From a virus, in the IMG/VR virus record IMGVR_UViG_3300005613_000103, positions 1 through 48,265 of that record: a stretch of 48,265 nucleotides of DNA. One strand, written 5' to 3'. Below, piece after piece: positions 1 to 48,265 of the stretch. The translations under genes and the position numbers were made by a program. Each line of letters begins with the position of its first letter. Within the stretch, counting starts at the first letter, position 1. The notes under the pieces are model-generated. The model had not been told where the DNA came from. It saw only the letters and a program-made list of their open reading frames with translations, and made no database searches.

Positions 1-455
1 CCCGACACAACACCGGGCGCCGTCGGCGGGACGGCCAACAAGTTGGTCCCCGCCCCGGACACGATGGTTCCGGATGCCGCTGTGTCGAGCGTCGCGTTCT
101 CGGCAGGAGTCGTGCAGGCTTCGTCGTCGAACGCGCCAAGGTACATGTTCGGAGCCACATTGGCAGCCGTCCCAGCCGTGTCCTCCAGATCGAAACCGCA
201 ACCCGCACAGGTGGTCGCCCCACCAGCCGGATCTTCCGGATTCTTCATGTCGCAAACGATGGGTTCGCGATCGTCCCCTTCGAGCTGGGCAATGACCATC
301 ACGGTGTTTCCATCCGCATGGTCCATCTGATAAATGACGTCTTCCTTGCTGCGACCCAGCATCACGTGAGTGGCACCGGGAGCAACAGAGGTTCCGTCGA
401 CACACGGGACCTTCTCGCCCGTGCTGGCTCTGTTGTTGATGACAGTGATCTTCAT
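1..455 (-). CDS. Hypothetical protein downstream of the capsid gene (3' end cut by window edge)
   Basis: An open frame runs from an ATG at 455 down to base 1 with no stop, so only about 150 N-terminal residues are visible. It begins MKITVINNRAS and has a GAGAGGGACGACA stretch before the start. The product is rich in small residues and Thr, with several Cys (CDMKN, CAGCGFD), and shows no membrane segment. It is the next gene after the major capsid protein, 80 bases downstream, where head decoration or completion genes often lie, but I do not recognise a family and the position is the only hint of a function. One GACGTC site lies inside it at 336. Confidence 0.7.
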   Translation of the reverse strand, partial: MKITVINNRASTGEKVPCVDGTSVAPGATHVMLGRSKEDVIYQMDHADGNTVMVIAQLEGDDREPIVCDMKNPEDPAGGATTCAGCGFDLEDTAGTAANVAPNMYLGAFDDEACTTPAENATLDTAASGTIVSGAGTNLLAVPPTAPGVVS

Positions 456-537
456 TGTCGTCCCTCTCTGTTGAAACCTAGTCCAATAGGTAAAGGGCAG
501 GCCCCGTCAGAGGCCCACCCTCACCTGGCCCACGTCA

Positions 538-2025
538 CTACGGCAGGTTGCTGACCGTGATGACACCGTAGAAGTTGGCGTTCACCAGCTTCTTGGCGTA
601 TCTGGTCCGCATGCCCTTCCTGAGCGTGAAGTCGGCTGGATCGAGGAACGCAGCCGTCATCTCCAGCGGCACGTAGGGCGCGTACACCAGACCGCTGTCG
701 GTGAACATGGTGCCCTTGAGGCCGACCATGATCTTCCCGGAGGGGAAGTACGGATCGACGATGACGAGCCACTTGTTCTGGAGCCAGCCCATCGTGTAGA
801 TGCCGTAGCCCTGGGGAGCCTGGGGCAGCGGGAACGAAGGACGTCCACCGGTTCCCTGGCCCTGCGGGGGATTCGGAACGTCGTTGTAGATGCGGACGAG
901 GTCGCCGTGAGTCGCCAGCGCACCGAAAATCGGCTGAACAGACGGCCCGATGACGAGGAAATTACCGGGACCACGGTGGGTCCGGCGATTGATCTCGCCC
1001 GATACCTTCTCGATCACGGTGGCGATGTTGCGATAGTGGTCGATCTGGTTGCGCCCCACGGGGACAGCCGCGTCGAACACATCGGTGTTGGTGGAACCCG
1101 ACCCGTAGGCGGCCATGATCAGCTCACGGTCGACACCCAGGCTGATCTCGGAGGCAACCCCGGAGGTCAACTCGGGCTCGATGTCCATGTTGAGCACCGC
1201 ACGCATGTCGTCGGCAGCCTCGGAAGACCACAGGACTTTCAGCTTGCGGCTGAGAACCTTGATGGCTTCGAGCTGGATGTCCACGTTAACCTGCGGCACG
1301 TTGTCCGAACTCCCCTCCATGTCGAAGAAGTAGTTGGCTGTCACGGTGGTGACCGTCGCGTCGAACGTGATGTCATAGACACCGGTGGTGAGGTTGACAG
1401 TCGAAGCCGCACCGGTGTCACCGGTCAACGTCCCGGTGCCCGCACCGTCGTAGATCCGCTTCTCGGTCCCCGATGCGTCAGCCAGGAACTCGATGCCGAC
1501 CTGACCAGTCCCGTAAGGCTTGACCGGTTTCCAGTCCAAGGTGCCGGTGAAGTTGGTCCCCGGACCAGCGGCGATCACTTCGCTGTCCACGTACTCTGCC
1601 GAGTACCAACGGTCGAAGTTCTCGATCATGTTGTCGCCAGCGGTGATCGTGCCCTTCGTGGTTCCGTACTTGTAGTCCCAGTAGAAGATCCCGCCGATGG
1701 GCGAAGACGTCGGCTGAATCGAGAACAGGCCATTCGCGATCAGGTTCGCCCACACCTTGCGGATGACCGGGAACACGAACTTGACGAGATCGGGCACATT
1801 GCCGGAGACCGTACTCTCGGTCAGCGCCCGACGCTTCATCTCGTTCAGATGGGACATCTCGTTTTCGTAGAGCCGCGCCATGCAGCGACGGGTCCAGCTG
1901 TCGTTCACTCCCTCCAGAAGGGGAGCCCATTTCTGCTGCAATGCCTCGGAGACATGATCGTCGATGATCGTCCCGGCCGAATTCTCCTTGGCACTCTCAC
2001 TCAGGAAATCGCGTGCTTCGTGCAT
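538..2025 (-). CDS. Major capsid protein, T4 gp23-like
   Basis: This is the main shell subunit of the head, about 495 residues. The segment LFSIQPTSSPIGGIFYW matches the conserved region of T4 gp23-type proteins (VQPMSGPTG-IF), and the length fits gp23 (521 residues). I prefer the ATG at 2025, which has GGAGG at good spacing, over the GTG at 2061, which extends the frame by 12 residues. The N terminus MHEARDFLSE ends in L-S-E, a T4-type prohead protease site, consistent with the N-terminal trimming known for gp23. It lies directly after the protease-scaffold gene, as in T4. The fold is known to be HK97-like for the family. Confidence 0.9.
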   Translation of the reverse strand: MHEARDFLSESAKENSAGTIIDDHVSEALQQKWAPLLEGVNDSWTRRCMARLYENEMSHLNEMKRRALTESTVSGNVPDLVKFVFPVIRKVWANLIANGLFSIQPTSSPIGGIFYWDYKYGTTKGTITAGDNMIENFDRWYSAEYVDSEVIAAGPGTNFTGTLDWKPVKPYGTGQVGIEFLADASGTEKRIYDGAGTGTLTGDTGAASTVNLTTGVYDITFDATVTTVTANYFFDMEGSSDNVPQVNVDIQLEAIKVLSRKLKVLWSSEAADDMRAVLNMDIEPELTSGVASEISLGVDRELIMAAYGSGSTNTDVFDAAVPVGRNQIDHYRNIATVIEKVSGEINRRTHRGPGNFLVIGPSVQPIFGALATHGDLVRIYNDVPNPPQGQGTGGRPSFPLPQAPQGYGIYTMGWLQNKWLVIVDPYFPSGKIMVGLKGTMFTDSGLVYAPYVPLEMTAAFLDPADFTLRKGMRTRYAKKLVNANFYGVITVSNLP

Positions 2026-2088
2026 CGTATCCTCCGTTACTCCAAAAGTCCTTTTCACCACAGATGGTGATTCGTTTCTGTCCAGTCG

Positions 2089-3663
2089 TTAGCGCAGAAC
2101 TCCAGCCAACTTGGCCAGCTCTCGCACCGACACTCCTCCGATGACGCTGTCTTCGACGATGGACTCCTGCCCACCACCTCCGACGTCTTCCACCATCCGA
2201 AGAGCCCGACTTCGCCCACTGCTTCCCTCGATCCCCTGACGAATACGGCTGTACTCATCGGACACCGGATTGGCTGCCGTGAACGCCTCAACGAGCTTGT
2301 CGACGGACTCTTTGGTGTCCGGCTTGCTCTCGTTGAGAAACTTCCTCAGCTTGTTGCGATGCGGATGATCCGCAATCTTGCGCTCGACATAGGCACGCAC
2401 ACCGAAATTCTTCCCGATGCTGAGTGCCTGGTCCCTCTCCTCGGAGAGCTTCTGGATCATGATCTCCATCTGAGAGATTCGCTCCTCGTACTGATGCTTG
2501 ACCACGTCCTCTTCGGCCAGCGCATCGGAAATCTCCGACACACGGTCCTTCAAGGCGTCGAGCGCATCGTACTCGTTGACGTCTCCCAGCATCTCCATGA
2601 TCTGGTCAGCTCGGTCGTTGTCAGAGAGTTCCCTCTCCAGGTACAGATGGAATCCCAGCTCCTTGGCGATCTCCGCCATCTCCTGGTTCTCCGCGTCCTG
2701 TTCGAGAATCCTCTCGTCCAACTCGGCGATTTTCGCCTGAGCCTCGGAGAGCTTCTTGCGCAAACTCATGATCTCCGTGTTCTCGTCCTCTTCGAACAAG
2801 AAAGGAGCCACGATCTCTTTGATCCGCTCGATGGCATTCGATGAACCGGCCACCTCCGGATCTTCGAGCAGTTCGCTACGAGCCTTCGCAACAGCTTCCT
2901 CTTGGAGTTTCTCTGCCTCCTGCCGAAGCCGCTCTGTGAATTCCTCTCGTAGGGCATCCCGTGCATGCTCACGAGCCTCCAGTTCGATTTCATCTCGAAC
3001 TTCGCTCGTGATCTGCTCGACCAGCTCGGGATTCTCTTTCCTCAATGCGTCCATGTCCATGCTGGTCTCCTTATTCTCCACGACGAAATTGGGGTGAGCC
3101 CCCGCATTTGCCGGATCAGCAACAACGTCCCATGTGACGAGCTTGTAGTCCTCCTGTACGACGTCTTCTCCCTTGGGATTCGAGACTACCGAACCGAACC
3201 CCCTGCTCGACACGCCAAGCCTTCCACCAGCCCTGGCAATCGCCAGCGCCTGGTCTCCGTTGATCGTGCCAGGGATGAACTCCAGCGTACCCACCATCTC
3301 GCCGTCCTCCGCGATGTTCACATCGGTAACGAAATGGCTCACACGCGAAAGCTTGGTCTTCCCGTCGCCAGGATGATCTAGCTCGCCAAACACCTGCCTA
3401 CCCTTCATCGACTCTGAGATCCTGCCGATCTCGCGAGCCATGATGTTCCTCGGGTAAAGACGCTTGTTGGCTGTGGCCTTGTCGACCCAGCCAAACCGCC
3501 CCTTCAGGTACGGACGCTTGCCTTCCTCTCCCTCGTGAAGGTCTTCGGGCTTGAACTCCAGAATGCAAACGTCCTCCAGAAGCTCCGTCCCCTCTGGGAC
3601 CTGAACCTCCTGAACCGCCTGCTCCTGGAACTCGGCTGGACGCCTTTTGTTCTTGCCCTTCAT
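2089..3663 (-). CDS. Prohead protease fused to scaffold (gp21 + gp22-like)
   Basis: The N-terminal ~190 residues are a T4 gp21-type serine protease (MEROPS S80-like): FGELDHP at about 92-98 supplies a likely catalytic His, RVSHFV follows at 107-112, and GVSSRGFG at 150-157 supplies the nucleophile Ser. From about residue 200 to the end the protein is a long Glu/Lys-rich coiled coil (DALRKENPELVEQ onward), as expected of a core scaffold such as gp22. In T4 these are separate genes; here one 524-residue frame holds both. T4 gp21 cuts after (L/I)-x-E, and sites of that form are abundant in neighbouring products. It lies between the acidic core protein and the capsid gene. The start at 3663 has AGGTAA upstream. 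Confidence 0.88.
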   Translation of the reverse strand: MKGKNKRRPAEFQEQAVQEVQVPEGTELLEDVCILEFKPEDLHEGEEGKRPYLKGRFGWVDKATANKRLYPRNIMAREIGRISESMKGRQVFGELDHPGDGKTKLSRVSHFVTDVNIAEDGEMVGTLEFIPGTINGDQALAIARAGGRLGVSSRGFGSVVSNPKGEDVVQEDYKLVTWDVVADPANAGAHPNFVVENKETSMDMDALRKENPELVEQITSEVRDEIELEAREHARDALREEFTERLRQEAEKLQEEAVAKARSELLEDPEVAGSSNAIERIKEIVAPFLFEEDENTEIMSLRKKLSEAQAKIAELDERILEQDAENQEMAEIAKELGFHLYLERELSDNDRADQIMEMLGDVNEYDALDALKDRVSEISDALAEEDVVKHQYEERISQMEIMIQKLSEERDQALSIGKNFGVRAYVERKIADHPHRNKLRKFLNESKPDTKESVDKLVEAFTAANPVSDEYSRIRQGIEGSSGRSRALRMVEDVGGGGQESIVEDSVIGGVSVRELAKLAGVLR

Positions 3664-3671
3664 CCGTTTAC

Positions 3672-4778
3672 CTATGCGCCCTTCTTCTTGCCCTTGTAGC
3701 CCTTGCCAGCCATGCGCTTTGCAGCCAAGGCACCCTTGTTGATCTTCTGTCCTGGTGCCACAACACCGGCTTTGACGAGCTTGAGGTAGCTCAAGAGACC
3801 CTCTTTGTTGCGCACGTCCTTGCGCATACCAACTTGGGCCTTGGTGTTTTGCCTGCCGTACCTGGACCTCCCCTTCACGGACACTGCCTTTGTCAGAAGC
3901 TTGCGACCCTGACTCTTCTTGCCCTTGGGAGCACCCTTGGCCTCATCGAGATCCTCGTCCTCGTCGAGATCCTCGTCGTCCTCGTCGTCCTCGGGATCCT
4001 CGTCGTCCTCGGGATCCTCGTCGTCCTCGGCCAAGAGACCGAAGGCGTCGAGAGCCTCAGCGACGTCTTCCATCGCCTCGTCAAGTGCCTCTTCGAGATC
4101 CTCGTCCTCTTCCGGAGTCAGGGCTCCGCCCATCTCCTCCATCTCTCTGAGAATCGACTCGGCAACAATCGAAAGATCGAGAACCTCGCTGGCCACATCA
4201 TCCTTGTCCTCGTCGAGAGCACGCATGGCGAGCAGCTCACCGAGATCCGCGATGTAGTTGAACGCCTCGACATACTCGTCAAAGCGGCTCTTCGGATCGC
4301 GGTCGATGGACTCGGCCAGCTCGGACAGCTCATCCATGATCCCCTCGCTGAGGGTGCCAGTATCCGGAGCCTCAACGTCAGACATCACACGACGAACACG
4401 CGCTCCGCTCGCCTTGGGGGCACGGGAGAGCATCTTCTGATGCCGCTTCCACGCAGACGTCTTGCGCTGCTGCTTGCGCTTCCGCGCAATTTTGCCCTTG
4501 TGAGCCTTGTAATACTGCTTCGACAGCTTGCGCGACTTGGCAGTGCCCTTCTTCATGCGCATCACACGCATGCTCTCGTCCACCTCGTCGTCACTGTCAT
4601 CATCGTCGCCTGCCAGATCGCTCAGGTAGGCTTCCTCGAAGTCTTCCTCCTCGTCATCCTCGAAGAAATCCGCCTCTTCGCCCTCCTCCAGCACTCCCAT
4701 GCCGCTGAGCGATCTACGGATTTCATTGTCGGACAATCCCAACCTCTGGAGGTCTTCTTCGAGTGGTCGAACTGTCAT
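3672..4778 (-). CDS. Acidic/basic low-complexity prohead core-type protein
   Basis: This 368-residue protein has four zones: an acidic N terminus (FFEDDEEEDFEEAYLSD), a Lys/Arg-rich segment at about 95-135, a helical acidic middle, a run of Asp/Glu repeats (DDEDPEDDEDPEDDED), and a basic C terminus ending KGYKGKKKGA. The composition and the place between portal and protease recall T4 gp67/gp68, the prohead core proteins that are cut to peptides during maturation. DEDLDEAKG contains an L-D-E site and MGVLEEGEE an L-E-E site. The start has a strong GGAGG. Assignment rests on position and composition, not on sequence similarity I can recognise. Confidence 0.7.
   Translation of the reverse strand: MTVRPLEEDLQRLGLSDNEIRRSLSGMGVLEEGEEADFFEDDEEEDFEEAYLSDLAGDDDDSDDEVDESMRVMRMKKGTAKSRKLSKQYYKAHKGKIARKRKQQRKTSAWKRHQKMLSRAPKASGARVRRVMSDVEAPDTGTLSEGIMDELSELAESIDRDPKSRFDEYVEAFNYIADLGELLAMRALDEDKDDVASEVLDLSIVAESILREMEEMGGALTPEEDEDLEEALDEAMEDVAEALDAFGLLAEDDEDPEDDEDPEDDEDDEDLDEDEDLDEAKGAPKGKKSQGRKLLTKAVSVKGRSRYGRQNTKAQVGMRKDVRNKEGLLSYLKLVKAGVVAPGQKINKGALAAKRMAGKGYKGKKKGA
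3972..4029 (-). repeat. Short tandem repeat coding Asp/Glu tract
   Basis: A GATCCTCGTCGTCCTCGG unit (plus strand) is repeated in tandem with small variation and encodes the DDEDPEDDEDPEDDED tract of the core-type protein. It is a coding low-complexity repeat. Confidence 0.7.
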
Positions 4779-4806
4779 TTCCCTTTACCTCCTACTGCCA
4801 ACGCCC

Positions 4807-5715
4807 CTAAGCGATGGCTTGCGCAACCTTGCGGACAAACCGGCCCCCAAGGTCAAAGTCTCTGTATCTCAGAGCTATTTCATCGTGTACCTTCGCCCCG
4901 CACAACACGCAACCTCCGTCGCGCACCATACGAATCGCTGCGGACACAGACTCGACAACTTCCCCAAGGTGCTCCATGTAGTCTGTCGCATACGAGTCAA
5001 ATTGCGACAAAATAGCGTCATCGTCCTCGTCGCGCATCTCTGTGTTCGAAGACGTCAAGCTATCATGAGACTCGTGGACCCGCGACAGCATCTCGCCAAG
5101 CCTGCCCTCTAGAGAAATCAGGTTCTCAACGACAACATCACGGACGCCATCGTCGATCTCATCATCATCCTCCTCGAACAGCTCACCAAAAAGAGGGCGA
5201 ATGGTCAGCTCAAGGTTCCCGTAGTCAGCATCCCAGGCATACTCCCCGATCTGCAACTTGTGCTCGTGGATAACCTTCTTCCAAATGCGACCACGGGAAA
5301 ACAACTGCCCCAGACTCTCTCTCACTTGCTCCAGCGGAGAAGACGTCAAAGCCGGATGCAAAGACATCAACCCCCTCATGCTGTCAGCAAGCATGGTGCC
5401 CTCTGTAAATGCATCGACTCCGCGACTCACAACGTCATCCTCGGACAAAGTCTCAACACTGATTCGCTTCGGCTTGCCAAGCCTCACAATGCCATCATCG
5501 ATCACATAGTTGGCAGAGTGAAAAATTCCGTCCTCGTTCAACACTATCACCCGATCAGGATAGGTCGCAAACAGAACAGACTCGCCGCCAAATGCACCCT
5601 GGTTTTCAGCGACGGCTCGATCCAAGGTCGACAGGATCTCCTCGTATGAACCATCCTGCAACTGCCCCAGAACCTTCGCCTCGACGAACACCGCTTTGTG
5701 CCTCTTGTGGCTCAT
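4807..5715 (-). CDS. Unknown head-region protein
   Basis: A 302-residue protein starting MSHKRHKAVF. I chose the ATG at 5715 because it has GGAGGA 3-4 bases upstream and lies below a good promoter; the frame opens 14 residues earlier without a ribosome binding site. It has an acidic cluster (LFEEDDDEIDDG), a Cys pair CVLCG near the C terminus, and no membrane segment. It is the first gene of a likely transcription unit running on through the core protein, protease-scaffold and capsid genes, so a role in head assembly is plausible. I do not recognise a family. Confidence 0.75.
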   Translation of the reverse strand: MSHKRHKAVFVEAKVLGQLQDGSYEEILSTLDRAVAENQGAFGGESVLFATYPDRVIVLNEDGIFHSANYVIDDGIVRLGKPKRISVETLSEDDVVSRGVDAFTEGTMLADSMRGLMSLHPALTSSPLEQVRESLGQLFSRGRIWKKVIHEHKLQIGEYAWDADYGNLELTIRPLFGELFEEDDDEIDDGVRDVVVENLISLEGRLGEMLSRVHESHDSLTSSNTEMRDEDDDAILSQFDSYATDYMEHLGEVVESVSAAIRMVRDGGCVLCGAKVHDEIALRYRDFDLGGRFVRKVAQAIA

Positions 5716-5756
5716 GCTTCCTCCATGTAGAAGCCTCAATCCACCTCCGTGATACA

Positions 5757-5785
5757 ATTACCCGGCGAACTCGTGATCATGTCAA
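5757..5785 (-). promoter_or_regulatory. Sigma70-like promoter for the capsid operon
   Basis: On the minus strand TTGACA (5785-5780) is followed after exactly 17 bases by GGTAAT (5762-5757). It lies in the 150-base gap after the portal gene, about 40 bases before the GGAGGA-ATG of the next gene, and would drive the core, protease-scaffold and capsid genes. Confidence 0.6.
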
Positions 5786-5833
5786 CAAACCGCAGTAATC
5801 AATCACGTTTCAGGCAGACCGCTGTGCAAACAT

Positions 5834-5850
5834 GGCGCAAATGATGCGCC
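5834..5850 (-). terminator. Hairpin after portal gene
   Basis: GGCGCA (5834-5839) and TGCGCC (5845-5850) form a perfect 6-bp stem with a 5-base loop, just after the portal stop and before the promoter at 5757-5785. No clear T-run follows, so it may be a weak terminator or only a pause site. Confidence 0.35.
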
Positions 5851-5865
5851 GTTTATGCGCAATAA

Positions 5866-8679
5866 TCACCAGGCAACACCAGACGTCGCTCTGGCAATCT
5901 CCCGAATAAGCATCTGAGTCTCACGGAGCTGTGTTCCCAACTTGCTATCACGCTTCTCCATCTCACGACGGATCGCCTCAAGCGCTGCTTTCTCATCGGC
6001 ACGATCACCGTCAAACAACTCCCTCTCACTGATCCCCCGGGCAGCCGGAGTCTCGACAGACTCGAAACCACCAGTCGGGCCTGCCATCTTCTGCTCTTCC
6101 TTCTTCTGCTTCGTGATCTCAGCAATCTCGTCATCACTGAGCCCATAGACATTGCTCAGCAGAAAATACGACGACACGTGACGCTCCATCATCGACGCCA
6201 AATCAGCACGCGCTCGACGCACTTCCATCTGGCCAAGCTCAAAGATGGCACTCGGCACAGTCATGTTGATCTTGAAATCAACAGCCATCGGATCAATCTT
6301 CCTGGCAGCGAGATGAACCCTGGCCACCTTGCGCATCCCGTTGATGAACTCGTTCTGCACACGGAGCACAGTTTTTGCAAACCTGACGTCTTCCTGACTG
6401 TTGTGAACCACGACACCCTGCCCAATCGCAAAGTTGTGATACCCCTCAACGGTCAGATCGTAAGTGTCAATCACCGGACCAGGACGGACGCTGACCACCT
6501 TGTGGTTACGCCCCGCCCGTGAAGATCGATAGGCCGCATCCCTCATGACACTGGAAGCCATGTATTCGCCAGCAAACAGGCGATACGAGATCCCATGCTG
6601 AGAAAGCACCCTGTTAATCAGCGCCTCACTGTAACCAGACCACTTGACCAGCTGCTTCTTACTCTTACAGCGATACTCTCTCGCGACCCTGATCAGATGC
6701 TCGATGGTCGCATCACTTCGCCACCTGCTGTTCTTCTCGCCAGCCGTATCAGGAGCTGTTCCGTCCTCGATTCTGTCAACCATTATGGCCGACATCTTCT
6801 CCCTGAACCCATCTCCCCTTGAAAGCCTCATGGCTCCGCCGGGATCAGACCACTGCTCCTTCATCTGCCTGGACTTTAGATCCCTGTGTTCATCAGAATG
6901 GACCCAGTCCCAAAACTTGGAACCAGGACGCTTGCTCATGGCAGACGCCTTGGCAATGCTCTCCTTGGCCTCATCCGTCTTCAGCCAAGCAGCCTGTGCA
7001 GCCTTGCGCTTCTCGATGACATCCGGGCGACCGATGGTCTTCTCAGCATGCTCAGCGTGAAGCTTGCGATGATCGTCCCATGCCATGATCTCCAGATTCT
7101 CCGGCCTGTTGTCACGCTTGTCGAAGTTCACATGGTGCCGGACGTTGCCCTTCTCGACTTCCTCAAACAACGTGTCGGTCACTACCCGATGGGTCATCCC
7201 CCAGGAGTCGTCACCAGGATGATAAACCTCCTCGTATCCCCTGAGAGAACCCTCCGAGTCACGCCGATACAAAGGCATCAACGAATCACCAGCCGCAAGC
7301 TCCTGAGCCTCACAGTACGAACCATCCCGCCTCATGACAGGATGATCCGGCGTGCATGTCAGCACCTCACCGTTATCCAGCTCAACCTCGACCGTTTCCG
7401 CCTGACGTCTCGTGACCCTGGCGTTCTTGCCAAGCCCAGGAACCACATTGTTGTTCTCATCTATCGAGTACAGCCAGAAAGGATCGTCCCGCTTGGATAG
7501 CTCAGCTATCGTCGGCTCAGTGCCGTCGAGCAACGGAATCGGCGTGTCACCAGCAAGACACAACGTCGCCTTGCTGGGCATGTTCTCGTCGTACCCCAGG
7601 TAGGCTCTCGGCACCTTCAATGCAGCGTAGAGCTTGTATAGAAAATACTGAACATCCTCGACTTGCTGGTACGATGGTCCATTGAGCACGTCAACACGTG
7701 TCTTCTCTTGACCATCACGCATCCCAAGAAAGAAGTCCTCATCAAACGACAGAGGGTTGAACCTCATGTCCAACTTGCCCGTCTTGGGGTTCACAAATTT
7801 CTTCTTCTTGATCCGGTTCTTCACATTCTGAATCGCACGCTCAGCCTCCTCCCGGGGGAGGTTGCCCACGTCGATGTAAAACGCATACCTGCTGGGGCTT
7901 CTCGTCAGCTTATAGACGAGCACCGCATCCTCAAGCAGCATCAGACGTCGCCAGATCCACCGGGCAGGCTCAGCGATGGACCACCCGTACATCGACTCCC
8001 TGTTCTTGGATCGCAGACGCATATGAGTCACGCGCCAATCCTCGAACACAGCCGAGTCACCCTGTGGACTCACAGCGCTCCCGGACTTCGTCTTCATCTG
8101 CTCGAACTGCTGCTCGTTCACCTCCATGTTCGACGAAAAAGACTGCACAACCCCAAGGAAATCGCCGCGCTTACTCTCAACCCTTCGGCATGTCGCCGGT
8201 GGAAGATAATTCAGCTCCTGGACACCCTTGTCTCCGATAACGATCTCCTCAAAATCGTTTCCGTACTTGCACAGTGTTCTGATTATCTCCCAGGCATTTT
8301 GATCTATTTTTAGCCTCTTATGAAAGACGTCTGTGAGATCGTCACACACGTCCTGGTCCTGGCACTCAACCCACAACACGTGCTTGTTCTCGCTGTCCAT
8401 CTGGGAAGAGTCGTCTGAATATATATCCAGGCTGCTCGTGATGTCTGGATATTCATCCATCTCCTCATAATCGGCATAGCGATGAAGCAACCGCTTATCG
8501 AGCCCCAGGACATCGCCAATTCCACCGACACCCATCGTGTCAACGTTCCCAAGGCCAATCCCCATACCCATCTGCGCTCGCGCCAGATCCTTGGTAGACA
8601 CAGCCAGCTCAGAGTTCTGCTTTTCTCTGGAGAAGACACGCCGGATAAAATCAGTGGCAACGGATGTCAGTTTTGCCAT
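5866..8679 (-). CDS. Portal protein, T4 gp20-like, interrupted by an intein
   Basis: The dodecameric portal forms the DNA channel at the head vertex and binds the terminase. The exteins (residues 1-373 and 761-937, 550 in total, close to T4 gp20 at 524) carry gp20-type segments: DEYPDITSSLDIYSDD, YVLVYKLTRSPSR-like DAVLVYKLTRSPSRYAFYID, VPRAYLGYDENMPSKATL and, after the intein, SQEDVRFAKTV. The intein occupies residues 374-760 and splits the strongly conserved KATL/SQEDVRF junction. Upstream on the same strand are an internal protein and a polyprotein. The start has GGAGAG at suitable spacing. Confidence 0.92.
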   Translation of the reverse strand: MAKLTSVATDFIRRVFSREKQNSELAVSTKDLARAQMGMGIGLGNVDTMGVGGIGDVLGLDKRLLHRYADYEEMDEYPDITSSLDIYSDDSSQMDSENKHVLWVECQDQDVCDDLTDVFHKRLKIDQNAWEIIRTLCKYGNDFEEIVIGDKGVQELNYLPPATCRRVESKRGDFLGVVQSFSSNMEVNEQQFEQMKTKSGSAVSPQGDSAVFEDWRVTHMRLRSKNRESMYGWSIAEPARWIWRRLMLLEDAVLVYKLTRSPSRYAFYIDVGNLPREEAERAIQNVKNRIKKKKFVNPKTGKLDMRFNPLSFDEDFFLGMRDGQEKTRVDVLNGPSYQQVEDVQYFLYKLYAALKVPRAYLGYDENMPSKATLCLAGDTPIPLLDGTEPTIAELSKRDDPFWLYSIDENNNVVPGLGKNARVTRRQAETVEVELDNGEVLTCTPDHPVMRRDGSYCEAQELAAGDSLMPLYRRDSEGSLRGYEEVYHPGDDSWGMTHRVVTDTLFEEVEKGNVRHHVNFDKRDNRPENLEIMAWDDHRKLHAEHAEKTIGRPDVIEKRKAAQAAWLKTDEAKESIAKASAMSKRPGSKFWDWVHSDEHRDLKSRQMKEQWSDPGGAMRLSRGDGFREKMSAIMVDRIEDGTAPDTAGEKNSRWRSDATIEHLIRVAREYRCKSKKQLVKWSGYSEALINRVLSQHGISYRLFAGEYMASSVMRDAAYRSSRAGRNHKVVSVRPGPVIDTYDLTVEGYHNFAIGQGVVVHNSQEDVRFAKTVLRVQNEFINGMRKVARVHLAARKIDPMAVDFKINMTVPSAIFELGQMEVRRARADLASMMERHVSSYFLLSNVYGLSDDEIAEITKQKKEEQKMAGPTGGFESVETPAARGISERELFDGDRADEKAALEAIRREMEKRDSKLGTQLRETQMLIREIARATSGVAW
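6400..7560 (-). mobile_element. Intein with HNH homing endonuclease in the portal gene
   Basis: A 387-residue intein begins with Cys (CLAGDTPIPLLDG, block A) and ends with VVVHN before Ser+1 of the C-extein. Block B-like CTPDHPVMRRDG and block F/G DTYDLTVEGYHNFAI complete the splicing domain. An HNH endonuclease lies inside: NVRHHVNFDKRDNRPENLEIM, preceded by THRVV and followed by DDHRKLHAEH, then a C-terminal helix-turn-helix-like DNA-binding part (SKKQLVKWSGYSEALINRVL). All expected splicing residues are present (Cys1, TxxH-like TPDH, terminal His-Asn, Ser+1), so splicing is expected. It is clearly related to the intein in the large terminase. Confidence 0.9.
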
Positions 8680-8682
8680 CCT

Positions 8683-9558
8683 CTACTCTCCAACCTTCAA
8701 CCGAGACGCAGTCGATGAAAGTTCCCCGGATTTGATACCCTTGATCGCCTTCACCGTGGTAGCCGACCCAAGCCCCTTGCCCTTTTTGAGCATGGCATCC
8801 CAAAGGGGGTTCTCTTTGTCACCACGAATCTTGAACCCCAAAAAATAGATGTCATCCCCTGAATCCCCTGGCTCGATCTCGAACCATATCTCCGAACCAC
8901 CCTCCGCACTGGACGGTCTTCCACCACCGTTGAACGTGTACTTTTTCTCAGTCTTTTTCGCGACAGACGCAGCGATCGACTTTCCAACAGCCCCGGCAGC
9001 CTTGGTTGCTGGCCCCCAACGACCAAAGTCCCCACCAATGACGCTCGCCTCGTCCACTGCCATGGACTCAGCTACGGCACGCGCTGCACGAGAGACGTCA
9101 TCGTCAACATGGGACTCAACCGCAGCAGGCTTCCTGCGAACTGGCTCGTCGTCATCATCATCGTCGTCGTCGTCGCAACCACCCTCGCCCAGCTCAAACG
9201 CCATGAGCATCTTCTCCAGGGTGTCCATTTCTTCGTCGCCACCCTCGGACATCTCATCGTCAGAGTCATCATCCTCTGACTCAGCCGCCTGCAACACGGA
9301 CTTGGCCGCCTCCAGGGGATCAACTCCACCAGCATAATACTGAGTCCAGTCGTACCCCGGGAACAGCTCCCCAGACGTCATGCCGGTGTTGTCCTCCAGA
9401 TACCGGTCAACAGCCTTCATCCAATCCGACAGCTTCTGGCTCTCCTCGTCGACAACCTTCTTCCTCATCTCTTTTTTCTTGCTGCCCCTCGATGACTTCT
9501 TGCAACCCTCCATCACCGAATCCCTGATCTCTCGAATCACATCCAAACGACGAGTCAT
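8683..9558 (-). CDS. Acidic internal head-region protein upstream of portal
   Basis: A 291-residue protein ending 3 bases before the portal start. It has a basic N terminus (KKSSRGSKKKEMRKK), a middle with long acid runs (SEDDDSDDEMSEGGDEEMD, then a run of nine Asp), and a more ordered C-terminal third with WFEIEPGDSGDDIYFLGFKI. FELGEGG just before the Asp run matches the L-x-E protease site seen in the neighbouring polyprotein, so it may be cut into a basic/acidic leader and a packaged C-terminal domain. The family is unknown to me. The start has GGGAGG at good spacing. Confidence 0.75.
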   Translation of the reverse strand: MTRRLDVIREIRDSVMEGCKKSSRGSKKKEMRKKVVDEESQKLSDWMKAVDRYLEDNTGMTSGELFPGYDWTQYYAGGVDPLEAAKSVLQAAESEDDDSDDEMSEGGDEEMDTLEKMLMAFELGEGGCDDDDDDDDDEPVRRKPAAVESHVDDDVSRAARAVAESMAVDEASVIGGDFGRWGPATKAAGAVGKSIAASVAKKTEKKYTFNGGGRPSSAEGGSEIWFEIEPGDSGDDIYFLGFKIRGDKENPLWDAMLKKGKGLGSATTVKAIKGIKSGELSSTASRLKVGE

Positions 9559-9590
9559 AAAATCCTCCCGGGGTGACTAATTTAACAGAA

Positions 9591-12500
9591 TCAAACAGAA
9601 AACTTATCCTTGACCATCTTGACGACCATCTGAGCCCTCCTCGCAGCATCGGCACCACGGATCGACCTCAATATCCCAAGCCTCTTCTTCATCTCCTCGT
9701 CACTGTCAGCCAGGAAAACCTCGAAAAACACAGAATCAATCGTCATGCCTGCGAGCCACGAAACAACCGTAGGGATCGCATCCTTCTTGAGCGCCTGAAT
9801 CCACGGGACCTCTTTGAGATCCCTGGCCAGTTCGGCGGTCGACCGGTAGACCTTCTGTTTGGCCTCGCCGATCAGGTCGTCGCGCATCTGACGAACAGCA
9901 TCCAGCTCGACGTCCTCTGCGAACTTCTTCCCGAAAAGCTTGCTCGCGATGCTCTTGCCCTTCTTGGTAAAGACAACAACATCGCCCTTGCCATCAGAAC
10001 TCCACTTGACCTTGGCTAAGCCCTTCTTGGAAAGCTCAACCCGGGCTTCCGTCGAGGAGGCACCCCCCTTGTATCCCTTGGTCGTCGACAGATCGTTGAA
10101 CAACCTCTTGGCCGCATCAGACAGCCCCTCATAGGCTGACAGCTGAGTCGGCGTGAGAGCCTTCTTGTTGAGATCGTAGTAGCCCTCTTCCAGCTCGACG
10201 TCCTCTTGTGCGAGGTAGTCCAACCAAGCAACACCACTTCTCTTGAACTTCGGATACAGCTCAGTGACCCTCGGTCTCTTATCGACATCAAAGAAACCAC
10301 TCAGCGCCCTGGTCGCCACTTTAAGAGCCTCAAGATTGATCCTGCTCCCCGTCTCGTACATCGAGGGGGAAGCCTGGTGATGAGAGTAATCAGCCGGAAC
10401 ACCAGACGTCACATGAACCTCACCGTAGTTGGCGCGATCCATCTGGCCAAGATCCCTCACAGCGACATACCCACCACCCATCCGGCCATCATTTCTGAAG
10501 ATCATGGAGCCCTTCTGAGTGTCCAAGAAGTCAAAACCAGCCTGGAGAAGCGCTCTCTTGATGAAAGGAAAAGTCTTCTTCGGGTCTAGCCCCCTGCGGT
10601 TCCTGGTCGTTTCATCCAGCTCGACATCTTCGTTGAGCTTGTTCACAACAGCATCGATGTTCTTCTGCCAGGAGTTCTTGACCCCGACAATCTTCAGCAG
10701 AGAAGCCTTGTGTCCGTTACTGACAAAGGACTCACGCTCGTCCTTGACCGCGTCCTTGTCTCTATCTCCAAACTCAACGCTCCACTTCCCACTCGGAGAA
10801 ACCTTGGAAAGCAGAACGTAGTATCCATACTTCGCCTCGCTCAGCTCGACGTCTTCCCCCAGCCAGTTCTTCGGTGCCGCCTTCTTGATCGCACGCTGGA
10901 TAGTCTGCGCCGCCTTGCTGCCCAGATCGTTGAAGTAGATCTTCCCCCTATCCCACTGCGCAATCCCTCGGCCACCGATCCACTCGCCGTCCAGACGCTT
11001 GCCATCAGTGGATAGCTTCTTGCCGTCCATCGGCTTCTTATCCAGGAATGCGTCAATAACCTTCTTAGTCCCAGCGTTCATAGAACTCTCCATGACCCCA
11101 TCAACAGCCTCTGGGATCATGCCCTTGCTGTCCTTGATGGTCTTCTGGACCCGCTTGAAATAGTTCCCGAAGTGCTTGACAATCTGGTCCGGTGTCCCTG
11201 ACTTCTTGCGCCAGCCAAACTTGACACTGCCGAACGCCATGTGAGACCCAGGCTCAGGCTTGACCAACAATTTCCCACCCTGGATCAGCTCAGCCTGGAG
11301 CTTGCCTTGCAACGTATCGTCTTCATTTACACCGTAGACAAAGAACTTCTGGAACGCCCTGTCGTTCATCCATATCTTATGCGGCACCTTGGAGATGTCC
11401 TTCTCCAGAGCCGTCACAATGTAGATCGCCTTTTCCCCAAGACTCTTCTGCACCTCGCATGTCAGAACAGCCCCCGGAGGCATGTACCTCTCGATCTCTT
11501 TCCTGATCCTGACAGCCAGCTTCTGTGCCTCGCCAGACGGGTTGTCAGCCTTGGAGCGAGCGAGAACATTGTAGACGTCCCCCTCGTCCAGGTCGAAGTC
11601 TTCCCCAAAAGAAGCCTTCTTCGCGTCGCTGTGGCTCAACCAATTTAGGTACTTCGGCGGTTGCTTCATCACGCCACCACCGTCAAATTTGACTTGAACC
11701 GACTTCTTGCTCACCTTGATGATCTTCCCGTAATCACGATAGATAACGGAATACACCCGATCCCCAACCTTCAGCTCCGACGTGTCCTTGATCTCGTTGC
11801 TCTTCTTGGGATACGCACCCTCGCCCAGATCGACGTCTTCGTGTTGGGCAGAAAGATTCTCCATGTCCCAACCCTTGATCCACGCTTTCATCACCTGCAC
11901 AGGGGTCGTGCCTTGTCCTTTTTTCTTGAGCATCGGGATGAGACCCTTGTCAGCCGCTGGCACCCGCTTCTTTCCAGCAAGGAACGCCTCGCGACCCATC
12001 TTGAACGCCTTCATCTCGTGCTTGCCAAACATCCGCGCTTCGTCCAGCTCGACATCCTCACGAACAGCTTGCGCACCCTTCAGCACGGCAAAATACTGCA
12101 TCGGCATCCCATCCTCCGTTCGCTCGCTGAAGATGTGATAAACCGGCCAGTGGACGTCATTGGCAATGGACCTGGCTGACTTGGGGTTCTCGACAGCAAA
12201 CAGGTAAACCTGCGCCAGTGGAGGAACCTCCTCACTCTCGACCCCCAGACTGTGGGCATACGCGACACCAATGAAGATCGAATTGTTGGGCATCATTATC
12301 GCATTGTAGAAGTCGCTGCGCTTCATCCCGCGCTTCCCTTTTCCAGGGAACATCGGCGGTTTCTCGAAAACCCTTCCGGATTTAAGCTTCGCACCCAGCC
12401 GCTTTGCCAACTTCTCATTGTACGCAGACGGACTTCTGCCTCGCCCCTGCCAGTGGATGACACCTTCCTCTTCTATGACGTCCTCCCCAAGCTTCATCCC

Positions 12501-12869
12501 GCGCAAGGCCGCGCCCACTTCTCGACTCACCGTGTTGCTCACCGCTTCGAGGTGGTCCAAGTATTCCTTGGTTTCCCAGGTCCCCTCAAATGCTGGCAGG
12601 GAAATCTTCTTGTCATTGCCGCCGCAGGTCACCACAACAGAATCGATCACGTTGTAGCCAATCGAGGGGTACGGAGCCCAGCCGATGGACACAGAGACAT
12701 CTCCTCCGACGCTCTCCCACCGTCTGGCACTCTCGGAAAAAGATCTGGCCGGGACAAGCCCCATATCACCAAGGATTTTCTCGACACGATCCCAGAACGC
12801 CGCATCAACATACTCGTTGTTCCAAATCCTGCTCTCTTCAATCCTCGGCGCTGCCCAGTCGATTCCCAT
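9591..12869 (-). CDS. Multi-module polyprotein with repeated EDVELxE protease-site linkers
   Basis: This 1,092-residue protein is built of unlike modules joined by a recurring linker. The linkers are near residues 129-134 (EDVIEE), 271-277 (EDVELDE), 344-350 (EDVDLGE), 423-429 (EDFDLDE), 672-678 (EDVELSE), 748-753 (EDVELDE), 889-895 (EDVELEE) and 985-990 (EDVELD, then Ala); DLIGE at 998-1002 is a further site. All but the last EDVELD end in (L/I)-x-E, the T4 gp21 cut pattern, and usually a small residue follows. The modules between are about 65 to 245 residues; one (351-422) looks like an SH3/KOW-type domain (KVGDRVYSVIYRDYGKIIKV), others are basic and DNA-binding in character. It lies between terminase and portal. 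I infer an internal head polyprotein cut by the prohead protease; module functions are unknown. Confidence 0.8.
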   Translation of the reverse strand: MGIDWAAPRIEESRIWNNEYVDAAFWDRVEKILGDMGLVPARSFSESARRWESVGGDVSVSIGWAPYPSIGYNVIDSVVVTCGGNDKKISLPAFEGTWETKEYLDHLEAVSNTVSREVGAALRGMKLGEDVIEEEGVIHWQGRGRSPSAYNEKLAKRLGAKLKSGRVFEKPPMFPGKGKRGMKRSDFYNAIMMPNNSIFIGVAYAHSLGVESEEVPPLAQVYLFAVENPKSARSIANDVHWPVYHIFSERTEDGMPMQYFAVLKGAQAVREDVELDEARMFGKHEMKAFKMGREAFLAGKKRVPAADKGLIPMLKKKGQGTTPVQVMKAWIKGWDMENLSAQHEDVDLGEGAYPKKSNEIKDTSELKVGDRVYSVIYRDYGKIIKVSKKSVQVKFDGGGVMKQPPKYLNWLSHSDAKKASFGEDFDLDEGDVYNVLARSKADNPSGEAQKLAVRIRKEIERYMPPGAVLTCEVQKSLGEKAIYIVTALEKDISKVPHKIWMNDRAFQKFFVYGVNEDDTLQGKLQAELIQGGKLLVKPEPGSHMAFGSVKFGWRKKSGTPDQIVKHFGNYFKRVQKTIKDSKGMIPEAVDGVMESSMNAGTKKVIDAFLDKKPMDGKKLSTDGKRLDGEWIGGRGIAQWDRGKIYFNDLGSKAAQTIQRAIKKAAPKNWLGEDVELSEAKYGYYVLLSKVSPSGKWSVEFGDRDKDAVKDERESFVSNGHKASLLKIVGVKNSWQKNIDAVVNKLNEDVELDETTRNRRGLDPKKTFPFIKRALLQAGFDFLDTQKGSMIFRNDGRMGGGYVAVRDLGQMDRANYGEVHVTSGVPADYSHHQASPSMYETGSRINLEALKVATRALSGFFDVDKRPRVTELYPKFKRSGVAWLDYLAQEDVELEEGYYDLNKKALTPTQLSAYEGLSDAAKRLFNDLSTTKGYKGGASSTEARVELSKKGLAKVKWSSDGKGDVVVFTKKGKSIASKLFGKKFAEDVELDAVRQMRDDLIGEAKQKVYRSTAELARDLKEVPWIQALKKDAIPTVVSWLAGMTIDSVFFEVFLADSDEEMKKRLGILRSIRGADAARRAQMVVKMVKDKFSV

Positions 12870-12880
12870 TTTCCTCTCCT

Positions 12881-15800
12881 TTACCCGGTAAAAATCACCG
12901 GACCTGCTCTGTCGCTTGCCAACTGCGGTGCCTCATCGCCAGACCGCTTCATGGTTCTCCTGATCCACTCACTGTCCGCCGAGTCATCTTCGTGCTCACT
13001 GATCCCAATCTCCAGGGGCGTCCCGTATGCCAAGTTGTTCGACAGCGAATACGCCACACCCGCAAGACTATCACTGACATCTTTGCTATTATGAACAAAC
13101 ACACCAGCACAGAGTGCAAAGTTATGATGCTCATCAACCTCTAAGTCGTACACGGGAACTGGCTCATCAAGGGAGACAGGAATCACGGCTCTGACCTTGT
13201 GGTTCTCTCCACCGTGTGCCTCCACGAATGCTCCCCAGTCTGAAAAACCGTTCTCCTTGAGCACGCGAACAACGACGTTTCTGCTACACCCGATCCTCCG
13301 TGCTGCACCGTTCGTCGTCTTCTCGTCACTCGCCTCAACGAGGCTCTCGATTGTGACGTCGCCGCGAAACCAATGAGAACCTCTCGATCTCTCAGCCGCC
13401 AACGCGCTTCGCTCCTCACTCGTCATCCTGTGCATCGTCTTGCGCATTGACTCAGAGTGCACGCGCCTGCCATCCTCGCTCAAATTGAACGCCTGCAAAG
13501 CCTGCGCTACCTTCTTGCTGTATTCCTCGTCATCCCTGTGCCTCTCCTCGGCATGGACTCGCGAATGCACCGACTTGTCCCTGACTTCGAGGTTGTCTGG
13601 ACTGTTGTTGGTCTTGTTTCCGTCGATGTGATGAACTATCGAGCCACTGGGAACACCACCCAGTAACTCATCCGCAACCATGTGGTGAGTGAGAGCACGA
13701 TGCGCATCCCTGTTCGATACCCGTTCATACCCACCGTTCACCGGCCATGCCCTCTTGATCGACATCAAACGATCTACACCGGGTACGAGGTCCTTGGCCT
13801 CCTTGTAGGTCCCGTCCCTCAACATCCATCGGTGATCAGGGGTGCAGCGAGCGACAGCGCCACTGTCGAGCACAACATCAACAAGGTCGCAGGTCGTCTT
13901 TGTCATCCGCCCTCTTGCCATCCCAGGAACTATCCTTCCATCCAGGGTTGAAGAGTAGACCCATGCCTCACGGCCATCGAGTTCAGCCATTGTCGGCATC
14001 GTTCCGTCAAGCAGAGGAACCCTCGTATCGCCAGTGAAGCACCCAGACTCCGGATGATCAATCTTTCGCACCTTCTCGTTGCGCTCAAGAGCCTTCAACT
14101 CATTCAGCAAAATGGGATAATCGTAGAAACTCAGCCGACCCTCATAGATCGCACCCTTCAGCGCATCGTAGCCATCCGTGTTCTTGTCCACGGAGAAGAT
14201 CTCAGCCTTCATCCCCTGCTGCCTGAATTTCTGCAACGATTCCGCAGACTGGAACGAGTCCATCGTTACACGGGTGATCGGAAATCCATGATGCATGAAC
14301 CCATAAACAAGACCCCGAATCGCACCAATGTCAATCTCCCCGTCAGGAGGCGGCTCAATCCTCAGCACGAGATCGACCTCGATCAATGGCGCAGTCTCCT
14401 TCATCGGCGTCCCGTCATCGAGTCTCCTTTCGACGTCTATATGATCAACCGTGTGAGCAATGCAGATCCCAGCCGGGTCTGTCTTCCCCAAGCTCAGATC
14501 GATGTGGACATGACGCTGAGCATGAGGGTGTCTCCTCGGCTCGACAACCTCCTCGTAGACCCCAGGTGCCACCCGCCTGCGCACGCGCCTGGAAATGGCT
14601 CTCCAGTCGATAGACGGACGGTCCCCTGTCTTCCAGGTCTCAGTCCTCAGCGGATGGAACAACGTCGGGTCAACAGCATGATCGATCCGCTCCGGCATCT
14701 GGAAGTACAAGGACACCGTCGAGGTAACCACACCACCGATGTCCCGGATGCTGTCCTCAAGGTTACGCTCAAAATCGCTGCGAAAATTCTCAGGCACGTG
14801 CAGGAATCTGCACCCCTGATCATACAGGCTATCACGCCCATCCTTGCCAATGCTCTCGTACTCGTGATCCGTGAGAATCTTGTGTTTTATCTCGTTAGCA
14901 CCAACCAGAACCCAGAACCTCTCCTTCGAGAACCTCTCCGGTGGCTGGACGTCATAGAGTGCATAATCACGCACAAACATCGTCGGCTCATTTCGAGCCT
15001 GGACAATGCGCCTGTTCGTGAACGACTCCTTGTCCCTCGCCGACGACGACATGAAAAGCTTGCCAGGCAAACTGCCAGCTCGCTCATATCGAGACTTCAT
15101 CCTCCGCGTGATCGACGCATGAAGCATCTCGGCAAACGACTTCCCGCCAGAGAGCTTCTGACTGCTCCTCAGCGTGCTGCCCTCCAGGAACTCAGTCTCG
15201 TCAATGATGCCGCCGAAGACGTTCCTACCCAGCGCATCTGCCGAACGAGCAGATACAGCAATTACCCTGATGTTCTTCTCGCGATGGACCAGATCGGATG
15301 TGCTGATGTGGATGTCTTGCGAGTTGAAATACGGACTCGTCTCTATCATCCTCTTCACACCACCAAACGTCACCTCGCGAGCAAGCTTGTGGTCACGGTT
15401 GAAACAGACCAGAACAATCTCAGAGTCCGGCATCAACCCAAATGTGGCCTGTGGGTCAGTGAGAGCACACAGTAAGTAAAACTCCCTGATGAGGCCCATG
15501 TTGCAAAACGTCGTCTTGCCTGAACCAATCGACCCCGTGATGATGATCTCGTTGTACTTCCCAGCATCAAGTTCGATCAGATCTGACTTCCATCTTGGGA
15601 ACAAGTTCTTACCTGACCGGCCAAGATAATCATCGCTGATCAGGAACTCCTCAACAGGAACTATCTGCTCGTCGTAGTCAGCAGAGGCAAGAGCATGCCA
15701 GTTCTGAGAGTAGGAGATAAGCTCTTCCTGGCTGTCAAAATCACCGTCGCCTCGAAGGTGCCCCAGGACGTCAAGCTCATCGAGAACACAGACGAACGCC

Positions 15801-15907
15801 CTCTTCTCCTCCGGCGACATCTGAGAAAGACGGTGCCTGAACCACGATCGCTTCTCGGCAAGCGTCCGCTGCGAGATGTTCCTTCCATCTTTCGTCGTGA
15901 CAATCAT
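12881..15907 (-). CDS. Terminase large subunit (TerL), interrupted by an intein
   Basis: The packaging motor ATPase and headful nuclease. Walker A is GSIGSGKTT at 125-133 and Walker B GGIIDETE at 232-239. The RNase H-like nuclease carries HVHIDLSLG (Asp 470), VTMDSF (Asp 550) and, after the intein, SKDVSDS (Asp 943/946). The intein spans residues 623-940 and sits in the nuclease domain at HPESG/SKDVSD, a site commonly invaded in phage terminases. Without it the protein is 690 residues, usual for large-phage TerL. It starts with an ATGA overlap with the gene upstream, so the two are translationally coupled. Confidence 0.93.
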   Translation of the reverse strand: MIVTTKDGRNISQRTLAEKRSWFRHRLSQMSPEEKRAFVCVLDELDVLGHLRGDGDFDSQEELISYSQNWHALASADYDEQIVPVEEFLISDDYLGRSGKNLFPRWKSDLIELDAGKYNEIIITGSIGSGKTTFCNMGLIREFYLLCALTDPQATFGLMPDSEIVLVCFNRDHKLAREVTFGGVKRMIETSPYFNSQDIHISTSDLVHREKNIRVIAVSARSADALGRNVFGGIIDETEFLEGSTLRSSQKLSGGKSFAEMLHASITRRMKSRYERAGSLPGKLFMSSSARDKESFTNRRIVQARNEPTMFVRDYALYDVQPPERFSKERFWVLVGANEIKHKILTDHEYESIGKDGRDSLYDQGCRFLHVPENFRSDFERNLEDSIRDIGGVVTSTVSLYFQMPERIDHAVDPTLFHPLRTETWKTGDRPSIDWRAISRRVRRRVAPGVYEEVVEPRRHPHAQRHVHIDLSLGKTDPAGICIAHTVDHIDVERRLDDGTPMKETAPLIEVDLVLRIEPPPDGEIDIGAIRGLVYGFMHHGFPITRVTMDSFQSAESLQKFRQQGMKAEIFSVDKNTDGYDALKGAIYEGRLSFYDYPILLNELKALERNEKVRKIDHPESGCFTGDTRVPLLDGTMPTMAELDGREAWVYSSTLDGRIVPGMARGRMTKTTCDLVDVVLDSGAVARCTPDHRWMLRDGTYKEAKDLVPGVDRLMSIKRAWPVNGGYERVSNRDAHRALTHHMVADELLGGVPSGSIVHHIDGNKTNNSPDNLEVRDKSVHSRVHAEERHRDDEEYSKKVAQALQAFNLSEDGRRVHSESMRKTMHRMTSEERSALAAERSRGSHWFRGDVTIESLVEASDEKTTNGAARRIGCSRNVVVRVLKENGFSDWGAFVEAHGGENHKVRAVIPVSLDEPVPVYDLEVDEHHNFALCAGVFVHNSKDVSDSLAGVAYSLSNNLAYGTPLEIGISEHEDDSADSEWIRRTMKRSGDEAPQLASDRAGPVIFTG
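13088..14041 (-). mobile_element. Intein with HNH homing endonuclease in the terminase gene
   Basis: A 318-residue intein starts at Cys 623 (CFTGDTRVPLLDGTMPTMAEL) and ends VFVHN before Ser+1. Splicing blocks CTPDHRWMLRDG and PVYDLEVDEHHNFAL are present. An HNH endonuclease is inserted: HMVADELLG, IVHHIDGNKTNNSPDNLEV, then HSRVHAEERH, followed by a DNA-binding tail (RIGCSRNVVVRVLKENG). The block A segment and the domain order match the portal intein, so the two are paralogous, diverged copies in one genome. Splicing residues appear intact. Confidence 0.9.
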
Positions 15908-16773
15908 GAGCCACCGTCTTTGCCTGACTCATCATCAATCACCTCCAGCTTTGTGGCTCGCGCCTTCATCTTCCGGATCGGTCCCTTCTTGGCGACAGGC
16001 TTCATCTTCTTCTTCTTGGTCTTCTTACCCGTCGCAACCTTGCGCTTCTTTTTTGGCGCATCGCCAACCCCGTTGCTGATTAAATCGTCAAGCAACTCAT
16101 CGTCACCCACAATGGTCTCGACAAGCTCCATCACCCGGTGCCTTGACTCCGGATTGGCAATCACCCTAGAGACGTCTACCCTACCAGGGGAACCGCTGCC
16201 TATGCGCTGCTTCCCATCGGCATCCCTGCCGGTGTCCCCGCGCTTCTCGTAATGCTTCAACAGCGAGTCCCCAAGCATGTTCAGCGCAATGAATTCCTTG
16301 TGTGTGCCAGAAAACAACTTGTTCAGGTTGCGCTCCGTCTCGACCTCCATGTCGATCCGCCGAGCCATGCTCCCAAACTGCCTCTGGAGTTCACGAAGAA
16401 CACCGTCTGCGTTACTCGGATCAAGATCGTGAACAGGAGCAACCTCTCTCTCAACGTCATCGGAGAGCATCTTCTCCCGCTGATCCCTGAGCGCCGACAG
16501 GATAGTCCCATCAGGCAGCTTCTCCATCTCCCCCTTTTCCCGGATATGCTTGATGATCGCCCGCAGGAATACGCCCTCCTGGAGCATCTTTCGCACCTCT
16601 GGCCAGCATTCCAGGCGCATGAGGACCGTCTCAGGGTCACGAACGGCAGACGTCCTCTGAGGTCTCACTCTCGTTGTCACACTCGCCTTCTCTCGTCGAT
16701 TATTCTCGCCCGGAGTCCGTCCAAGCCTGTTTAGTGACGCTGCATCCCTATCCATGTCCTCTTCATCCATCAT
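15904..16773 (-). CDS. Candidate terminase small subunit
   Basis: A 289-residue protein overlapping the TerL start by four bases (ATGA). A helical central part (residues about 45-180, with RLECWPEVRKMLQEG and LRELQRQFGSMARRI) is followed by a very basic tail (KKKRKVATGKKTKKKKMKP). Position directly before TerL, size, helix content and a basic DNA-binding tail suit a small terminase, which recognises and loads DNA. I see no diagnostic motif, so this remains a positional inference; a DNA-binding head protein is the alternative. Confidence 0.55.
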   Translation of the reverse strand: MMDEEDMDRDAASLNRLGRTPGENNRREKASVTTRVRPQRTSAVRDPETVLMRLECWPEVRKMLQEGVFLRAIIKHIREKGEMEKLPDGTILSALRDQREKMLSDDVEREVAPVHDLDPSNADGVLRELQRQFGSMARRIDMEVETERNLNKLFSGTHKEFIALNMLGDSLLKHYEKRGDTGRDADGKQRIGSGSPGRVDVSRVIANPESRHRVMELVETIVGDDELLDDLISNGVGDAPKKKRKVATGKKTKKKKMKPVAKKGPIRKMKARATKLEVIDDESGKDGGS

Positions 16774-17507
16774 GAACTATCCGCTATTACTGTATCCGAT
16801 TCCGCGTGTTTTTTGCAAAACTCCACCACGGACGCCAAACTCCGTGGATCGAGATTCCCCCTGGAAATCTCCTGCCTTACCCGCTCATTCCTGAATCCGC
16901 ACAGCTTGGCAATATCTGCAACAGTATACAACCATTGAGATTTCGGCCTCCCCTGCTTAAAGACGTCTGCCAAGAACTCGTCGAGCACGTCATCCATTCG
17001 GACTACTTCCGAAAGCCTGAGCATCCCAGTGCTCACCACAGCAATCGCAACCTTCGACAGGACGATGATGTTGTCATCCTTGATGTTGAACGGATTGCCG
17101 TCACGTGGATAACCACGATACCCGTCAGGAAGTTTCCCGAACTTCTTCGACGCCACCCATGTTCGATAGTGCGTGTACTGGGGATGAGTCTCTCCCGGCT
17201 TTGAAACCACACGCCCACTACTGGTAATCTTGGTCTTGATGTACCGATACAGCTCCCCCCTGTTCCACCTCCACAGCGGCATCTCACCACCCTTGCCCAC
17301 ATGTTTTCCACAGGCATCACCCTCCGGGACAAGCACCGTACACCCGTTTACCCCGCAGAGATCCCACTCGATTTTCGGATACCGCGCCTCCCAGTACATC
17401 TCCCCAAGCTTTTTATCCACATGGTTGATCGAGGGGAAAATACCGTTAAGCAGAAACATCTTCCGAAAAGACTGCGAACGCATCCAAAGCGAAATGAACT
17501 TTGCCAT
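16770..17507 (-). CDS. HNH-like DNA-binding protein lacking the catalytic His
   Basis: A 245-residue protein. Residues about 50-70 form a zinc-knuckle-like Cys/His group (CGVNGC, CGKH). RTWVASKKFGKLPDGYRGYPRDGNPFNIKDDNIIVLSK has the layout of an HNH nuclease (vHHxDGnpxNNxxxNLxxLs), but the first His pair is Gly-Tyr-Pro and the second catalytic position is altered, so cutting is unlikely. The C terminus has a helix-turn-helix (TVADIAKLCGFRNERVRQEIS). It overlaps the next gene by four bases and belongs to the packaging operon; a domesticated homing-nuclease fold used for DNA recognition is my inference. Confidence 0.6.
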   Translation of the reverse strand: MAKFISLWMRSQSFRKMFLLNGIFPSINHVDKKLGEMYWEARYPKIEWDLCGVNGCTVLVPEGDACGKHVGKGGEMPLWRWNRGELYRYIKTKITSSGRVVSKPGETHPQYTHYRTWVASKKFGKLPDGYRGYPRDGNPFNIKDDNIIVLSKVAIAVVSTGMLRLSEVVRMDDVLDEFLADVFKQGRPKSQWLYTVADIAKLCGFRNERVRQEISRGNLDPRSLASVVEFCKKHAESDTVIADSS

Positions 17508-17549
17508 CTACGACCCCGCCAGAATCAATCAATCTCTAAATCAGACGAC

Positions 17550-17873
17550 CTACCGACTCAGCAAGAAATCCGCCATCTCTTTGCCCTTGCGATACAGAAA
17601 TCCGGAGACCTTCTCACCCGGAAATGTGGCCAGCTTTCTTGGATCAAGATGCATCGACCGGGCACTCCCAAAAGCAACCTGATCCGAAGATGCGTAAATC
17701 GCCTGCGGCTTGAGCCAGATCCTCACACCATCCTTCGACGCATGCGGGATCTTGAGATTCGCTTTCACCGTCCATCCATTGTCATTCAGCATGTCGAGCA
17801 GCTCGCCCTGAGCCATGCCGTAAGTCATCTTCTTCTTGGCCTCTTCGATATACGAACGACGTCTGAGCCCCAT
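17550..17873 (-). CDS. Possible internal in-frame product with capsid tag
   Basis: An ATG at 17873 lies in frame inside the polyprotein and is preceded by GAGAGGAG with 7 bases spacing, a better ribosome binding site than many genes here. The 107-residue product would begin MGLRRRSYIEE, the same tag that starts the separate genes at 21932, 22547 and 23090. Either it is also made on its own, or it was once a separate gene that fused to the one upstream. The rest (KMTYGMAQGELLDMLNDNGW onward) is basic and globular; family not recognised. Confidence 0.5.
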   Translation of the reverse strand: MGLRRRSYIEEAKKKMTYGMAQGELLDMLNDNGWTVKANLKIPHASKDGVRIWLKPQAIYASSDQVAFGSARSMHLDPRKLATFPGEKVSGFLYRKGKEMADFLLSR

Positions 17874-20762
17874 GGAATCACTCCTCTCGACACCCTCGTG
17901 CCGCTTAATTTTCCCGCCCTTGAGGGCAAATTGCTTGAACCTCTCGCGCTGATCACGGCTCAGCTTTCTCCCCAGAACATACCAGGCGAACAACTCTGCA
18001 AAATCCTCTGCCGGGTTCTCACCACCATAGGAAGAAACAGACCGCACTGTTCCTGGCTCAACCGCCACAGGACCAGGCGGAGTTCCCGGCTTGCCAATCG
18101 GCCAGCCGCCAAAGTAAGAATCAAATCTCACCCGCTCTGCCTTGGTCATGTTCTTGTAGTACCAGCGGTGACCAAGCTCATGGACAATGATCCTGACCGC
18201 CTCCTCAGCCTGCGACCCACCGGCAGGAATTCCGAACATGTTCACCGTGTTCTTACCGATAACATAGTTGGCCGCAGCACGATACGTCGTCCCGCTCCCC
18301 TGCCCCTTGAACTCATACCCATCACCAGACGGATGTACCCTGATCGTCCCGTACCAAACCTTGTCAAAACCAGCACGCTTGAGCATCGCTTGCGCAGACG
18401 TCACAGCACGAACAAGCCAATGCATCTTCCCAGGGTCAATCGTCTTCTTCTTGTACTTCGCCAACGTGAGCACGTGGTACTTGTCGTTCGGAACGAAGTC
18501 GACGATGACCTTCATCTTCCCCACGCTGAACTCGGTGTCGACTCCTTGATCCTTCAGTGGATCATCCTGGGAATCGTCCGGGTTCCACTTGTTCACAAAC
18601 GCCGCGAGCCTGCGGAACATCTTCCCTGAGACAATCTTGTCGGCAGCCCGCATGGTATCGATGATGCCCTCCATCTCCGCATCGAGAGCATCCTTGTCAC
18701 CACTCCTTCCGAATTGAAGCTGATTCTCGACTCCCGGATGAATGTTCCTCTCCATGGAGTTCTTGTCGTAGATCGCCTTGTACCAAGTCTTCACCCGGGA
18801 GATCTTGTCGTAGATGACGTCGTCGACCTCCTCGAAGTCATGAGCGATATTGTTCTTCACATCAGCAACCGGATTGCCGGTGAGCTTGCGATCTATCTTC
18901 TCATCGCCGGACAAGGTGTGCGGCCACAGCCCCTTCTTGAGCCACATGTCCTTCTTGAGATCCATGAGGCTCTTACGAGCACCCTCAAGATACCGAATCG
19001 CCTCTTCGCCTGCCTTCTGCCCCCTGGCATCCTCGAACTTCTTGCCCTTCTCAACGATGCCCTTCCACCACTTCTTGATCCCGCCGAACCACTGCTTGTT
19101 CAGCTTCCATTTCTCTTCGGCCAGCAGCTCTCCACCGACGTCCCCTTCCTCGTCCTCCAACTTCAGTCGGGGGACAACCGACATCAGCACAGCTTTCACC
19201 TCTGGAAGCACCGCCCTCGGGCCATAGGACACCAGCAAACCCAACGCCTCACAGAACGCCTCTTCTGGATCTTTTGCCCCGTATCCAGTCACCGGCTTCA
19301 GCGTCACGTTGAAGATCGGGTTGCCCCCAGCCCGCAAATACTCCTGCGCCTTCTTCAACGAAAAAATGTCGAGCTGCCTGTATCGAGGGTCGTACACAAG
19401 CGTCTCGAACCGAAGATACGTAATCGGATCTCTGCGCTCGAACTCCCTCTCCTTACCCAACCATTTCCCTACGACGTCTCTCAGATCCAGATCGCCATGA
19501 GAACCCTTGATGAACAACGCCCATCTCTTCTGTGCAGCATCAGAAAGCGTCCTCCAGATCCGGTGACCCATCTCGTGAGCGATTACGTGACCAGTCTCAC
19601 TCGGCTTCCCGATCGTCCCCCACGGATTGACCTTGATGTGGTCATACTCATACGACGCAGAGGCCGCACTGCGCGCCTTGAAATCAAGGACAAACGGCAT
19701 CGTGTTTCTGAGCATCTCGGGATAGACCTTCGAAGCCCGCATCCTGTACCACTTCAGACCACGCTCGAAACCACGGACCACCTTCTCGCCAAACGCATCG
19801 TCACTGCTGTCCTTCAGCTGAACCTGGAACCCAGCGATAGACACGTTCTGCGGAGTGGACCCGATAACAATCGCACGCCCTCCACCACTGTTGAGCCCCG
19901 TGCGTTGCGACCATTGGGCCATATCATTCAGCCACTTCCACGCCTTCCGAGAATGCGCCCTCGTTCGCCTCTCCCACGATCTGAGATCACCAAGGAAACG
20001 CTCAAGTATCCTCTCATCTGTCCACCACCCAGTCTCGCGACCCCGGGCAAGATCCCTGTCATTCTGATCCCTGTAACTGGCCAGGGCATCACCGGGCGGA
20101 CTCCTCATGTCGCTGGAAAACTCCCACGCATCACTCATCGAACTGAGCAGGTATTTCGCGTCATGCTCGTTGACGTAGTCACCGCCGCTCGACTGAGCCC
20201 GAAGCCGATCCCCAATCTCCTGCTTGACCTTGTCCAGAGCACCCTCGAAATCCAAGCCCCACTTGATAACAGCTTTGCGCCATATCTCGTTCTCTCGAAT
20301 ATCCCTAATCTCGTGAAGCTTCTTGATGTTGCGCATCAGAACCAAAAAGTCCTTGCGCATCCTCTCGATCTTCTCCGTAGTCAAGAATTCTTGAGCCTCT
20401 CCCAGCAACTGGACGCGAATCTCAACAGCCTCTCTGAGACGTCTTCCACCAAGAGGTAGCGGCTCTGCCTGCATCGGTTCGCCGACCACAAACGAGCCCT
20501 CCCCGGTGTACTCCCCAAGCCACGGGAAAACCTCTTTGAAGGTCGATACAGAACCCACCTCCGGCGCGAGCTGTGGATAATTCCTCGGACCATCGTACCC
20601 TTCGAAACTTCTGATGGAGAACTCATTTGTGATCTTGAAATCGACCGTTGCCTCCATAGGGTTGATCGGCTGCCTCCTGCGCACAACAGCAAACCGCCCA
20701 TCGGTTGTAAACCACACACCGGAAGCAACGTTGTTCAGCTCAAGTTTCTTGTTCCTTGCCAT
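17550..20762 (-). CDS. Two-metallopeptidase polyprotein with internal protease sites and internal capsid tag
   Basis: A 1,070-residue protein; I take the ATG at 20762, which overlaps the preceding stop (TGATG) and has GGAG upstream. Residues 1-118 form an N-terminal domain ending RRLREAVEIRVQLLGE (L-G-E site at 120-122). Zincin domain 1 has HEMGH at 396-400 and a distal EEAFCE at about 500-505. ELLAE at 545-549 is a second site. Zincin domain 2 has HELGH at 861-865 with AEDFAELF at 918-925. MGLRRRSYIEE at 964-974 repeats the N-terminal tag of three neighbouring genes and precedes a 107-residue C-terminal domain. HExxH with a distal Glu is the zinc site of gluzincin-type peptidases. I infer packaged, protease-processed effector domains. 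Confidence 0.75.
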   Translation of the reverse strand: MARNKKLELNNVASGVWFTTDGRFAVVRRRQPINPMEATVDFKITNEFSIRSFEGYDGPRNYPQLAPEVGSVSTFKEVFPWLGEYTGEGSFVVGEPMQAEPLPLGGRRLREAVEIRVQLLGEAQEFLTTEKIERMRKDFLVLMRNIKKLHEIRDIRENEIWRKAVIKWGLDFEGALDKVKQEIGDRLRAQSSGGDYVNEHDAKYLLSSMSDAWEFSSDMRSPPGDALASYRDQNDRDLARGRETGWWTDERILERFLGDLRSWERRTRAHSRKAWKWLNDMAQWSQRTGLNSGGGRAIVIGSTPQNVSIAGFQVQLKDSSDDAFGEKVVRGFERGLKWYRMRASKVYPEMLRNTMPFVLDFKARSAASASYEYDHIKVNPWGTIGKPSETGHVIAHEMGHRIWRTLSDAAQKRWALFIKGSHGDLDLRDVVGKWLGKEREFERRDPITYLRFETLVYDPRYRQLDIFSLKKAQEYLRAGGNPIFNVTLKPVTGYGAKDPEEAFCEALGLLVSYGPRAVLPEVKAVLMSVVPRLKLEDEEGDVGGELLAEEKWKLNKQWFGGIKKWWKGIVEKGKKFEDARGQKAGEEAIRYLEGARKSLMDLKKDMWLKKGLWPHTLSGDEKIDRKLTGNPVADVKNNIAHDFEEVDDVIYDKISRVKTWYKAIYDKNSMERNIHPGVENQLQFGRSGDKDALDAEMEGIIDTMRAADKIVSGKMFRRLAAFVNKWNPDDSQDDPLKDQGVDTEFSVGKMKVIVDFVPNDKYHVLTLAKYKKKTIDPGKMHWLVRAVTSAQAMLKRAGFDKVWYGTIRVHPSGDGYEFKGQGSGTTYRAAANYVIGKNTVNMFGIPAGGSQAEEAVRIIVHELGHRWYYKNMTKAERVRFDSYFGGWPIGKPGTPPGPVAVEPGTVRSVSSYGGENPAEDFAELFAWYVLGRKLSRDQRERFKQFALKGGKIKRHEGVERSDSMGLRRRSYIEEAKKKMTYGMAQGELLDMLNDNGWTVKANLKIPHASKDGVRIWLKPQAIYASSDQVAFGSARSMHLDPRKLATFPGEKVSGFLYRKGKEMADFLLSR

Positions 20763-21109
20763 CAGGCTCTCCACCATGAAGAAGTCGTCGATGATGTAGA
20801 CGTAGTGTCTCCACCAACTGACGATCCCGTTGTGCTATAGGTCACCCACCCAGAAGCAGCTGGCTGAACAACAACCCTCACAACCCTCACCGGTTGTCGA
20901 TACACTGGCTGCTGACGTCTTGGACTCGGCGCAGCCGCATGCCTCTGCTCGTCGAGCAACGGTTCCATATCAGCACCCGTCAGCCCGTACTTCTCGATCA
21001 GCTTGACTGCCATCTCACCGGCAGCCTTCGCCTCGTTCTCGTTCGGGTTGTTCTGAGACAGCCTGAGCAGGTGCAGAACCTTCTTTGCCACCTTTGTTTT
21101 ATCCATCAT
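20762..21109 (-). CDS. DUF2786-domain protein
   Basis: A 115-residue protein. Residues 3-46 (KVAKKVLHLLRLSQNNPNEN, then AKAAGEMAVKLIEKYGL) match the DUF2786 pattern found in many phage and bacterial proteins, of unknown function. The tail is Pro/Arg-rich then Ser/Thr/Gly-rich and ends SSWWRA. It overlaps the tagged metallopeptidase gene upstream by 11 bases and the polyprotein start downstream (TGATG), so it is inside the tagged-protein operon although it lacks the tag itself. Confidence 0.75.
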   Translation of the reverse strand: MMDKTKVAKKVLHLLRLSQNNPNENEAKAAGEMAVKLIEKYGLTGADMEPLLDEQRHAAAPSPRRQQPVYRQPVRVVRVVVQPAASGWVTYSTTGSSVGGDTTSTSSTTSSWWRA

Positions 21110-21932
21110 TCGCGCCCAACGACTCTACCCTGTGGCCACCAGCTCCAAGGACATTTTTGAATATCGAACGCATCGCAGGATCGCTCTTCCTGGGACCATT
21201 GATAATGTACGAAGCAAAAAACTCAGCAAAAGCCTCCCTCTCATTCTTCGCGGCATAGTGAAACAAGGAAAACGGCACACGAGAAACAAAAACCTTCTTC
21301 CCAACCCTGCGCTTCAACCTCTTTAGGTCTTCTGCGGCACACTCCTTACCCGTCTTGCTCGACCACGCCCGATCCATCATATTGATCGCCAACTCCTGAT
21401 ACACAGCAGACGTCCTCACATCGCTCTCCTGGCTGCGCACATACTCACGCTTCTCATCAGGAGTCATCGCGATAAACCTCTTGCTCCTTCGGTATTTCTT
21501 GGAAAACGCCTTCACGTCACCATCGGTGATCACCGTCACCCTCGGATCAGTGACCTCTCTCCAATACTCAATAGCCCTCCCTGGCAACCTCTCGTGCAAC
21601 CAGTGGCCTATCTCATGAGCCAGAGTGTTGGCGCTCATCCCCATCGGGGACGTAATCACCACATTATCCTCTCCAGCAATGTGAACACCAAGAGATCCCA
21701 TGAACCCACCATCATCAATCGCATATATCTTCGGAAGCCTCACCTTGATCCCGGTTCGCTTGATAGCCGCAGCAACTTTCGGAATCTCACGCTCAATAAA
21801 CTGCATAAACCGCTTCGACGGCTCTGCCCCGGCAAGTCGTGAAACCTCAACATCAAACGGACCAACACGCAGACGCTCAATGTCCCGTGGACCGTCATCC
21901 TCCACCAGGTAACTACGACGCCTCAGCGACAT
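21099..21932 (-). CDS. Tagged zinc-metallopeptidase, predicted capsid-packaged effector
   Basis: A 277-residue protein that starts MSLRRRSYLVE, the shared tag ending in L-V-E. After the tag comes a zincin-like domain: LAHEIGHWLHE with HEIGH at 106-110 and EREAFAEFFASYI at 231-243 as the likely third zinc ligand and structural helix. GGAGGG precedes the start. The domain is similar in layout to both zincin domains of the downstream polyprotein. I infer cleavage after residue 11 during head maturation and delivery of the peptidase; a virion structural or lysis role cannot be excluded. Confidence 0.75.
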   Translation of the reverse strand: MSLRRRSYLVEDDGPRDIERLRVGPFDVEVSRLAGAEPSKRFMQFIEREIPKVAAAIKRTGIKVRLPKIYAIDDGGFMGSLGVHIAGEDNVVITSPMGMSANTLAHEIGHWLHERLPGRAIEYWREVTDPRVTVITDGDVKAFSKKYRRSKRFIAMTPDEKREYVRSQESDVRTSAVYQELAINMMDRAWSSKTGKECAAEDLKRLKRRVGKKVFVSRVPFSLFHYAAKNEREAFAEFFASYIINGPRKSDPAMRSIFKNVLGAGGHRVESLGANDG

Positions 21933-21941
21933 GCATCCCTC

Positions 21942-22547
21942 CTAGTATGACGGGTTCTTGCTCGCCGACTTACCCTTCGCCGTGAGAGACGTCGCGCCAG
22001 CCTTGTTGATCTTCACATAACCGTCCCTGGCCAGCTTCTCGATCTCCTCACGGGTCACCTTGTTTCTCGCGAGCAACTCCTTCTTGTACCCGGACTTGTA
22101 ACGCATCATCCCAAGGATCTTCTCCTCGCGATCGCTGAGACCAGAACCACCAGGAAGCATCGGAGCCAACGTCGACGGGTTGACGTAGATGGTCGCCCAC
22201 GTCGGACCACTCCCCTCGCTGCCCTTGATGATTGCGCTGTTCTGCGGAATCTTGACCTTGGTTTCGAGATCGTCAGCTGGCTTGCGCTCGAATGGATTCG
22301 GACCACCCCAGCTCCCCTGCGCCACCTGGCTCGTCTGCCCCGTCGCAATGTTCACCGCCATCGTGAACGCACGACGTCCAGACATTCCGGCCGACCCAGT
22401 ATACACCTCGGTGGCAGGAACAACTCGGATGTCAGCCTTCCGATAGCCGATCTGCCTGAGTGCCGACTGAAGAGTCTGCGGAAGCTCCTTGACCTCCACG
22501 TGGACCTCTTTCATCTCAGCCAAGTAACTTCTTCTTCTCAGTCCCAT
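21942..22547 (-). CDS. Tagged protein with C-terminal helix-turn-helix, predicted packaged
   Basis: A 201-residue protein starting MGLRRRSYLAE (tag with L-A-E site). Residues about 12-130 form an alpha/beta domain of unknown family (ADIRVVPATEVYTGSAGM). Residues 140-185 look like a winged helix (LSDREEKILGMMRY, VTREEIEKLARDGYVKI), suggesting DNA binding. GGAGG precedes the ATG. It sits between two other tagged genes with gaps of about 10 bases, as part of one operon. Confidence 0.72.
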   Translation of the reverse strand: MGLRRRSYLAEMKEVHVEVKELPQTLQSALRQIGYRKADIRVVPATEVYTGSAGMSGRRAFTMAVNIATGQTSQVAQGSWGGPNPFERKPADDLETKVKIPQNSAIIKGSEGSGPTWATIYVNPSTLAPMLPGGSGLSDREEKILGMMRYKSGYKKELLARNKVTREEIEKLARDGYVKINKAGATSLTAKGKSASKNPSY

Positions 22548-22559
22548 CTTATGCCTCCG

Positions 22560-23090
22560 TCAGAACCCCAGGTTCTTCATGATGTCGTCAATACTGCCAT
22601 CATCATCACCGGGCTCTCTTGCCCCCGGTGAAACATCTGGTGCAACCCTCTGAAGCCTTGCCCTCTTCTTGGGCACCTCTCTCCTCGATGAATCCTTCGT
22701 GACCTTGCCTGTATAGAACAACACAGAGACAGGGATCGCCCGTATCCCCAGCTCTTTGGCAATAGCAAGCCGATGGTTTCCCTCCCCGACCTTCACGCCA
22801 CCTTGACGCCCCACATTCAGAATCAACGGATCGCTCCTGCGCCAACCGTTGGTCTTCATGTCAGCCATCAGAGCATCCCACTCACCAGACGACCTTCTCG
22901 ACTTGGCCCGTGTCCACGTGTACTCCCGGTGCGGCCACACCTCACGCAGCGGATACATAACCGGCATGCTCTCGTCGTATGCCTTTTCTCCGTCCTCTTT
23001 CCACCTGCGAGACACCTCGCTGATAGAGATCTTCCGATGAAGCTTGTAGTATCGACCCTCAGCCAGATACGAACGACGTCTGAGTGTCAC
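22560..23090 (-). CDS. Tagged ParB-like nuclease-domain protein, predicted packaged
   Basis: A 176-residue protein with a GTG start at 23090 (GGAGG seven bases upstream), beginning MTLRRRSYLAE. The core has KVGEGNHRLAIAKELGIRAIPVSV at about 100-123, the ParB/sulfiredoxin-like motif (GxxRxxAxxxxG form with N-H-R), used by CTPase/nuclease domains in ParB and phage relatives. The C terminus is basic then acidic. The tag and DNA-acting domain suggest an injected nuclease or DNA-binding effector, by inference only. Confidence 0.72.
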   Translation of the reverse strand: MTLRRRSYLAEGRYYKLHRKISISEVSRRWKEDGEKAYDESMPVMYPLREVWPHREYTWTRAKSRRSSGEWDALMADMKTNGWRRSDPLILNVGRQGGVKVGEGNHRLAIAKELGIRAIPVSVLFYTGKVTKDSSRREVPKKRARLQRVAPDVSPGAREPGDDDGSIDDIMKNLGF

Positions 23091-23299
23091 TGCCTCACCT
23101 CCGCTATCACGATCGCACCACCAATCTTCAACCGCTGCACCGAATCACCACCGGAGTCACCCGTCCGATCGCCCCTGGCAGCCGGACTGCCGTCGCACGA
23201 ATCAAACAGGAACCCAAGACCCAGCAAAAGAATGACAAACGCCAAAAAGACGAACGTCGCGGCAATCAAACCGGTCACAGCTGACAATGGTTTATTCAC
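23087..23299 (-). CDS. Small membrane protein
   Basis: A 70-residue protein with a single hydrophobic helix at about 7-30 (LIAATFVFLAFVILLLGLGF) and a polar C-terminal tail. It overlaps the tagged ParB-like gene by four bases (GTGA), so the two are co-translated. Function unknown; it could be an inner-membrane protein of infection or lysis. Confidence 0.65.
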   Translation of the reverse strand: MNKPLSAVTGLIAATFVFLAFVILLLGLGFLFDSCDGSPAARGDRTGDSGGDSVQRLKIGGAIVIAEVRQ

Positions 23300-23351
23300 G
23301 GAAAAAGGTTACAGCCCAGGACGGGCACCAGGCAAGTCTTCGCAGAAAAGC

Positions 23352-23639
23352 TCAGCAAACTCCGATCAGAATAAAATTCTCCAGCTCATCGGCCAACCGG
23401 CGCATCTCCCTCTTCACATCGTCGAGTTCAGGTGCCACCTCATCAGGTGTTCCACCGGTTACGATCTGACGGGTGACCTCCCCAACACAACGCCGCACTG
23501 TATAGGACTTCTCGGCCTTGACGTCTTTTAGAACAACCTCGACGACAGCAACAATGTCTCCCCCTTCGCAATCACGACTGGGTGGCTCCTCTACCCAGCG
23601 ACTCCACCCGCGATCCTCGAAGCGTGACTCGTTCTTCAT
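23352..23639 (-). CDS. Hypothetical protein
   Basis: About 95 residues from MKNES at 23639; a GTG further in could be the real start, since the frame overlaps the neighbouring gene by some 68 bases and the ATG has no clear ribosome binding site. The C-terminal half (DVKREMRRLADELENFILI) is a probable helix. No family recognised. Confidence 0.5.
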   Translation of the reverse strand: MKNESRFEDRGWSRWVEEPPSRDCEGGDIVAVVEVVLKDVKAEKSYTVRRCVGEVTRQIVTGGTPDEVAPELDDVKREMRRLADELENFILIGVC

Positions 23640-23847
23640 GACCATCACCATACAGGATCAAGCATGGTGCCCCCAAGGAAGCGTCACGATGCAAATGCAT
23701 CTCAGTGGTGTCCACACACAGATCTTCGTCCTCGACCCGCCGCCAAAACTCCACCCTCGCCTCTTCCTCCGTCTGGAACTCCTCAACGTCGGCAGCAGTA
23801 GGAGGATCATGGGGAACACCCTTGAAATGCAAGGCATAAACCATCAT
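23572..23847 (-). CDS. Hypothetical protein
   Basis: A 91-residue acidic protein starting MMVYALHFKG, with VEEFQTEEEARVEFWRRV as a likely helix. Its start touches the stop of the HTH gene upstream. The 3' end overlaps the next frame by about 68 bases, which is unusual here; one of the two has a misjudged start. No family recognised. Confidence 0.55.
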   Translation of the reverse strand: MMVYALHFKGVPHDPPTAADVEEFQTEEEARVEFWRRVEDEDLCVDTTEMHLHRDASLGAPCLILYGDGHEERVTLRGSRVESLGRGATQS

Positions 23848-24062
23848 CAGTCCTCAAAATCACCAAGTGGAACACCACCCTGCGTATTCGTCCTGATCCA
23901 CGTATGAAGAGCCTCCCTCGGCACCAGACGTCTCCTGCCAATCTTCACCGATGGCAGCTCGCCACCTTTCACAAGGTCATACGCTGTGCTGCGCCCGATT
24001 CCCAACAGCTCCGCTGCCTCCCCTATCGAGAACAACATCTTCTCCAGCATTCTTGTCGCCAT
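23847..24062 (-). CDS. Excisionase/MerR-type helix-turn-helix protein
   Basis: A 71-residue protein with the HTH_17 pattern: FSIGEAAELLGIGRSTAYDLV, then GELPSVKIGRRRLVPREAL and LHTWI. This is the winged HTH of Xis/AlpA-type DNA-binding proteins. No integrase is seen in the window, so a role as transcription regulator is as likely as recombination control. The downstream gene starts at its stop. Confidence 0.8.
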   Translation of the reverse strand: MATRMLEKMLFSIGEAAELLGIGRSTAYDLVKGGELPSVKIGRRRLVPREALHTWIRTNTQGGVPLGDFED

Positions 24063-24073
24063 TCATCACCAGC

Positions 24074-24427
24074 CTAGAACGGAATATTTCCGTCCTCCTT
24101 CTCACTCCTAACCCTTCCAACAGAACCATCCATGTTCACGACACCACGGCACTCAGGGAACTTCAAACAGCCCCAGAACGGCTGCCCATCCGACCTGCGA
24201 AATCTCTTGGCCATCTCGCCACCACAGAGCGGACACGGATGCTCACATACAACACGCTCAGCCCTGTAAAATATTGCCAACACCATCCTACTCGGCGACC
24301 CCTGCTGGGCGTCGAGATGCGTATGCTCCAGGGTGAAATCAGTCCCCTGACTCACCTCGGACAACCACTGATTAATCTTCTTCTCGGAAAAATCCCCACC
24401 TGAGAAAATCTTGACCTGAACCGGCAT
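24074..24427 (-). CDS. Cse60-like domain fused to topoisomerase-type zinc finger
   Basis: A 117-residue protein; the ATG at 24427 has GGAG upstream. The N terminus (VQVKIFSGGDFSEKKINQWL) resembles the Cse60 sporulation-protein family also found in phages. The C terminus has CPLCGGEMAKRF and FWGCLKFPECRG, a four-Cys zinc finger of the topoisomerase I type that binds single-stranded DNA. The combination suggests a nucleic-acid-binding accessory protein; its role is unknown. Confidence 0.65.
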   Translation of the reverse strand: MPVQVKIFSGGDFSEKKINQWLSEVSQGTDFTLEHTHLDAQQGSPSRMVLAIFYRAERVVCEHPCPLCGGEMAKRFRRSDGQPFWGCLKFPECRGVVNMDGSVGRVRSEKEDGNIPF

Positions 24428-24430
24428 CAA

Positions 24431-24543
24431 TCACTCCACATCTATACACGTCACCACTGACCACGGAATAGTACCTCTGTCCGTGGAGTCCGATCAAGTT
24501 GTGCTCAGGAATATCTCGTATCAGGCTATTATCACAGAGGTTG
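24431..24543. other. Gap without a convincing gene
   Basis: A 113-base stretch between the SNase-like gene and the Cse60-like gene. A minus-strand frame crosses it but has no start outside the neighbouring gene. I see no hairpin with a T-run and no promoter. Confidence 0.5.
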
Positions 24544-24894
24544 TCAAACGCGGTAGGGCTCTGCGTGATCCTCCTCAACCAGGATCTCACCCAGGCTCTG
24601 ATACTCTCCGTCCACATCTACATAGACGTCTGCGATCCAGCGCCCGTACTTACCCTTACCATCCCCCTTGGCTGTCCGAACGATCACCTCGTTCTTCGAC
24701 GCCGCGAACAACTCGATAACCCGATCCTTCGCCCGGAGCCCATCTTCGCGCTCGACCCCCCTGGTCTCCCACGCATCAACACCGCCGAGCCGGAAAGTCT
24801 CCAGCAACTTGAGCTTGAATCCCAGGTCAACCTCGAACTCAAACGTGTCAGCATCGATGACCCTCACAACCCTTGCCTGATATTCATACATCAC
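24544..24894 (-). CDS. Staphylococcal-nuclease-like protein
   Basis: A 116-residue SNase-fold protein: ARVVRVIDADTFEFEVDLGF at the N terminus holds the first-strand pattern and an acidic metal site, LLETFRLGGVDAWETRG follows with the conserved Arg, and KGKYGRWIADVY matches the conserved GKYGRxLAxV block. Thus key catalytic positions seem present. Likely nuclease on host or phage nucleic acid. It overlaps the next gene upstream by four bases (ATGA). Confidence 0.85.
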   Translation of the reverse strand: MMYEYQARVVRVIDADTFEFEVDLGFKLKLLETFRLGGVDAWETRGVEREDGLRAKDRVIELFAASKNEVIVRTAKGDGKGKYGRWIADVYVDVDGEYQSLGEILVEEDHAEPYRV

Positions 24895-25394
24895 AGCCCC
24901 TTCATCACATGCAGGATGTTCGTCGCATGATCTTTGATGGTCTCAGACGTCACCACCGTCTTCAGCGACCCCTCGATGCTCCTGTTGTTCGCCTCCAGTT
25001 GGGCGTAAACATCAAACTTGCGCTTGTAGCTCGGGTCACAGCCGACGATCAGCCTCTTTGGCCCCATCCCCAGCGAGTACCTCGTCAGGTGAACCCCCAG
25101 CTCGAACATCGCTATCGGCTGGTCACTCATCCCACTGGCAAACCAAAACGCTATGACGTCTGCCTCCCAGAGAGCCCTGTACTCCCACATGATCTGCTCA
25201 CGACCCGCCTCCGGGTCTCCCATGGGGAAATTTGCCCTCCTGGGGTTAAGAATCGACCCCCTGACCCCCTCGACATCCACCAGAGCCATGCTCACGCTGC
25301 ACTGCCAATCGTGACAGCCCGTGATGCCACCAGCCAAAAATACGGCTGGGCGCGGAATGTTCGAAAGTGGCTGTGGTGCCTCAATATAGATCAT
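24891..25394 (-). CDS. Nucleoside 2-deoxyribosyltransferase-like protein
   Basis: A 167-residue protein with the family layout: VFLAGGITGCHDWQ near the N terminus, ILNPRRANFP, then QIMWEYRALWEADVIAFWF and PIAMFELGVHL. The ELG segment holds the nucleophile Glu in characterised enzymes. These enzymes exchange bases on deoxynucleosides or hydrolyse nucleotides, so a role in phage nucleotide supply or removal of host nucleotides fits. It is the first gene of the minus-strand operon leading from the intergenic region at 25.4-25.6 kb. Start preceded by GGAGG. Confidence 0.82.
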   Translation of the reverse strand: MIYIEAPQPLSNIPRPAVFLAGGITGCHDWQCSVSMALVDVEGVRGSILNPRRANFPMGDPEAGREQIMWEYRALWEADVIAFWFASGMSDQPIAMFELGVHLTRYSLGMGPKRLIVGCDPSYKRKFDVYAQLEANNRSIEGSLKTVVTSETIKDHATNILHVMKGL

Positions 25395-25483
25395 CCTGTC
25401 CTCCTACCTTTCGCGACGAACGCGACAGCATCTTAGCCCGTAAGACGTCATCATATCCCCACCTCGAAGTCGACTCCAGAAAC

Positions 25484-25496
25484 TTTACTCAGTAAA
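25484..25496. promoter_or_regulatory. Palindromic operator candidate TTTACTCAGTAAA (copy 1)
   Basis: A 13-base palindrome (TTTAC T CAGTAAA type, perfect apart from the central region) in the divergent intergenic region upstream of the deoxyribosyltransferase-like gene. The identical 13-mer occurs at 38196-38208, upstream of the AcrVA2-like gene. Two exact copies, both just before minus-strand operons, suggest a regulator site. Confidence 0.5.
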
Positions 25497-25526
25497 CACT
25501 TCTGCGAATATAATTTCACTCACGTG

Positions 25527-25555
25527 TTGACATTTTTCAACAACAGACACATGCT
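25527..25555 (+). promoter_or_regulatory. Promoter candidate for first plus-strand cassette
   Basis: TTGACA at 25527-25532 is followed after 17 bases by CATGCT (25550-25555) and TTTAAAA. CACGTG precedes the -35 box and the box lies in a GTTGA/TCAAC inverted repeat (25526-25541). The divergent minus-strand promoter must share this 210-base region. Confidence 0.5.
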
Positions 25556-25561
25556 TTAAAA

Positions 25562-25599
25562 GTGGGACAACCCACCTAGTACCCCCGAGACGGGGAGGA
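25562..25599 (+). promoter_or_regulatory. Leader hairpins overlapping the ribosome binding site
   Basis: Two small stems lie between promoter and start: GTGGG/CCCAC (25562-25575) and CCCCG/CGGGG around 25582-25595. The second overlaps the GGGGAGGAGG ribosome binding site of the gene at 25607, so translation could depend on its opening. Confidence 0.35.
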
Positions 25600-25606
25600 G
25601 GAAACC

Positions 25607-26332
25607 ATGGAGATTACAACAAAGACAATCGAGAGCGGAAAGAGGATCGTCCTCCAGGACGGACAGAAGATCGGAACCGCCACACGGTCCAGTAAGCACC
25701 GCACCTGGCGCATCCAACTGGACGAGACGGGCTCGACCCTCTCCACCAGGCACTTCCGAAACATCCCCGCCACCGTCGAAAAAATCATCCGCTGGGACGC
25801 AGAGGCCAAGGCCAAAGACAGGGTCATCGAGCGCAAGGAGTTCAACCTGATCATCCCGGCCAACATCTTCGACGCGCTCGTGTTCGTCATCGCCGAGTTT
25901 GGCGATGACTGGCGCGAGAAGCTCGCCTCGATCTGGGCCGCAGGAACCGAGCACAAGCACTACAATGACGAGACTGCCTGTGCCCTCCGCCAGGCCCGCA
26001 ACCGCTACTTCAAATACATCATGATGGGCTCCATGGGGCTCATCCGCGAGAAAAGCGACGAGGAGATCAGGCGCGAGCCCGCCGCACTTCTGAAGACCGT
26101 CAACCAGATCGCCTCCCTGATCGGTGCCAGCATCCAGCTCATCCCGGCGAAAGAAGACAAGGCCCGCTGTGCCGTCGTTGTGGACGGCGAATGGGTAGGC
26201 TCCACCAATGTCGCCAACCTCCACCAGGCGTTCACCAAGCGCATCTCAGACTGCGGCGGCAACATGGACGAACTCGAACTCGGTGACACCACCGAGGAAG
26301 ACCTCCACAACTGCCTCTCCTACTGCCTCTAG
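25607..26332 (+). CDS. Plus-strand cassette protein of unknown function
   Basis: A 241-residue protein with strong GGAGGAGG before the ATG. It reads MEITTKTIESGKRIVLQDGQ and looks soluble, with an N-terminal beta-rich part and a helical C terminus (ISDCGGNMDELELGD). Third codon positions are strongly G/C, and the gene has no GACGTC, unlike its minus-strand neighbours. It runs against the direction of the surrounding genes with its own promoter, typical of a separately controlled early or host-takeover gene. No family recognised. Confidence 0.75.
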   Translation: MEITTKTIESGKRIVLQDGQKIGTATRSSKHRTWRIQLDETGSTLSTRHFRNIPATVEKIIRWDAEAKAKDRVIERKEFNLIIPANIFDALVFVIAEFGDDWREKLASIWAAGTEHKHYNDETACALRQARNRYFKYIMMGSMGLIREKSDEEIRREPAALLKTVNQIASLIGASIQLIPAKEDKARCAVVVDGEWVGSTNVANLHQAFTKRISDCGGNMDELELGDTTEEDLHNCLSYCL

Positions 26333-26344
26333 AAAGGGGAAATC

Positions 26345-26524
26345 ATGACGAACCTGATCGAAAAATACCTGGGCGACCAAGGCCCAGAGGCGTTCGAGAG
26401 CGAGCAGGAAGCCCGCTCCTACTTCTCCGAAAAGAACTTGGTCTGGATGTTCGGCCCCGACCAGTACGACGAGCACGAAGCCGCCGAGGCTCTCCAGGCG
26501 GTACTCACCGCCATGCGCGGTTAA
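26345..26524 (+). CDS. Small plus-strand cassette protein
   Basis: A 59-residue acidic protein, MTNLIEKYLGDQGPEAFESE at the start and EALQAVLTAMRG at the end, with AAAGGGG before the ATG. It follows the previous gene by 12 bases and shares its codon use. Its TAA stop overlaps the stop of the converging minus-strand gene in the shared TTAA. Likely helical; function unknown. Confidence 0.65.
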   Translation: MTNLIEKYLGDQGPEAFESEQEARSYFSEKNLVWMFGPDQYDEHEAAEALQAVLTAMRG

Positions 26525-26856
26525 ACCTCCCTCACCCCCATCTCCGGCAACGAGTCACCGTAAATACCCATCATCTGATCGTTGACGCTCTTGACCCGTG
26601 GAGCATATAGCGCAGACGCTATCGGGTTCCCACTCTTTCCCACCCTGGGAACCACAACAACATACCTGTCGGAGTGGGAGATCGGATCACACTGCATCTT
26701 ATACGCCCCGACGTCTTCCACCAAAGTGCTCATCCTCTTGCCAGCTTCGAGAACCCCCAGCACCCTTCCACACTTTTCACTCCACCTCCCACCAGACTGA
26801 GATCTCCATGCTACCTTGTCTCCATCCTTGAACAACGGTCTATGCTTGCCCTTCAT
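26521..26856 (-). CDS. Hypothetical protein
   Basis: About 111 residues from the ATG at 26856 (GAGGAGG six bases upstream; two further ATGs precede). DGDKVAWRSQSGGRWSEKCGRVLGV looks like a small beta-barrel of the KOW/SH3 kind. It converges on the plus-strand cassette and shares TTAA with it. No function assigned. Confidence 0.6.
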   Translation of the reverse strand: MKGKHRPLFKDGDKVAWRSQSGGRWSEKCGRVLGVLEAGKRMSTLVEDVGAYKMQCDPISHSDRYVVVVPRVGKSGNPIASALYAPRVKSVNDQMMGIYGDSLPEMGVREV

Positions 26857-27379
26857 CATCATCCTCCTCGCAGGGTGGCAACGCTATCGCGAGAAGCTCC
26901 CAGCTGCCTCCCCAACTCTTCTCGGACGTCGCGCCACGATCATCACTGTAGTACCTGTCACCCGATCCAGAGGTCACCACACGCCACACAGCTCTCCTGC
27001 CTGACGCTTTGTGTCTACCCCAAACCCAGATGCTCTCACCAACGCTCGCCGACTTCAACACCTTGCGGATTTCATCTGGACGACCACAAAGATCATCCCT
27101 CCCCATGCCCAACACACCAGGATGAATCGGGAGCGGCATCGGCCTCGGTCCAGTCTGCCAGTCGATCGGATCATCGCTCGCTGACAAAATCAACCCATCG
27201 GCCCCGATCTCAACATCATGGATCTCCGGCATCTGTCCGGTCGCAGCAGCAACAGCCCACGCCCTGGCTTTCGCGTTGTCCAGCCCCACGACGAACTCCC
27301 AGGCATAGACGTCTCCTGCCCTCGTCCCCGGCATCACATACATCGCCGCATCGAAGTTGCGCACCTGATAGATTTTCAT
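26840..27379 (-). CDS. Hypothetical protein
   Basis: A 179-residue protein starting MKIYQVRNFDAAMYVMPGT with GGAG upstream. FVVGLDNAKARAWAVAAATGQM and SIWVWGRHKASGRRAVWRVV are the ordered parts; the C terminus is acidic. It overlaps its downstream neighbour by about 17 bases. Family unknown. Confidence 0.65.
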   Translation of the reverse strand: MKIYQVRNFDAAMYVMPGTRAGDVYAWEFVVGLDNAKARAWAVAAATGQMPEIHDVEIGADGLILSASDDPIDWQTGPRPMPLPIHPGVLGMGRDDLCGRPDEIRKVLKSASVGESIWVWGRHKASGRRAVWRVVTSGSGDRYYSDDRGATSEKSWGGSWELLAIALPPCEEDDDEGQA

Positions 27380-27384
27380 GGAAT

Positions 27385-27639
27385 CTACTCCCCGCTGGCA
27401 GCATCCCCCTCGTCATCGTCGCTGATGACGACTCTGAACATCACCTCAGCATCATCGTCTGCTGGCTCGTAAGCCTTTCTGAAATACTCATCCTCGCAGG
27501 GATACTGCTCACCATCGAGTCCCGTGATCAACCAGTCGCCAGGGTTCCCCTTCTTTATCCCCTCGCGAGTATCGATCGTCATCTCCTTCTTGATCCTCAC
27601 AGCCTCGATAATGACCGGCTTCCGCCTGAACTTGGGCAT
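27385..27639 (-). CDS. Conserved phage protein with PGDW motif
   Basis: An 84-residue protein; I use the ATG at 27639 (AAGGAGA seven bases before) rather than the upstream start. MPKFRRKPVIIEAVRIKK followed by NPGDWLITGLDGEQYPCEDEYFRKAYEP matches a widespread small phage protein (PGDW/Y-x-I-T-G-x-x-GE-x-YPC). The function of the family is not known to me. Confidence 0.75.
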   Translation of the reverse strand: MPKFRRKPVIIEAVRIKKEMTIDTREGIKKGNPGDWLITGLDGEQYPCEDEYFRKAYEPADDDAEVMFRVVISDDDEGDAASGE

Positions 27640-27641
27640 GA

Positions 27642-28028
27642 TCACATCTCCTTCTGACACCCACAGGTGCCATCGTGCTCAGTGCAGGCGTTCTCCAGCG
27701 CCTTCTCGTACAGTATACGACACTCCTTCAGCTCACCCTCAAGGACGTCTATCTTGTCGTTCAATTCCAGCAGGATAGAGCCGAAAAGCTCAATGTACCT
27801 GTCGGCAATCTGCTGGTCCGATTTGCGCTCAGAAAGAGGCAGGTCTTGATAGTCAGCGCTCGCCTGACGATCCCAGCGCTTCACCTTGTCCTCGTCGATG
27901 GCAAGCCAGCCATCATCCTGCTCGATACAAAACCGACGTTGGAAAGTCCACCATTCGGCCCACACCCTGTGAACAAGCGCAGCAATCTGCTCCCTTCGCT
28001 TGTCGTACTCGGATACGCCGTTAGGCAT
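27642..28028 (-). CDS. Conserved phage protein
   Basis: A 128-residue protein from the ATG at 28028, which has GAGGAGG upstream; the longer frame has no such site. RWDRQASADYQDLPLSERKSDQQIADRYIELF is a pattern seen in many small phage proteins (Y-x-x-L-x-x-x-x-K-x-SD-x-x-AD). The C terminus has CTEHDGTCGC. Role unknown, possibly early-region accessory. Confidence 0.7.
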   Translation of the reverse strand: MPNGVSEYDKRREQIAALVHRVWAEWWTFQRRFCIEQDDGWLAIDEDKVKRWDRQASADYQDLPLSERKSDQQIADRYIELFGSILLELNDKIDVLEGELKECRILYEKALENACTEHDGTCGCQKEM

Positions 28029-28347
28029 CCTCTCCCTCCTCTTCGTCACACGCTGCAACCACCGATAGATGCGCCCTCCCCCTCTGACCAAGCTGCCCAG
28101 ACGTCTTCTCACGATGGTCCTCCGCAGAATCACACAACTTCGAATTGACGAACAACTTGGTCAACCCGTACTCATCAACACCAGCCTGCACACGGTTCTT
28201 ATACTGAAACGCCCACTCACCACTGAACAACCGGAACATCTCTGTGCGCGCCTCGTGAAAAGTCCCTCGTAGCTCTACAAAAAAACCAGCGTTTGGCCCC
28301 CCAATGCCAAAGGTAAAAACCCAGTTATGGATCTCATCCATCGCCAT
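28021..28347 (-). CDS. Hypothetical protein
   Basis: About 108 residues from MAMDEIHNWVFTFGIGG; starts two codons apart are possible. The body (FHEARTEMFRLFSGEWAFQY) is helical and the C terminus acidic. It overlaps both neighbours by a few bases, as is usual in this operon. Family unknown. Confidence 0.6.
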   Translation of the reverse strand: MAMDEIHNWVFTFGIGGPNAGFFVELRGTFHEARTEMFRLFSGEWAFQYKNRVQAGVDEYGLTKLFVNSKLCDSAEDHREKTSGQLGQRGRAHLSVVAACDEEEGEDA

Positions 28348-28531
28348 CCACGATTCGCACCAGATAGTCGATATGATTGAGGTTGATCTCAACCCCTCGC
28401 CTGACCTTCTCGGCCTCCCACAAACTCATCGGCCCCATCCTCTTGACGACGTCTTTGTTTTCCACGTCGACAACCTCGACGCTCACCATCTTCATCTTCT
28501 CAGCCATCTCATCCATCATCGCCTCCAGCAT
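28334..28531 (-). CDS. Small hypothetical protein
   Basis: A 65-residue protein, MLEAMMDEMAEKMKMVSVEV, with a Met-rich helical N terminus and a C-terminal strand. It overlaps the downstream gene by 14 bases. No family recognised. Confidence 0.5.
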   Translation of the reverse strand: MLEAMMDEMAEKMKMVSVEVVDVENKDVVKRMGPMSLWEAEKVRRGVEINLNHIDYLVRIVDGDG

Positions 28532-28540
28532 CCTTCCGGT

Positions 28541-28741
28541 CTACTCTTCGCCATTCCTGAGACGCATCAAGCTCTCTATCATGACAGCAGGCACCGCAAA
28601 CCTCGACTCTCGCCCGACGCACTCAATCACGGCAATCCCCTGGTTCGGATTGTCGAGAATACTGACCACCTCGAACAACTCCTCGTACAGGTCAAACCTC
28701 AGACCAACCTTCAGGTATCTGTACCCGTCATCGTCGCTCAC
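28541..28741 (-). CDS. Small hypothetical protein
   Basis: A 66-residue protein with a GTG start at 28741 and GGAGG seven bases before it. LRFDLYEELFEVVSILDN and FAVPAVMIESLMRL are the main segments. It overlaps the zinc-finger gene upstream by 14 bases. Family unknown. Confidence 0.6.
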   Translation of the reverse strand: MSDDDGYRYLKVGLRFDLYEELFEVVSILDNPNQGIAVIECVGRESRFAVPAVMIESLMRLRNGEE

Positions 28742-29081
28742 TGCTTGCCTCCAGCTCCTGTATCTTCATCAGGATGGCATCTCCTATTGACGCCATCTTG
28801 TCCGTCTTCCCAGAGCCCTTGCAGCGCTTACACCTGTACGCTCTGATCTCCGTACCTCCGGACAAGGTTGTCTCGATGTACGGTCTCGCGTAGACCGGAC
28901 GATGTGAGTAGTCTCTCCCGTCATCTTTCCACTGAGGGAAAAACCGCCCGGTCCCCCCACACATCCGGCACTCACCGACGTCTTTCCCACCCTTCCTAAA
29001 CCTGCCTGTTCCCCCACACTTCTTGCACGGATAGGACATGGCCCCTGTACCGTCACACTCACGGCAAGGAAAGTAATGCAC
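28728..29081 (-). CDS. DnaJ-type zinc-finger protein
   Basis: A 117-residue protein with GTG start and AGGAG before it. It has four CxxCxGxG-type knuckles: CRECDGTG, CKKCGGTG, CRMCGGTG and, after a 40-residue insert, CKRCKGSG. This is the zinc-binding module of DnaJ, which binds unfolded chains, here without a J domain. Such stand-alone modules occur in phages; a chaperone-like or RNA-binding role is a guess. Confidence 0.75.
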   Translation of the reverse strand: MHYFPCRECDGTGAMSYPCKKCGGTGRFRKGGKDVGECRMCGGTGRFFPQWKDDGRDYSHRPVYARPYIETTLSGGTEIRAYRCKRCKGSGKTDKMASIGDAILMKIQELEASSERR

Positions 29082-29292
29082 TGATCTGCTCCTTCATCAT
29101 CTTGATCTCCGTCTTCATCTCGGAGATCTTGGCGTCCCTCATGACAATCGCCATACCCATCGCTTCTCTACCAGCGTGCTCGATACACTTGGTCATCCCC
29201 GGTAGAGCCTCGTTCTCACAACGCCCCACCGACGCACCACCGATCACCACTGACTCGTGAACCTTTACGCGGTAAATGTGGTTACACCTCAT
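29059..29292 (-). CDS. Small Cys-containing protein
   Basis: A 77-residue protein. MRCNHIYRVKV and GRCENEALPGMTKCIEH supply Cys and His spaced like a small zinc site; the C terminus is a coiled coil (AKISEMKTEIKMMKEQI). It overlaps the small membrane gene upstream by four bases (ATGA). Function unknown. Confidence 0.6.
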   Translation of the reverse strand: MRCNHIYRVKVHESVVIGGASVGRCENEALPGMTKCIEHAGREAMGMAIVMRDAKISEMKTEIKMMKEQISALLSLP

Positions 29293-29426
29293 TCATCCTC
29301 CCCGAAAAACGAAACCACCCAATCGTACACAGCGTCCAGCCCGGCGTGCAACAAATCGAATAGTAGAAGCATAAGGATAGACGAAAGAAAAACGCTCAAA
29401 ACGATTGCGAAAAGAATCGCACCCAT
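29289..29426 (-). CDS. Very small single-span membrane protein
   Basis: A 45-residue frame, MGAILFAIVLSVFLSSILML onward, ending FFGEDE, with AGGTGA before the ATG and an ATGA overlap with the next gene. The N-terminal 24 residues form one strongly hydrophobic helix. It is short but has correct start signals and coupling. It could be a lysis- or envelope-related protein; no family is assigned. Confidence 0.6.
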   Translation of the reverse strand: MGAILFAIVLSVFLSSILMLLLFDLLHAGLDAVYDWVVSFFGEDE

Positions 29427-29430
29427 GACG

Positions 29431-30084
29431 TCACCTGACAGAAGAAACGAACCTCATCAGCGCATCGATCTGCTTGGCATTCTCTCGGTTTTCTCGCGCT
29501 AACTTCTTCACCTCTGTGCGACACCAGGAGTCCTGGTACATACACTTCCTTCCGTATTTTCGATGCAGTCTCCCCATCGTCTGCGAATTCTCGGGTGTGA
29601 TGTAGTCCCAGATGTCATGCCAGACAAAATCATAGACCTTGTTCACCGGACCACGAAACTCAAGAGCATCATCCTCGATAATCTCAAGACGTTCCCGCCC
29701 GAACTTCCCATATAGATGATCGGCCACCAGCTTGATGACGTCTGGACTCTTCTCGATGATGGTCACGTGGCTCACGTCATCCTTGAGCAAAACATTCTCA
29801 GCGTACAATCCCAGACCCAAGCCATTCACAAGAACATCCCCCCTGGCAAGCCGCATAGCCGTCCAGTGATCCCTCATCTCAGCAGGAGTATCCGACATCA
29901 CGATCACGTCGCCGCGCATCAGCTTCGTGTATTTCCCTGACCGTATCTGCCTGTTGCCCTCCCTGTGGTAGTTCAACATGCACCGCACATTGTGAAACCT
30001 CGCATCATCCTGCGACACCTCAAATCTCTGCACACACCAGTCCCCACTCTTACCTTCAGGGACATCAACCTTCTTCATCTGCAT
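29431..30084 (-). CDS. SAM-dependent methyltransferase-like protein
   Basis: A 217-residue Rossmann-fold protein. GDVLVNGLGLGLYAENVLL matches the glycine-rich SAM-binding motif I, VTIIEKSPDVIKLV motif II with its acidic residue, and LEIIEDDALEF motif III. YDFVWHDIWDYITPEN follows in the place of the catalytic motif, as in spermidine-synthase-like enzymes. The substrate cannot be told from the sequence. Confidence 0.75.
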   Translation of the reverse strand: MQMKKVDVPEGKSGDWCVQRFEVSQDDARFHNVRCMLNYHREGNRQIRSGKYTKLMRGDVIVMSDTPAEMRDHWTAMRLARGDVLVNGLGLGLYAENVLLKDDVSHVTIIEKSPDVIKLVADHLYGKFGRERLEIIEDDALEFRGPVNKVYDFVWHDIWDYITPENSQTMGRLHRKYGRKCMYQDSWCRTEVKKLARENRENAKQIDALMRFVSSVR

Positions 30085-30087
30085 CTT

Positions 30088-30849
30088 TTACTTCCCAATT
30101 TTCATCCCAAGAAAACGTCCAACAACACGAAACCGATCGCTGATTATCGGATCACTCACGAAGTCCAAGAACTCCTTGGTTTCAAGAACATCACCATGGA
30201 TGCTCCTGCACTCCACAAGACGTCCCTCCTCCAGTGCCCGCGTAATTCCGATAACCATGCCCTCTGCCGGTCCACGATCCACATAGACTACTGTCCTGTC
30301 CGACACGCTACCCCACGAGAGCCCCGCCTCGATACCCAACCCCCTCTGCATCGGATCATCGTCATCGAGAATACCTGTTTGTGTATACAGGAGGTGGCTC
30401 GCCATCGGAGACTCACCGTGATTCATTATCGAATCGCGCATGCAGAGACATGCGTACTTGATGTTCTCCAGCAAGTCGTAGCCTGTGCTAGCTCGATACG
30501 GAGACTCCACGATGACACGATCATTTACCGGCTGCTCACCAATATATCCTGAAGCCTTGCTGGCAATCATCAGCGAGAAGTTCGCGACGTCTGCACACTC
30601 GCCAATGACGCTCATCGCGTCATCCTCTCCAATATCCTCATTGCCAGCCATCTTCGCCGCCACCACCTTGTCCGTTAACGCATGAGTCAATTCCTCAACC
30701 TCCTGTCGAAGCCTACCCATCAGCCACATCAACGTACAATCATCCCAGCCGCCCTTGTGGTCGTTCTGTCTTAGCTTCTCCTCCATATGACCAGCAAACC
30801 ATCCAACAACCGCACGCACGTTGATCACAGAAAACTTCTCACCACTCAT
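30088..30849 (-). CDS. MazG-like domain fused to DUF7768-type domain
   Basis: A 253-residue protein from the ATG at 30849, with GGGAGG seven bases before it. The N-terminal half has the all-alpha NTP pyrophosphohydrolase pattern (WLMGRLRQEVEELTHAL, then VIGECADVANFSLMI with E and D metal ligands). The C-terminal half, VIVESPYRASTGYDLLENIK, HLLYTQTGILDDDDPMQRG and GMVIGITRALEEG, resembles DUF7768, a Rossmann-like domain near nucleoside deoxyribosyltransferases. The fusion suggests nucleotide-pool control. Confidence 0.68.
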   Translation of the reverse strand: MSGEKFSVINVRAVVGWFAGHMEEKLRQNDHKGGWDDCTLMWLMGRLRQEVEELTHALTDKVVAAKMAGNEDIGEDDAMSVIGECADVANFSLMIASKASGYIGEQPVNDRVIVESPYRASTGYDLLENIKYACLCMRDSIMNHGESPMASHLLYTQTGILDDDDPMQRGLGIEAGLSWGSVSDRTVVYVDRGPAEGMVIGITRALEEGRLVECRSIHGDVLETKEFLDFVSDPIISDRFRVVGRFLGMKIGK

Positions 30850-30886
30850 CTCTTTCCTCCCTGTATCCTCATCATCATCGTTCACT

Positions 30887-31011
30887 CAAAAAACAGCGTC
30901 GGTCACCAGGGGTTGGGCCTGGTGAAGAGATCACGTTTCGTTTACTGGTCCAAACAAACAACACCATTTCCAACGTTTCATTTTGGCTCTAGGTAAAGAA
31001 CATCCGACGCT
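30887..31011 (-). terminator. Large structured terminator after the tRNA-like elements
   Basis: Read on the minus strand, AGCGTCGG (31011-31004) pairs with CCGACGCT (30900-30893), followed at once by GTTTTTTG. Inside is a perfect 7-bp hairpin, CACCAGG/CCTGGTG (30904-30924, loop GGTTGGG). The outer stem next to a T6 run looks like a terminator with a long enclosed RNA; the enclosed ~100 bases may be a small RNA. Confidence 0.5.
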
Positions 31012-31013
31012 TA

Positions 31014-31119
31014 GTGGGCCAGCAGGAGTCGAACCTGCGAGTGCCGTCGCACCCTCCCCCGACAGTAATAGGATAGCCCTCCCGGCTTATCGTCGCCGCG
31101 ACGCTGGGCGATCAACCCA
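31014..31119 (-). tRNA. tRNA-like element, non-canonical
   Basis: The 3' part has a perfect T arm (GCAGG TTCGACT CCTGC) and acceptor strand TGGCCCA; TGGGTTG at the 5' end (31119-31113) pairs with it using three G-U pairs. A GTGC-GACG-GCAC hairpin before the T arm resembles a class II variable arm. The total of about 106 bases is too long, and I cannot place a standard anticodon loop. No CCA is encoded. It may be a degraded or unusual tRNA; no amino acid can be assigned. Confidence 0.4.
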
Positions 31120-31190
31120 CAGCACGCCTCTCACCCGCCCGGAGGTCTGTACTTCTTTGAAAGGCATTCCCGACCTCTAGTCTCGCCTTG

Positions 31191-31297
31191 TGCCAGGAGC
31201 AGGACTCGAACCTGCACAAGAGTTGTTTTTGGGCACTATCATGATTCGCCACTCTTACCGCCTACGAGGTTGCGTCTACCCATTCCGCCATCCTGGC
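31191..31297 (-). tRNA. tRNA-Leu-like element, oversized
   Basis: The acceptor GCCAGGA/TCCTGGC is perfect, the D arm (TGGCGGAATGGGTAGACGC) is of leucine type, and the T arm GCAGG TTCGAGT CCTGC is perfect. The length is 107 bases against about 87 for a normal tRNA-Leu. Between D and T arms is a 6-bp stem AAGAGT/ACTCTT with a long inner part holding ATCATGAT; no normal 5-bp/7-base anticodon arm can be drawn. It could have an insertion in the anticodon region or be a decoy-like tRNA. Confidence 0.5.
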
Positions 31298-31411
31298 AAT
31301 ACAGGGCTTTCCACCCTGCTGTGCGGTGCGCCCGCATTGGATCTTTGCCTCTTGATTCGCTTCATCGCCCGCAGGCTCCGCTCTTTCCTCGGCGTCCTCC
31401 CCAGGACAAGA

Positions 31412-31696
31412 TCAGTTGATGCCCATCTTGACGAGCTTGCGCGACTCACCATCGCCAGAAATCACCACCCCAGGCACGAAGGTCAACGCCTCAGCAATGT
31501 TGTCACCCTGCTGCGTCGTCACCTGGATCACGCATCCCGCGCCAGGGATCTCCATTGCCTTCGTCGATTTCATCCACCCTTCAGACTTCGAGGAGGCTTT
31601 CGAGATCAGCTTGAACAGATCTCCATCCCCAAAGACCTCAAGGTCAGAAACCTGCTTTCTTGCCCCGTTTACATCAGAGTTGTTCAGAGTCTTCAT
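31412..31696 (-). CDS. Conserved phage/bacterial hypothetical protein
   Basis: A 94-residue protein, MKTLNNSDVNGARKQVSDLE onward, with SEGWMKSTKAMEIPGAGCVI and IAEALTFVPGVVI. I recall closely similar small proteins in many phages (the KAMEV-GCVVQVTTQ pattern) but no known function. AAAGGA precedes the ATG; the stop overlaps nothing and the following 100 bases before the tRNA-like element hold no gene. Confidence 0.7.
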   Translation of the reverse strand: MKTLNNSDVNGARKQVSDLEVFGDGDLFKLISKASSKSEGWMKSTKAMEIPGAGCVIQVTTQQGDNIAEALTFVPGVVISGDGESRKLVKMGIN

Positions 31697-31965
31697 TGGG
31701 AATCCTTTCCATATACCCTCATATTCTCAGAGGGAATGATCAAACAATCATCAGGAAAAGGAAGCTCTTTCGCCATGACCGAAAATCTTGGCGGCGTATC
31801 GTTGTCCACATCCCAGAACGCGGGATGATTCTTCCCCGTTTTCTTCACACCTTCAATCTTCTTGCGCCGGTGGTTCCCCATATCAGAAGGCAAGCGCTCC
31901 AACCGGAACAACCAACGCAAGTCGCGCTCGCGTCTTCGAGAACTTCTTTTCCTCTGCTTTTTCAT
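31693..31965 (-). CDS. Basic hypothetical protein
   Basis: A 90-residue protein with a very basic N terminus (MKKQRKRSSRRRERDLRWLF) and a C-terminal part PFPDDCLIIPSENMRVYG. It overlaps both neighbours by four bases. It may bind nucleic acid; no family recognised. Confidence 0.6.
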   Translation of the reverse strand: MKKQRKRSSRRRERDLRWLFRLERLPSDMGNHRRKKIEGVKKTGKNHPAFWDVDNDTPPRFSVMAKELPFPDDCLIIPSENMRVYGKDSQ

Positions 31966-32345
31966 CGTCCATCTACCTCCTTATCTACTAATGACCGTAT
32001 CTCGTTCACCAAGTCGCGACACTTGCGAAGAGTTTCGAGACTCACACCCTCTAACACTCGGCGTCTGACAATCGGATCATTGTCACTCAACATCGAGACA
32101 AGACTCTCCCTCTCAATATCATCGCGATCATCATCGATGGTACAGCGGACAATGGAGCTACCCCAGTGACCGCGCACATCACCAAGACGTCTCCCTGTCC
32201 TCTTTATCCAGCGATCACCGTGATCAGTCACAAACTGCGTCTTCGTCACGCTGGTGACCTTCCTGATCACAAGAGGTTTACCCTGATAAAACACGGTGAC
32301 CTCGTCTCCGACAACAACACCATCAAGACCTGACCGCTCCATCAT
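31962..32345 (-). CDS. Hypothetical protein
   Basis: A 127-residue protein. The N-terminal half is beta-rich (VVVGDEVTVFYQGKPLVIRKV) and could be a small barrel; the C-terminal half is helical (ESLVSMLSDNDPIVRRRVLEG). Two ATGs stand at the start. No family recognised. Confidence 0.6.
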   Translation of the reverse strand: MMERSGLDGVVVGDEVTVFYQGKPLVIRKVTSVTKTQFVTDHGDRWIKRTGRRLGDVRGHWGSSIVRCTIDDDRDDIERESLVSMLSDNDPIVRRRVLEGVSLETLRKCRDLVNEIRSLVDKEVDGR

Positions 32346-32375
32346 TTCTCACCGTCACCCTTTAGATCCCCCTGC

Positions 32376-32867
32376 TCAATCACTGAAAACATCTATCGGA
32401 TCTTTGGCGATCTCCTCCGGCATATCGAGAAGAACCTGGACCCCTTTTGTCGTCAGATTTCCGAACGGAATCACACAGACGTCTGGTGTCGTATAGTACC
32501 CGCAGATACCCCACCGCGTCATCGTCCCGTCCCTCTCGTCATTCTCTCTTCTCCCCCATCGAAAATCAGATCCCTCTCTCACGACAGCCAGCCCACAGAT
32601 TATCCCCGGCAACCACGTCCATGTACGAAACTCGCACCGCACCTTTTTCTCAAGAGCCCACATGCGCTCAATTGCCCTCGCTTGAACACTGGGCGGCGCA
32701 ATAGCATACGCCCCATCAACTGGAGACGCGGAAACATCCCTTCCGTAAAACAAGAAGCCAGCCACTGCGAAAGCCACAAGAAAGGCAAGCACCCCCAACA
32801 ACGTCGGAATGAAAACAACCGTCCACACTGACTCCGACCTGTCACCACTCTTGATCTTGTAAGCCAC
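32376..32867 (-). CDS. Single-span membrane protein
   Basis: About 163 residues from a GTG at 32867 that shares one base with the upstream TAG, which explains the start. Residues about 12-38 form a transmembrane helix (VVFIPTLLGVLAFLVAFAVA). The rest is outside the membrane, with Cys and Trp (CEFRTWTWLPGIICG). Function unknown. Confidence 0.6.
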   Translation of the reverse strand: MAYKIKSGDRSESVWTVVFIPTLLGVLAFLVAFAVAGFLFYGRDVSASPVDGAYAIAPPSVQARAIERMWALEKKVRCEFRTWTWLPGIICGLAVVREGSDFRWGRRENDERDGTMTRWGICGYYTTPDVCVIPFGNLTTKGVQVLLDMPEEIAKDPIDVFSD

Positions 32868-33085
32868 TATGCGTACCCGTTGGCCTCTGCCCACCACTGC
32901 TGGACAACGACGTCTCCATCCTGATCCAGCTCAAACACTCCAGAGTCATCGTGAAGCACGCTCTTCGGTATCCAGATCTCCTCAAGCTTCTCTACAAAAC
33001 AGACAAGAACTGCCTTTTCTGTCTCTCGAATACACTCACCCGTCCCCAGACTGACAGGATCACTTCCACCGTCATCAAACCTCAT
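32867..33085 (-). CDS. Small hypothetical protein
   Basis: A 72-residue acidic protein from MRFDDGGSDP; the ATG at 33085 has GGGAGG eight bases before it. VLVCFVEKLEEIWIPKSVLHDDSGVF resembles small phage proteins with an IWIPKS segment. It overlaps its neighbours by one and eleven bases. Confidence 0.65.
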   Translation of the reverse strand: MRFDDGGSDPVSLGTGECIRETEKAVLVCFVEKLEEIWIPKSVLHDDSGVFELDQDGDVVVQQWWAEANGYA

Positions 33086-33446
33086 CCCGTTGCCTCCCAA
33101 ATACCAAAAGCCCAAACGTAATATCGAGCAGCCCCCTGTGCTCTTCACTAAGGGTCTTCAGCAACGCACCCTCATCCTTCATCTCTTCTGGTGTCGGAAC
33201 ATGATTGACGAGACGATACGTGTTCAGGTTCGAGCAGCACCCCGCACCAATCGACAGGATACTCTCGACCTCCTGACGCCTTGCGCCCTCTGCCTTGGAC
33301 ACCAGCTCACAGACCCACCTATGCTCATCCTCGCTCCATGAAAGCGCAGAGCAACCTTCCTCTGACCACAAGCCAGCGTATGACGACAACGGGCACGGAG
33401 CCCTGCGACAGCAAAACCCACAACCTATACACTCACTCGTAGACAT
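33075..33446 (-). CDS. Cysteine-cluster (YkgJ-like) protein
   Basis: A 123-residue protein starting MSTSECIGCGFCCRRAPCPL, with further Cys (CSALSW, CELVSK, GAGCCSNLNTYR). CxxCGxCC is the signature of YkgJ-type clusters thought to hold zinc or iron-sulphur. The ATG at 33446 overlaps the preceding stop (TGATG). Role unknown. Confidence 0.7.
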   Translation of the reverse strand: MSTSECIGCGFCCRRAPCPLSSYAGLWSEEGCSALSWSEDEHRWVCELVSKAEGARRQEVESILSIGAGCCSNLNTYRLVNHVPTPEEMKDEGALLKTLSEEHRGLLDITFGLLVFGRQRDEV

Positions 33447-33748
33447 CAGTCGGCAACAGGACAGCACACGCTGGGCACTAGATCATCATCAAGCTCATCA
33501 GTCGGCTTGGCACTCCTCAGCTTCTTACCAAGAGACTGGCAGACCAAGCGATACAGGCAATCCTCATCACAGACCACTGTCACCTTCACCACCCGCCCCT
33601 CGTCATCGAGGTTGTTGCCGACAATTCCACCACACTGACCCTTCGTGATGTTCCCGTACACTGCCAGGTAAGTTTCACCATTCAGGTCGTGGTGCTTTCC
33701 GCACTCTGCACACGTCACCGTCGCATGCACCGTGAAACATTTTTTCAT
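33446..33748 (-). CDS. Small Cys-rich protein
   Basis: A 100-residue protein from MKKCFTVHATVTCAECGKHH; GGAGAG precedes the ATG at 33748. CAECGKHH and CDEDCLYRLVC could bind zinc. Co-translated with the YkgJ-like gene. No family recognised. Confidence 0.65.
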   Translation of the reverse strand: MKKCFTVHATVTCAECGKHHDLNGETYLAVYGNITKGQCGGIVGNNLDDEGRVVKVTVVCDEDCLYRLVCQSLGKKLRSAKPTDELDDDLVPSVCCPVAD

Positions 33749-33796
33749 GAAATCTCTCCAGTAATCCACGCCCGCACCATCATCCTTTCGAAGCCC

Positions 33797-33913
33797 CTAC
33801 TTCTTCCTCGACAGCACCCCAAGCACATAATCGTACAGCGTCGAGACAACCTTGAACGTCACCGTGGCAACCGCCGTAATAATCACAACCTCCTCATACC
33901 CAATACGCATCAT
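33797..33913 (-). CDS. Very small membrane protein
   Basis: A 38-residue frame, MMRIGYEEVVIITAVATVTF onward, ending LSRKK. One hydrophobic helix with a basic C terminus. The ribosome binding site is weak (GGTAGG). Kept because it fills a gap in a dense operon and has a sensible membrane topology. Confidence 0.45.
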   Translation of the reverse strand: MMRIGYEEVVIITAVATVTFKVVSTLYDYVLGVLSRKK

Positions 33914-33934
33914 CGCACCTACCCTCTCTCGTTA

Positions 33935-34240
33935 TCAGCCAGACGGATCTGGCTGGCCCTCTCTCACCCACTCGGCGTTCGCAATCATATCCTTGATCGA
34001 AAGATCAAGACGTCTCAGCAACTCAGACTTCGCCAGCGTCTCGGACAAAAACAAATCCTCCGGGTGAATATCCCTCATGCCACGAGTCGGCGGCACTTCT
34101 ATCTTCGACATCCTAGTCAGCGAATGTCCTCGATAGATGACCTCTTTGATTCCGTACATGAACCGTGGTTCATCATACATCTTCAGGATGGCAAAAACCT
34201 TCGTGCCACTGCTCAACCCACCAGGTGTACCATCAATCAT
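33935..34240 (-). CDS. Hypothetical protein
   Basis: A 101-residue protein, MIDGTPGGLSSGTKVFAILK onward, with DLFLSETLAKSELLRRLDLS near the C terminus. It starts inside an ATGA overlap with the small gene upstream. No family recognised. Confidence 0.6.
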   Translation of the reverse strand: MIDGTPGGLSSGTKVFAILKMYDEPRFMYGIKEVIYRGHSLTRMSKIEVPPTRGMRDIHPEDLFLSETLAKSELLRRLDLSIKDMIANAEWVREGQPDPSG

Positions 34241-34401
34241 CGCCGCTTCTCCTCAACCCCGGTCTGCTTCGTGATCGCCTCCGCAATCTCACCATACAAG
34301 TCGTCCTTGCACGAAGACTGATCGCTGGCATACAGCAACGCCGTTATCACTGCCTCCCACTCGTCTATCTTCAACCCAGCAAAAAGGATGGCATCATCCA
34401 T
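34237..34401 (-). CDS. Small hypothetical protein
   Basis: A 54-residue helical protein, MDDAILFAGLKIDEWEAVIT onward, ending TGVEEKRR. GAGGTGA precedes the ATG, and the stop overlaps the next start (ATGA), which supports translation. Function unknown. Confidence 0.6.
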   Translation of the reverse strand: MDDAILFAGLKIDEWEAVITALLYASDQSSCKDDLYGEIAEAITKQTGVEEKRR

Positions 34402-34404
34402 CGC

Positions 34405-34716
34405 TCACCTCGACTTGATACCAACCGCACGGTCTACCATGCGCTCAAGGCACTCACTGTACGCCTCATCCAACTTGTCCATCTTCAGGCGCACCTCGAT
34501 CAGCCCAGTCTGACAATCGACAAGCTCACGCTCGCAACTGGACAACTCGGCCCTCTTCTTGATCAGAGACGTCTCCCTGTTCGTGACCATTGTTGCCGTC
34601 GCACTCATCGGAACCTCAGCCTCATCAATATGGCACAGACGACCACCGGCATAGACCCCAAGCAGGAACCCGACAACAACGATAAGAATCAAAGTCGCCA
34701 CCCATCTCCAGCTCAT
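34405..34716 (-). CDS. Membrane-anchored coiled-coil protein, possible spanin
   Basis: A 103-residue protein with an N-terminal transmembrane helix (WVATLILIVVVGFLLGVYAG) followed by a periplasm-type coiled coil (SLIKKRAELSSCERELVDCQ onward). This layout is that of inner-membrane spanins (Rz), which fuse membranes at lysis, but no overlapping outer lipoprotein gene is present, so this is only a suggestion. Confidence 0.6.
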   Translation of the reverse strand: MSWRWVATLILIVVVGFLLGVYAGGRLCHIDEAEVPMSATATMVTNRETSLIKKRAELSSCERELVDCQTGLIEVRLKMDKLDEAYSECLERMVDRAVGIKSR

Positions 34717-35027
34717 AGCGTCTCCTTGGCCCTCTCGCTTCCCATCGTCGGGACAATATCCACCGACAGGATGCTATCCTCATGCTCGCCGAGCCACTCA
34801 ATCATCCACTCGATCTGCTCCACACGCGGGCTACCCTGGTAACCATGCTGGACATGCACTGCTCGCTCAGCCCAAAGAGCATCGCGGACAATCTGTCTCA
34901 TTGCATCTTTGTGGTCGGAGAGGAGACTCCGCCAATCAGCCTTCTCCATAAAATGGAGATCGACGACCGGGGTCGGCTTGGCCCTCAGTGCAGTCGGTAT
35001 CGAGTCCTCGTCACCCTTGCTCACCAT
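34713..35027 (-). CDS. Hypothetical protein
   Basis: About 104 residues from MVSKGDEDSIPTALRA; this ATG follows a GGGGG run, while earlier starts lie deep in the neighbouring gene. WAERAVHVQHGYQGSPRVEQ is the central part. It overlaps the membrane gene start by four bases. No family recognised. Confidence 0.55.
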   Translation of the reverse strand: MVSKGDEDSIPTALRAKPTPVVDLHFMEKADWRSLLSDHKDAMRQIVRDALWAERAVHVQHGYQGSPRVEQIEWMIEWLGEHEDSILSVDIVPTMGSERAKETL

Positions 35028-35469
35028 CTCGTCGACCCCCTTCTGTCGCCCCAGCATGACCAGACGTCTTCCCAGTGCCAAACACAGAGTCAAACCCGCT
35101 GTCACCATCATCGTCGAACCTCACACCGACATACCTCAGCGGATCTGTGATACTCGGGTCCTCCTTGGCCCACGCCTCATGATTCTCCCTCACGTGCGCC
35201 CCGAACCCACTGTAAAGCTTACCCTCACTGGCCGAAATTTTCTCGAACTCGTCTAGCTTGTCCAACCACTCATCATCAGGAATCTTGTAGTGACGAGAAC
35301 CACAAAACATCCGTGATCCATGAGGAGTCAGCATGTGGGCAACAGGAAACCTCCCACCATCAATCTCAGTACCCTCAAAGAAACACAGACGTCCCACCAC
35401 CTCACCAAGCACGACAGGCTTCCCAATATCCTCCCGAACAAATCCTCTGAACATTCCCCAGCTCTTCAT
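35011..35469 (-). CDS. Hypothetical protein
   Basis: A 152-residue protein from MKSWGMFRGFVRED; the ATG at 35469 has GAGGAGG upstream and the upstream gene ends at 35483. VVLGEVVGRLCFFEGTEIDG and HYKIPDDEWLDKLDEFEKIS are ordered parts; the C terminus is Gly/Asp-rich. No family recognised. Confidence 0.6.
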   Translation of the reverse strand: MKSWGMFRGFVREDIGKPVVLGEVVGRLCFFEGTEIDGGRFPVAHMLTPHGSRMFCGSRHYKIPDDEWLDKLDEFEKISASEGKLYSGFGAHVRENHEAWAKEDPSITDPLRYVGVRFDDDGDSGFDSVFGTGKTSGHAGATEGGRRDGEQG

Positions 35470-35482
35470 TGGTGTCTCCTCC

Positions 35483-35950
35483 TCAATCAAACGAGAACGT
35501 CGCCTGAACACCACGCCTGTCAAGCTCTTCCTTCAGTCTGCTGTTCTCATGACGCAGACTGGCAATCTCACGCCTCGCCTCGATCAACTGCTGCTTCAAC
35601 GATTGATGCGGACCAGGAATGAACTCCGGCATGTTCCCCACAACCCAAACCGTAGCTTGCCTGCCAGAGCCAGTCCGGCGTCGGTATCCGCTATCGCGCA
35701 ATTTACCCTTCAGGTTCAGCTCGCGAATCCTGGCACTCGCCGTCTGGTGGGAGAGCCCCAGCTCCTGCTCGACCTCCCAACAGGTCATCCCGTTGATCCC
35801 AGTGTCGCGAATCTTCCGATACACGTTCCCCCGGATAGTCAACGCAATCCCAAACAACGAATCAGCCGCATCCTCAGACGTATCAGACGTCTCTTGAAAA
35901 GGCGGTCTCCCGCCATAGAGATCGTCGTACCCTCCCTTGTCCTCGCTCAT
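35483..35950 (-). CDS. Winged-helix DNA-binding protein
   Basis: A 155-residue protein. Residues about 47-100 form a winged HTH: GMTCWEVEQELGLSHQTASARIREL, then KGKLRDSGYRRRTGSGRQATVWVV as the wing. A C-terminal coiled coil (SLKQQLIEARREIASLRHEN) may dimerise. Similar proteins are common in phages; it could act as a transcription or replication factor. Confidence 0.78.
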   Translation of the reverse strand: MSEDKGGYDDLYGGRPPFQETSDTSEDAADSLFGIALTIRGNVYRKIRDTGINGMTCWEVEQELGLSHQTASARIRELNLKGKLRDSGYRRRTGSGRQATVWVVGNMPEFIPGPHQSLKQQLIEARREIASLRHENSRLKEELDRRGVQATFSFD

Positions 35951-36180
35951 CCGTCAGCACCGTCCATCTTGTCAAGCGGACACCACTCCGGGATCTCGCT
36001 CAAAGTTCTCTCGTCGAGCTTCTTCCCAATAAAGTGTCCACCATGACCCCTGCACTCATCATCATCCTCAAAGCTCTGATGATAACAATGCGGTCCATTC
36101 GGATCTCCCTTCGGCGACGAACAATGGTAGATCACGTTCGGACAATCATCACAGCTACGCACCAGTATCACTCTCATCAT
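35947..36180 (-). CDS. Small Cys-rich protein
   Basis: A 77-residue protein with CDDCPNVIYHC, GPHCYH and EWCPL, a pattern of small zinc-binding phage proteins. It overlaps its neighbours by four and 26 bases. Function unknown. Confidence 0.65.
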   Translation of the reverse strand: MMRVILVRSCDDCPNVIYHCSSPKGDPNGPHCYHQSFEDDDECRGHGGHFIGKKLDERTLSEIPEWCPLDKMDGADG

Positions 36181-36787
36181 CGTCCCCTTTTATCGCATCT
36201 TTCTCTGCGACCAGGTCTCTCTGATTGGCCCCAGTGTACGAAAACTTCTCGCCATGACGCTCAGCCAACTTCCGATCGTTCGCCTCCCAGATCTGCGTCG
36301 TGCGAGGAATGTCAACAGGCAACCTCTCATTGATCGCCTCCGGAAGCCGCACCAGAATCTCCCAGATGTTCCCTAGAACACCCGGCATCTCATCATAGGC
36401 TGTCCCCCTGGAGTAAATGACAACAGCCTTCACATCGCTCACATAGCGCTCAACGTTCTTCATCAGCTCAGCAATAAGTCCTGACAACCCATGCCTCGCA
36501 GCATCAGCCACAGCCCCCGGATCGAGCGAAATCATCCGACTATCCATCCGGACACCAAGAGCATCAAACCCCAGCATTGTGAACCACCAGAAATCACCAA
36601 GCTCCTCGATGATCTCACCCCTGTCTGCGCGTGATATTGCCTGTGTCAGCTCAAAAAACTCACTCGACACCCCAAGGGCAGAATGAATCAGCCGGATGTT
36701 CTGCTCCTCCTGGACCACACTGGAAATCTCTGCGTAGTTCTTGTTCTCACGCCCCAGCACTGTCGACATGTACTCTGCTGAGTTCAT
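36155..36787 (-). CDS. MazG-like NTP pyrophosphohydrolase
   Basis: A 210-residue protein. IHSALGVSSEFFELTQAIS and IIEELGDFWWFTML give the EExxE-12x-ExxD-type metal site of all-alpha NTP-PPases. The middle (ELMKNVERYVSDVKAVVIYS) repeats the helical layout. Such phage enzymes break down nucleotides or alarmones. GGGAGG precedes the ATG. It is the second MazG-like protein in the window. Confidence 0.8.
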   Translation of the reverse strand: MNSAEYMSTVLGRENKNYAEISSVVQEEQNIRLIHSALGVSSEFFELTQAISRADRGEIIEELGDFWWFTMLGFDALGVRMDSRMISLDPGAVADAARHGLSGLIAELMKNVERYVSDVKAVVIYSRGTAYDEMPGVLGNIWEILVRLPEAINERLPVDIPRTTQIWEANDRKLAERHGEKFSYTGANQRDLVAEKDAIKGDDDESDTGA

Positions 36788-38179
36788 CTACACACCTCCC
36801 GACTTCATCACATGAACCTTCTTGGTAACCGGAGCATATTCCGGCCCACGCCAATGTGGCTCAATAAATATCCTCTTCCTCTCAGATCGTCCCGCTCCAC
36901 ATGCCTGATTCCTCCAATGACCAGAAACAAGCGTCCTGACTGACATCGGAGATCTCCCTCCTGCACCAACACAACCCACACCACCACCTAGCTCTTCTAT
37001 CTCTCTGTCAAGATACACTTTGCCGCCAAGCACAATATGAGGAGACGAGCTAACAGCCTTGGCTCTCCTTAATATACTCTTCCTCTTTCTCGATCTAACC
37101 GGAGCCCTCATCGCACGCTCAAACAACTTTCTGTACTCCGGATCAGATTGGACGATCATCGTGTCAGCATCTGACATCGTCGCATACAAAATCAAATTGA
37201 CCACATACCTAACAAGCCGAACAGCATCATTGTCGACATTGCCATCCCATCCAATCGACAGTTTCGACTCATATATGCTCTCATCAACAGTCTTCCCATC
37301 AGACAAATCCAACGAAAAACAAACGGCATGATCAGCACCAGATGAATCATAACGAAAAAAAAGAGACCTATTCCCGTCCCCCAATACACAGTGAGAAACA
37401 TACACGCCAGCCCTGTTATGTGACGATCCGTTTCCATCCTCATTCGCGTAATACTTCCCGGCTGGCAACAATAGATAAAAACATGAAAAAGGAGGAATAA
37501 CATCGCTGGCGGGGCACCCCCTAAGAACAGTATTCTCCAACCTGATCCTCAAGCCAGGGGACACATGGTAGACCTTTCGGCCACCTGTTACCCACATCGC
37601 ATGTATCAAAGGATGAAAATACAAATCAAGAATATCAGAAATAAACCCATCGCCACTTCTCGGCATCGCCATGTTGACCAGATCAACATCACGAATACCT
37701 GACCTCTCTGTAAGCCCATAAAGCTCTCTAAGATGATCAAGAAGACCATATACATAACAGGTGAGAGCGCCATCACTATAAAGCGATCTCAGATCAAAGT
37801 AGATCCTGTCACCACCGCTGCCCATGTCATTACAAATTAGATTATACATCCATGTCTCAAGGCAAAGATATGGAGCACCATCGCCATCCACATTCCCGGC
37901 AGAAACATCAATTCCACTCGGACCCGAAAACAGATTAAGAACATCAACTCCCTCGCTAATGGCACCGGACATAACTCTGACAATCTTCTCACGATCACAG
38001 ATGAAATGCCGATTATATGCCTCTGAGATAGCTGCGCCGGTCTTGACTATCCACTCACCAGGGGACACATCTCCTGGCCACCTCCGTGACCGCGAACTGT
38101 CAGACAGCTCCTCAAACGCGCAGCCAACCATCTCAGGAGTGACAACGTCAACAAATGACAAATCCACAGAACCACTCAT
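36788..38179 (-). CDS. AcrVA2-like protein, candidate anti-CRISPR
   Basis: About 463 residues from MSGSVDLSFVDVV; a TTG four codons earlier is possible. The C terminus TLVSGHWRNQACGAGRSERK followed by IEPHWRGPEY has the GHWR/GHWH box and trailing basic strand of AcrVA2-type proteins, and RLVRYVVNLILYATMSDADT matches their hydrophobic core helix followed by a short loop. AcrVA2 lowers Cas12a levels by acting on its nascent chain/mRNA, and relatives occur in phages of hosts without Cas12a. The gene is AT-richer than its surroundings, has no GACGTC, and follows a palindrome and terminator, so it looks imported. Its target is unknown. Confidence 0.5.
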   Translation of the reverse strand: MSGSVDLSFVDVVTPEMVGCAFEELSDSSRSRRWPGDVSPGEWIVKTGAAISEAYNRHFICDREKIVRVMSGAISEGVDVLNLFSGPSGIDVSAGNVDGDGAPYLCLETWMYNLICNDMGSGGDRIYFDLRSLYSDGALTCYVYGLLDHLRELYGLTERSGIRDVDLVNMAMPRSGDGFISDILDLYFHPLIHAMWVTGGRKVYHVSPGLRIRLENTVLRGCPASDVIPPFSCFYLLLPAGKYYANEDGNGSSHNRAGVYVSHCVLGDGNRSLFFRYDSSGADHAVCFSLDLSDGKTVDESIYESKLSIGWDGNVDNDAVRLVRYVVNLILYATMSDADTMIVQSDPEYRKLFERAMRAPVRSRKRKSILRRAKAVSSSPHIVLGGKVYLDREIEELGGGVGCVGAGGRSPMSVRTLVSGHWRNQACGAGRSERKRIFIEPHWRGPEYAPVTKKVHVMKSGGV

Positions 38180-38195
38180 CTCGATCACCAATCAA

Positions 38196-38208
38196 TTTAC
38201 TCAGTAAA
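38196..38208. promoter_or_regulatory. Palindromic operator candidate TTTACTCAGTAAA (copy 2)
   Basis: Identical to the 13-mer at 25484-25496 and placed 17 bases before the start of the AcrVA2-like gene, where a repressor could block it. Confidence 0.5.
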
Positions 38209-38235
38209 AAAACAATCATCACTGTTTGGCTCTTC

Positions 38236-38285
38236 CAGGTCTCCTGGGAAAAGCGGGGAGCAACACTGGCTCTGTGCTGCTCCCC
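38236..38285 (-). terminator. Strong hairpin, probable terminator
   Basis: GGGGAGCA (38255-38262) pairs perfectly with TGCTCCCC (38278-38285); the loop can add a CAC/GTG pairing. On the minus strand it is followed by GCTTTTCCC. A second stem, CCAGG/CCTGG (38236-38248), follows. It would end transcripts from the 38.4-41 kb operon before the AcrVA2-like gene. The rest of the 200-base gap shows only a TTGACA without a good -10 box. Confidence 0.55.
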
Positions 38286-38397
38286 TCGAACCTAACAACT
38301 GGGAGGGTAGGACCAATGACAGACCCTGACCCACCAAGAGGGTCACATATCAACTAAGCCCTGTCAACCAGTTATGAACACACGTTCATAAACGTAA

Positions 38398-38886
38398 TCA
38401 TTCACCTGGCTTTTTGTCAAACTCAGTCCTGACAACACCAGGAGGATCAGGCGGAGTCGACCGCCTCGGCTGACTCATCTTTGCAGCCGCCGCTGCCACC
38501 CTGGGATCAATAGGAGGAGGAGTCCCCTTGCCCTTCCCGATCTCCTGCATCATCGACCGAAGACCGGCCAGTGCCTCTGGAGAAATCGCTGCCGTGGAAC
38601 CCATGTCACCAGACCCACGGATAGACCACATCGCGTCAATCTCCGTCACCTGATACTCCCCGTTGATCATCTGACTCGCCAAGCTCTCAGCCTTGGCGCG
38701 CAGGATCTCATCACTGAAAGACGTCTCCTTCGGAATCATCGACGCCTTGATCAGTTTGTTCACCTCGCCGACCATGAGATAGTCACGCATGAGAATGTAA
38801 AAAGCTGTGGTCAACCTGTTGTAAATCGGCACCATCAGCTCACGGGCGCTCACCGTTTTTCGCTGTCCCTCACCTGCTTCTGCCAT
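38398..38886 (-). CDS. Hypothetical protein
   Basis: A 162-residue protein with AAAGGGG before the ATG. The N-terminal half is helical (ELMVPIYNRLTTAFYILMRD) and the C terminus Pro-rich and basic (RRSTPPDPPGVV). It is the last gene of its operon, before the hairpin terminator. No family recognised. The 120 bases upstream (38887-39009) hold one GACGTC and no gene. Confidence 0.65.
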   Translation of the reverse strand: MAEAGEGQRKTVSARELMVPIYNRLTTAFYILMRDYLMVGEVNKLIKASMIPKETSFSDEILRAKAESLASQMINGEYQVTEIDAMWSIRGSGDMGSTAAISPEALAGLRSMMQEIGKGKGTPPPIDPRVAAAAAKMSQPRRSTPPDPPGVVRTEFDKKPGE

Positions 38887-39009
38887 AACAAAATCCCCTT
38901 TGTAAAAGTGGGCACGAGCGCCAAGCTAACGACCGAGCAGCTCTGACCATGTCACACGCCCGTACCCAAATCAGTATCCTGCTCAAGACGTCAGCCGGTC
39001 AAGTTACGG

Positions 39010-39441
39010 TCACGAGACAAAACCGCTGCCCACCTTGGCAGGCACCACGAAATCCAACTTCAAGTCACCGTCACCATTCATGATTGCATTGCGGGAATCA
39101 GACCCCCAGAGACAGCCAGAAACAGAAACATTGAAACGATACTCGCGTCTTAGCTCCTCCATGCCAGAAAAAAAGGCTGCCAACCTCTCGCTGTCAGACG
39201 TCACCATGGAGATTCTCGCTGTCCCGTTCCAGTTGATCGGATGATAACTAGCCCCATGCCTCTCTGCGAACTCAACAATCTTCTCCGTCAACGCCGAGAT
39301 GTCCAACCCGTTGTAAAGCTTCTCCTCAATCGGAGGACCATCAGGAACACGATGAGAGACTGCGGCTCCCCCGGAACCACCCTTCCCGGACCCCAGGATC
39401 TCCTGCTGTGACTTGTCTTTCTTCTTGCGTGTCTTCGCCAT
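39010..39441 (-). CDS. Hypothetical protein
   Basis: A 143-residue protein with a basic N terminus (MAKTRKKKDKSQQEIL), a Gly-rich linker, and a globular C-terminal part (RISMVTSDSERLAAFFSGME). Tight spacing (3 bases) from the gene upstream. No family recognised. Confidence 0.65.
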   Translation of the reverse strand: MAKTRKKKDKSQQEILGSGKGGSGGAAVSHRVPDGPPIEEKLYNGLDISALTEKIVEFAERHGASYHPINWNGTARISMVTSDSERLAAFFSGMEELRREYRFNVSVSGCLWGSDSRNAIMNGDGDLKLDFVVPAKVGSGFVS

Positions 39442-39444
39442 CTA

Positions 39445-39768
39445 CTACGCTTCCACCTTGGCCTTGCCGAAGTCTGCCGGAACATGAACCTCCCCACCCT
39501 CGGTGCCCGGCCTGCCCTTTATCTTCTGCTCAGACCAGCCGCCAACACTGCGACGCTCCTGAATCGCACTGATCTTGCCCCGAGCCCACAAGAACGGCGG
39601 TTTCAAGACGTCATCCACCCTGTCCACAACATTCGGCGACGATCCGACAAAGTATAACGTCCAGATGAATCCACCCTTCACCAACACATAGCGACCCCAT
39701 GCGTACATCTCTGGATCGCTATTCGTCTTGGACCACTTCCTCTTCTCAATTGCGTAATCCCTATCCAT
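39445..39768 (-). CDS. Hypothetical protein
   Basis: A 107-residue basic protein from MDRDYAIEKRKWSKTNSDPE; GGAGGGAGC stands directly before the ATG at 39768, so the longer frame is rejected. YVLVKGGFIWTLYFVGSSPN is the core. No family recognised. Confidence 0.65.
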   Translation of the reverse strand: MDRDYAIEKRKWSKTNSDPEMYAWGRYVLVKGGFIWTLYFVGSSPNVVDRVDDVLKPPFLWARGKISAIQERRSVGGWSEQKIKGRPGTEGGEVHVPADFGKAKVEA

Positions 39769-39778
39769 GCTCCCTCCA

Positions 39779-40231
39779 TCAGTGCTGATACTTGGTTCCC
39801 CCATCATCGGATTCCCCAGGAGGATCAGCTGCACATGCCAGATGAACAGCCGAACCAACCACATCGTTGAACGCACTCCCAAGAGCGGCCCTGGCCGTCC
39901 TCGCTGTAATCTCCATCCTGATCGACTCGATACACGACTGGAAATGCCCGATAGCCCTGGTGAGCCCTATCGTGTCCTCTCTCGACGCATCAGCAAACCC
40001 TTCCAGCATGCGATCAACGATCTCTGCCAGGTGCGGCATGTCACACGCTTTCATCTCCGTACTAATGTATGCCATAGTCGCAGTCATGATCGCCGCCTGC
40101 TCAGCAGTAGTCTGGCAAACTTCACATTGACATTCCATCTCGTCCCACTCGTCCCTCGCTGCCTCCACAGCCGTCTCCCTTATGACGTCCATGGCACCCT
40201 CGATGCTCTTGACAAAATTATCCTTGCTCAT
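39779..40231 (-). CDS. Helical hypothetical protein
   Basis: A 150-residue, largely helical protein (ARDEWDEMECQCEVCQTTAE onward) with a CQCEVC Cys cluster near residue 35. It overlaps the coiled-coil gene upstream by four bases. Function unknown. Confidence 0.65.
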   Translation of the reverse strand: MSKDNFVKSIEGAMDVIRETAVEAARDEWDEMECQCEVCQTTAEQAAIMTATMAYISTEMKACDMPHLAEIVDRMLEGFADASREDTIGLTRAIGHFQSCIESIRMEITARTARAALGSAFNDVVGSAVHLACAADPPGESDDGGTKYQH

Positions 40232-40986
40232 TGCTCTGTCTCCACTCCATCCTTCCGATCTGACCCATCTTGAATCACGCCCGGCGTGTGAACCTCGGCA
40301 TCCTCAAACTTCTTTAGGTTTTTGTCCCTCAGCTTCTTCTCGATCTCCTGCGCATGTTGAGTAAGCTTCTCAACCTTGAGCAGGAGATTGTCCCTCTCCG
40401 ACTTGATCCTCCGGATTTCGAACTCCAGCGAATCATTCTTCTTGGCCAGCTCCTCCATAGACGTCAGCTTCTTGGCCATAACATCGACCCTAGTCTTGTG
40501 CTTCTCGCGCTCAGAAATGTAAACCTGCACGTCCTTGAGCTTCTGCCACATCGCGTGCTTTTCTTCGTCGGCGTCATGTGCGCGCTTCTCTGCACTGGCG
40601 AGCTTTACACGCAAAGCAGACGTCTCCATCTTCAACGCAGAGAACTCACCCTTGACCTTCACCGCTTCACCCACAGCATCCTTCATGGTGTCCGCCATGC
40701 TCTCCGCCTTCGACTCGGCGATCTCAGCCCTTCGAACGGCCTGGTCCCTCTCGTCGAGAGCGCTGGCAATGTCGTCCGTCAGACTACTGATCTCCTTGAG
40801 TCGCTCACTGACCCACGGCATACACACCGGACGAGGAATAACTTCAGCATCCTTGGCTCCCAGGCGACACGTGATGATCACCTCCCCGGCCTTGTCTGCG
40901 CGCCTCATCGCCTTGCACTCCTTGGTACACAACCCAACCGGAATCCCCTTCTCAAACGACGGTTTGATCTCAACATCTCTGCCCAT
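40228..40986 (-). CDS. Long coiled-coil protein
   Basis: A 252-residue protein. The N terminus has three Cys in CTKECKAMRR and VITCRLG; residues about 60-225 form a long coiled coil with heptad repeats (SLTDDIASALDERDQAVRRA onward). GAGGAGG precedes the start. It may be a structural or scaffold-like factor. The 122-base gap upstream holds a GACGTC but no gene. Confidence 0.7.
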   Translation of the reverse strand: MGRDVEIKPSFEKGIPVGLCTKECKAMRRADKAGEVIITCRLGAKDAEVIPRPVCMPWVSERLKEISSLTDDIASALDERDQAVRRAEIAESKAESMADTMKDAVGEAVKVKGEFSALKMETSALRVKLASAEKRAHDADEEKHAMWQKLKDVQVYISEREKHKTRVDVMAKKLTSMEELAKKNDSLEFEIRRIKSERDNLLLKVEKLTQHAQEIEKKLRDKNLKKFEDAEVHTPGVIQDGSDRKDGVETEQ

Positions 40987-41108
40987 TTTTTCCTCCTCTT
41001 GTTGTTCTCAGACGTCTATGCATCGGCTCCTGACCGGGAACCGGTTGACCCTACCCAATCATGGGAACATTGGCAAGCTTGCGATGAACGACGGTTCGTC
41101 AGACGGGA

Positions 41109-42251
41109 TCAGTCATGGACATCAGGGAGGTCACCGCAGCACGAGTACGATCCGCTAGGGTGGCAACCCTCGTCGAACTCAGGATGATGGGTTCCCCCCG
41201 CAGTCTCGCAGTCAAGCCCGGGAGTCGTAAAGCGAATACAGTAAAGTCCATATGCCACGTCGCAATATGTTGGCCCCGGATCTTCGGTGTCGGTGTCCTC
41301 CGGCTCATCCGTGTCCGGCTCGACATACCGGCAGCACACGTTATCCATGTACGGGTACTGCTCACAATGAAAGTCCGGGTATCTCTCCCAGTCACCATCA
41401 ACACCGTCACGCTCATCCCACTGATCGCAGGGGAGCTGCCCCAACTCGTTAACACACTGGTAAGGGCAGGGCTCAGCGGAGTCCGTGTCCGCCTCGGACT
41501 CCGTCTCGGTCTCCGTGTCCACTTCGGGCTCCGTCTCAGTCTCCGTATCAGTCTCCGTATCCACCTCCTCATCCGGGTTACAGCAGAGCACTCGCCTGTC
41601 TACTGAGCACTGGTACTCCGGGTGAGTCACGCCGAACCCGAAAAACTCACAGTCACCGTGCAGATCCGTCCTCACACACAAGAACGGACACGTATTCTCG
41701 ACCCCGGTATCAGTGTCAAGATCACTGTCCGATTCGGTGTCTGCGTCAGTGTCAATGTCGGCATCGGTATCCACATCGGTATCGGCATCCGTGTCCGAGT
41801 CGGTATCCACATCCGAGTCTGTGTCGGTGTCCGCGTCAAGGTCGGAACCGGTATCAGCGTCTGCATCAGCGTCGGCATCGGTATCAGCGTCGGTGTCCAC
41901 GTCCGAATCGGCATCCGTGTCTATATCAACATCAGCGTCAGTGTCCACATCGACATCTACATCCCCAGCCGATTCCGTGCCTTCCACTTCCGTCTCAGAG
42001 TCCTCAGCCAGGTCTGTCGGCCACTCCTCTTCAGAGTCTTCCACCCCGGTCTCTTCCTCCTCTTCCTCGCCTGACCCCGTGGTATCTCCTGGTTCGCTGT
42101 CGCTATCGTCAAGATCAGAGTCAGGATCCACCCAGCCAGGATCATCAGACCCGATACCATCTCCGCCATCTCCATCAGGACCCTCCATGTTGTAGACAGT
42201 CGTGTCCTCACAGCCCAGCAACAGGATACATGCCAGCAAAAATCTCGTCAT
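41109..42251 (-). CDS. Asp-rich lipoprotein with Cys-rich repeats
   Basis: A 380-residue protein. [20 protein letters not shown] is a lipoprotein signal with lipobox LLGC. Residues about 25-185 are Asp/Glu/Thr/Ala-rich, including a long DTDAD-type tract. Three Cys-rich units follow ([34 protein letters not shown]), each with HPEY/YPDFH-type His. Such extended acidic lipoproteins are typical of Myxococcota and kin. In a phage it may mask receptors or exclude other phages; unproved. Its composition and lack of GACGTC suggest transfer from a host. AAGGAGAGG precedes the start. Confidence 0.75.
41700..41965 (-). repeat. Degenerate hexamer tract coding Asp-Thr/Asp-Ala repeats
   Basis: About 260 bases built of GTGTCG/GTATCC/GCATCG-like hexamers (plus strand) that code DTDADxD repeats in the lipoprotein. 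Length change by slippage is likely. It is not a CRISPR array, as no constant repeats with unique spacers exist. Confidence 0.75.
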
Positions 42252-42349
42252 TGTTCCCTCTCCTTGTGCGTCCCCTCTCGGGGGTCTTGTCTCGGGGCAG
42301 CCCCCTTAATCCCAATGTAACACAGGACGAACGCACGTGCATTTTTTAG

Positions 42350-42377
42350 TTGCACAACGTAACCACGTGGTTATGTT
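42350..42377 (+). promoter_or_regulatory. Promoter with overlapping operator for second plus-strand cassette
   Basis: TTGCAC (42350-42355), 16 bases, TATGTT (42372-42377). The perfect 14-base palindrome TAACCACGTGGTTA (42360-42373) fills the spacer and touches the -10 box, so a bound repressor would block transcription. GTGCA/TGCAC (42337-42355) is a second inverted repeat upstream. The same 175-base region must hold the divergent lipoprotein promoter. Confidence 0.55.
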
Positions 42378-42426
42378 TACAAGTAGGAAATAATTCCGGC
42401 GAGAGCCGAAGACAAGGAGCAAAAAA

Positions 42427-42771
42427 ATGACAACGACCAACACCCCCTATGCCGACCTCAACGTGATCGTCAGCGCCCTCCCCGTGGAGGAATACTGGGA
42501 CGATAACGTGGGCGATTTCGTCGCCCCGGCCCCAATCTACGACGTGTTCTTCACGGCCAAGGCGGAAGTCATCGACGAGATCTGCACCGCGATCGGCATC
42601 AACCCCAGCCACGCCATCACCCACCTCGGCGGCTGCGGCTTCCCGGCCGGGAGTAAGACGATGTCGATCACGGCCACCAACAAGACCCTCTCCCGCCACA
42701 TCGCCTCCCTGGCCTCGGCCGCCAAGGCTGTCGGGTACACCATACGTGTGTGCTGCCATCCGCGTCGCTAG
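42427..42771 (+). CDS. Plus-strand cassette protein
   Basis: A 114-residue protein, MTTTNTPYADLNVIVSALPV onward, with AAGGAG before the ATG and very G/C-biased third positions. ITHLGGCGFPAGSKTMSITA is its central part. No GACGTC. It is the first gene of a three-gene plus-strand unit; function unknown. Confidence 0.7.
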   Translation: MTTTNTPYADLNVIVSALPVEEYWDDNVGDFVAPAPIYDVFFTAKAEVIDEICTAIGINPSHAITHLGGCGFPAGSKTMSITATNKTLSRHIASLASAAKAVGYTIRVCCHPRR

Positions 42772-42839
42772 CCTCAACAGCGAGCTGCCAGGGGCTGCTG
42801 TCATCTGGGCAGAACTCGACGAGAGCAAGGAGGTCCACA

Positions 42840-43028
42840 GTGAAGAGAGTCACTGAAGCCGAATACGTCCAAGCCAGCGAGAATTATATCGGCTGGTGCC
42901 CGCTCTGCGGCGAGTTCACCCGCGAATGCACAGAGCCCGATGCCGAAGGATACGACTGCCCCAAGTGCCGCGACTACTCCGTTGTCGGTGCCGACAACGC
43001 CCTCCTGATGGGCCTCATCATTTTCTAG
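42840..43028 (+). CDS. Small zinc-ribbon protein
   Basis: A 62-residue protein with a GTG start at 42840 and AGGAGG before it. CPLCGEFTREC and YDCPKCRDYS form a four-Cys zinc ribbon; the C terminus ALLMGLIIF is hydrophobic. Probably nucleic-acid or protein binding; role unknown. Confidence 0.65.
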   Translation: MKRVTEAEYVQASENYIGWCPLCGEFTRECTEPDAEGYDCPKCRDYSVVGADNALLMGLIIF

Positions 43029-43041
43029 GAAGGAGAAAGCC

Positions 43042-43296
43042 ATGGCACTGGTAGACTACGAGGACCCGCGCATCGAGCGCAACATCGGCGACAAGAACAA
43101 ACGAACCCCACACTTCGTCCAGGACACCAAACGCCTAGAGTCCGGAGAAACCACTGGCGTGCTGTATATCCCCCATCCGAATGGAGCCTGGACGGCCGCT
43201 GCCTTCCACTCCCCAAAGGACGCAATCCACTACCTCGACAAACATATGGACCAACTGGTTGAACAGCACCTCGCCTGGAAAAACAAAGAAAAATAG
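43042..43296 (+). CDS. Plus-strand cassette protein
   Basis: An 84-residue protein, MALVDYEDPRIERNIGDKNK onward, ending basic (AWKNKEK), with AAGGAG before the ATG. It follows the zinc-ribbon gene by 13 bases. No family recognised. Confidence 0.65.
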   Translation: MALVDYEDPRIERNIGDKNKRTPHFVQDTKRLESGETTGVLYIPHPNGAWTAAAFHSPKDAIHYLDKHMDQLVEQHLAWKNKEK

Positions 43297-43366
43297 AGGC
43301 ACTCAATAAGGCTGTCAGAAGTCATCCCCAGACGGAACCCGTGTGTTCCTCCGCCCCCACAACAAG

Positions 43367-43418
43367 ACGTTCTGAGATACTGCAAATCCACCCGGGAATC
43401 TTGCAGTAGACAGAACGT
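43367..43418. promoter_or_regulatory. Long inverted repeat with two perfect 8-bp blocks
   Basis: ACGTTCTG (43367-43374) pairs with CAGAACGT (43411-43418) and TACTGCAA (43378-43385) with TTGCAGTA (43401-43408); the loop contains CCCGGG. The arms are 16 paired bases with a small asymmetry. It lies between the plus-strand cassette and the next plus gene, over its possible GTG start. Operator, attenuator or bidirectional terminator are possible; no T-run follows. Confidence 0.5.
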
Positions 43419-43923
43419 GGAAAATCAGCATCCCCACCAATATCATGAATACATGAGCGACCAATCGAGAAAACAACCCTGCGACTGGTGTGTCTCCCGG
43501 TATGACGTCTCCTACCACGAAGACATCAACGCCTTCCTCTGCCAACCATGCTCAACCAGGCTCAACGACATTTCTGTACGCGGTAAATTCGTTCGCGAAA
43601 TCAACCCAAGGATCTTCTCCCCGTCACCAGACAACAACCCAGTCATGCCCACCGTTCGGGTGACCCATGCCATCGCACACCACAACCGGATCATCAGGCA
43701 ACGCATCATCGACGCACAAAGACGTCTGCGCCTGATCAGCGATCGTTCGACAGCAGCAACGATCAGCGAACGCCTCCTCGTCGCAGAAAGAATCCTGCGC
43801 GCACAACGCCTGACGTCTCCGGAAAACCCCATGCAGCTCATGGACGAGCTGCTCGCGGCAACAACTCTCACATCATGGACCGAGGAAATGCTCCATCACC
43901 TGGAGCTGGACGACCCAGGATGA
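43417..43923 (+). CDS. Plus-strand zinc-site protein
   Basis: A 168-residue frame from a GTG; an ATG 12 codons later (43453) avoids the inverted repeat, and neither has a good ribosome binding site. CDWCVSRYDVSYH and FLCQPCSTRL make a four-Cys site; the rest is helical and basic (RIIRQRIIDAQRRLRLISDR). Unlike the cassette before it, it has three GACGTC sites, so it seems older to the genome. Confidence 0.6.
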   Translation: MENQHPHQYHEYMSDQSRKQPCDWCVSRYDVSYHEDINAFLCQPCSTRLNDISVRGKFVREINPRIFSPSPDNNPVMPTVRVTHAIAHHNRIIRQRIIDAQRRLRLISDRSTAATISERLLVAERILRAQRLTSPENPMQLMDELLAATTLTSWTEEMLHHLELDDPG

Positions 43924-43937
43924 CCCGGCATCCCTGA

Positions 43938-44171
43938 TCACATCAACATGCCCCTGCACGTCGCACACGGAGCACCCTGTATCCTCACCAGGCACGCCCT
44001 GATCACCTCTCGCATGTATGGAAGATTCTGCTGATAGACAGTGGCGATCCGTGGATCATCCCGATGGCTCACCATCTCCTCACACTGCCTATCCACAAAC
44101 CCCAACGCATCCTCGACCGATGTCTGACCACTCTCCACCCTGCTCGCCAGAATAGAAAACAATGACGTCAT
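43938..44171 (-). CDS. Small hypothetical protein
   Basis: A 77-residue helical protein, MTSLFSILASRVESGQTSVE onward, ending CATCRGMLM. It overlaps the zinc-ribbon gene upstream by four bases. Function unknown. Confidence 0.55.
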   Translation of the reverse strand: MTSLFSILASRVESGQTSVEDALGFVDRQCEEMVSHRDDPRIATVYQQNLPYMREVIRACLVRIQGAPCATCRGMLM

Positions 44172-44419
44172 CCGCTCCTCACCAGTAACCGGTGGATCTC
44201 GACCAACTCGCCATCAGGGTCAACGTTCCACATCTCGCCACAGACCAGGCAAGTCAGCTCACAGATCTCTGTCCTCTCTGCATCATTGATCGATAGCGAC
44301 GTCTTCCCGTCAAGGAACTGCCGATACAACGTCCCCGGATATACCAACGCGCCATCGGACACCACTGTCGGCTCAATTCTCGTGCTGCCACACGACGGAC
44401 AACCCTTGTCTCTGCTCAT
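44168..44419 (-). CDS. Zinc-ribbon protein
   Basis: An 83-residue protein from MSRDKGCPSCGSTRIEP; the ATG at 44419 overlaps the preceding stop (TGATG). CPSCGS and CLVCGEMW form a zinc ribbon. Role unknown. Confidence 0.65.
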   Translation of the reverse strand: MSRDKGCPSCGSTRIEPTVVSDGALVYPGTLYRQFLDGKTSLSINDAERTEICELTCLVCGEMWNVDPDGELVEIHRLLVRSG

Positions 44420-44685
44420 CACCCACACCCAGCGAGCCATCGCAACGCCCCCCAGAACTCCCCGTTGTACTCAACGGAGTCAACTGCCTCGACGTTCGGA
44501 GTCGGCCTCGGAAATGGAGCCCTCGAACTACGAGCAACCTGCGTGCGGCCGATCATGACAGACTCCGGCAGCTCGCCCTCAATATTCCTGGCCCAATACA
44601 AACTCGACCACACAGCCTCCAGCGAGCTGAGACTGGTCGCAAACAAGTACCACTCCCCTTTTCGACAGACCTGGACGTCATACAT
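44419..44685 (-). CDS. Hypothetical protein
   Basis: An 88-residue protein from MYDVQVCRKGEWYLFATSLS; GGGAGGGAAG precedes the ATG at 44685. EAVWSSLYWARNIEGELPES suggests a small alpha/beta fold. The 113-base gap upstream shows nothing clear. Confidence 0.6.
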   Translation of the reverse strand: MYDVQVCRKGEWYLFATSLSSLEAVWSSLYWARNIEGELPESVMIGRTQVARSSRAPFPRPTPNVEAVDSVEYNGEFWGALRWLAGCG

Positions 44686-44798
44686 TACACTTCCCTCCCG
44701 AATATCGTCCAAACGGCTTCGAGTCGGAAACAGACGATGTTTCGACACAGGCCGCCATCAGCGAATAACACCACTGTTTTGTTCGGATCTGGAAGATC

Positions 44799-45047
44799 TC
44801 AGTCGTCAAAGTCGATTCTCTCCAAGTTTTCGAACTCGGAACGGTCAAAATCAGCCGTTATCACATCCCGCGTGAACACCACAGTGACCTTCTCGACCTC
44901 CCCAGTGTCGTTGTCTATCTGGACCGCAGACACACGACCTTGATAAGCCGTTTCTACCCCCTCCTCTATGCCAGGATCTGTCCGGCGCATCCGAATCCTA
45001 ACCCAGTCACCGATTCGGAACGACCTACAGGAACAACTCGAAGACAT
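44799..45047 (-). CDS. Hypothetical protein, small beta-barrel
   Basis: An 82-residue acidic protein, with FRIGDWVRIRMRRTD and YQGRVSAVQIDNDTGEVEKV, a layout like phage KOW/SH3-type proteins. No function assigned. Confidence 0.6.
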   Translation of the reverse strand: MSSSCSCRSFRIGDWVRIRMRRTDPGIEEGVETAYQGRVSAVQIDNDTGEVEKVTVVFTRDVITADFDRSEFENLERIDFDD

Positions 45048-45083
45048 GCAACCACCTGCCCAGCGAAGTTAAACATAGACGTC

Positions 45084-45308
45084 TTACAACTTCATTGAAT
45101 ACCTTGCCCATTTCGCAAACGTCTGAACCTTGCACTCGTACACGCCACCAAGCATCCGCCGCCCGCCCATCTTACGACCAGCAGGAGGAGTGGGCTGAGA
45201 AATGATCTGGTAACTCAATCTGGCACTATCCAGCAGCTCAAGAACAAGCCGAACAGACCCCTCCCCGTCGCTGTATCTTCCCCCTACAACAATCTTGTTT
45301 TCATCCAT
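45084..45308 (-). CDS. Small hypothetical protein
   Basis: A 74-residue protein, MDENKIVVGGRYSDGEGSVR onward, with GAGGAG before the ATG. The Gly-rich, basic middle (GRKMGGRRMLGG) may bind nucleic acid. The next 170 bases (45309-45482) hold no gene; they are AT-rich, contain AAATATTAACAT and one GACGTC, and may contain its promoter. Confidence 0.6.
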   Translation of the reverse strand: MDENKIVVGGRYSDGEGSVRLVLELLDSARLSYQIISQPTPPAGRKMGGRRMLGGVYECKVQTFAKWARYSMKL

Positions 45309-45482
45309 GGGTCTTGCTCCTCTTGATCGCGCCTATTCGCTGTGATGTGGACGCTAACATCAAACAAATATTAACATTTCGAAAAGCATCGGGCTTCATA
45401 TCGTTTAGCTGTATCTCGTAGTGGAGACGTCTGTGTGGTGGTTGGCGGGTCGTGCTGGCCGGATTCCGCAATGGTTTTCAGC

Positions 45483-45953
45483 TCAATACGAGATGGCGTG
45501 GTATCGAGTCTTGTACTCCAGGTAGGAAAGCGGAGGGTCCTTATCGCAGTTACACCAGCACGTGATCCAAGCGTGGGGAGGTAACATCAAAGGGCAAGAC
45601 TTCCACGTAAGGACCCTCCACTGATCAATGGTATCACCTTGTGGTCTGTCTGCTGGCCAGATCTTGTCTTTTTGCCTTGTCTGTACTCGGCCCATGCCAT
45701 CTATCAGGTGGTAGAAGCACACGGAGGAGATGCTTTTGATTTGGTTTACTTTTGGTTTGTAGTCTTGGCGCTCTGGAAAGGTATCGGACGGTGATAGCCA
45801 GAGGATTCGTTGGTTTGATTGTTCGCACGCGCCCACCAGGGTGTTGTAGTCGACGGTGCCTACCATCTGTAAATACGACTTGAGGACGTGGTCGTCACCG
45901 CCAACCAGTGATAGTCGGCGCTCTTGTTCTGTCTCTTCTACTGTGTCGGACAT
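45483..45953 (-). CDS. Hypothetical protein with different composition
   Basis: A 156-residue protein, MSDTVEETEQERRLSLVGGD onward. The C terminus has WITCWCNCDKDPP. Third positions use more T and A than neighbours, hinting at different origin. No family recognised. Confidence 0.6.
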   Translation of the reverse strand: MSDTVEETEQERRLSLVGGDDHVLKSYLQMVGTVDYNTLVGACEQSNQRILWLSPSDTFPERQDYKPKVNQIKSISSVCFYHLIDGMGRVQTRQKDKIWPADRPQGDTIDQWRVLTWKSCPLMLPPHAWITCWCNCDKDPPLSYLEYKTRYHAISY

Positions 45954-46152
45954 GGTCCTCGCCCCTTGGCGTCAGGCTTCTGCGCCGGTTGAACTCCCCC
46001 ACGGACTGCAAGAACAGATCGTTGCCTCTGCGTGTTGATTTCTCGTGCTCGCGCCAGGAGATGAACCTGATGAAGAAGAACGCGCCAATGAACAGCGACA
46101 ACGTGAACATGCCCTCGATGGTGCTCCAGTCCAATCCCATTACCTCCATCAT
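45895..46152 (-). CDS. Small membrane protein
   Basis: An 85-residue frame with a transmembrane helix at about 13-32 (MFTLSLFIGAFFFIRFI) and a basic tail. Several ATGs stand at the start after a GAGGGGGG run. It overlaps the next gene by 58 bases, so its C terminus is uncertain. Confidence 0.5.
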   Translation of the reverse strand: MMEVMGLDWSTIEGMFTLSLFIGAFFFIRFISWREHEKSTRRGNDLFLQSVGEFNRRRSLTPRGEDHVRHSRRDRTRAPTITGWR

Positions 46153-46202
46153 CCCCCCCTCTAATTATTGAACCCCAGAATCGTTGCTCGCGCCAATATC
46201 CG

Positions 46203-46688
46203 TTATCTCGTCGCCTCATTGGTCAAGATGCTTGCCAGTTCGTCGGAAAGCTCGAACCTATCCCTGTTCACAGAGACAGATTCCTCAATATCTCCATCTC
46301 TATGACGTCTGCACGCCGCCTTCCAGTCGAAGTACATCTCCACCACGTCCAGCAGGCTCATTCCATACGCGCCGCCGTACCCCCTCGCTTGTGAGTGCTC
46401 CGGATGATGAGGGTTTCTGTCGTAGTGGCGCTGGATCGTCGGCGACAACTCCCGCAGTATCTCGCGATACTCATCGGACCCGTACTCCAGATACTTCATC
46501 CCGTGAATGACACGCGAGAACCCCTTCGACTCGTCAGCCTTGAACTTCGAGAGATCGTGCTTGAGCCCCCGGGCCAGCAGCTCCCCGGAGAACACCGACA
46601 GGTAGAACAGGACAAACCACTTGTGCTTCAGCGTCTCGTAGTAGTGCTTCGCATACGACCTAATCCGAATCCCCACCATCGCCTTCAT
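46203..46688 (-). CDS. DUF5662-like protein
   Basis: A 161-residue protein with the family pattern: LKHKWFVLFYLSVFSGELLARGLKHDLSKF, a HDxSKF box, HYDRNPHHPEHS with clustered His, and MSLLDVVEMYFDWKAACRR. The HD and HH groups look like a metal site related to HD-type hydrolases, but the family function is unknown. It overlaps the upstream gene by 29 bases. Confidence 0.75.
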   Translation of the reverse strand: MKAMVGIRIRSYAKHYYETLKHKWFVLFYLSVFSGELLARGLKHDLSKFKADESKGFSRVIHGMKYLEYGSDEYREILRELSPTIQRHYDRNPHHPEHSQARGYGGAYGMSLLDVVEMYFDWKAACRRHRDGDIEESVSVNRDRFELSDELASILTNEATR

Positions 46689-47271
46689 CCTTGCTGTTCG
46701 GGGTAATCATCAAAGGAGGGATGGACGTCAGCAGACCCCAGGACTCACCCAGTGGGGAACAACGCACGGCCAGCGCCCGCCTATCTACCTGGTAAATCTG
46801 ACAGGCATCCATATCATACATGAGCACGTGCTGAGCATAGGACTTCACGACACAAAGACGGCTGCCAACAGCACACTGATCAAGCCACAAAGACCCGGGC
46901 TCGACCCAGTCATACGACGGAGGACGTCTTGCCATCGCGCCGCCCTGCGTGTTGACCTTCGTTGGCTCCCAGGTAGCTCGATCGTTGCCCTTGATGAACA
47001 GCGTCACATGGTCGCCGGTGAGCATCGAACGCGAGATCCGGACAGTCTGATCAGAGACTATGCGACTCTCTGAGTCTGGTTCTCCTGGATCATGACAGGT
47101 GTACGTCCCGCCATCATGGTCCAAAACGATTACCGCGTAATGCGGCCAGGACCACCACCCAGGATAAGACATTGAAATCTCTTGGGGAACTTTCTTGATG
47201 CCCCTGGCAACGACAATGCCAGTGTGTCTCTGCTCAGCGACGCGCCGAAGCGCTGCTCGTATGGCGGCCAT
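46660..47271 (-). CDS. Hypothetical protein
   Basis: A 203-residue protein from MAAIRAALRRVAEQRHTGIV; the ATG at 47271 has AGGAGG seven bases before it, while the longer frame begins with a TTG at the foot of a hairpin. YPGWWSWPHYAVIVLDHDGG and SRSMLTGDHVTLFIKGNDRA are beta-rich. No family recognised. Confidence 0.6.
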   Translation of the reverse strand: MAAIRAALRRVAEQRHTGIVVARGIKKVPQEISMSYPGWWSWPHYAVIVLDHDGGTYTCHDPGEPDSESRIVSDQTVRISRSMLTGDHVTLFIKGNDRATWEPTKVNTQGGAMARRPPSYDWVEPGSLWLDQCAVGSRLCVVKSYAQHVLMYDMDACQIYQVDRRALAVRCSPLGESWGLLTSIPPLMITPNSKDEGDGGDSD

Positions 47272-47319
47272 CCCTCGGCCTCCTATGACCGCCCTGACAT
47301 CCCTCGCCAGAAACGGCAA

Positions 47320-47347
47320 CCCCCTCCCAGGAGAACATGGGAGGGGG
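47320..47347. terminator. Strong hairpin between genes
   Basis: CCCCCTCCCA (47320-47329) and TGGGAGGGGG (47338-47347) form a perfect 10-bp stem with an 8-base loop. It stands between two minus-strand genes. No long T-run follows on either side, so termination may be partial. Confidence 0.5.
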
Positions 47348-47354
47348 CAGTGTC

Positions 47355-47567
47355 CTAAATCTTGTCCCTTTGAGCGATCTGGTTCCTGGCGTCCTCCGGA
47401 ACCTGGACCAATCCCGACAATGTAAAGTTGTCATCATTCCATACAGTTGTCAAGACGTCTGTGCCGTCCACATGTATTCCATGGACGTCTGTCTTCTGCT
47501 CGCGGTTACACGTTACAGAATTTGTGTAATAAGAACCGCCACTTATGGGCACAACGTAATCGATCAA
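47355..47567 (-). CDS. Small hypothetical protein
   Basis: A 70-residue protein, MIDYVVPISGGSYYTNSVTC onward, with DVHGIHVDGTDVLTTV. Two GACGTC sites lie within it, 30 bases apart. No family recognised. Confidence 0.5.
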   Translation of the reverse strand: MIDYVVPISGGSYYTNSVTCNREQKTDVHGIHVDGTDVLTTVWNDDNFTLSGLVQVPEDARNQIAQRDKI

Positions 47568-47599
47568 TGTAGATTACCTGTTTTCCTTTTCGATCCAGA

Positions 47600-47941
47600 T
47601 CACGCTCGCGGCTTACGAGCCCTCGTCTTCCTCGCGGTCTTCTTGGCCACCTTGGTGAGCTTCTTCTTGGTCGCCACCTTGTCTGCCTTCTGCTCGATGG
47701 CAACCTCGGCCTTGTCCGCCTTCCGGATCAGAGCATCCGTGACCTTGCCGAACTCCTTGTGAAACAAGTCAACCTCGCCATCCGTAGGAGCACGCCCGTA
47801 CAGCCGGTGCATCAACACCTCAAAGCCATGAACCATCTCTGAGGCATCATAGGTCTCCAGCCTATGGCCAATCATCGACGACACGATGCCCTTTGCCTCT
47901 GCCGAACCCAGCTTCTCCATCCGTCTCATTTGCCTTGCCAT
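47600..47941 (-). CDS. Basic C-terminal-tail protein
   Basis: A 113-residue protein from MARQMRRMEKLGSAEAKGIV; GGAGGATAAG precedes the ATG at 47941. The C terminus is a Lys/Arg/Ala tail (KKTARKTRARKPRA) like histone H1 or phage DNA-binding proteins. It may bind DNA. Confidence 0.65.
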   Translation of the reverse strand: MARQMRRMEKLGSAEAKGIVSSMIGHRLETYDASEMVHGFEVLMHRLYGRAPTDGEVDLFHKEFGKVTDALIRKADKAEVAIEQKADKVATKKKLTKVAKKTARKTRARKPRA

Positions 47942-47942
47942 C

Positions 47943-48164
47943 TTATCCTCCAGACGTCTTGATCCGTCTCCCGTCCACCCGATGCTCCGGGCAGTAATAC
48001 AAGACGGACGTTTCCATTTCCCTGCCGACAGAGATCTTCTGCCAGCCATAATCAGCGACGTTGGACCCAGTAGGAATCCACGCCTCACAGACCTCACATT
48101 GGATGATCCACGAGACAATCTCGGAACCACCGGGTGTCCTCAGTCGCCTGCACACAACTGGCAT
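47943..48164 (-). CDS. Small Cys-containing protein
   Basis: A 73-residue protein, MPVVCRRLRTPGGSEIVSWI onward; CEVCEAW and YYCPEH form a likely zinc site. It overlaps the partial gene upstream by about 25 bases. Function unknown. Confidence 0.6.
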   Translation of the reverse strand: MPVVCRRLRTPGGSEIVSWIIQCEVCEAWIPTGSNVADYGWQKISVGREMETSVLYYCPEHRVDGRRIKTSGG

Positions 48165-48265
48165 CTGCCCTCATCATCAACGCCGATAGCCTCAGCGAAG
48201 GAAGCCGACTTGACCCCGATTCGGGGTCGAGTCACAAAACGTGTTCGCGATCCTCGATTATCCAT
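48140..48265 (-). CDS. Hypothetical protein at window edge (possibly partial)
   Basis: A frame from the last base (ATG at 48265) to a TGA at 48140 reads MDNRGSRTRFVTRPRIGVKS onward, ending CQLCAGD. It may continue upstream beyond the window. A GACCCCGA/TCGGGGTC inverted repeat lies within it. Confidence 0.4.
   Translation of the reverse strand: MDNRGSRTRFVTRPRIGVKSASFAEAIGVDDEGRCQLCAGD

Follow-up and report, generated by a model that had tools for sequence, protein, structure and literature searches.

A predicted polyprotein of linker-bounded modules in the head-gene block of a T4-like virus

The head-gene block and the 1,092-residue reading frame

The window analysed here, the whole 48,265-base stretch of virus record IMGVR_UViG_3300005613_000103, carries a T4-like head block. 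In order of transcription on the minus strand, where all window features given below lie, it encodes the terminase gp17, a 1,092-aa open reading frame (ORF), a 291-aa protein, the portal gp20, a 316-aa protein (4807–5757), an acidic core-like protein, the prohead protease and the major capsid protein gp23. The terminase gene (12881–15907), which contains an intein, is directly upstream of the long ORF, an order shared with the relative L280 described below. The portal gene (5866–8679), identified by sequence reading and by tblastn to T4-like portals, also contains an intein, and the two inteins resemble each other; several pieces match within the portal region of the clade relative L266. The first-pass annotation had placed the ORF next to the portal gene, and it is indeed near it, but the gene for the 291-aa protein (8683–9558) intervenes and the terminase flanks the other side. 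The acidic core-like protein (3672–4778) carries six (L/I)xE↓(A/G/S/T) sites, where 1.4 are expected (the arrow marks a predicted cut). The protease (2089–3663), a peptidase S77 of the gp21 type (PF03420, E 7e-15; PHROG 207, E 1e-40) with a long C-terminal scaffold-like part, is the predicted cutter of the long ORF's product. The gp23 gene (538–2061; PF07068, E 3.5e-60) has a predicted propeptide cut at ALTE82↓S83.

The long ORF (P0001), defined by its open frame and translation, occupies exactly the span 9591–12869 and the 1,092 residues initially reported. Its linkers start at residues 129 (EDVIEE), 271 (EDVELDE), 344 (EDVDLGE), 423 (EDFDLDE), 672 (EDVELSE), 747 (EDVELDE), 889 (EDVELEE) and 985 (EDVELDA). 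Eight EDVELxE linkers had been claimed; seven fit the consensus, and the eighth, EDVIEE at residues 129–134, is a variant form. The pattern E[DES][VF][ED][LI]x[EA] occurs seven times, far above shuffles of the same protein (mean 0.005, maximum 1 in 20,000 shuffles). The positions originally listed hold, with 747 for 748, but that list left out two further borders: a degenerate one at residues 585–594 (IPE↓A, VME↓S), backed by homologs of both flanking modules, and LIGE↓A at residue 1002, 11 residues past the linker EDVELDA. The N-terminal IEE↓S at residue 12 is a candidate for another. As had been noticed at the outset, the segments between linkers are unlike each other, and similarity is limited to the linkers themselves.

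The motif (L/I)xE followed by A, G, S or T was found nine times in the protein (residues 10, 275, 348, 427, 585, 676, 751, 893 and 1000) against 2.3 expected (P 0.0004), and all nine sites lie at or near module borders. The earlier statement that nearly all linkers end in this way holds, with two deviating linkers: in EDVIEE↓E the P1' residue is not small, and EDVELDA↓V has Ala at P1 and may be dead. The border at residue 1002 belongs to a second type, VRQMRDDLIGE↓A (residues 992–1002; 9864–9896), termed CTS2, a leader or cut motif that recurs at the start of the 291-aa neighbour, within the polyprotein of the relative L001, in L083 and several times in L280. In L280 (1480–6513) the MRDELLG motif is twice followed by a basic peptide, CKTPGMKKRSKGKGRGLAKGKGRGPLGIP, of which L001 (7713–10895) has a single similar copy (CDTPGKK...); peptides of this kind are perhaps DNA-binding elements. 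A second cut at the first linker Glu (LxE↓D) was considered as a general feature and rejected, L/I being found two residues upstream in only 19%.

These borders divide the chain as follows. A candidate N-terminal leader, MGIDWAAPRIEE↓S (residues 1–12; 12834–12869), is inferred from its IEE↓S site and its T4-leader-like length. Module W1 (13–134; 12468–12833) ends in the variant linker; its homolog opens the L280 polyprotein (E 5e-7) and likewise ends with a linker, EDVELDE↓A. Module W2 (135–277; 12039–12467) is delimited by its linker EDVELDE (12039–12059). Module W3 (278–350; 11820–12038; linker EDVDLGE, 11820–11840) has homologs in the L001 (9801–10016) and L253 polyproteins and belongs with PHROG 19203, whereas W4 (351–429; 11583–11819), also delimited by its linker (EDFDLDE, 11583–11603), is possibly SH3-like and gave only weak MSSS and ProQ_C matches. 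Module W5 (430–594; 11088–11582), which closes with IPE↓A (11109–11117) and VME↓S (11088–11096), matches PHROG 21515 and is 69% identical to the L001 module at residues 420–589. Module W6 (595–678; 10836–11087; linker EDVELSE, 10836–10856) matches module 2 of the marine polyprotein L157 edge to edge, and W7 (679–753; 10611–10835; linker EDVELDE, 10611–10631) corresponds to L001 module 104–174 and to a stand-alone phage gene. Modules W8 (754–895; 10185–10610) and W9 (896–991; 9897–10184) are delimited by EDVELEE (10185–10205) and EDVELDA (9897–9917), respectively. Beyond the CTS2 motif, W11 (1003–1092; 9594–9863) matches the start of L001 module 247–419 (E 2e-10).

Pfam returned no confident family for any window module. 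An assignment of W3 as ribosome modulation factor (RMF) was rejected, PF04957 scoring 13.2 bits against a cut-off of 27.9, and the module is RMF-like at most; a similar module in L114 scored 20.0 bits against the same cut-off. An AlphaFold2 model of the whole chain, built on a 4-row alignment, had a mean pLDDT of 43 and placed seven of the eight linkers in coil and one in helix, all at a confidence too low for locating borders; a model of W5 by itself reached a pLDDT of 42.

Linkers and modules in related viruses

A direct search of IMG/VR returned L001 (IMGVR_UViG_3300029267_004887) as the only near homolog of the full chain. Its polyprotein, 1,060 aa long with ten linkers, has four modules in common with the window (26–69% identical), which stand in the order 7, 11, 5, 3 in L001 vs 3, 5, 7, 11 in the window. 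Searching with the capsid protein led to seven clade relatives. Among these, IMGVR_UViG_3300017971_000265 (77.9 kb; L264 and L280) encodes a ~1,660-aa polyprotein immediately downstream of gp17, the position that the gene also has in the window, and its EDVELDE-type linkers have A or G at 12 of 12 P1' positions. Its capsid protein is 75% identical to that of the window, yet only module W1 is recognisable. Across polyproteins of differing module order, the borders of shared modules coincide with linkers. The clade polyproteins retain their linkers while modules are shuffled or replaced.

To define the wider family, IMG/VR was scanned for DNA encoding EDVELDE or EEVELDE and the frames were then read; the linker sample is thereby seeded and not phylogenetically independent. 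At least 51 ORFs with two or more linkers were found, counting the window and L001, and an all-against-all comparison of their modules gave a dense sharing network in which positions differ. In 126 distinct linkers among the matches listed, P1' was A in 57, G in 29, S in 10 and T in 2, that is, 98 of 126 or 78% against a background of 26%; the P1' residue had played no role in linker selection. The other 22% have I, K, V, E, N and others, and P2 was D or E in 90% of these 126 linkers. L-x-E was not found to be depleted inside the modules of the wider set (94 seen vs 59 expected), an excess that probably arises from a strict pattern overlooking variant linkers.

Where long contigs permit the test, the wider-family polyproteins are T4-like: among the matches listed, gp23 was present on six of six polyprotein contigs of at least 59 kb, compared with 8 of 24 other long contigs that match the pattern. 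Also among the matches listed, gp20 and gp21 are the immediate neighbours of the polyprotein gene in five loci; in three others it follows gp20 at the locus end, and in L076 and L084 it comes directly before gp21. The leaders of the marine relatives resemble the T4 targeting peptide (e.g. MKTFKELVSE↓V). A related short array with one EEIEIDE linker occurs in the cultured marine Methylophilales phage Melnitz (L245, 5779–7167), at another place. Tblastn of the marine polyprotein L116 against isolated phages gave no match, no W5 relatives were present in GTDB genome contigs, and pattern searches with W5 and W3 added only L253. On a 251-kb phage contig, a protein of L054 (861–1979) starts with MKNLFLLEDVELDE↓T and carries another EDVELDE close to the C-terminus; larger phages may therefore use the linker as a leader too.

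Two pairs of close relatives differ by single modules. L086 and L114 are 99.3–99.4% identical, and L114 has 180 additional bases that make up exactly one 60-aa module plus linker, the flanking matches overlapping by 15 bases at the linker. L164 and L176 are 98–99% identical and likewise differ by a single module, the matches here overlapping by 14 bases where the linker starts. Within each pair, the two sequences derive from different metagenomes; therefore, a shared assembly error is an unlikely explanation of these differences. Recombination between linker repeats would be the simplest route of module gain and loss.

Several modules also have counterparts outside polyproteins. The counterpart of W7 is a stand-alone gene of Mesorhizobium phage Lo5R7ANS, the start of which aligns with the predicted cut; that of W5 is a free-standing protein in Xanthomonas phage XaC1, and the PHROG matched by W3 is a 61-aa family. 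The last L001 module matches PHROG 9437 (98 aa), with homologs starting at the predicted cut, as well as genes in Sinorhizobium, Ochrobactrum, Vibrio and Pseudomonas phages. These matches suggest that the modules are autonomous proteins, several of them equivalent to stand-alone phage genes. Known families among the modules are few: a HicA toxin (L199), an HNH nuclease (L253), the RMF-like module below its cut-off and some DUFs. The HicA module of L199 (1939–6234, minus strand) sits between LTE↓M and EEVELEE↓G. PADLOC detected no defence protein in 45 polyproteins.

Predicted cleavage and packaging of the modules

The capsid protein offers an independent view of the protease site. When the gp23 N-termini of the window, L001, three marine phages, Melnitz, phiN3 and S-B64 were aligned, L-x-E↓(A/S/T) fell in one column in eight of eight proteins. 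In T4, gp21 cleaves behind the Glu of L/I-X-E and takes a 65-residue propeptide off gp23 (PMC9026906). Capsid and linker cut sites thus share one form, since both the aligned gp23 site and gp21 specificity agree with the linkers.

We consider it likely that the polyprotein strings together proteins that are packaged into the head and set free by the prohead protease. The sequence itself shows the linkers, the module borders, the shuffling, modules gained or lost at linkers, and a site in the capsid protein that matches; cleavage, packaging, injection and the recombination route are what we infer. In the proposed mechanism, the gene would encode about ten small head proteins, most of them basic, in a single polyprotein, and the chain would enter the prohead core, probably via the N-terminal leader and/or the leader-like peptide near the C-terminus. 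The gp21-type S77 protease would then cleave every linker, (E-D-V-E)-L-x-E↓A/G/S, on the C-terminal side of its final Glu, and the freed proteins of 8–18 kDa would stay with the packaged DNA and probably be injected as T4 internal proteins are. The linkers would act as a common adapter, serving both as protease site and as DNA homology patch for in-frame gain, loss and shuffling of modules. The initial proposal, in which the capsid protease divides one chain into separate proteins, is supported by the P1' bias, the gp23 site and the linker-bounded, shuffled modules, and also by two modules that begin, past the predicted cut, where their free-standing homologs begin. Furthermore, basic modules prevail (130 of 138; mean charge +7.5), which supports packaging because basic charge is expected of DNA-packed proteins; the internal proteins of T4 contact DNA via lysines (PMC3012670).

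As counterpoints to cleavage, cutting once per linker would keep an acidic tail of no evident use on every module, and a few linkers have an improper P1 or P1' residue. The chain might instead be a multidomain head protein that stays whole, its acidic linkers serving as flexible spacers or as tags that bind the core or portal and their match to the protease being incidental. Such a protein would be compatible with a 7-aa linker that is longer and more conserved than L-x-E requires, in which E-D-V-E may bind something. We nevertheless regard an uncut chain as improbable: A/G/S strongly prevail at P1', a position that the selection motif did not include, the cut site in the capsid protein is of identical form, and the differently built second motif, MRDxLIGE↓A, has the same ending.

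Slightly more weight, while still unlikely, can be given to a disposable assembly core comparable to T4 gp67, gp68 and gp22, in which the chain would be chopped by the protease, the pieces would exit the head and the modules would not be cargo. In marine T4-like loci the polyprotein gene indeed occupies T4's gp67/gp68 slot between portal and protease, and gp21 fragments gp67 and gp68 in T4; other core-like proteins of the window are also rich in L-x-E. The window gene, however, lies not at the gp20–gp21 position seen in marine relatives but between gp17 and the gene preceding gp20, and cultured T4-like relatives have nothing but small genes at the portal–protease locus. Moreover, gp67 and gp68 are single proteins of small size, most fragments of which are removed, whereas the polyproteins are long strings of modules. 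The predicted cut pieces, among them HicA and HNH modules, are whole units that recur as genes of their own in other phages, and their rapid turnover between conserved linkers fits cargo better than a structural core.

A third alternative, which we judge very improbable, is a polyvalent protein as defined by Iyer et al. 2017 (PMC5512222), i.e. a packaged multidomain effector whose domains are freed by an embedded metallopeptidase. The two would have in common many unlike domains, frequent proximity to head genes, probable delivery with the DNA and fast reshuffling, and the window does encode leader-bearing HExxH proteins (described below). However, polyvalent proteins combine a proposed embedded metallopeptidase with known enzyme domains (PMC5512222), whereas P0001 has no HExxH motif, no metallopeptidase Pfam match up to E 1 and no detected polyvalent domain family, and its uniform linkers fit the prohead protease.

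Comparison with known systems and other putatively packaged proteins

The preferred reading, that of chained cargo released by the prohead protease, has its closest parallel in the internal proteins of T4, which carry a short targeting leader, are cut by gp21, are packed with the DNA and are diverse from phage to phage; IPI inhibits a host restriction enzyme (PMC3012670, PMC9026906). Like T4 IPI-III and Alt (PMC9026906, PMC3012670), the window proteins would be small and diverse, would be processed by an S77 protease behind the Glu of L/I-x-E and would keep a targeting or cut peptide. In T4, however, each protein has one gene and its own N-terminal leader, whereas here about ten proteins (up to about 17) would be joined in one chain by a standard acidic linker. 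In phiKZ and SPN3US, a gp21-related protease likewise makes multiple cuts after Glu, as predicted here, but the additional sites belong to long propeptides, which are discarded, and give no series of mature proteins (PMC10052503, PMC5694885).

RNA viruses and retroviruses are well known for making polyproteins that a protease of their own cuts. No phage polyprotein cut by a prohead or maturation protease was found described in the full text searched, subscription journals lying mostly outside its scope. The literature on phage heads that was found concerns removed propeptides, single targeted proteins and one proposed self-cutting multidomain protein (PMC9026906, PMC3012670, PMC10052503, PMC5694885, PMC5512222). 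The chances seem to us about even that T4-like phages own a widespread, undescribed cassette system in which the linker is both capsid-protease site and DNA exchange patch. Under such a system, a phage could load, release and renew its injected proteins by one-step in-frame swaps, integron-like at the level of protein. If the predicted cleavage is true, modules bounded by E[E/D]VELDE would mark a general route to packaged or injected phage proteins, mostly uncharacterised ones that may act against the host; the linker would provide a natural adapter by which one gene could load T4-type heads with several proteins, and the family would be a test case for the in-frame shuffling of protein modules by phages.

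Single proteins of the window carry a different, basic leader, M-x-LRRRSYL-x-E, at 21900–21926, 22515–22541 and 23058–23084; a peptide of the LRRRSYL-x-E type is also present at 35482–35508, and one copy of the set is the variant FRRRSRLIE. In the 2.25 Mb of DNA compared, eight similar copies were found in L001 and four elsewhere, and LRRRSYL-x-E is probably a capsid targeting leader of the window phage clade. The phage therefore probably packages single as well as chained proteins. The polyprotein's own MGIDWAAPRIEE↓S fits the T4 leader in length and site, yet is unlike these other leaders (LRRRSYLxE), and the internal MRDDLIGE↓A peptide may serve as targeting leader in its place.

Among the leader-bearing proteins, that encoded at 22560–23090 has a ParB-like domain behind the leader LRRRSYLAE↓G. 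A 1,075-aa protein (17550–20777) has two HExxH motifs and an internal leader, SMGLRRRSYIEE↓A, of the LRRRSYL type (17841–17867), and a further leader-bearing protein (21099–21932) also contains HExxH. Despite weak Pfam matches, both are likely to be packaged metallopeptidases, as judged from these motifs. Elsewhere in the window, a predicted lipoprotein (41109–42251) has long Asp/Thr/Ser-rich repeats (DTDSDADTD) and Cys-containing segments, which is unusual for a phage and may hint at the host group.

Follow-up and report, generated by a model that had tools for sequence, protein, structure and literature searches.

A minus-strand gene in a virus record from IMG/VR raises two questions: whether its product, which ends in a GHWR box, is related to the anti-CRISPR protein AcrVA2, and, if so, what such a protein may act upon. 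We addressed both by computational analysis of the whole stretch of DNA (48,265 bases, hereafter the window), of the protein and of its relatives in other genomes.

The gene and its surroundings

The ORF scan of the window revealed T4-type genes for the head (major head protein, head maturation protease and portal), thus marking the record as part of the genome of a large tailed phage. No integrase was found among the ORFs scanned in this large myophage fragment. The portal and terminase-like ORFs (5866-8679 and 12881-15907; 937 and 1008 aa) each contain an in-frame HNH endonuclease segment, as would be expected of inteins or of homing elements inserted in frame. A 380-aa ORF at 41109-42251 bears a lipoprotein-like signal at its start and TDTDADAD repeats; repeats of this kind are reminiscent of lipoproteins from Myxococcota/Bradymonadota, a possible clue to the host.

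The ORF under study is real, and its boundaries and length are exactly those assigned to it in the initial annotation (Table 1). It starts with the ATG at 38179-38177 and ends with the TAG at 36790-36788, while an alternative TTG start at 38191 would give a product of 467 aa; unless stated otherwise, residue numbers below refer to the 463-aa protein, which enters our alignments from residue 2 onwards. The gene had also been described as lying in an AT-richer island, and this holds: at 47.5%, its GC content lies below the 55.0% of the window (z -3.5); among the 25 minus-strand genes of at least 150 aa, none has a lower GC3 (0.449; median 0.646), and no other large gene of the window is as AT-rich. 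The low GC content suggests a separate acquisition.

The terminator and the palindromic operator between which the gene was initially placed do exist as a hairpin and a palindrome, but both are situated upstream of the gene, in the intergenic stretch 38180-38397, so that the gene does not lie between them. The 71 nt around the hairpin fold with -33.3 kcal/mol (z -4.6); on the minus strand the hairpin is followed by only four T, which is why it was not called by a strict terminator scanner. It would terminate the upstream gene (38398-38886) and not the AcrVA2-like gene. The palindrome TTTACTCAGTAAA has one other exact copy in the window, at 25484-25496, and both exact copies are located 5′ of minus-strand genes. 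When up to two mismatches are allowed, four sites are found vs. 0.23 expected. Judging by the sequence, the two exact copies may represent a shared operator.

On the downstream side, a MazG-like gene follows without a gap, its ATG coming directly after the TAG of the AcrVA2-like gene; the ribosome-binding site of the MazG-like gene, GGGAGGT, is embedded in the last codons of the AcrVA2-like gene. This junction indicates that the two genes are probably co-transcribed as one operon. In the neighbour comparison, the MazG-like gene was not kept beside the closest relatives of the AcrVA2-like gene.

Table 1. Coordinates of the AcrVA2-like gene, its protein segments and the flanking elements in the window
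Feature	Position	Strand	Remarks
AcrVA2-fold protein gene	36788..38179	-	463 aa; ORF, profile and fold match
Variable N-terminal region	37682..38179	-	residues 1-166; unalignable with nearest relatives
AcrVA2-like core	36791..37681	-	residues 167-463; AlphaFold2 model, pLDDT 83.6, pTM 0.83
Motif 1, GGRKVYHVS...PPFSCFYLLLP	37463..37585	-	residues 199-239; in alignments matches AcrVA2 SLGVYRID...RLPDWCVYIEL
Hydrophobic helix VVNLILYATMSDAD	37163..37204	-	residues 326-339; counterpart of AcrVA2-family LLPILLWLCAEEPDI
Basic stretch RSRKRKSILRRAK	37058..37096	-	residues 362-374; surrounding segment net positive in 48/48 members
C-terminal box SVRTLVSGHWRNQACG...FIEPHWRGPE	36839..36943	-	residues 413-447
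MazG-like nucleotide pyrophosphohydrolase gene	36155..36787	-	phrog_229, E 2e-9
13-bp palindrome TTTACTCAGTAAA	38196..38208	.	just 5′ of the AcrVA2-like gene start
GC-rich 12-bp hairpin	38255..38285	-	terminator-like for the preceding gene; weak T-run
Palindrome TTATGAAC-N4-GTTCATAA	38372..38391	.	in the intergenic region upstream of the AcrVA2-like gene

Relation of the protein core to AcrVA2

Pfam and NCBIfam gave no match for the AcrVA2-like protein, and PHROGs recognised only its last 50 residues (family 15934, function unknown, E 3e-13). As an AcrVA2 homologue for pairwise comparison we used ORF43 of Shewanella phage Y11, which phmmer ties to the solved AcrVA2 with E 1.5e-72; the two-sequence BLASTP match to the window protein was marginal (E 0.007), and a search of IMG/VR with the Shewanella homologue alone yielded no matches. 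When PDB was searched by phmmer and with small profiles, AcrVA2 was not recovered, and a 48-row profile placed it second in the list, with an E of only 5.3. These failures reflect the sensitivity limits of single-sequence and small-profile searches and are not evidence against homology.

Relatives were collected from IMG/VR, from plasmid and phage sequences and from bacterial genomes, and profiles were compared with profiles. The window subfamily, as a profile of 11 sequences, matched an 8-sequence profile of the AcrVA2 family at 97.9% (E 4e-13), and with a 48-sequence core profile the hhalign match to the AcrVA2 family reached 99.0% over 243 columns (E 4.8e-18). The controls gave 0.2% for a reversed AcrVA2 profile and at most 1.3% for 20 column shuffles; the likeness to AcrVA2 is far above chance. 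After the C-terminal box (C-box) had been deleted from both profiles, the match was still 97.7% (E 1.4e-12), which, together with the 243-column match, indicates that homology spans the full core. A portable C-box as the only shared motif is ruled out by the same comparison.

Four motifs follow one another in the same order as in AcrVA2: the first strand/helix, then the strand PPFSCFYLLLP, the hydrophobic helix and, last, the VG strand together with the GHW box. The GHWR of the window protein occupies residues 420-423 within GHWRNQACG (nt 36896-36922), where AcrVA2 has GHWHGxWxG, and G420, H421, W422 and G428 align with the GHW and the G of the AcrVA2 sequence RRGHWHGxWxGxG.

Structure prediction points in the same direction. 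AlphaFold2 supplied with the 48-member alignment produced a core model with the scores given in Table 1, vs. a pLDDT of 31.5 from three sequences only. In PDB, Foldseek ranked the AcrVA2 chains 7ci2_A, 7ci1_B and 7ci1_A first to third (E 5e-7 to 2e-6), with the next match at E 0.13 and none other below 0.1; the TM-scores of the model against the AcrVA2 chains were moderate (0.47-0.50). Out of 350,542 PDB chains, VIA-align likewise put AcrVA2 (7CI1/7CI2) in the first three places; it superposed 214 residues at 4.4 A with a Z of 15.0, as compared to 3.4 for the next unrelated chain. AcrF10 and phage coat proteins also appeared in the VIA list, at the noise level (Z about 3). Among predicted viral proteins, nine structure matches had a probability of 1.00, including gp126 of Erwinia phage RisingSun (L050:2701-3702), which is independently an AcrVA2 relative by sequence; its label 'putative mycothiosynthase' is likely a misannotation. 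As modelled, the core has the AcrVA2 fold, and the initial description of the GHWR box and the preceding hydrophobic helix as AcrVA2-like is confirmed by both profile and fold, the two points on which it could have failed. Taken together, these results leave us nearly certain that the core is homologous to AcrVA2 and folds in the same way.

Conservation is distributed unevenly along the protein: compared with the seven nearest relatives, the N-terminus shows 8-21% identity, the core 24-29% and the C-box 45-75%. The C-box is kept while everything else changes, which makes it the likely effector part. Charge is layered as well, the mean net charge over 48 members being -8.9 in the middle and +6.0 and +6.8 in two C-terminal segments, both of which are positive in all 48; AcrVA2 relatives show the same polarity, with an acidic middle and a basic C-terminus. 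A variable part joined to a constant basic part fits many targets served by one common effector. Ten members of 526-776 aa carry no known fused Pfam domain.

The GHWRNQ branch, its carriers and neighbours

In a tree of 62 rows, the AcrVA2 family formed a single clade (support 100/99), and the window protein fell into a separate 11-row clade with large-phage relatives (98/94), within the branch defined by the motif GHWRNQ. Plasmid, Actinomycete and Mu-like members made up further clades; the deep order of the tree is unsure because the end branches are long. The window protein is therefore not AcrVA2 in the narrow sense. It also keeps none of the ten residues proposed for the Cas12a-peptide pocket of AcrVA2, but this counts for little, as the pocket was docked (PMC10846135), not observed, and the local alignment is weak. 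With AcrVA2 of Moraxella (7CI1, 7CI2) it has in common the core fold, the motif order, the GHW C-box and the charge layout, at about 15% identity. It is indeed longer, as was first claimed (463 aa vs. 322-358 aa for AcrVA2 and its homologues), and its N-terminus is longer and unrelated.

The close homologues of AcrVA2 belong to Moraxella Mcat phages and Shewanella phage Y11 (phrog_6160). The nearest clade includes four large-phage relatives from IMG/VR, with 28-32% identity over ~270-330 residues (E 1e-32 to 9e-37), whose N-termini cannot be aligned with that of the window protein and whose immediate neighbour genes are not shared with it. The PHROG 15934 proteins (Propionibacterium phages PFR1, PFR2 and G4; Corynebacterium phi16), about 295 aa long, share the C-box (residues 413-462 in the 467-aa numbering) and outside it show no single-sequence similarity to the window protein. 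AcrVA2 homologues in huge phages have already been noted (PMC7162821). AcrVA2-fold proteins beyond the reach of sequence were hinted at by structure searches, in which the two-domain protein A0A1H8YQI0 was reported as a structural match of AcrVA2 with 8% identity (PMC12230656). The literature searched, in which subscription papers were few and preprints absent, yielded no account of the GHWRNQ branch or of a connection between it and AcrVA2.

The branch is found in large and temperate phages, in plasmids and in the genomes of Actinomycetes. Cas12a was encoded in none of the 25 bacterial genomes carrying a member, and cas1 was undetected in 14 of them, although draft genomes may hide some. Because 14 standard control genomes also gave no Cas12a match, the same search was run on 299 genomes from the phylum to which one carrier belongs, where a full-length Cas12a was found at 1314 bits in one genome; the search thus works, and its outcome shows as well that Cas12a is rare. 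These data agree with the initial claim that AcrVA2 relatives occur in hosts without Cas12a, and suggest that the AcrVA2 trick may serve against other targets. The further claim of a broader, translation- or mRNA-linked defence target stands in part, a target other than Cas12a being consistent with both counts.

Members of the family reside in phages, prophages, plasmids and transposons. A search for a conserved partner gene revealed none; the neighbours are most often integrases, and only within small clades do members have neighbours in common. Scans of the neighbours with Pfam, PHROGs and PADLOC revealed no recurring or enriched defence or anti-defence family. Members in temperate phages of Propionibacterium, Corynebacterium, Pasteurella and Lactobacillus lie near the integrase, an IncC plasmid member is situated beside an integrase and a Tn3 transposase, and in a Mu-type element (L075:5598-9623) a member is inserted between the genes for a MuA-like transposase and a MuB-like ATPase. 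In a Peptococcaceae MAG (L081:3513-8515), a member adjoins a GajA/GajB-like (Gabija) pair. Six Micromonosporaceae loci have a common upstream gene, which encodes a GGDEF protein in the two loci scanned, and the N-terminus of the member there is a different, Cys-rich (CxxC) module. In four contigs, a pair of AcrVA2-fold genes lies on one strand in a stretch of about 3 kb, and in three of these contigs the two genes adjoin or overlap each other; the paired proteins could possibly form heterodimers. Counter-defence genes are usually solo, mobile and fast-diverging, and the gene studied here resembles them in all three respects; this is a pattern, not a proof.

Possible function and its meaning for the family

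A shared fold with AcrVA2 does not prove a shared function, and we found no functional data on any protein of the GHWRNQ branch. According to a review of a preprint, AcrVA2 recognises the nascent N-terminus of Cas12a, which leads to the loss of Cas12a mRNA by a decay machinery that is unknown, and is presented as the first prokaryotic case in which an mRNA is destroyed in a translation-coupled manner in the conflict between phage and host (PMC13131331). Meeting abstracts state that AcrVA2 can be retargeted to tagged Cas9 and Cas12f (PMC12908700).

By analogy, we favour, with middling confidence, the reading that the window protein is a co-translational silencer of one host gene, with a defence gene distinct from cas12a as the probable target. 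During infection, the variable N-terminus and the acidic middle would read a single host protein, probably as its chain emerges, while the basic and nearly invariant C-box would contact something universal in hosts, such as the ribosome, RNA or a decay factor, whereupon the target mRNA would be lost. Considered separately, an anti-defence role appears moderately probable, and for a mechanism of the AcrVA2 type, given the homology, the chances seem about even.

The same basic C-terminus and universal C-box, with no tie to any particular defence system, would also suit an AcrVA2-fold RNA- or ribosome-binding regulator of phage or general host expression that is not directed at defence. The carriers in which cas1 went undetected and the probable co-transcription with the MazG-like gene, a type usual in phage host-takeover operons, speak for such a regulator. 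However, spread on plasmids, Tn3-type elements and prophage lysogeny modules is more typical of accessory counter-defence, and the sole characterised relative is an anti-CRISPR; we thus regard a regulator as rather unlikely. Protection of the element's own host against other phages, by superinfection exclusion or as part of a defence island, is suggested by the integrase-proximal members of temperate phages and by the cellular member beside the Gabija-like pair, but the latter is a single case, and the window, part of a large myophage with T4-type head genes, shows no integrase among its scanned ORFs, which makes this explanation improbable. That the protein is a genuine Cas12a inhibitor, as its AcrVA2-like fold and C-box might imply, is very improbable in view of its position outside the AcrVA2 clade, the absence of the docking-proposed pocket residues (a weak point) and the lack of Cas12a in the carrier genomes despite a working search.

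Returning to the silencer that we favour, a wider picture may tentatively be drawn, in which co-translational mRNA silencers would form one large superfamily, spread on phages, plasmids and transposons, with AcrVA2 as a minor offshoot. Each member would read a different nascent host protein through its variable N-terminus and middle, all would set off decay through the same constant C-terminal GHW box, and the window gene would be directed at a defence gene outside CRISPR. The results call for caution before an AcrVA2-like phage protein is labelled an anti-CRISPR. The diverse GHWRNQ branch offers natural variants for finding the decay machinery and new targets.
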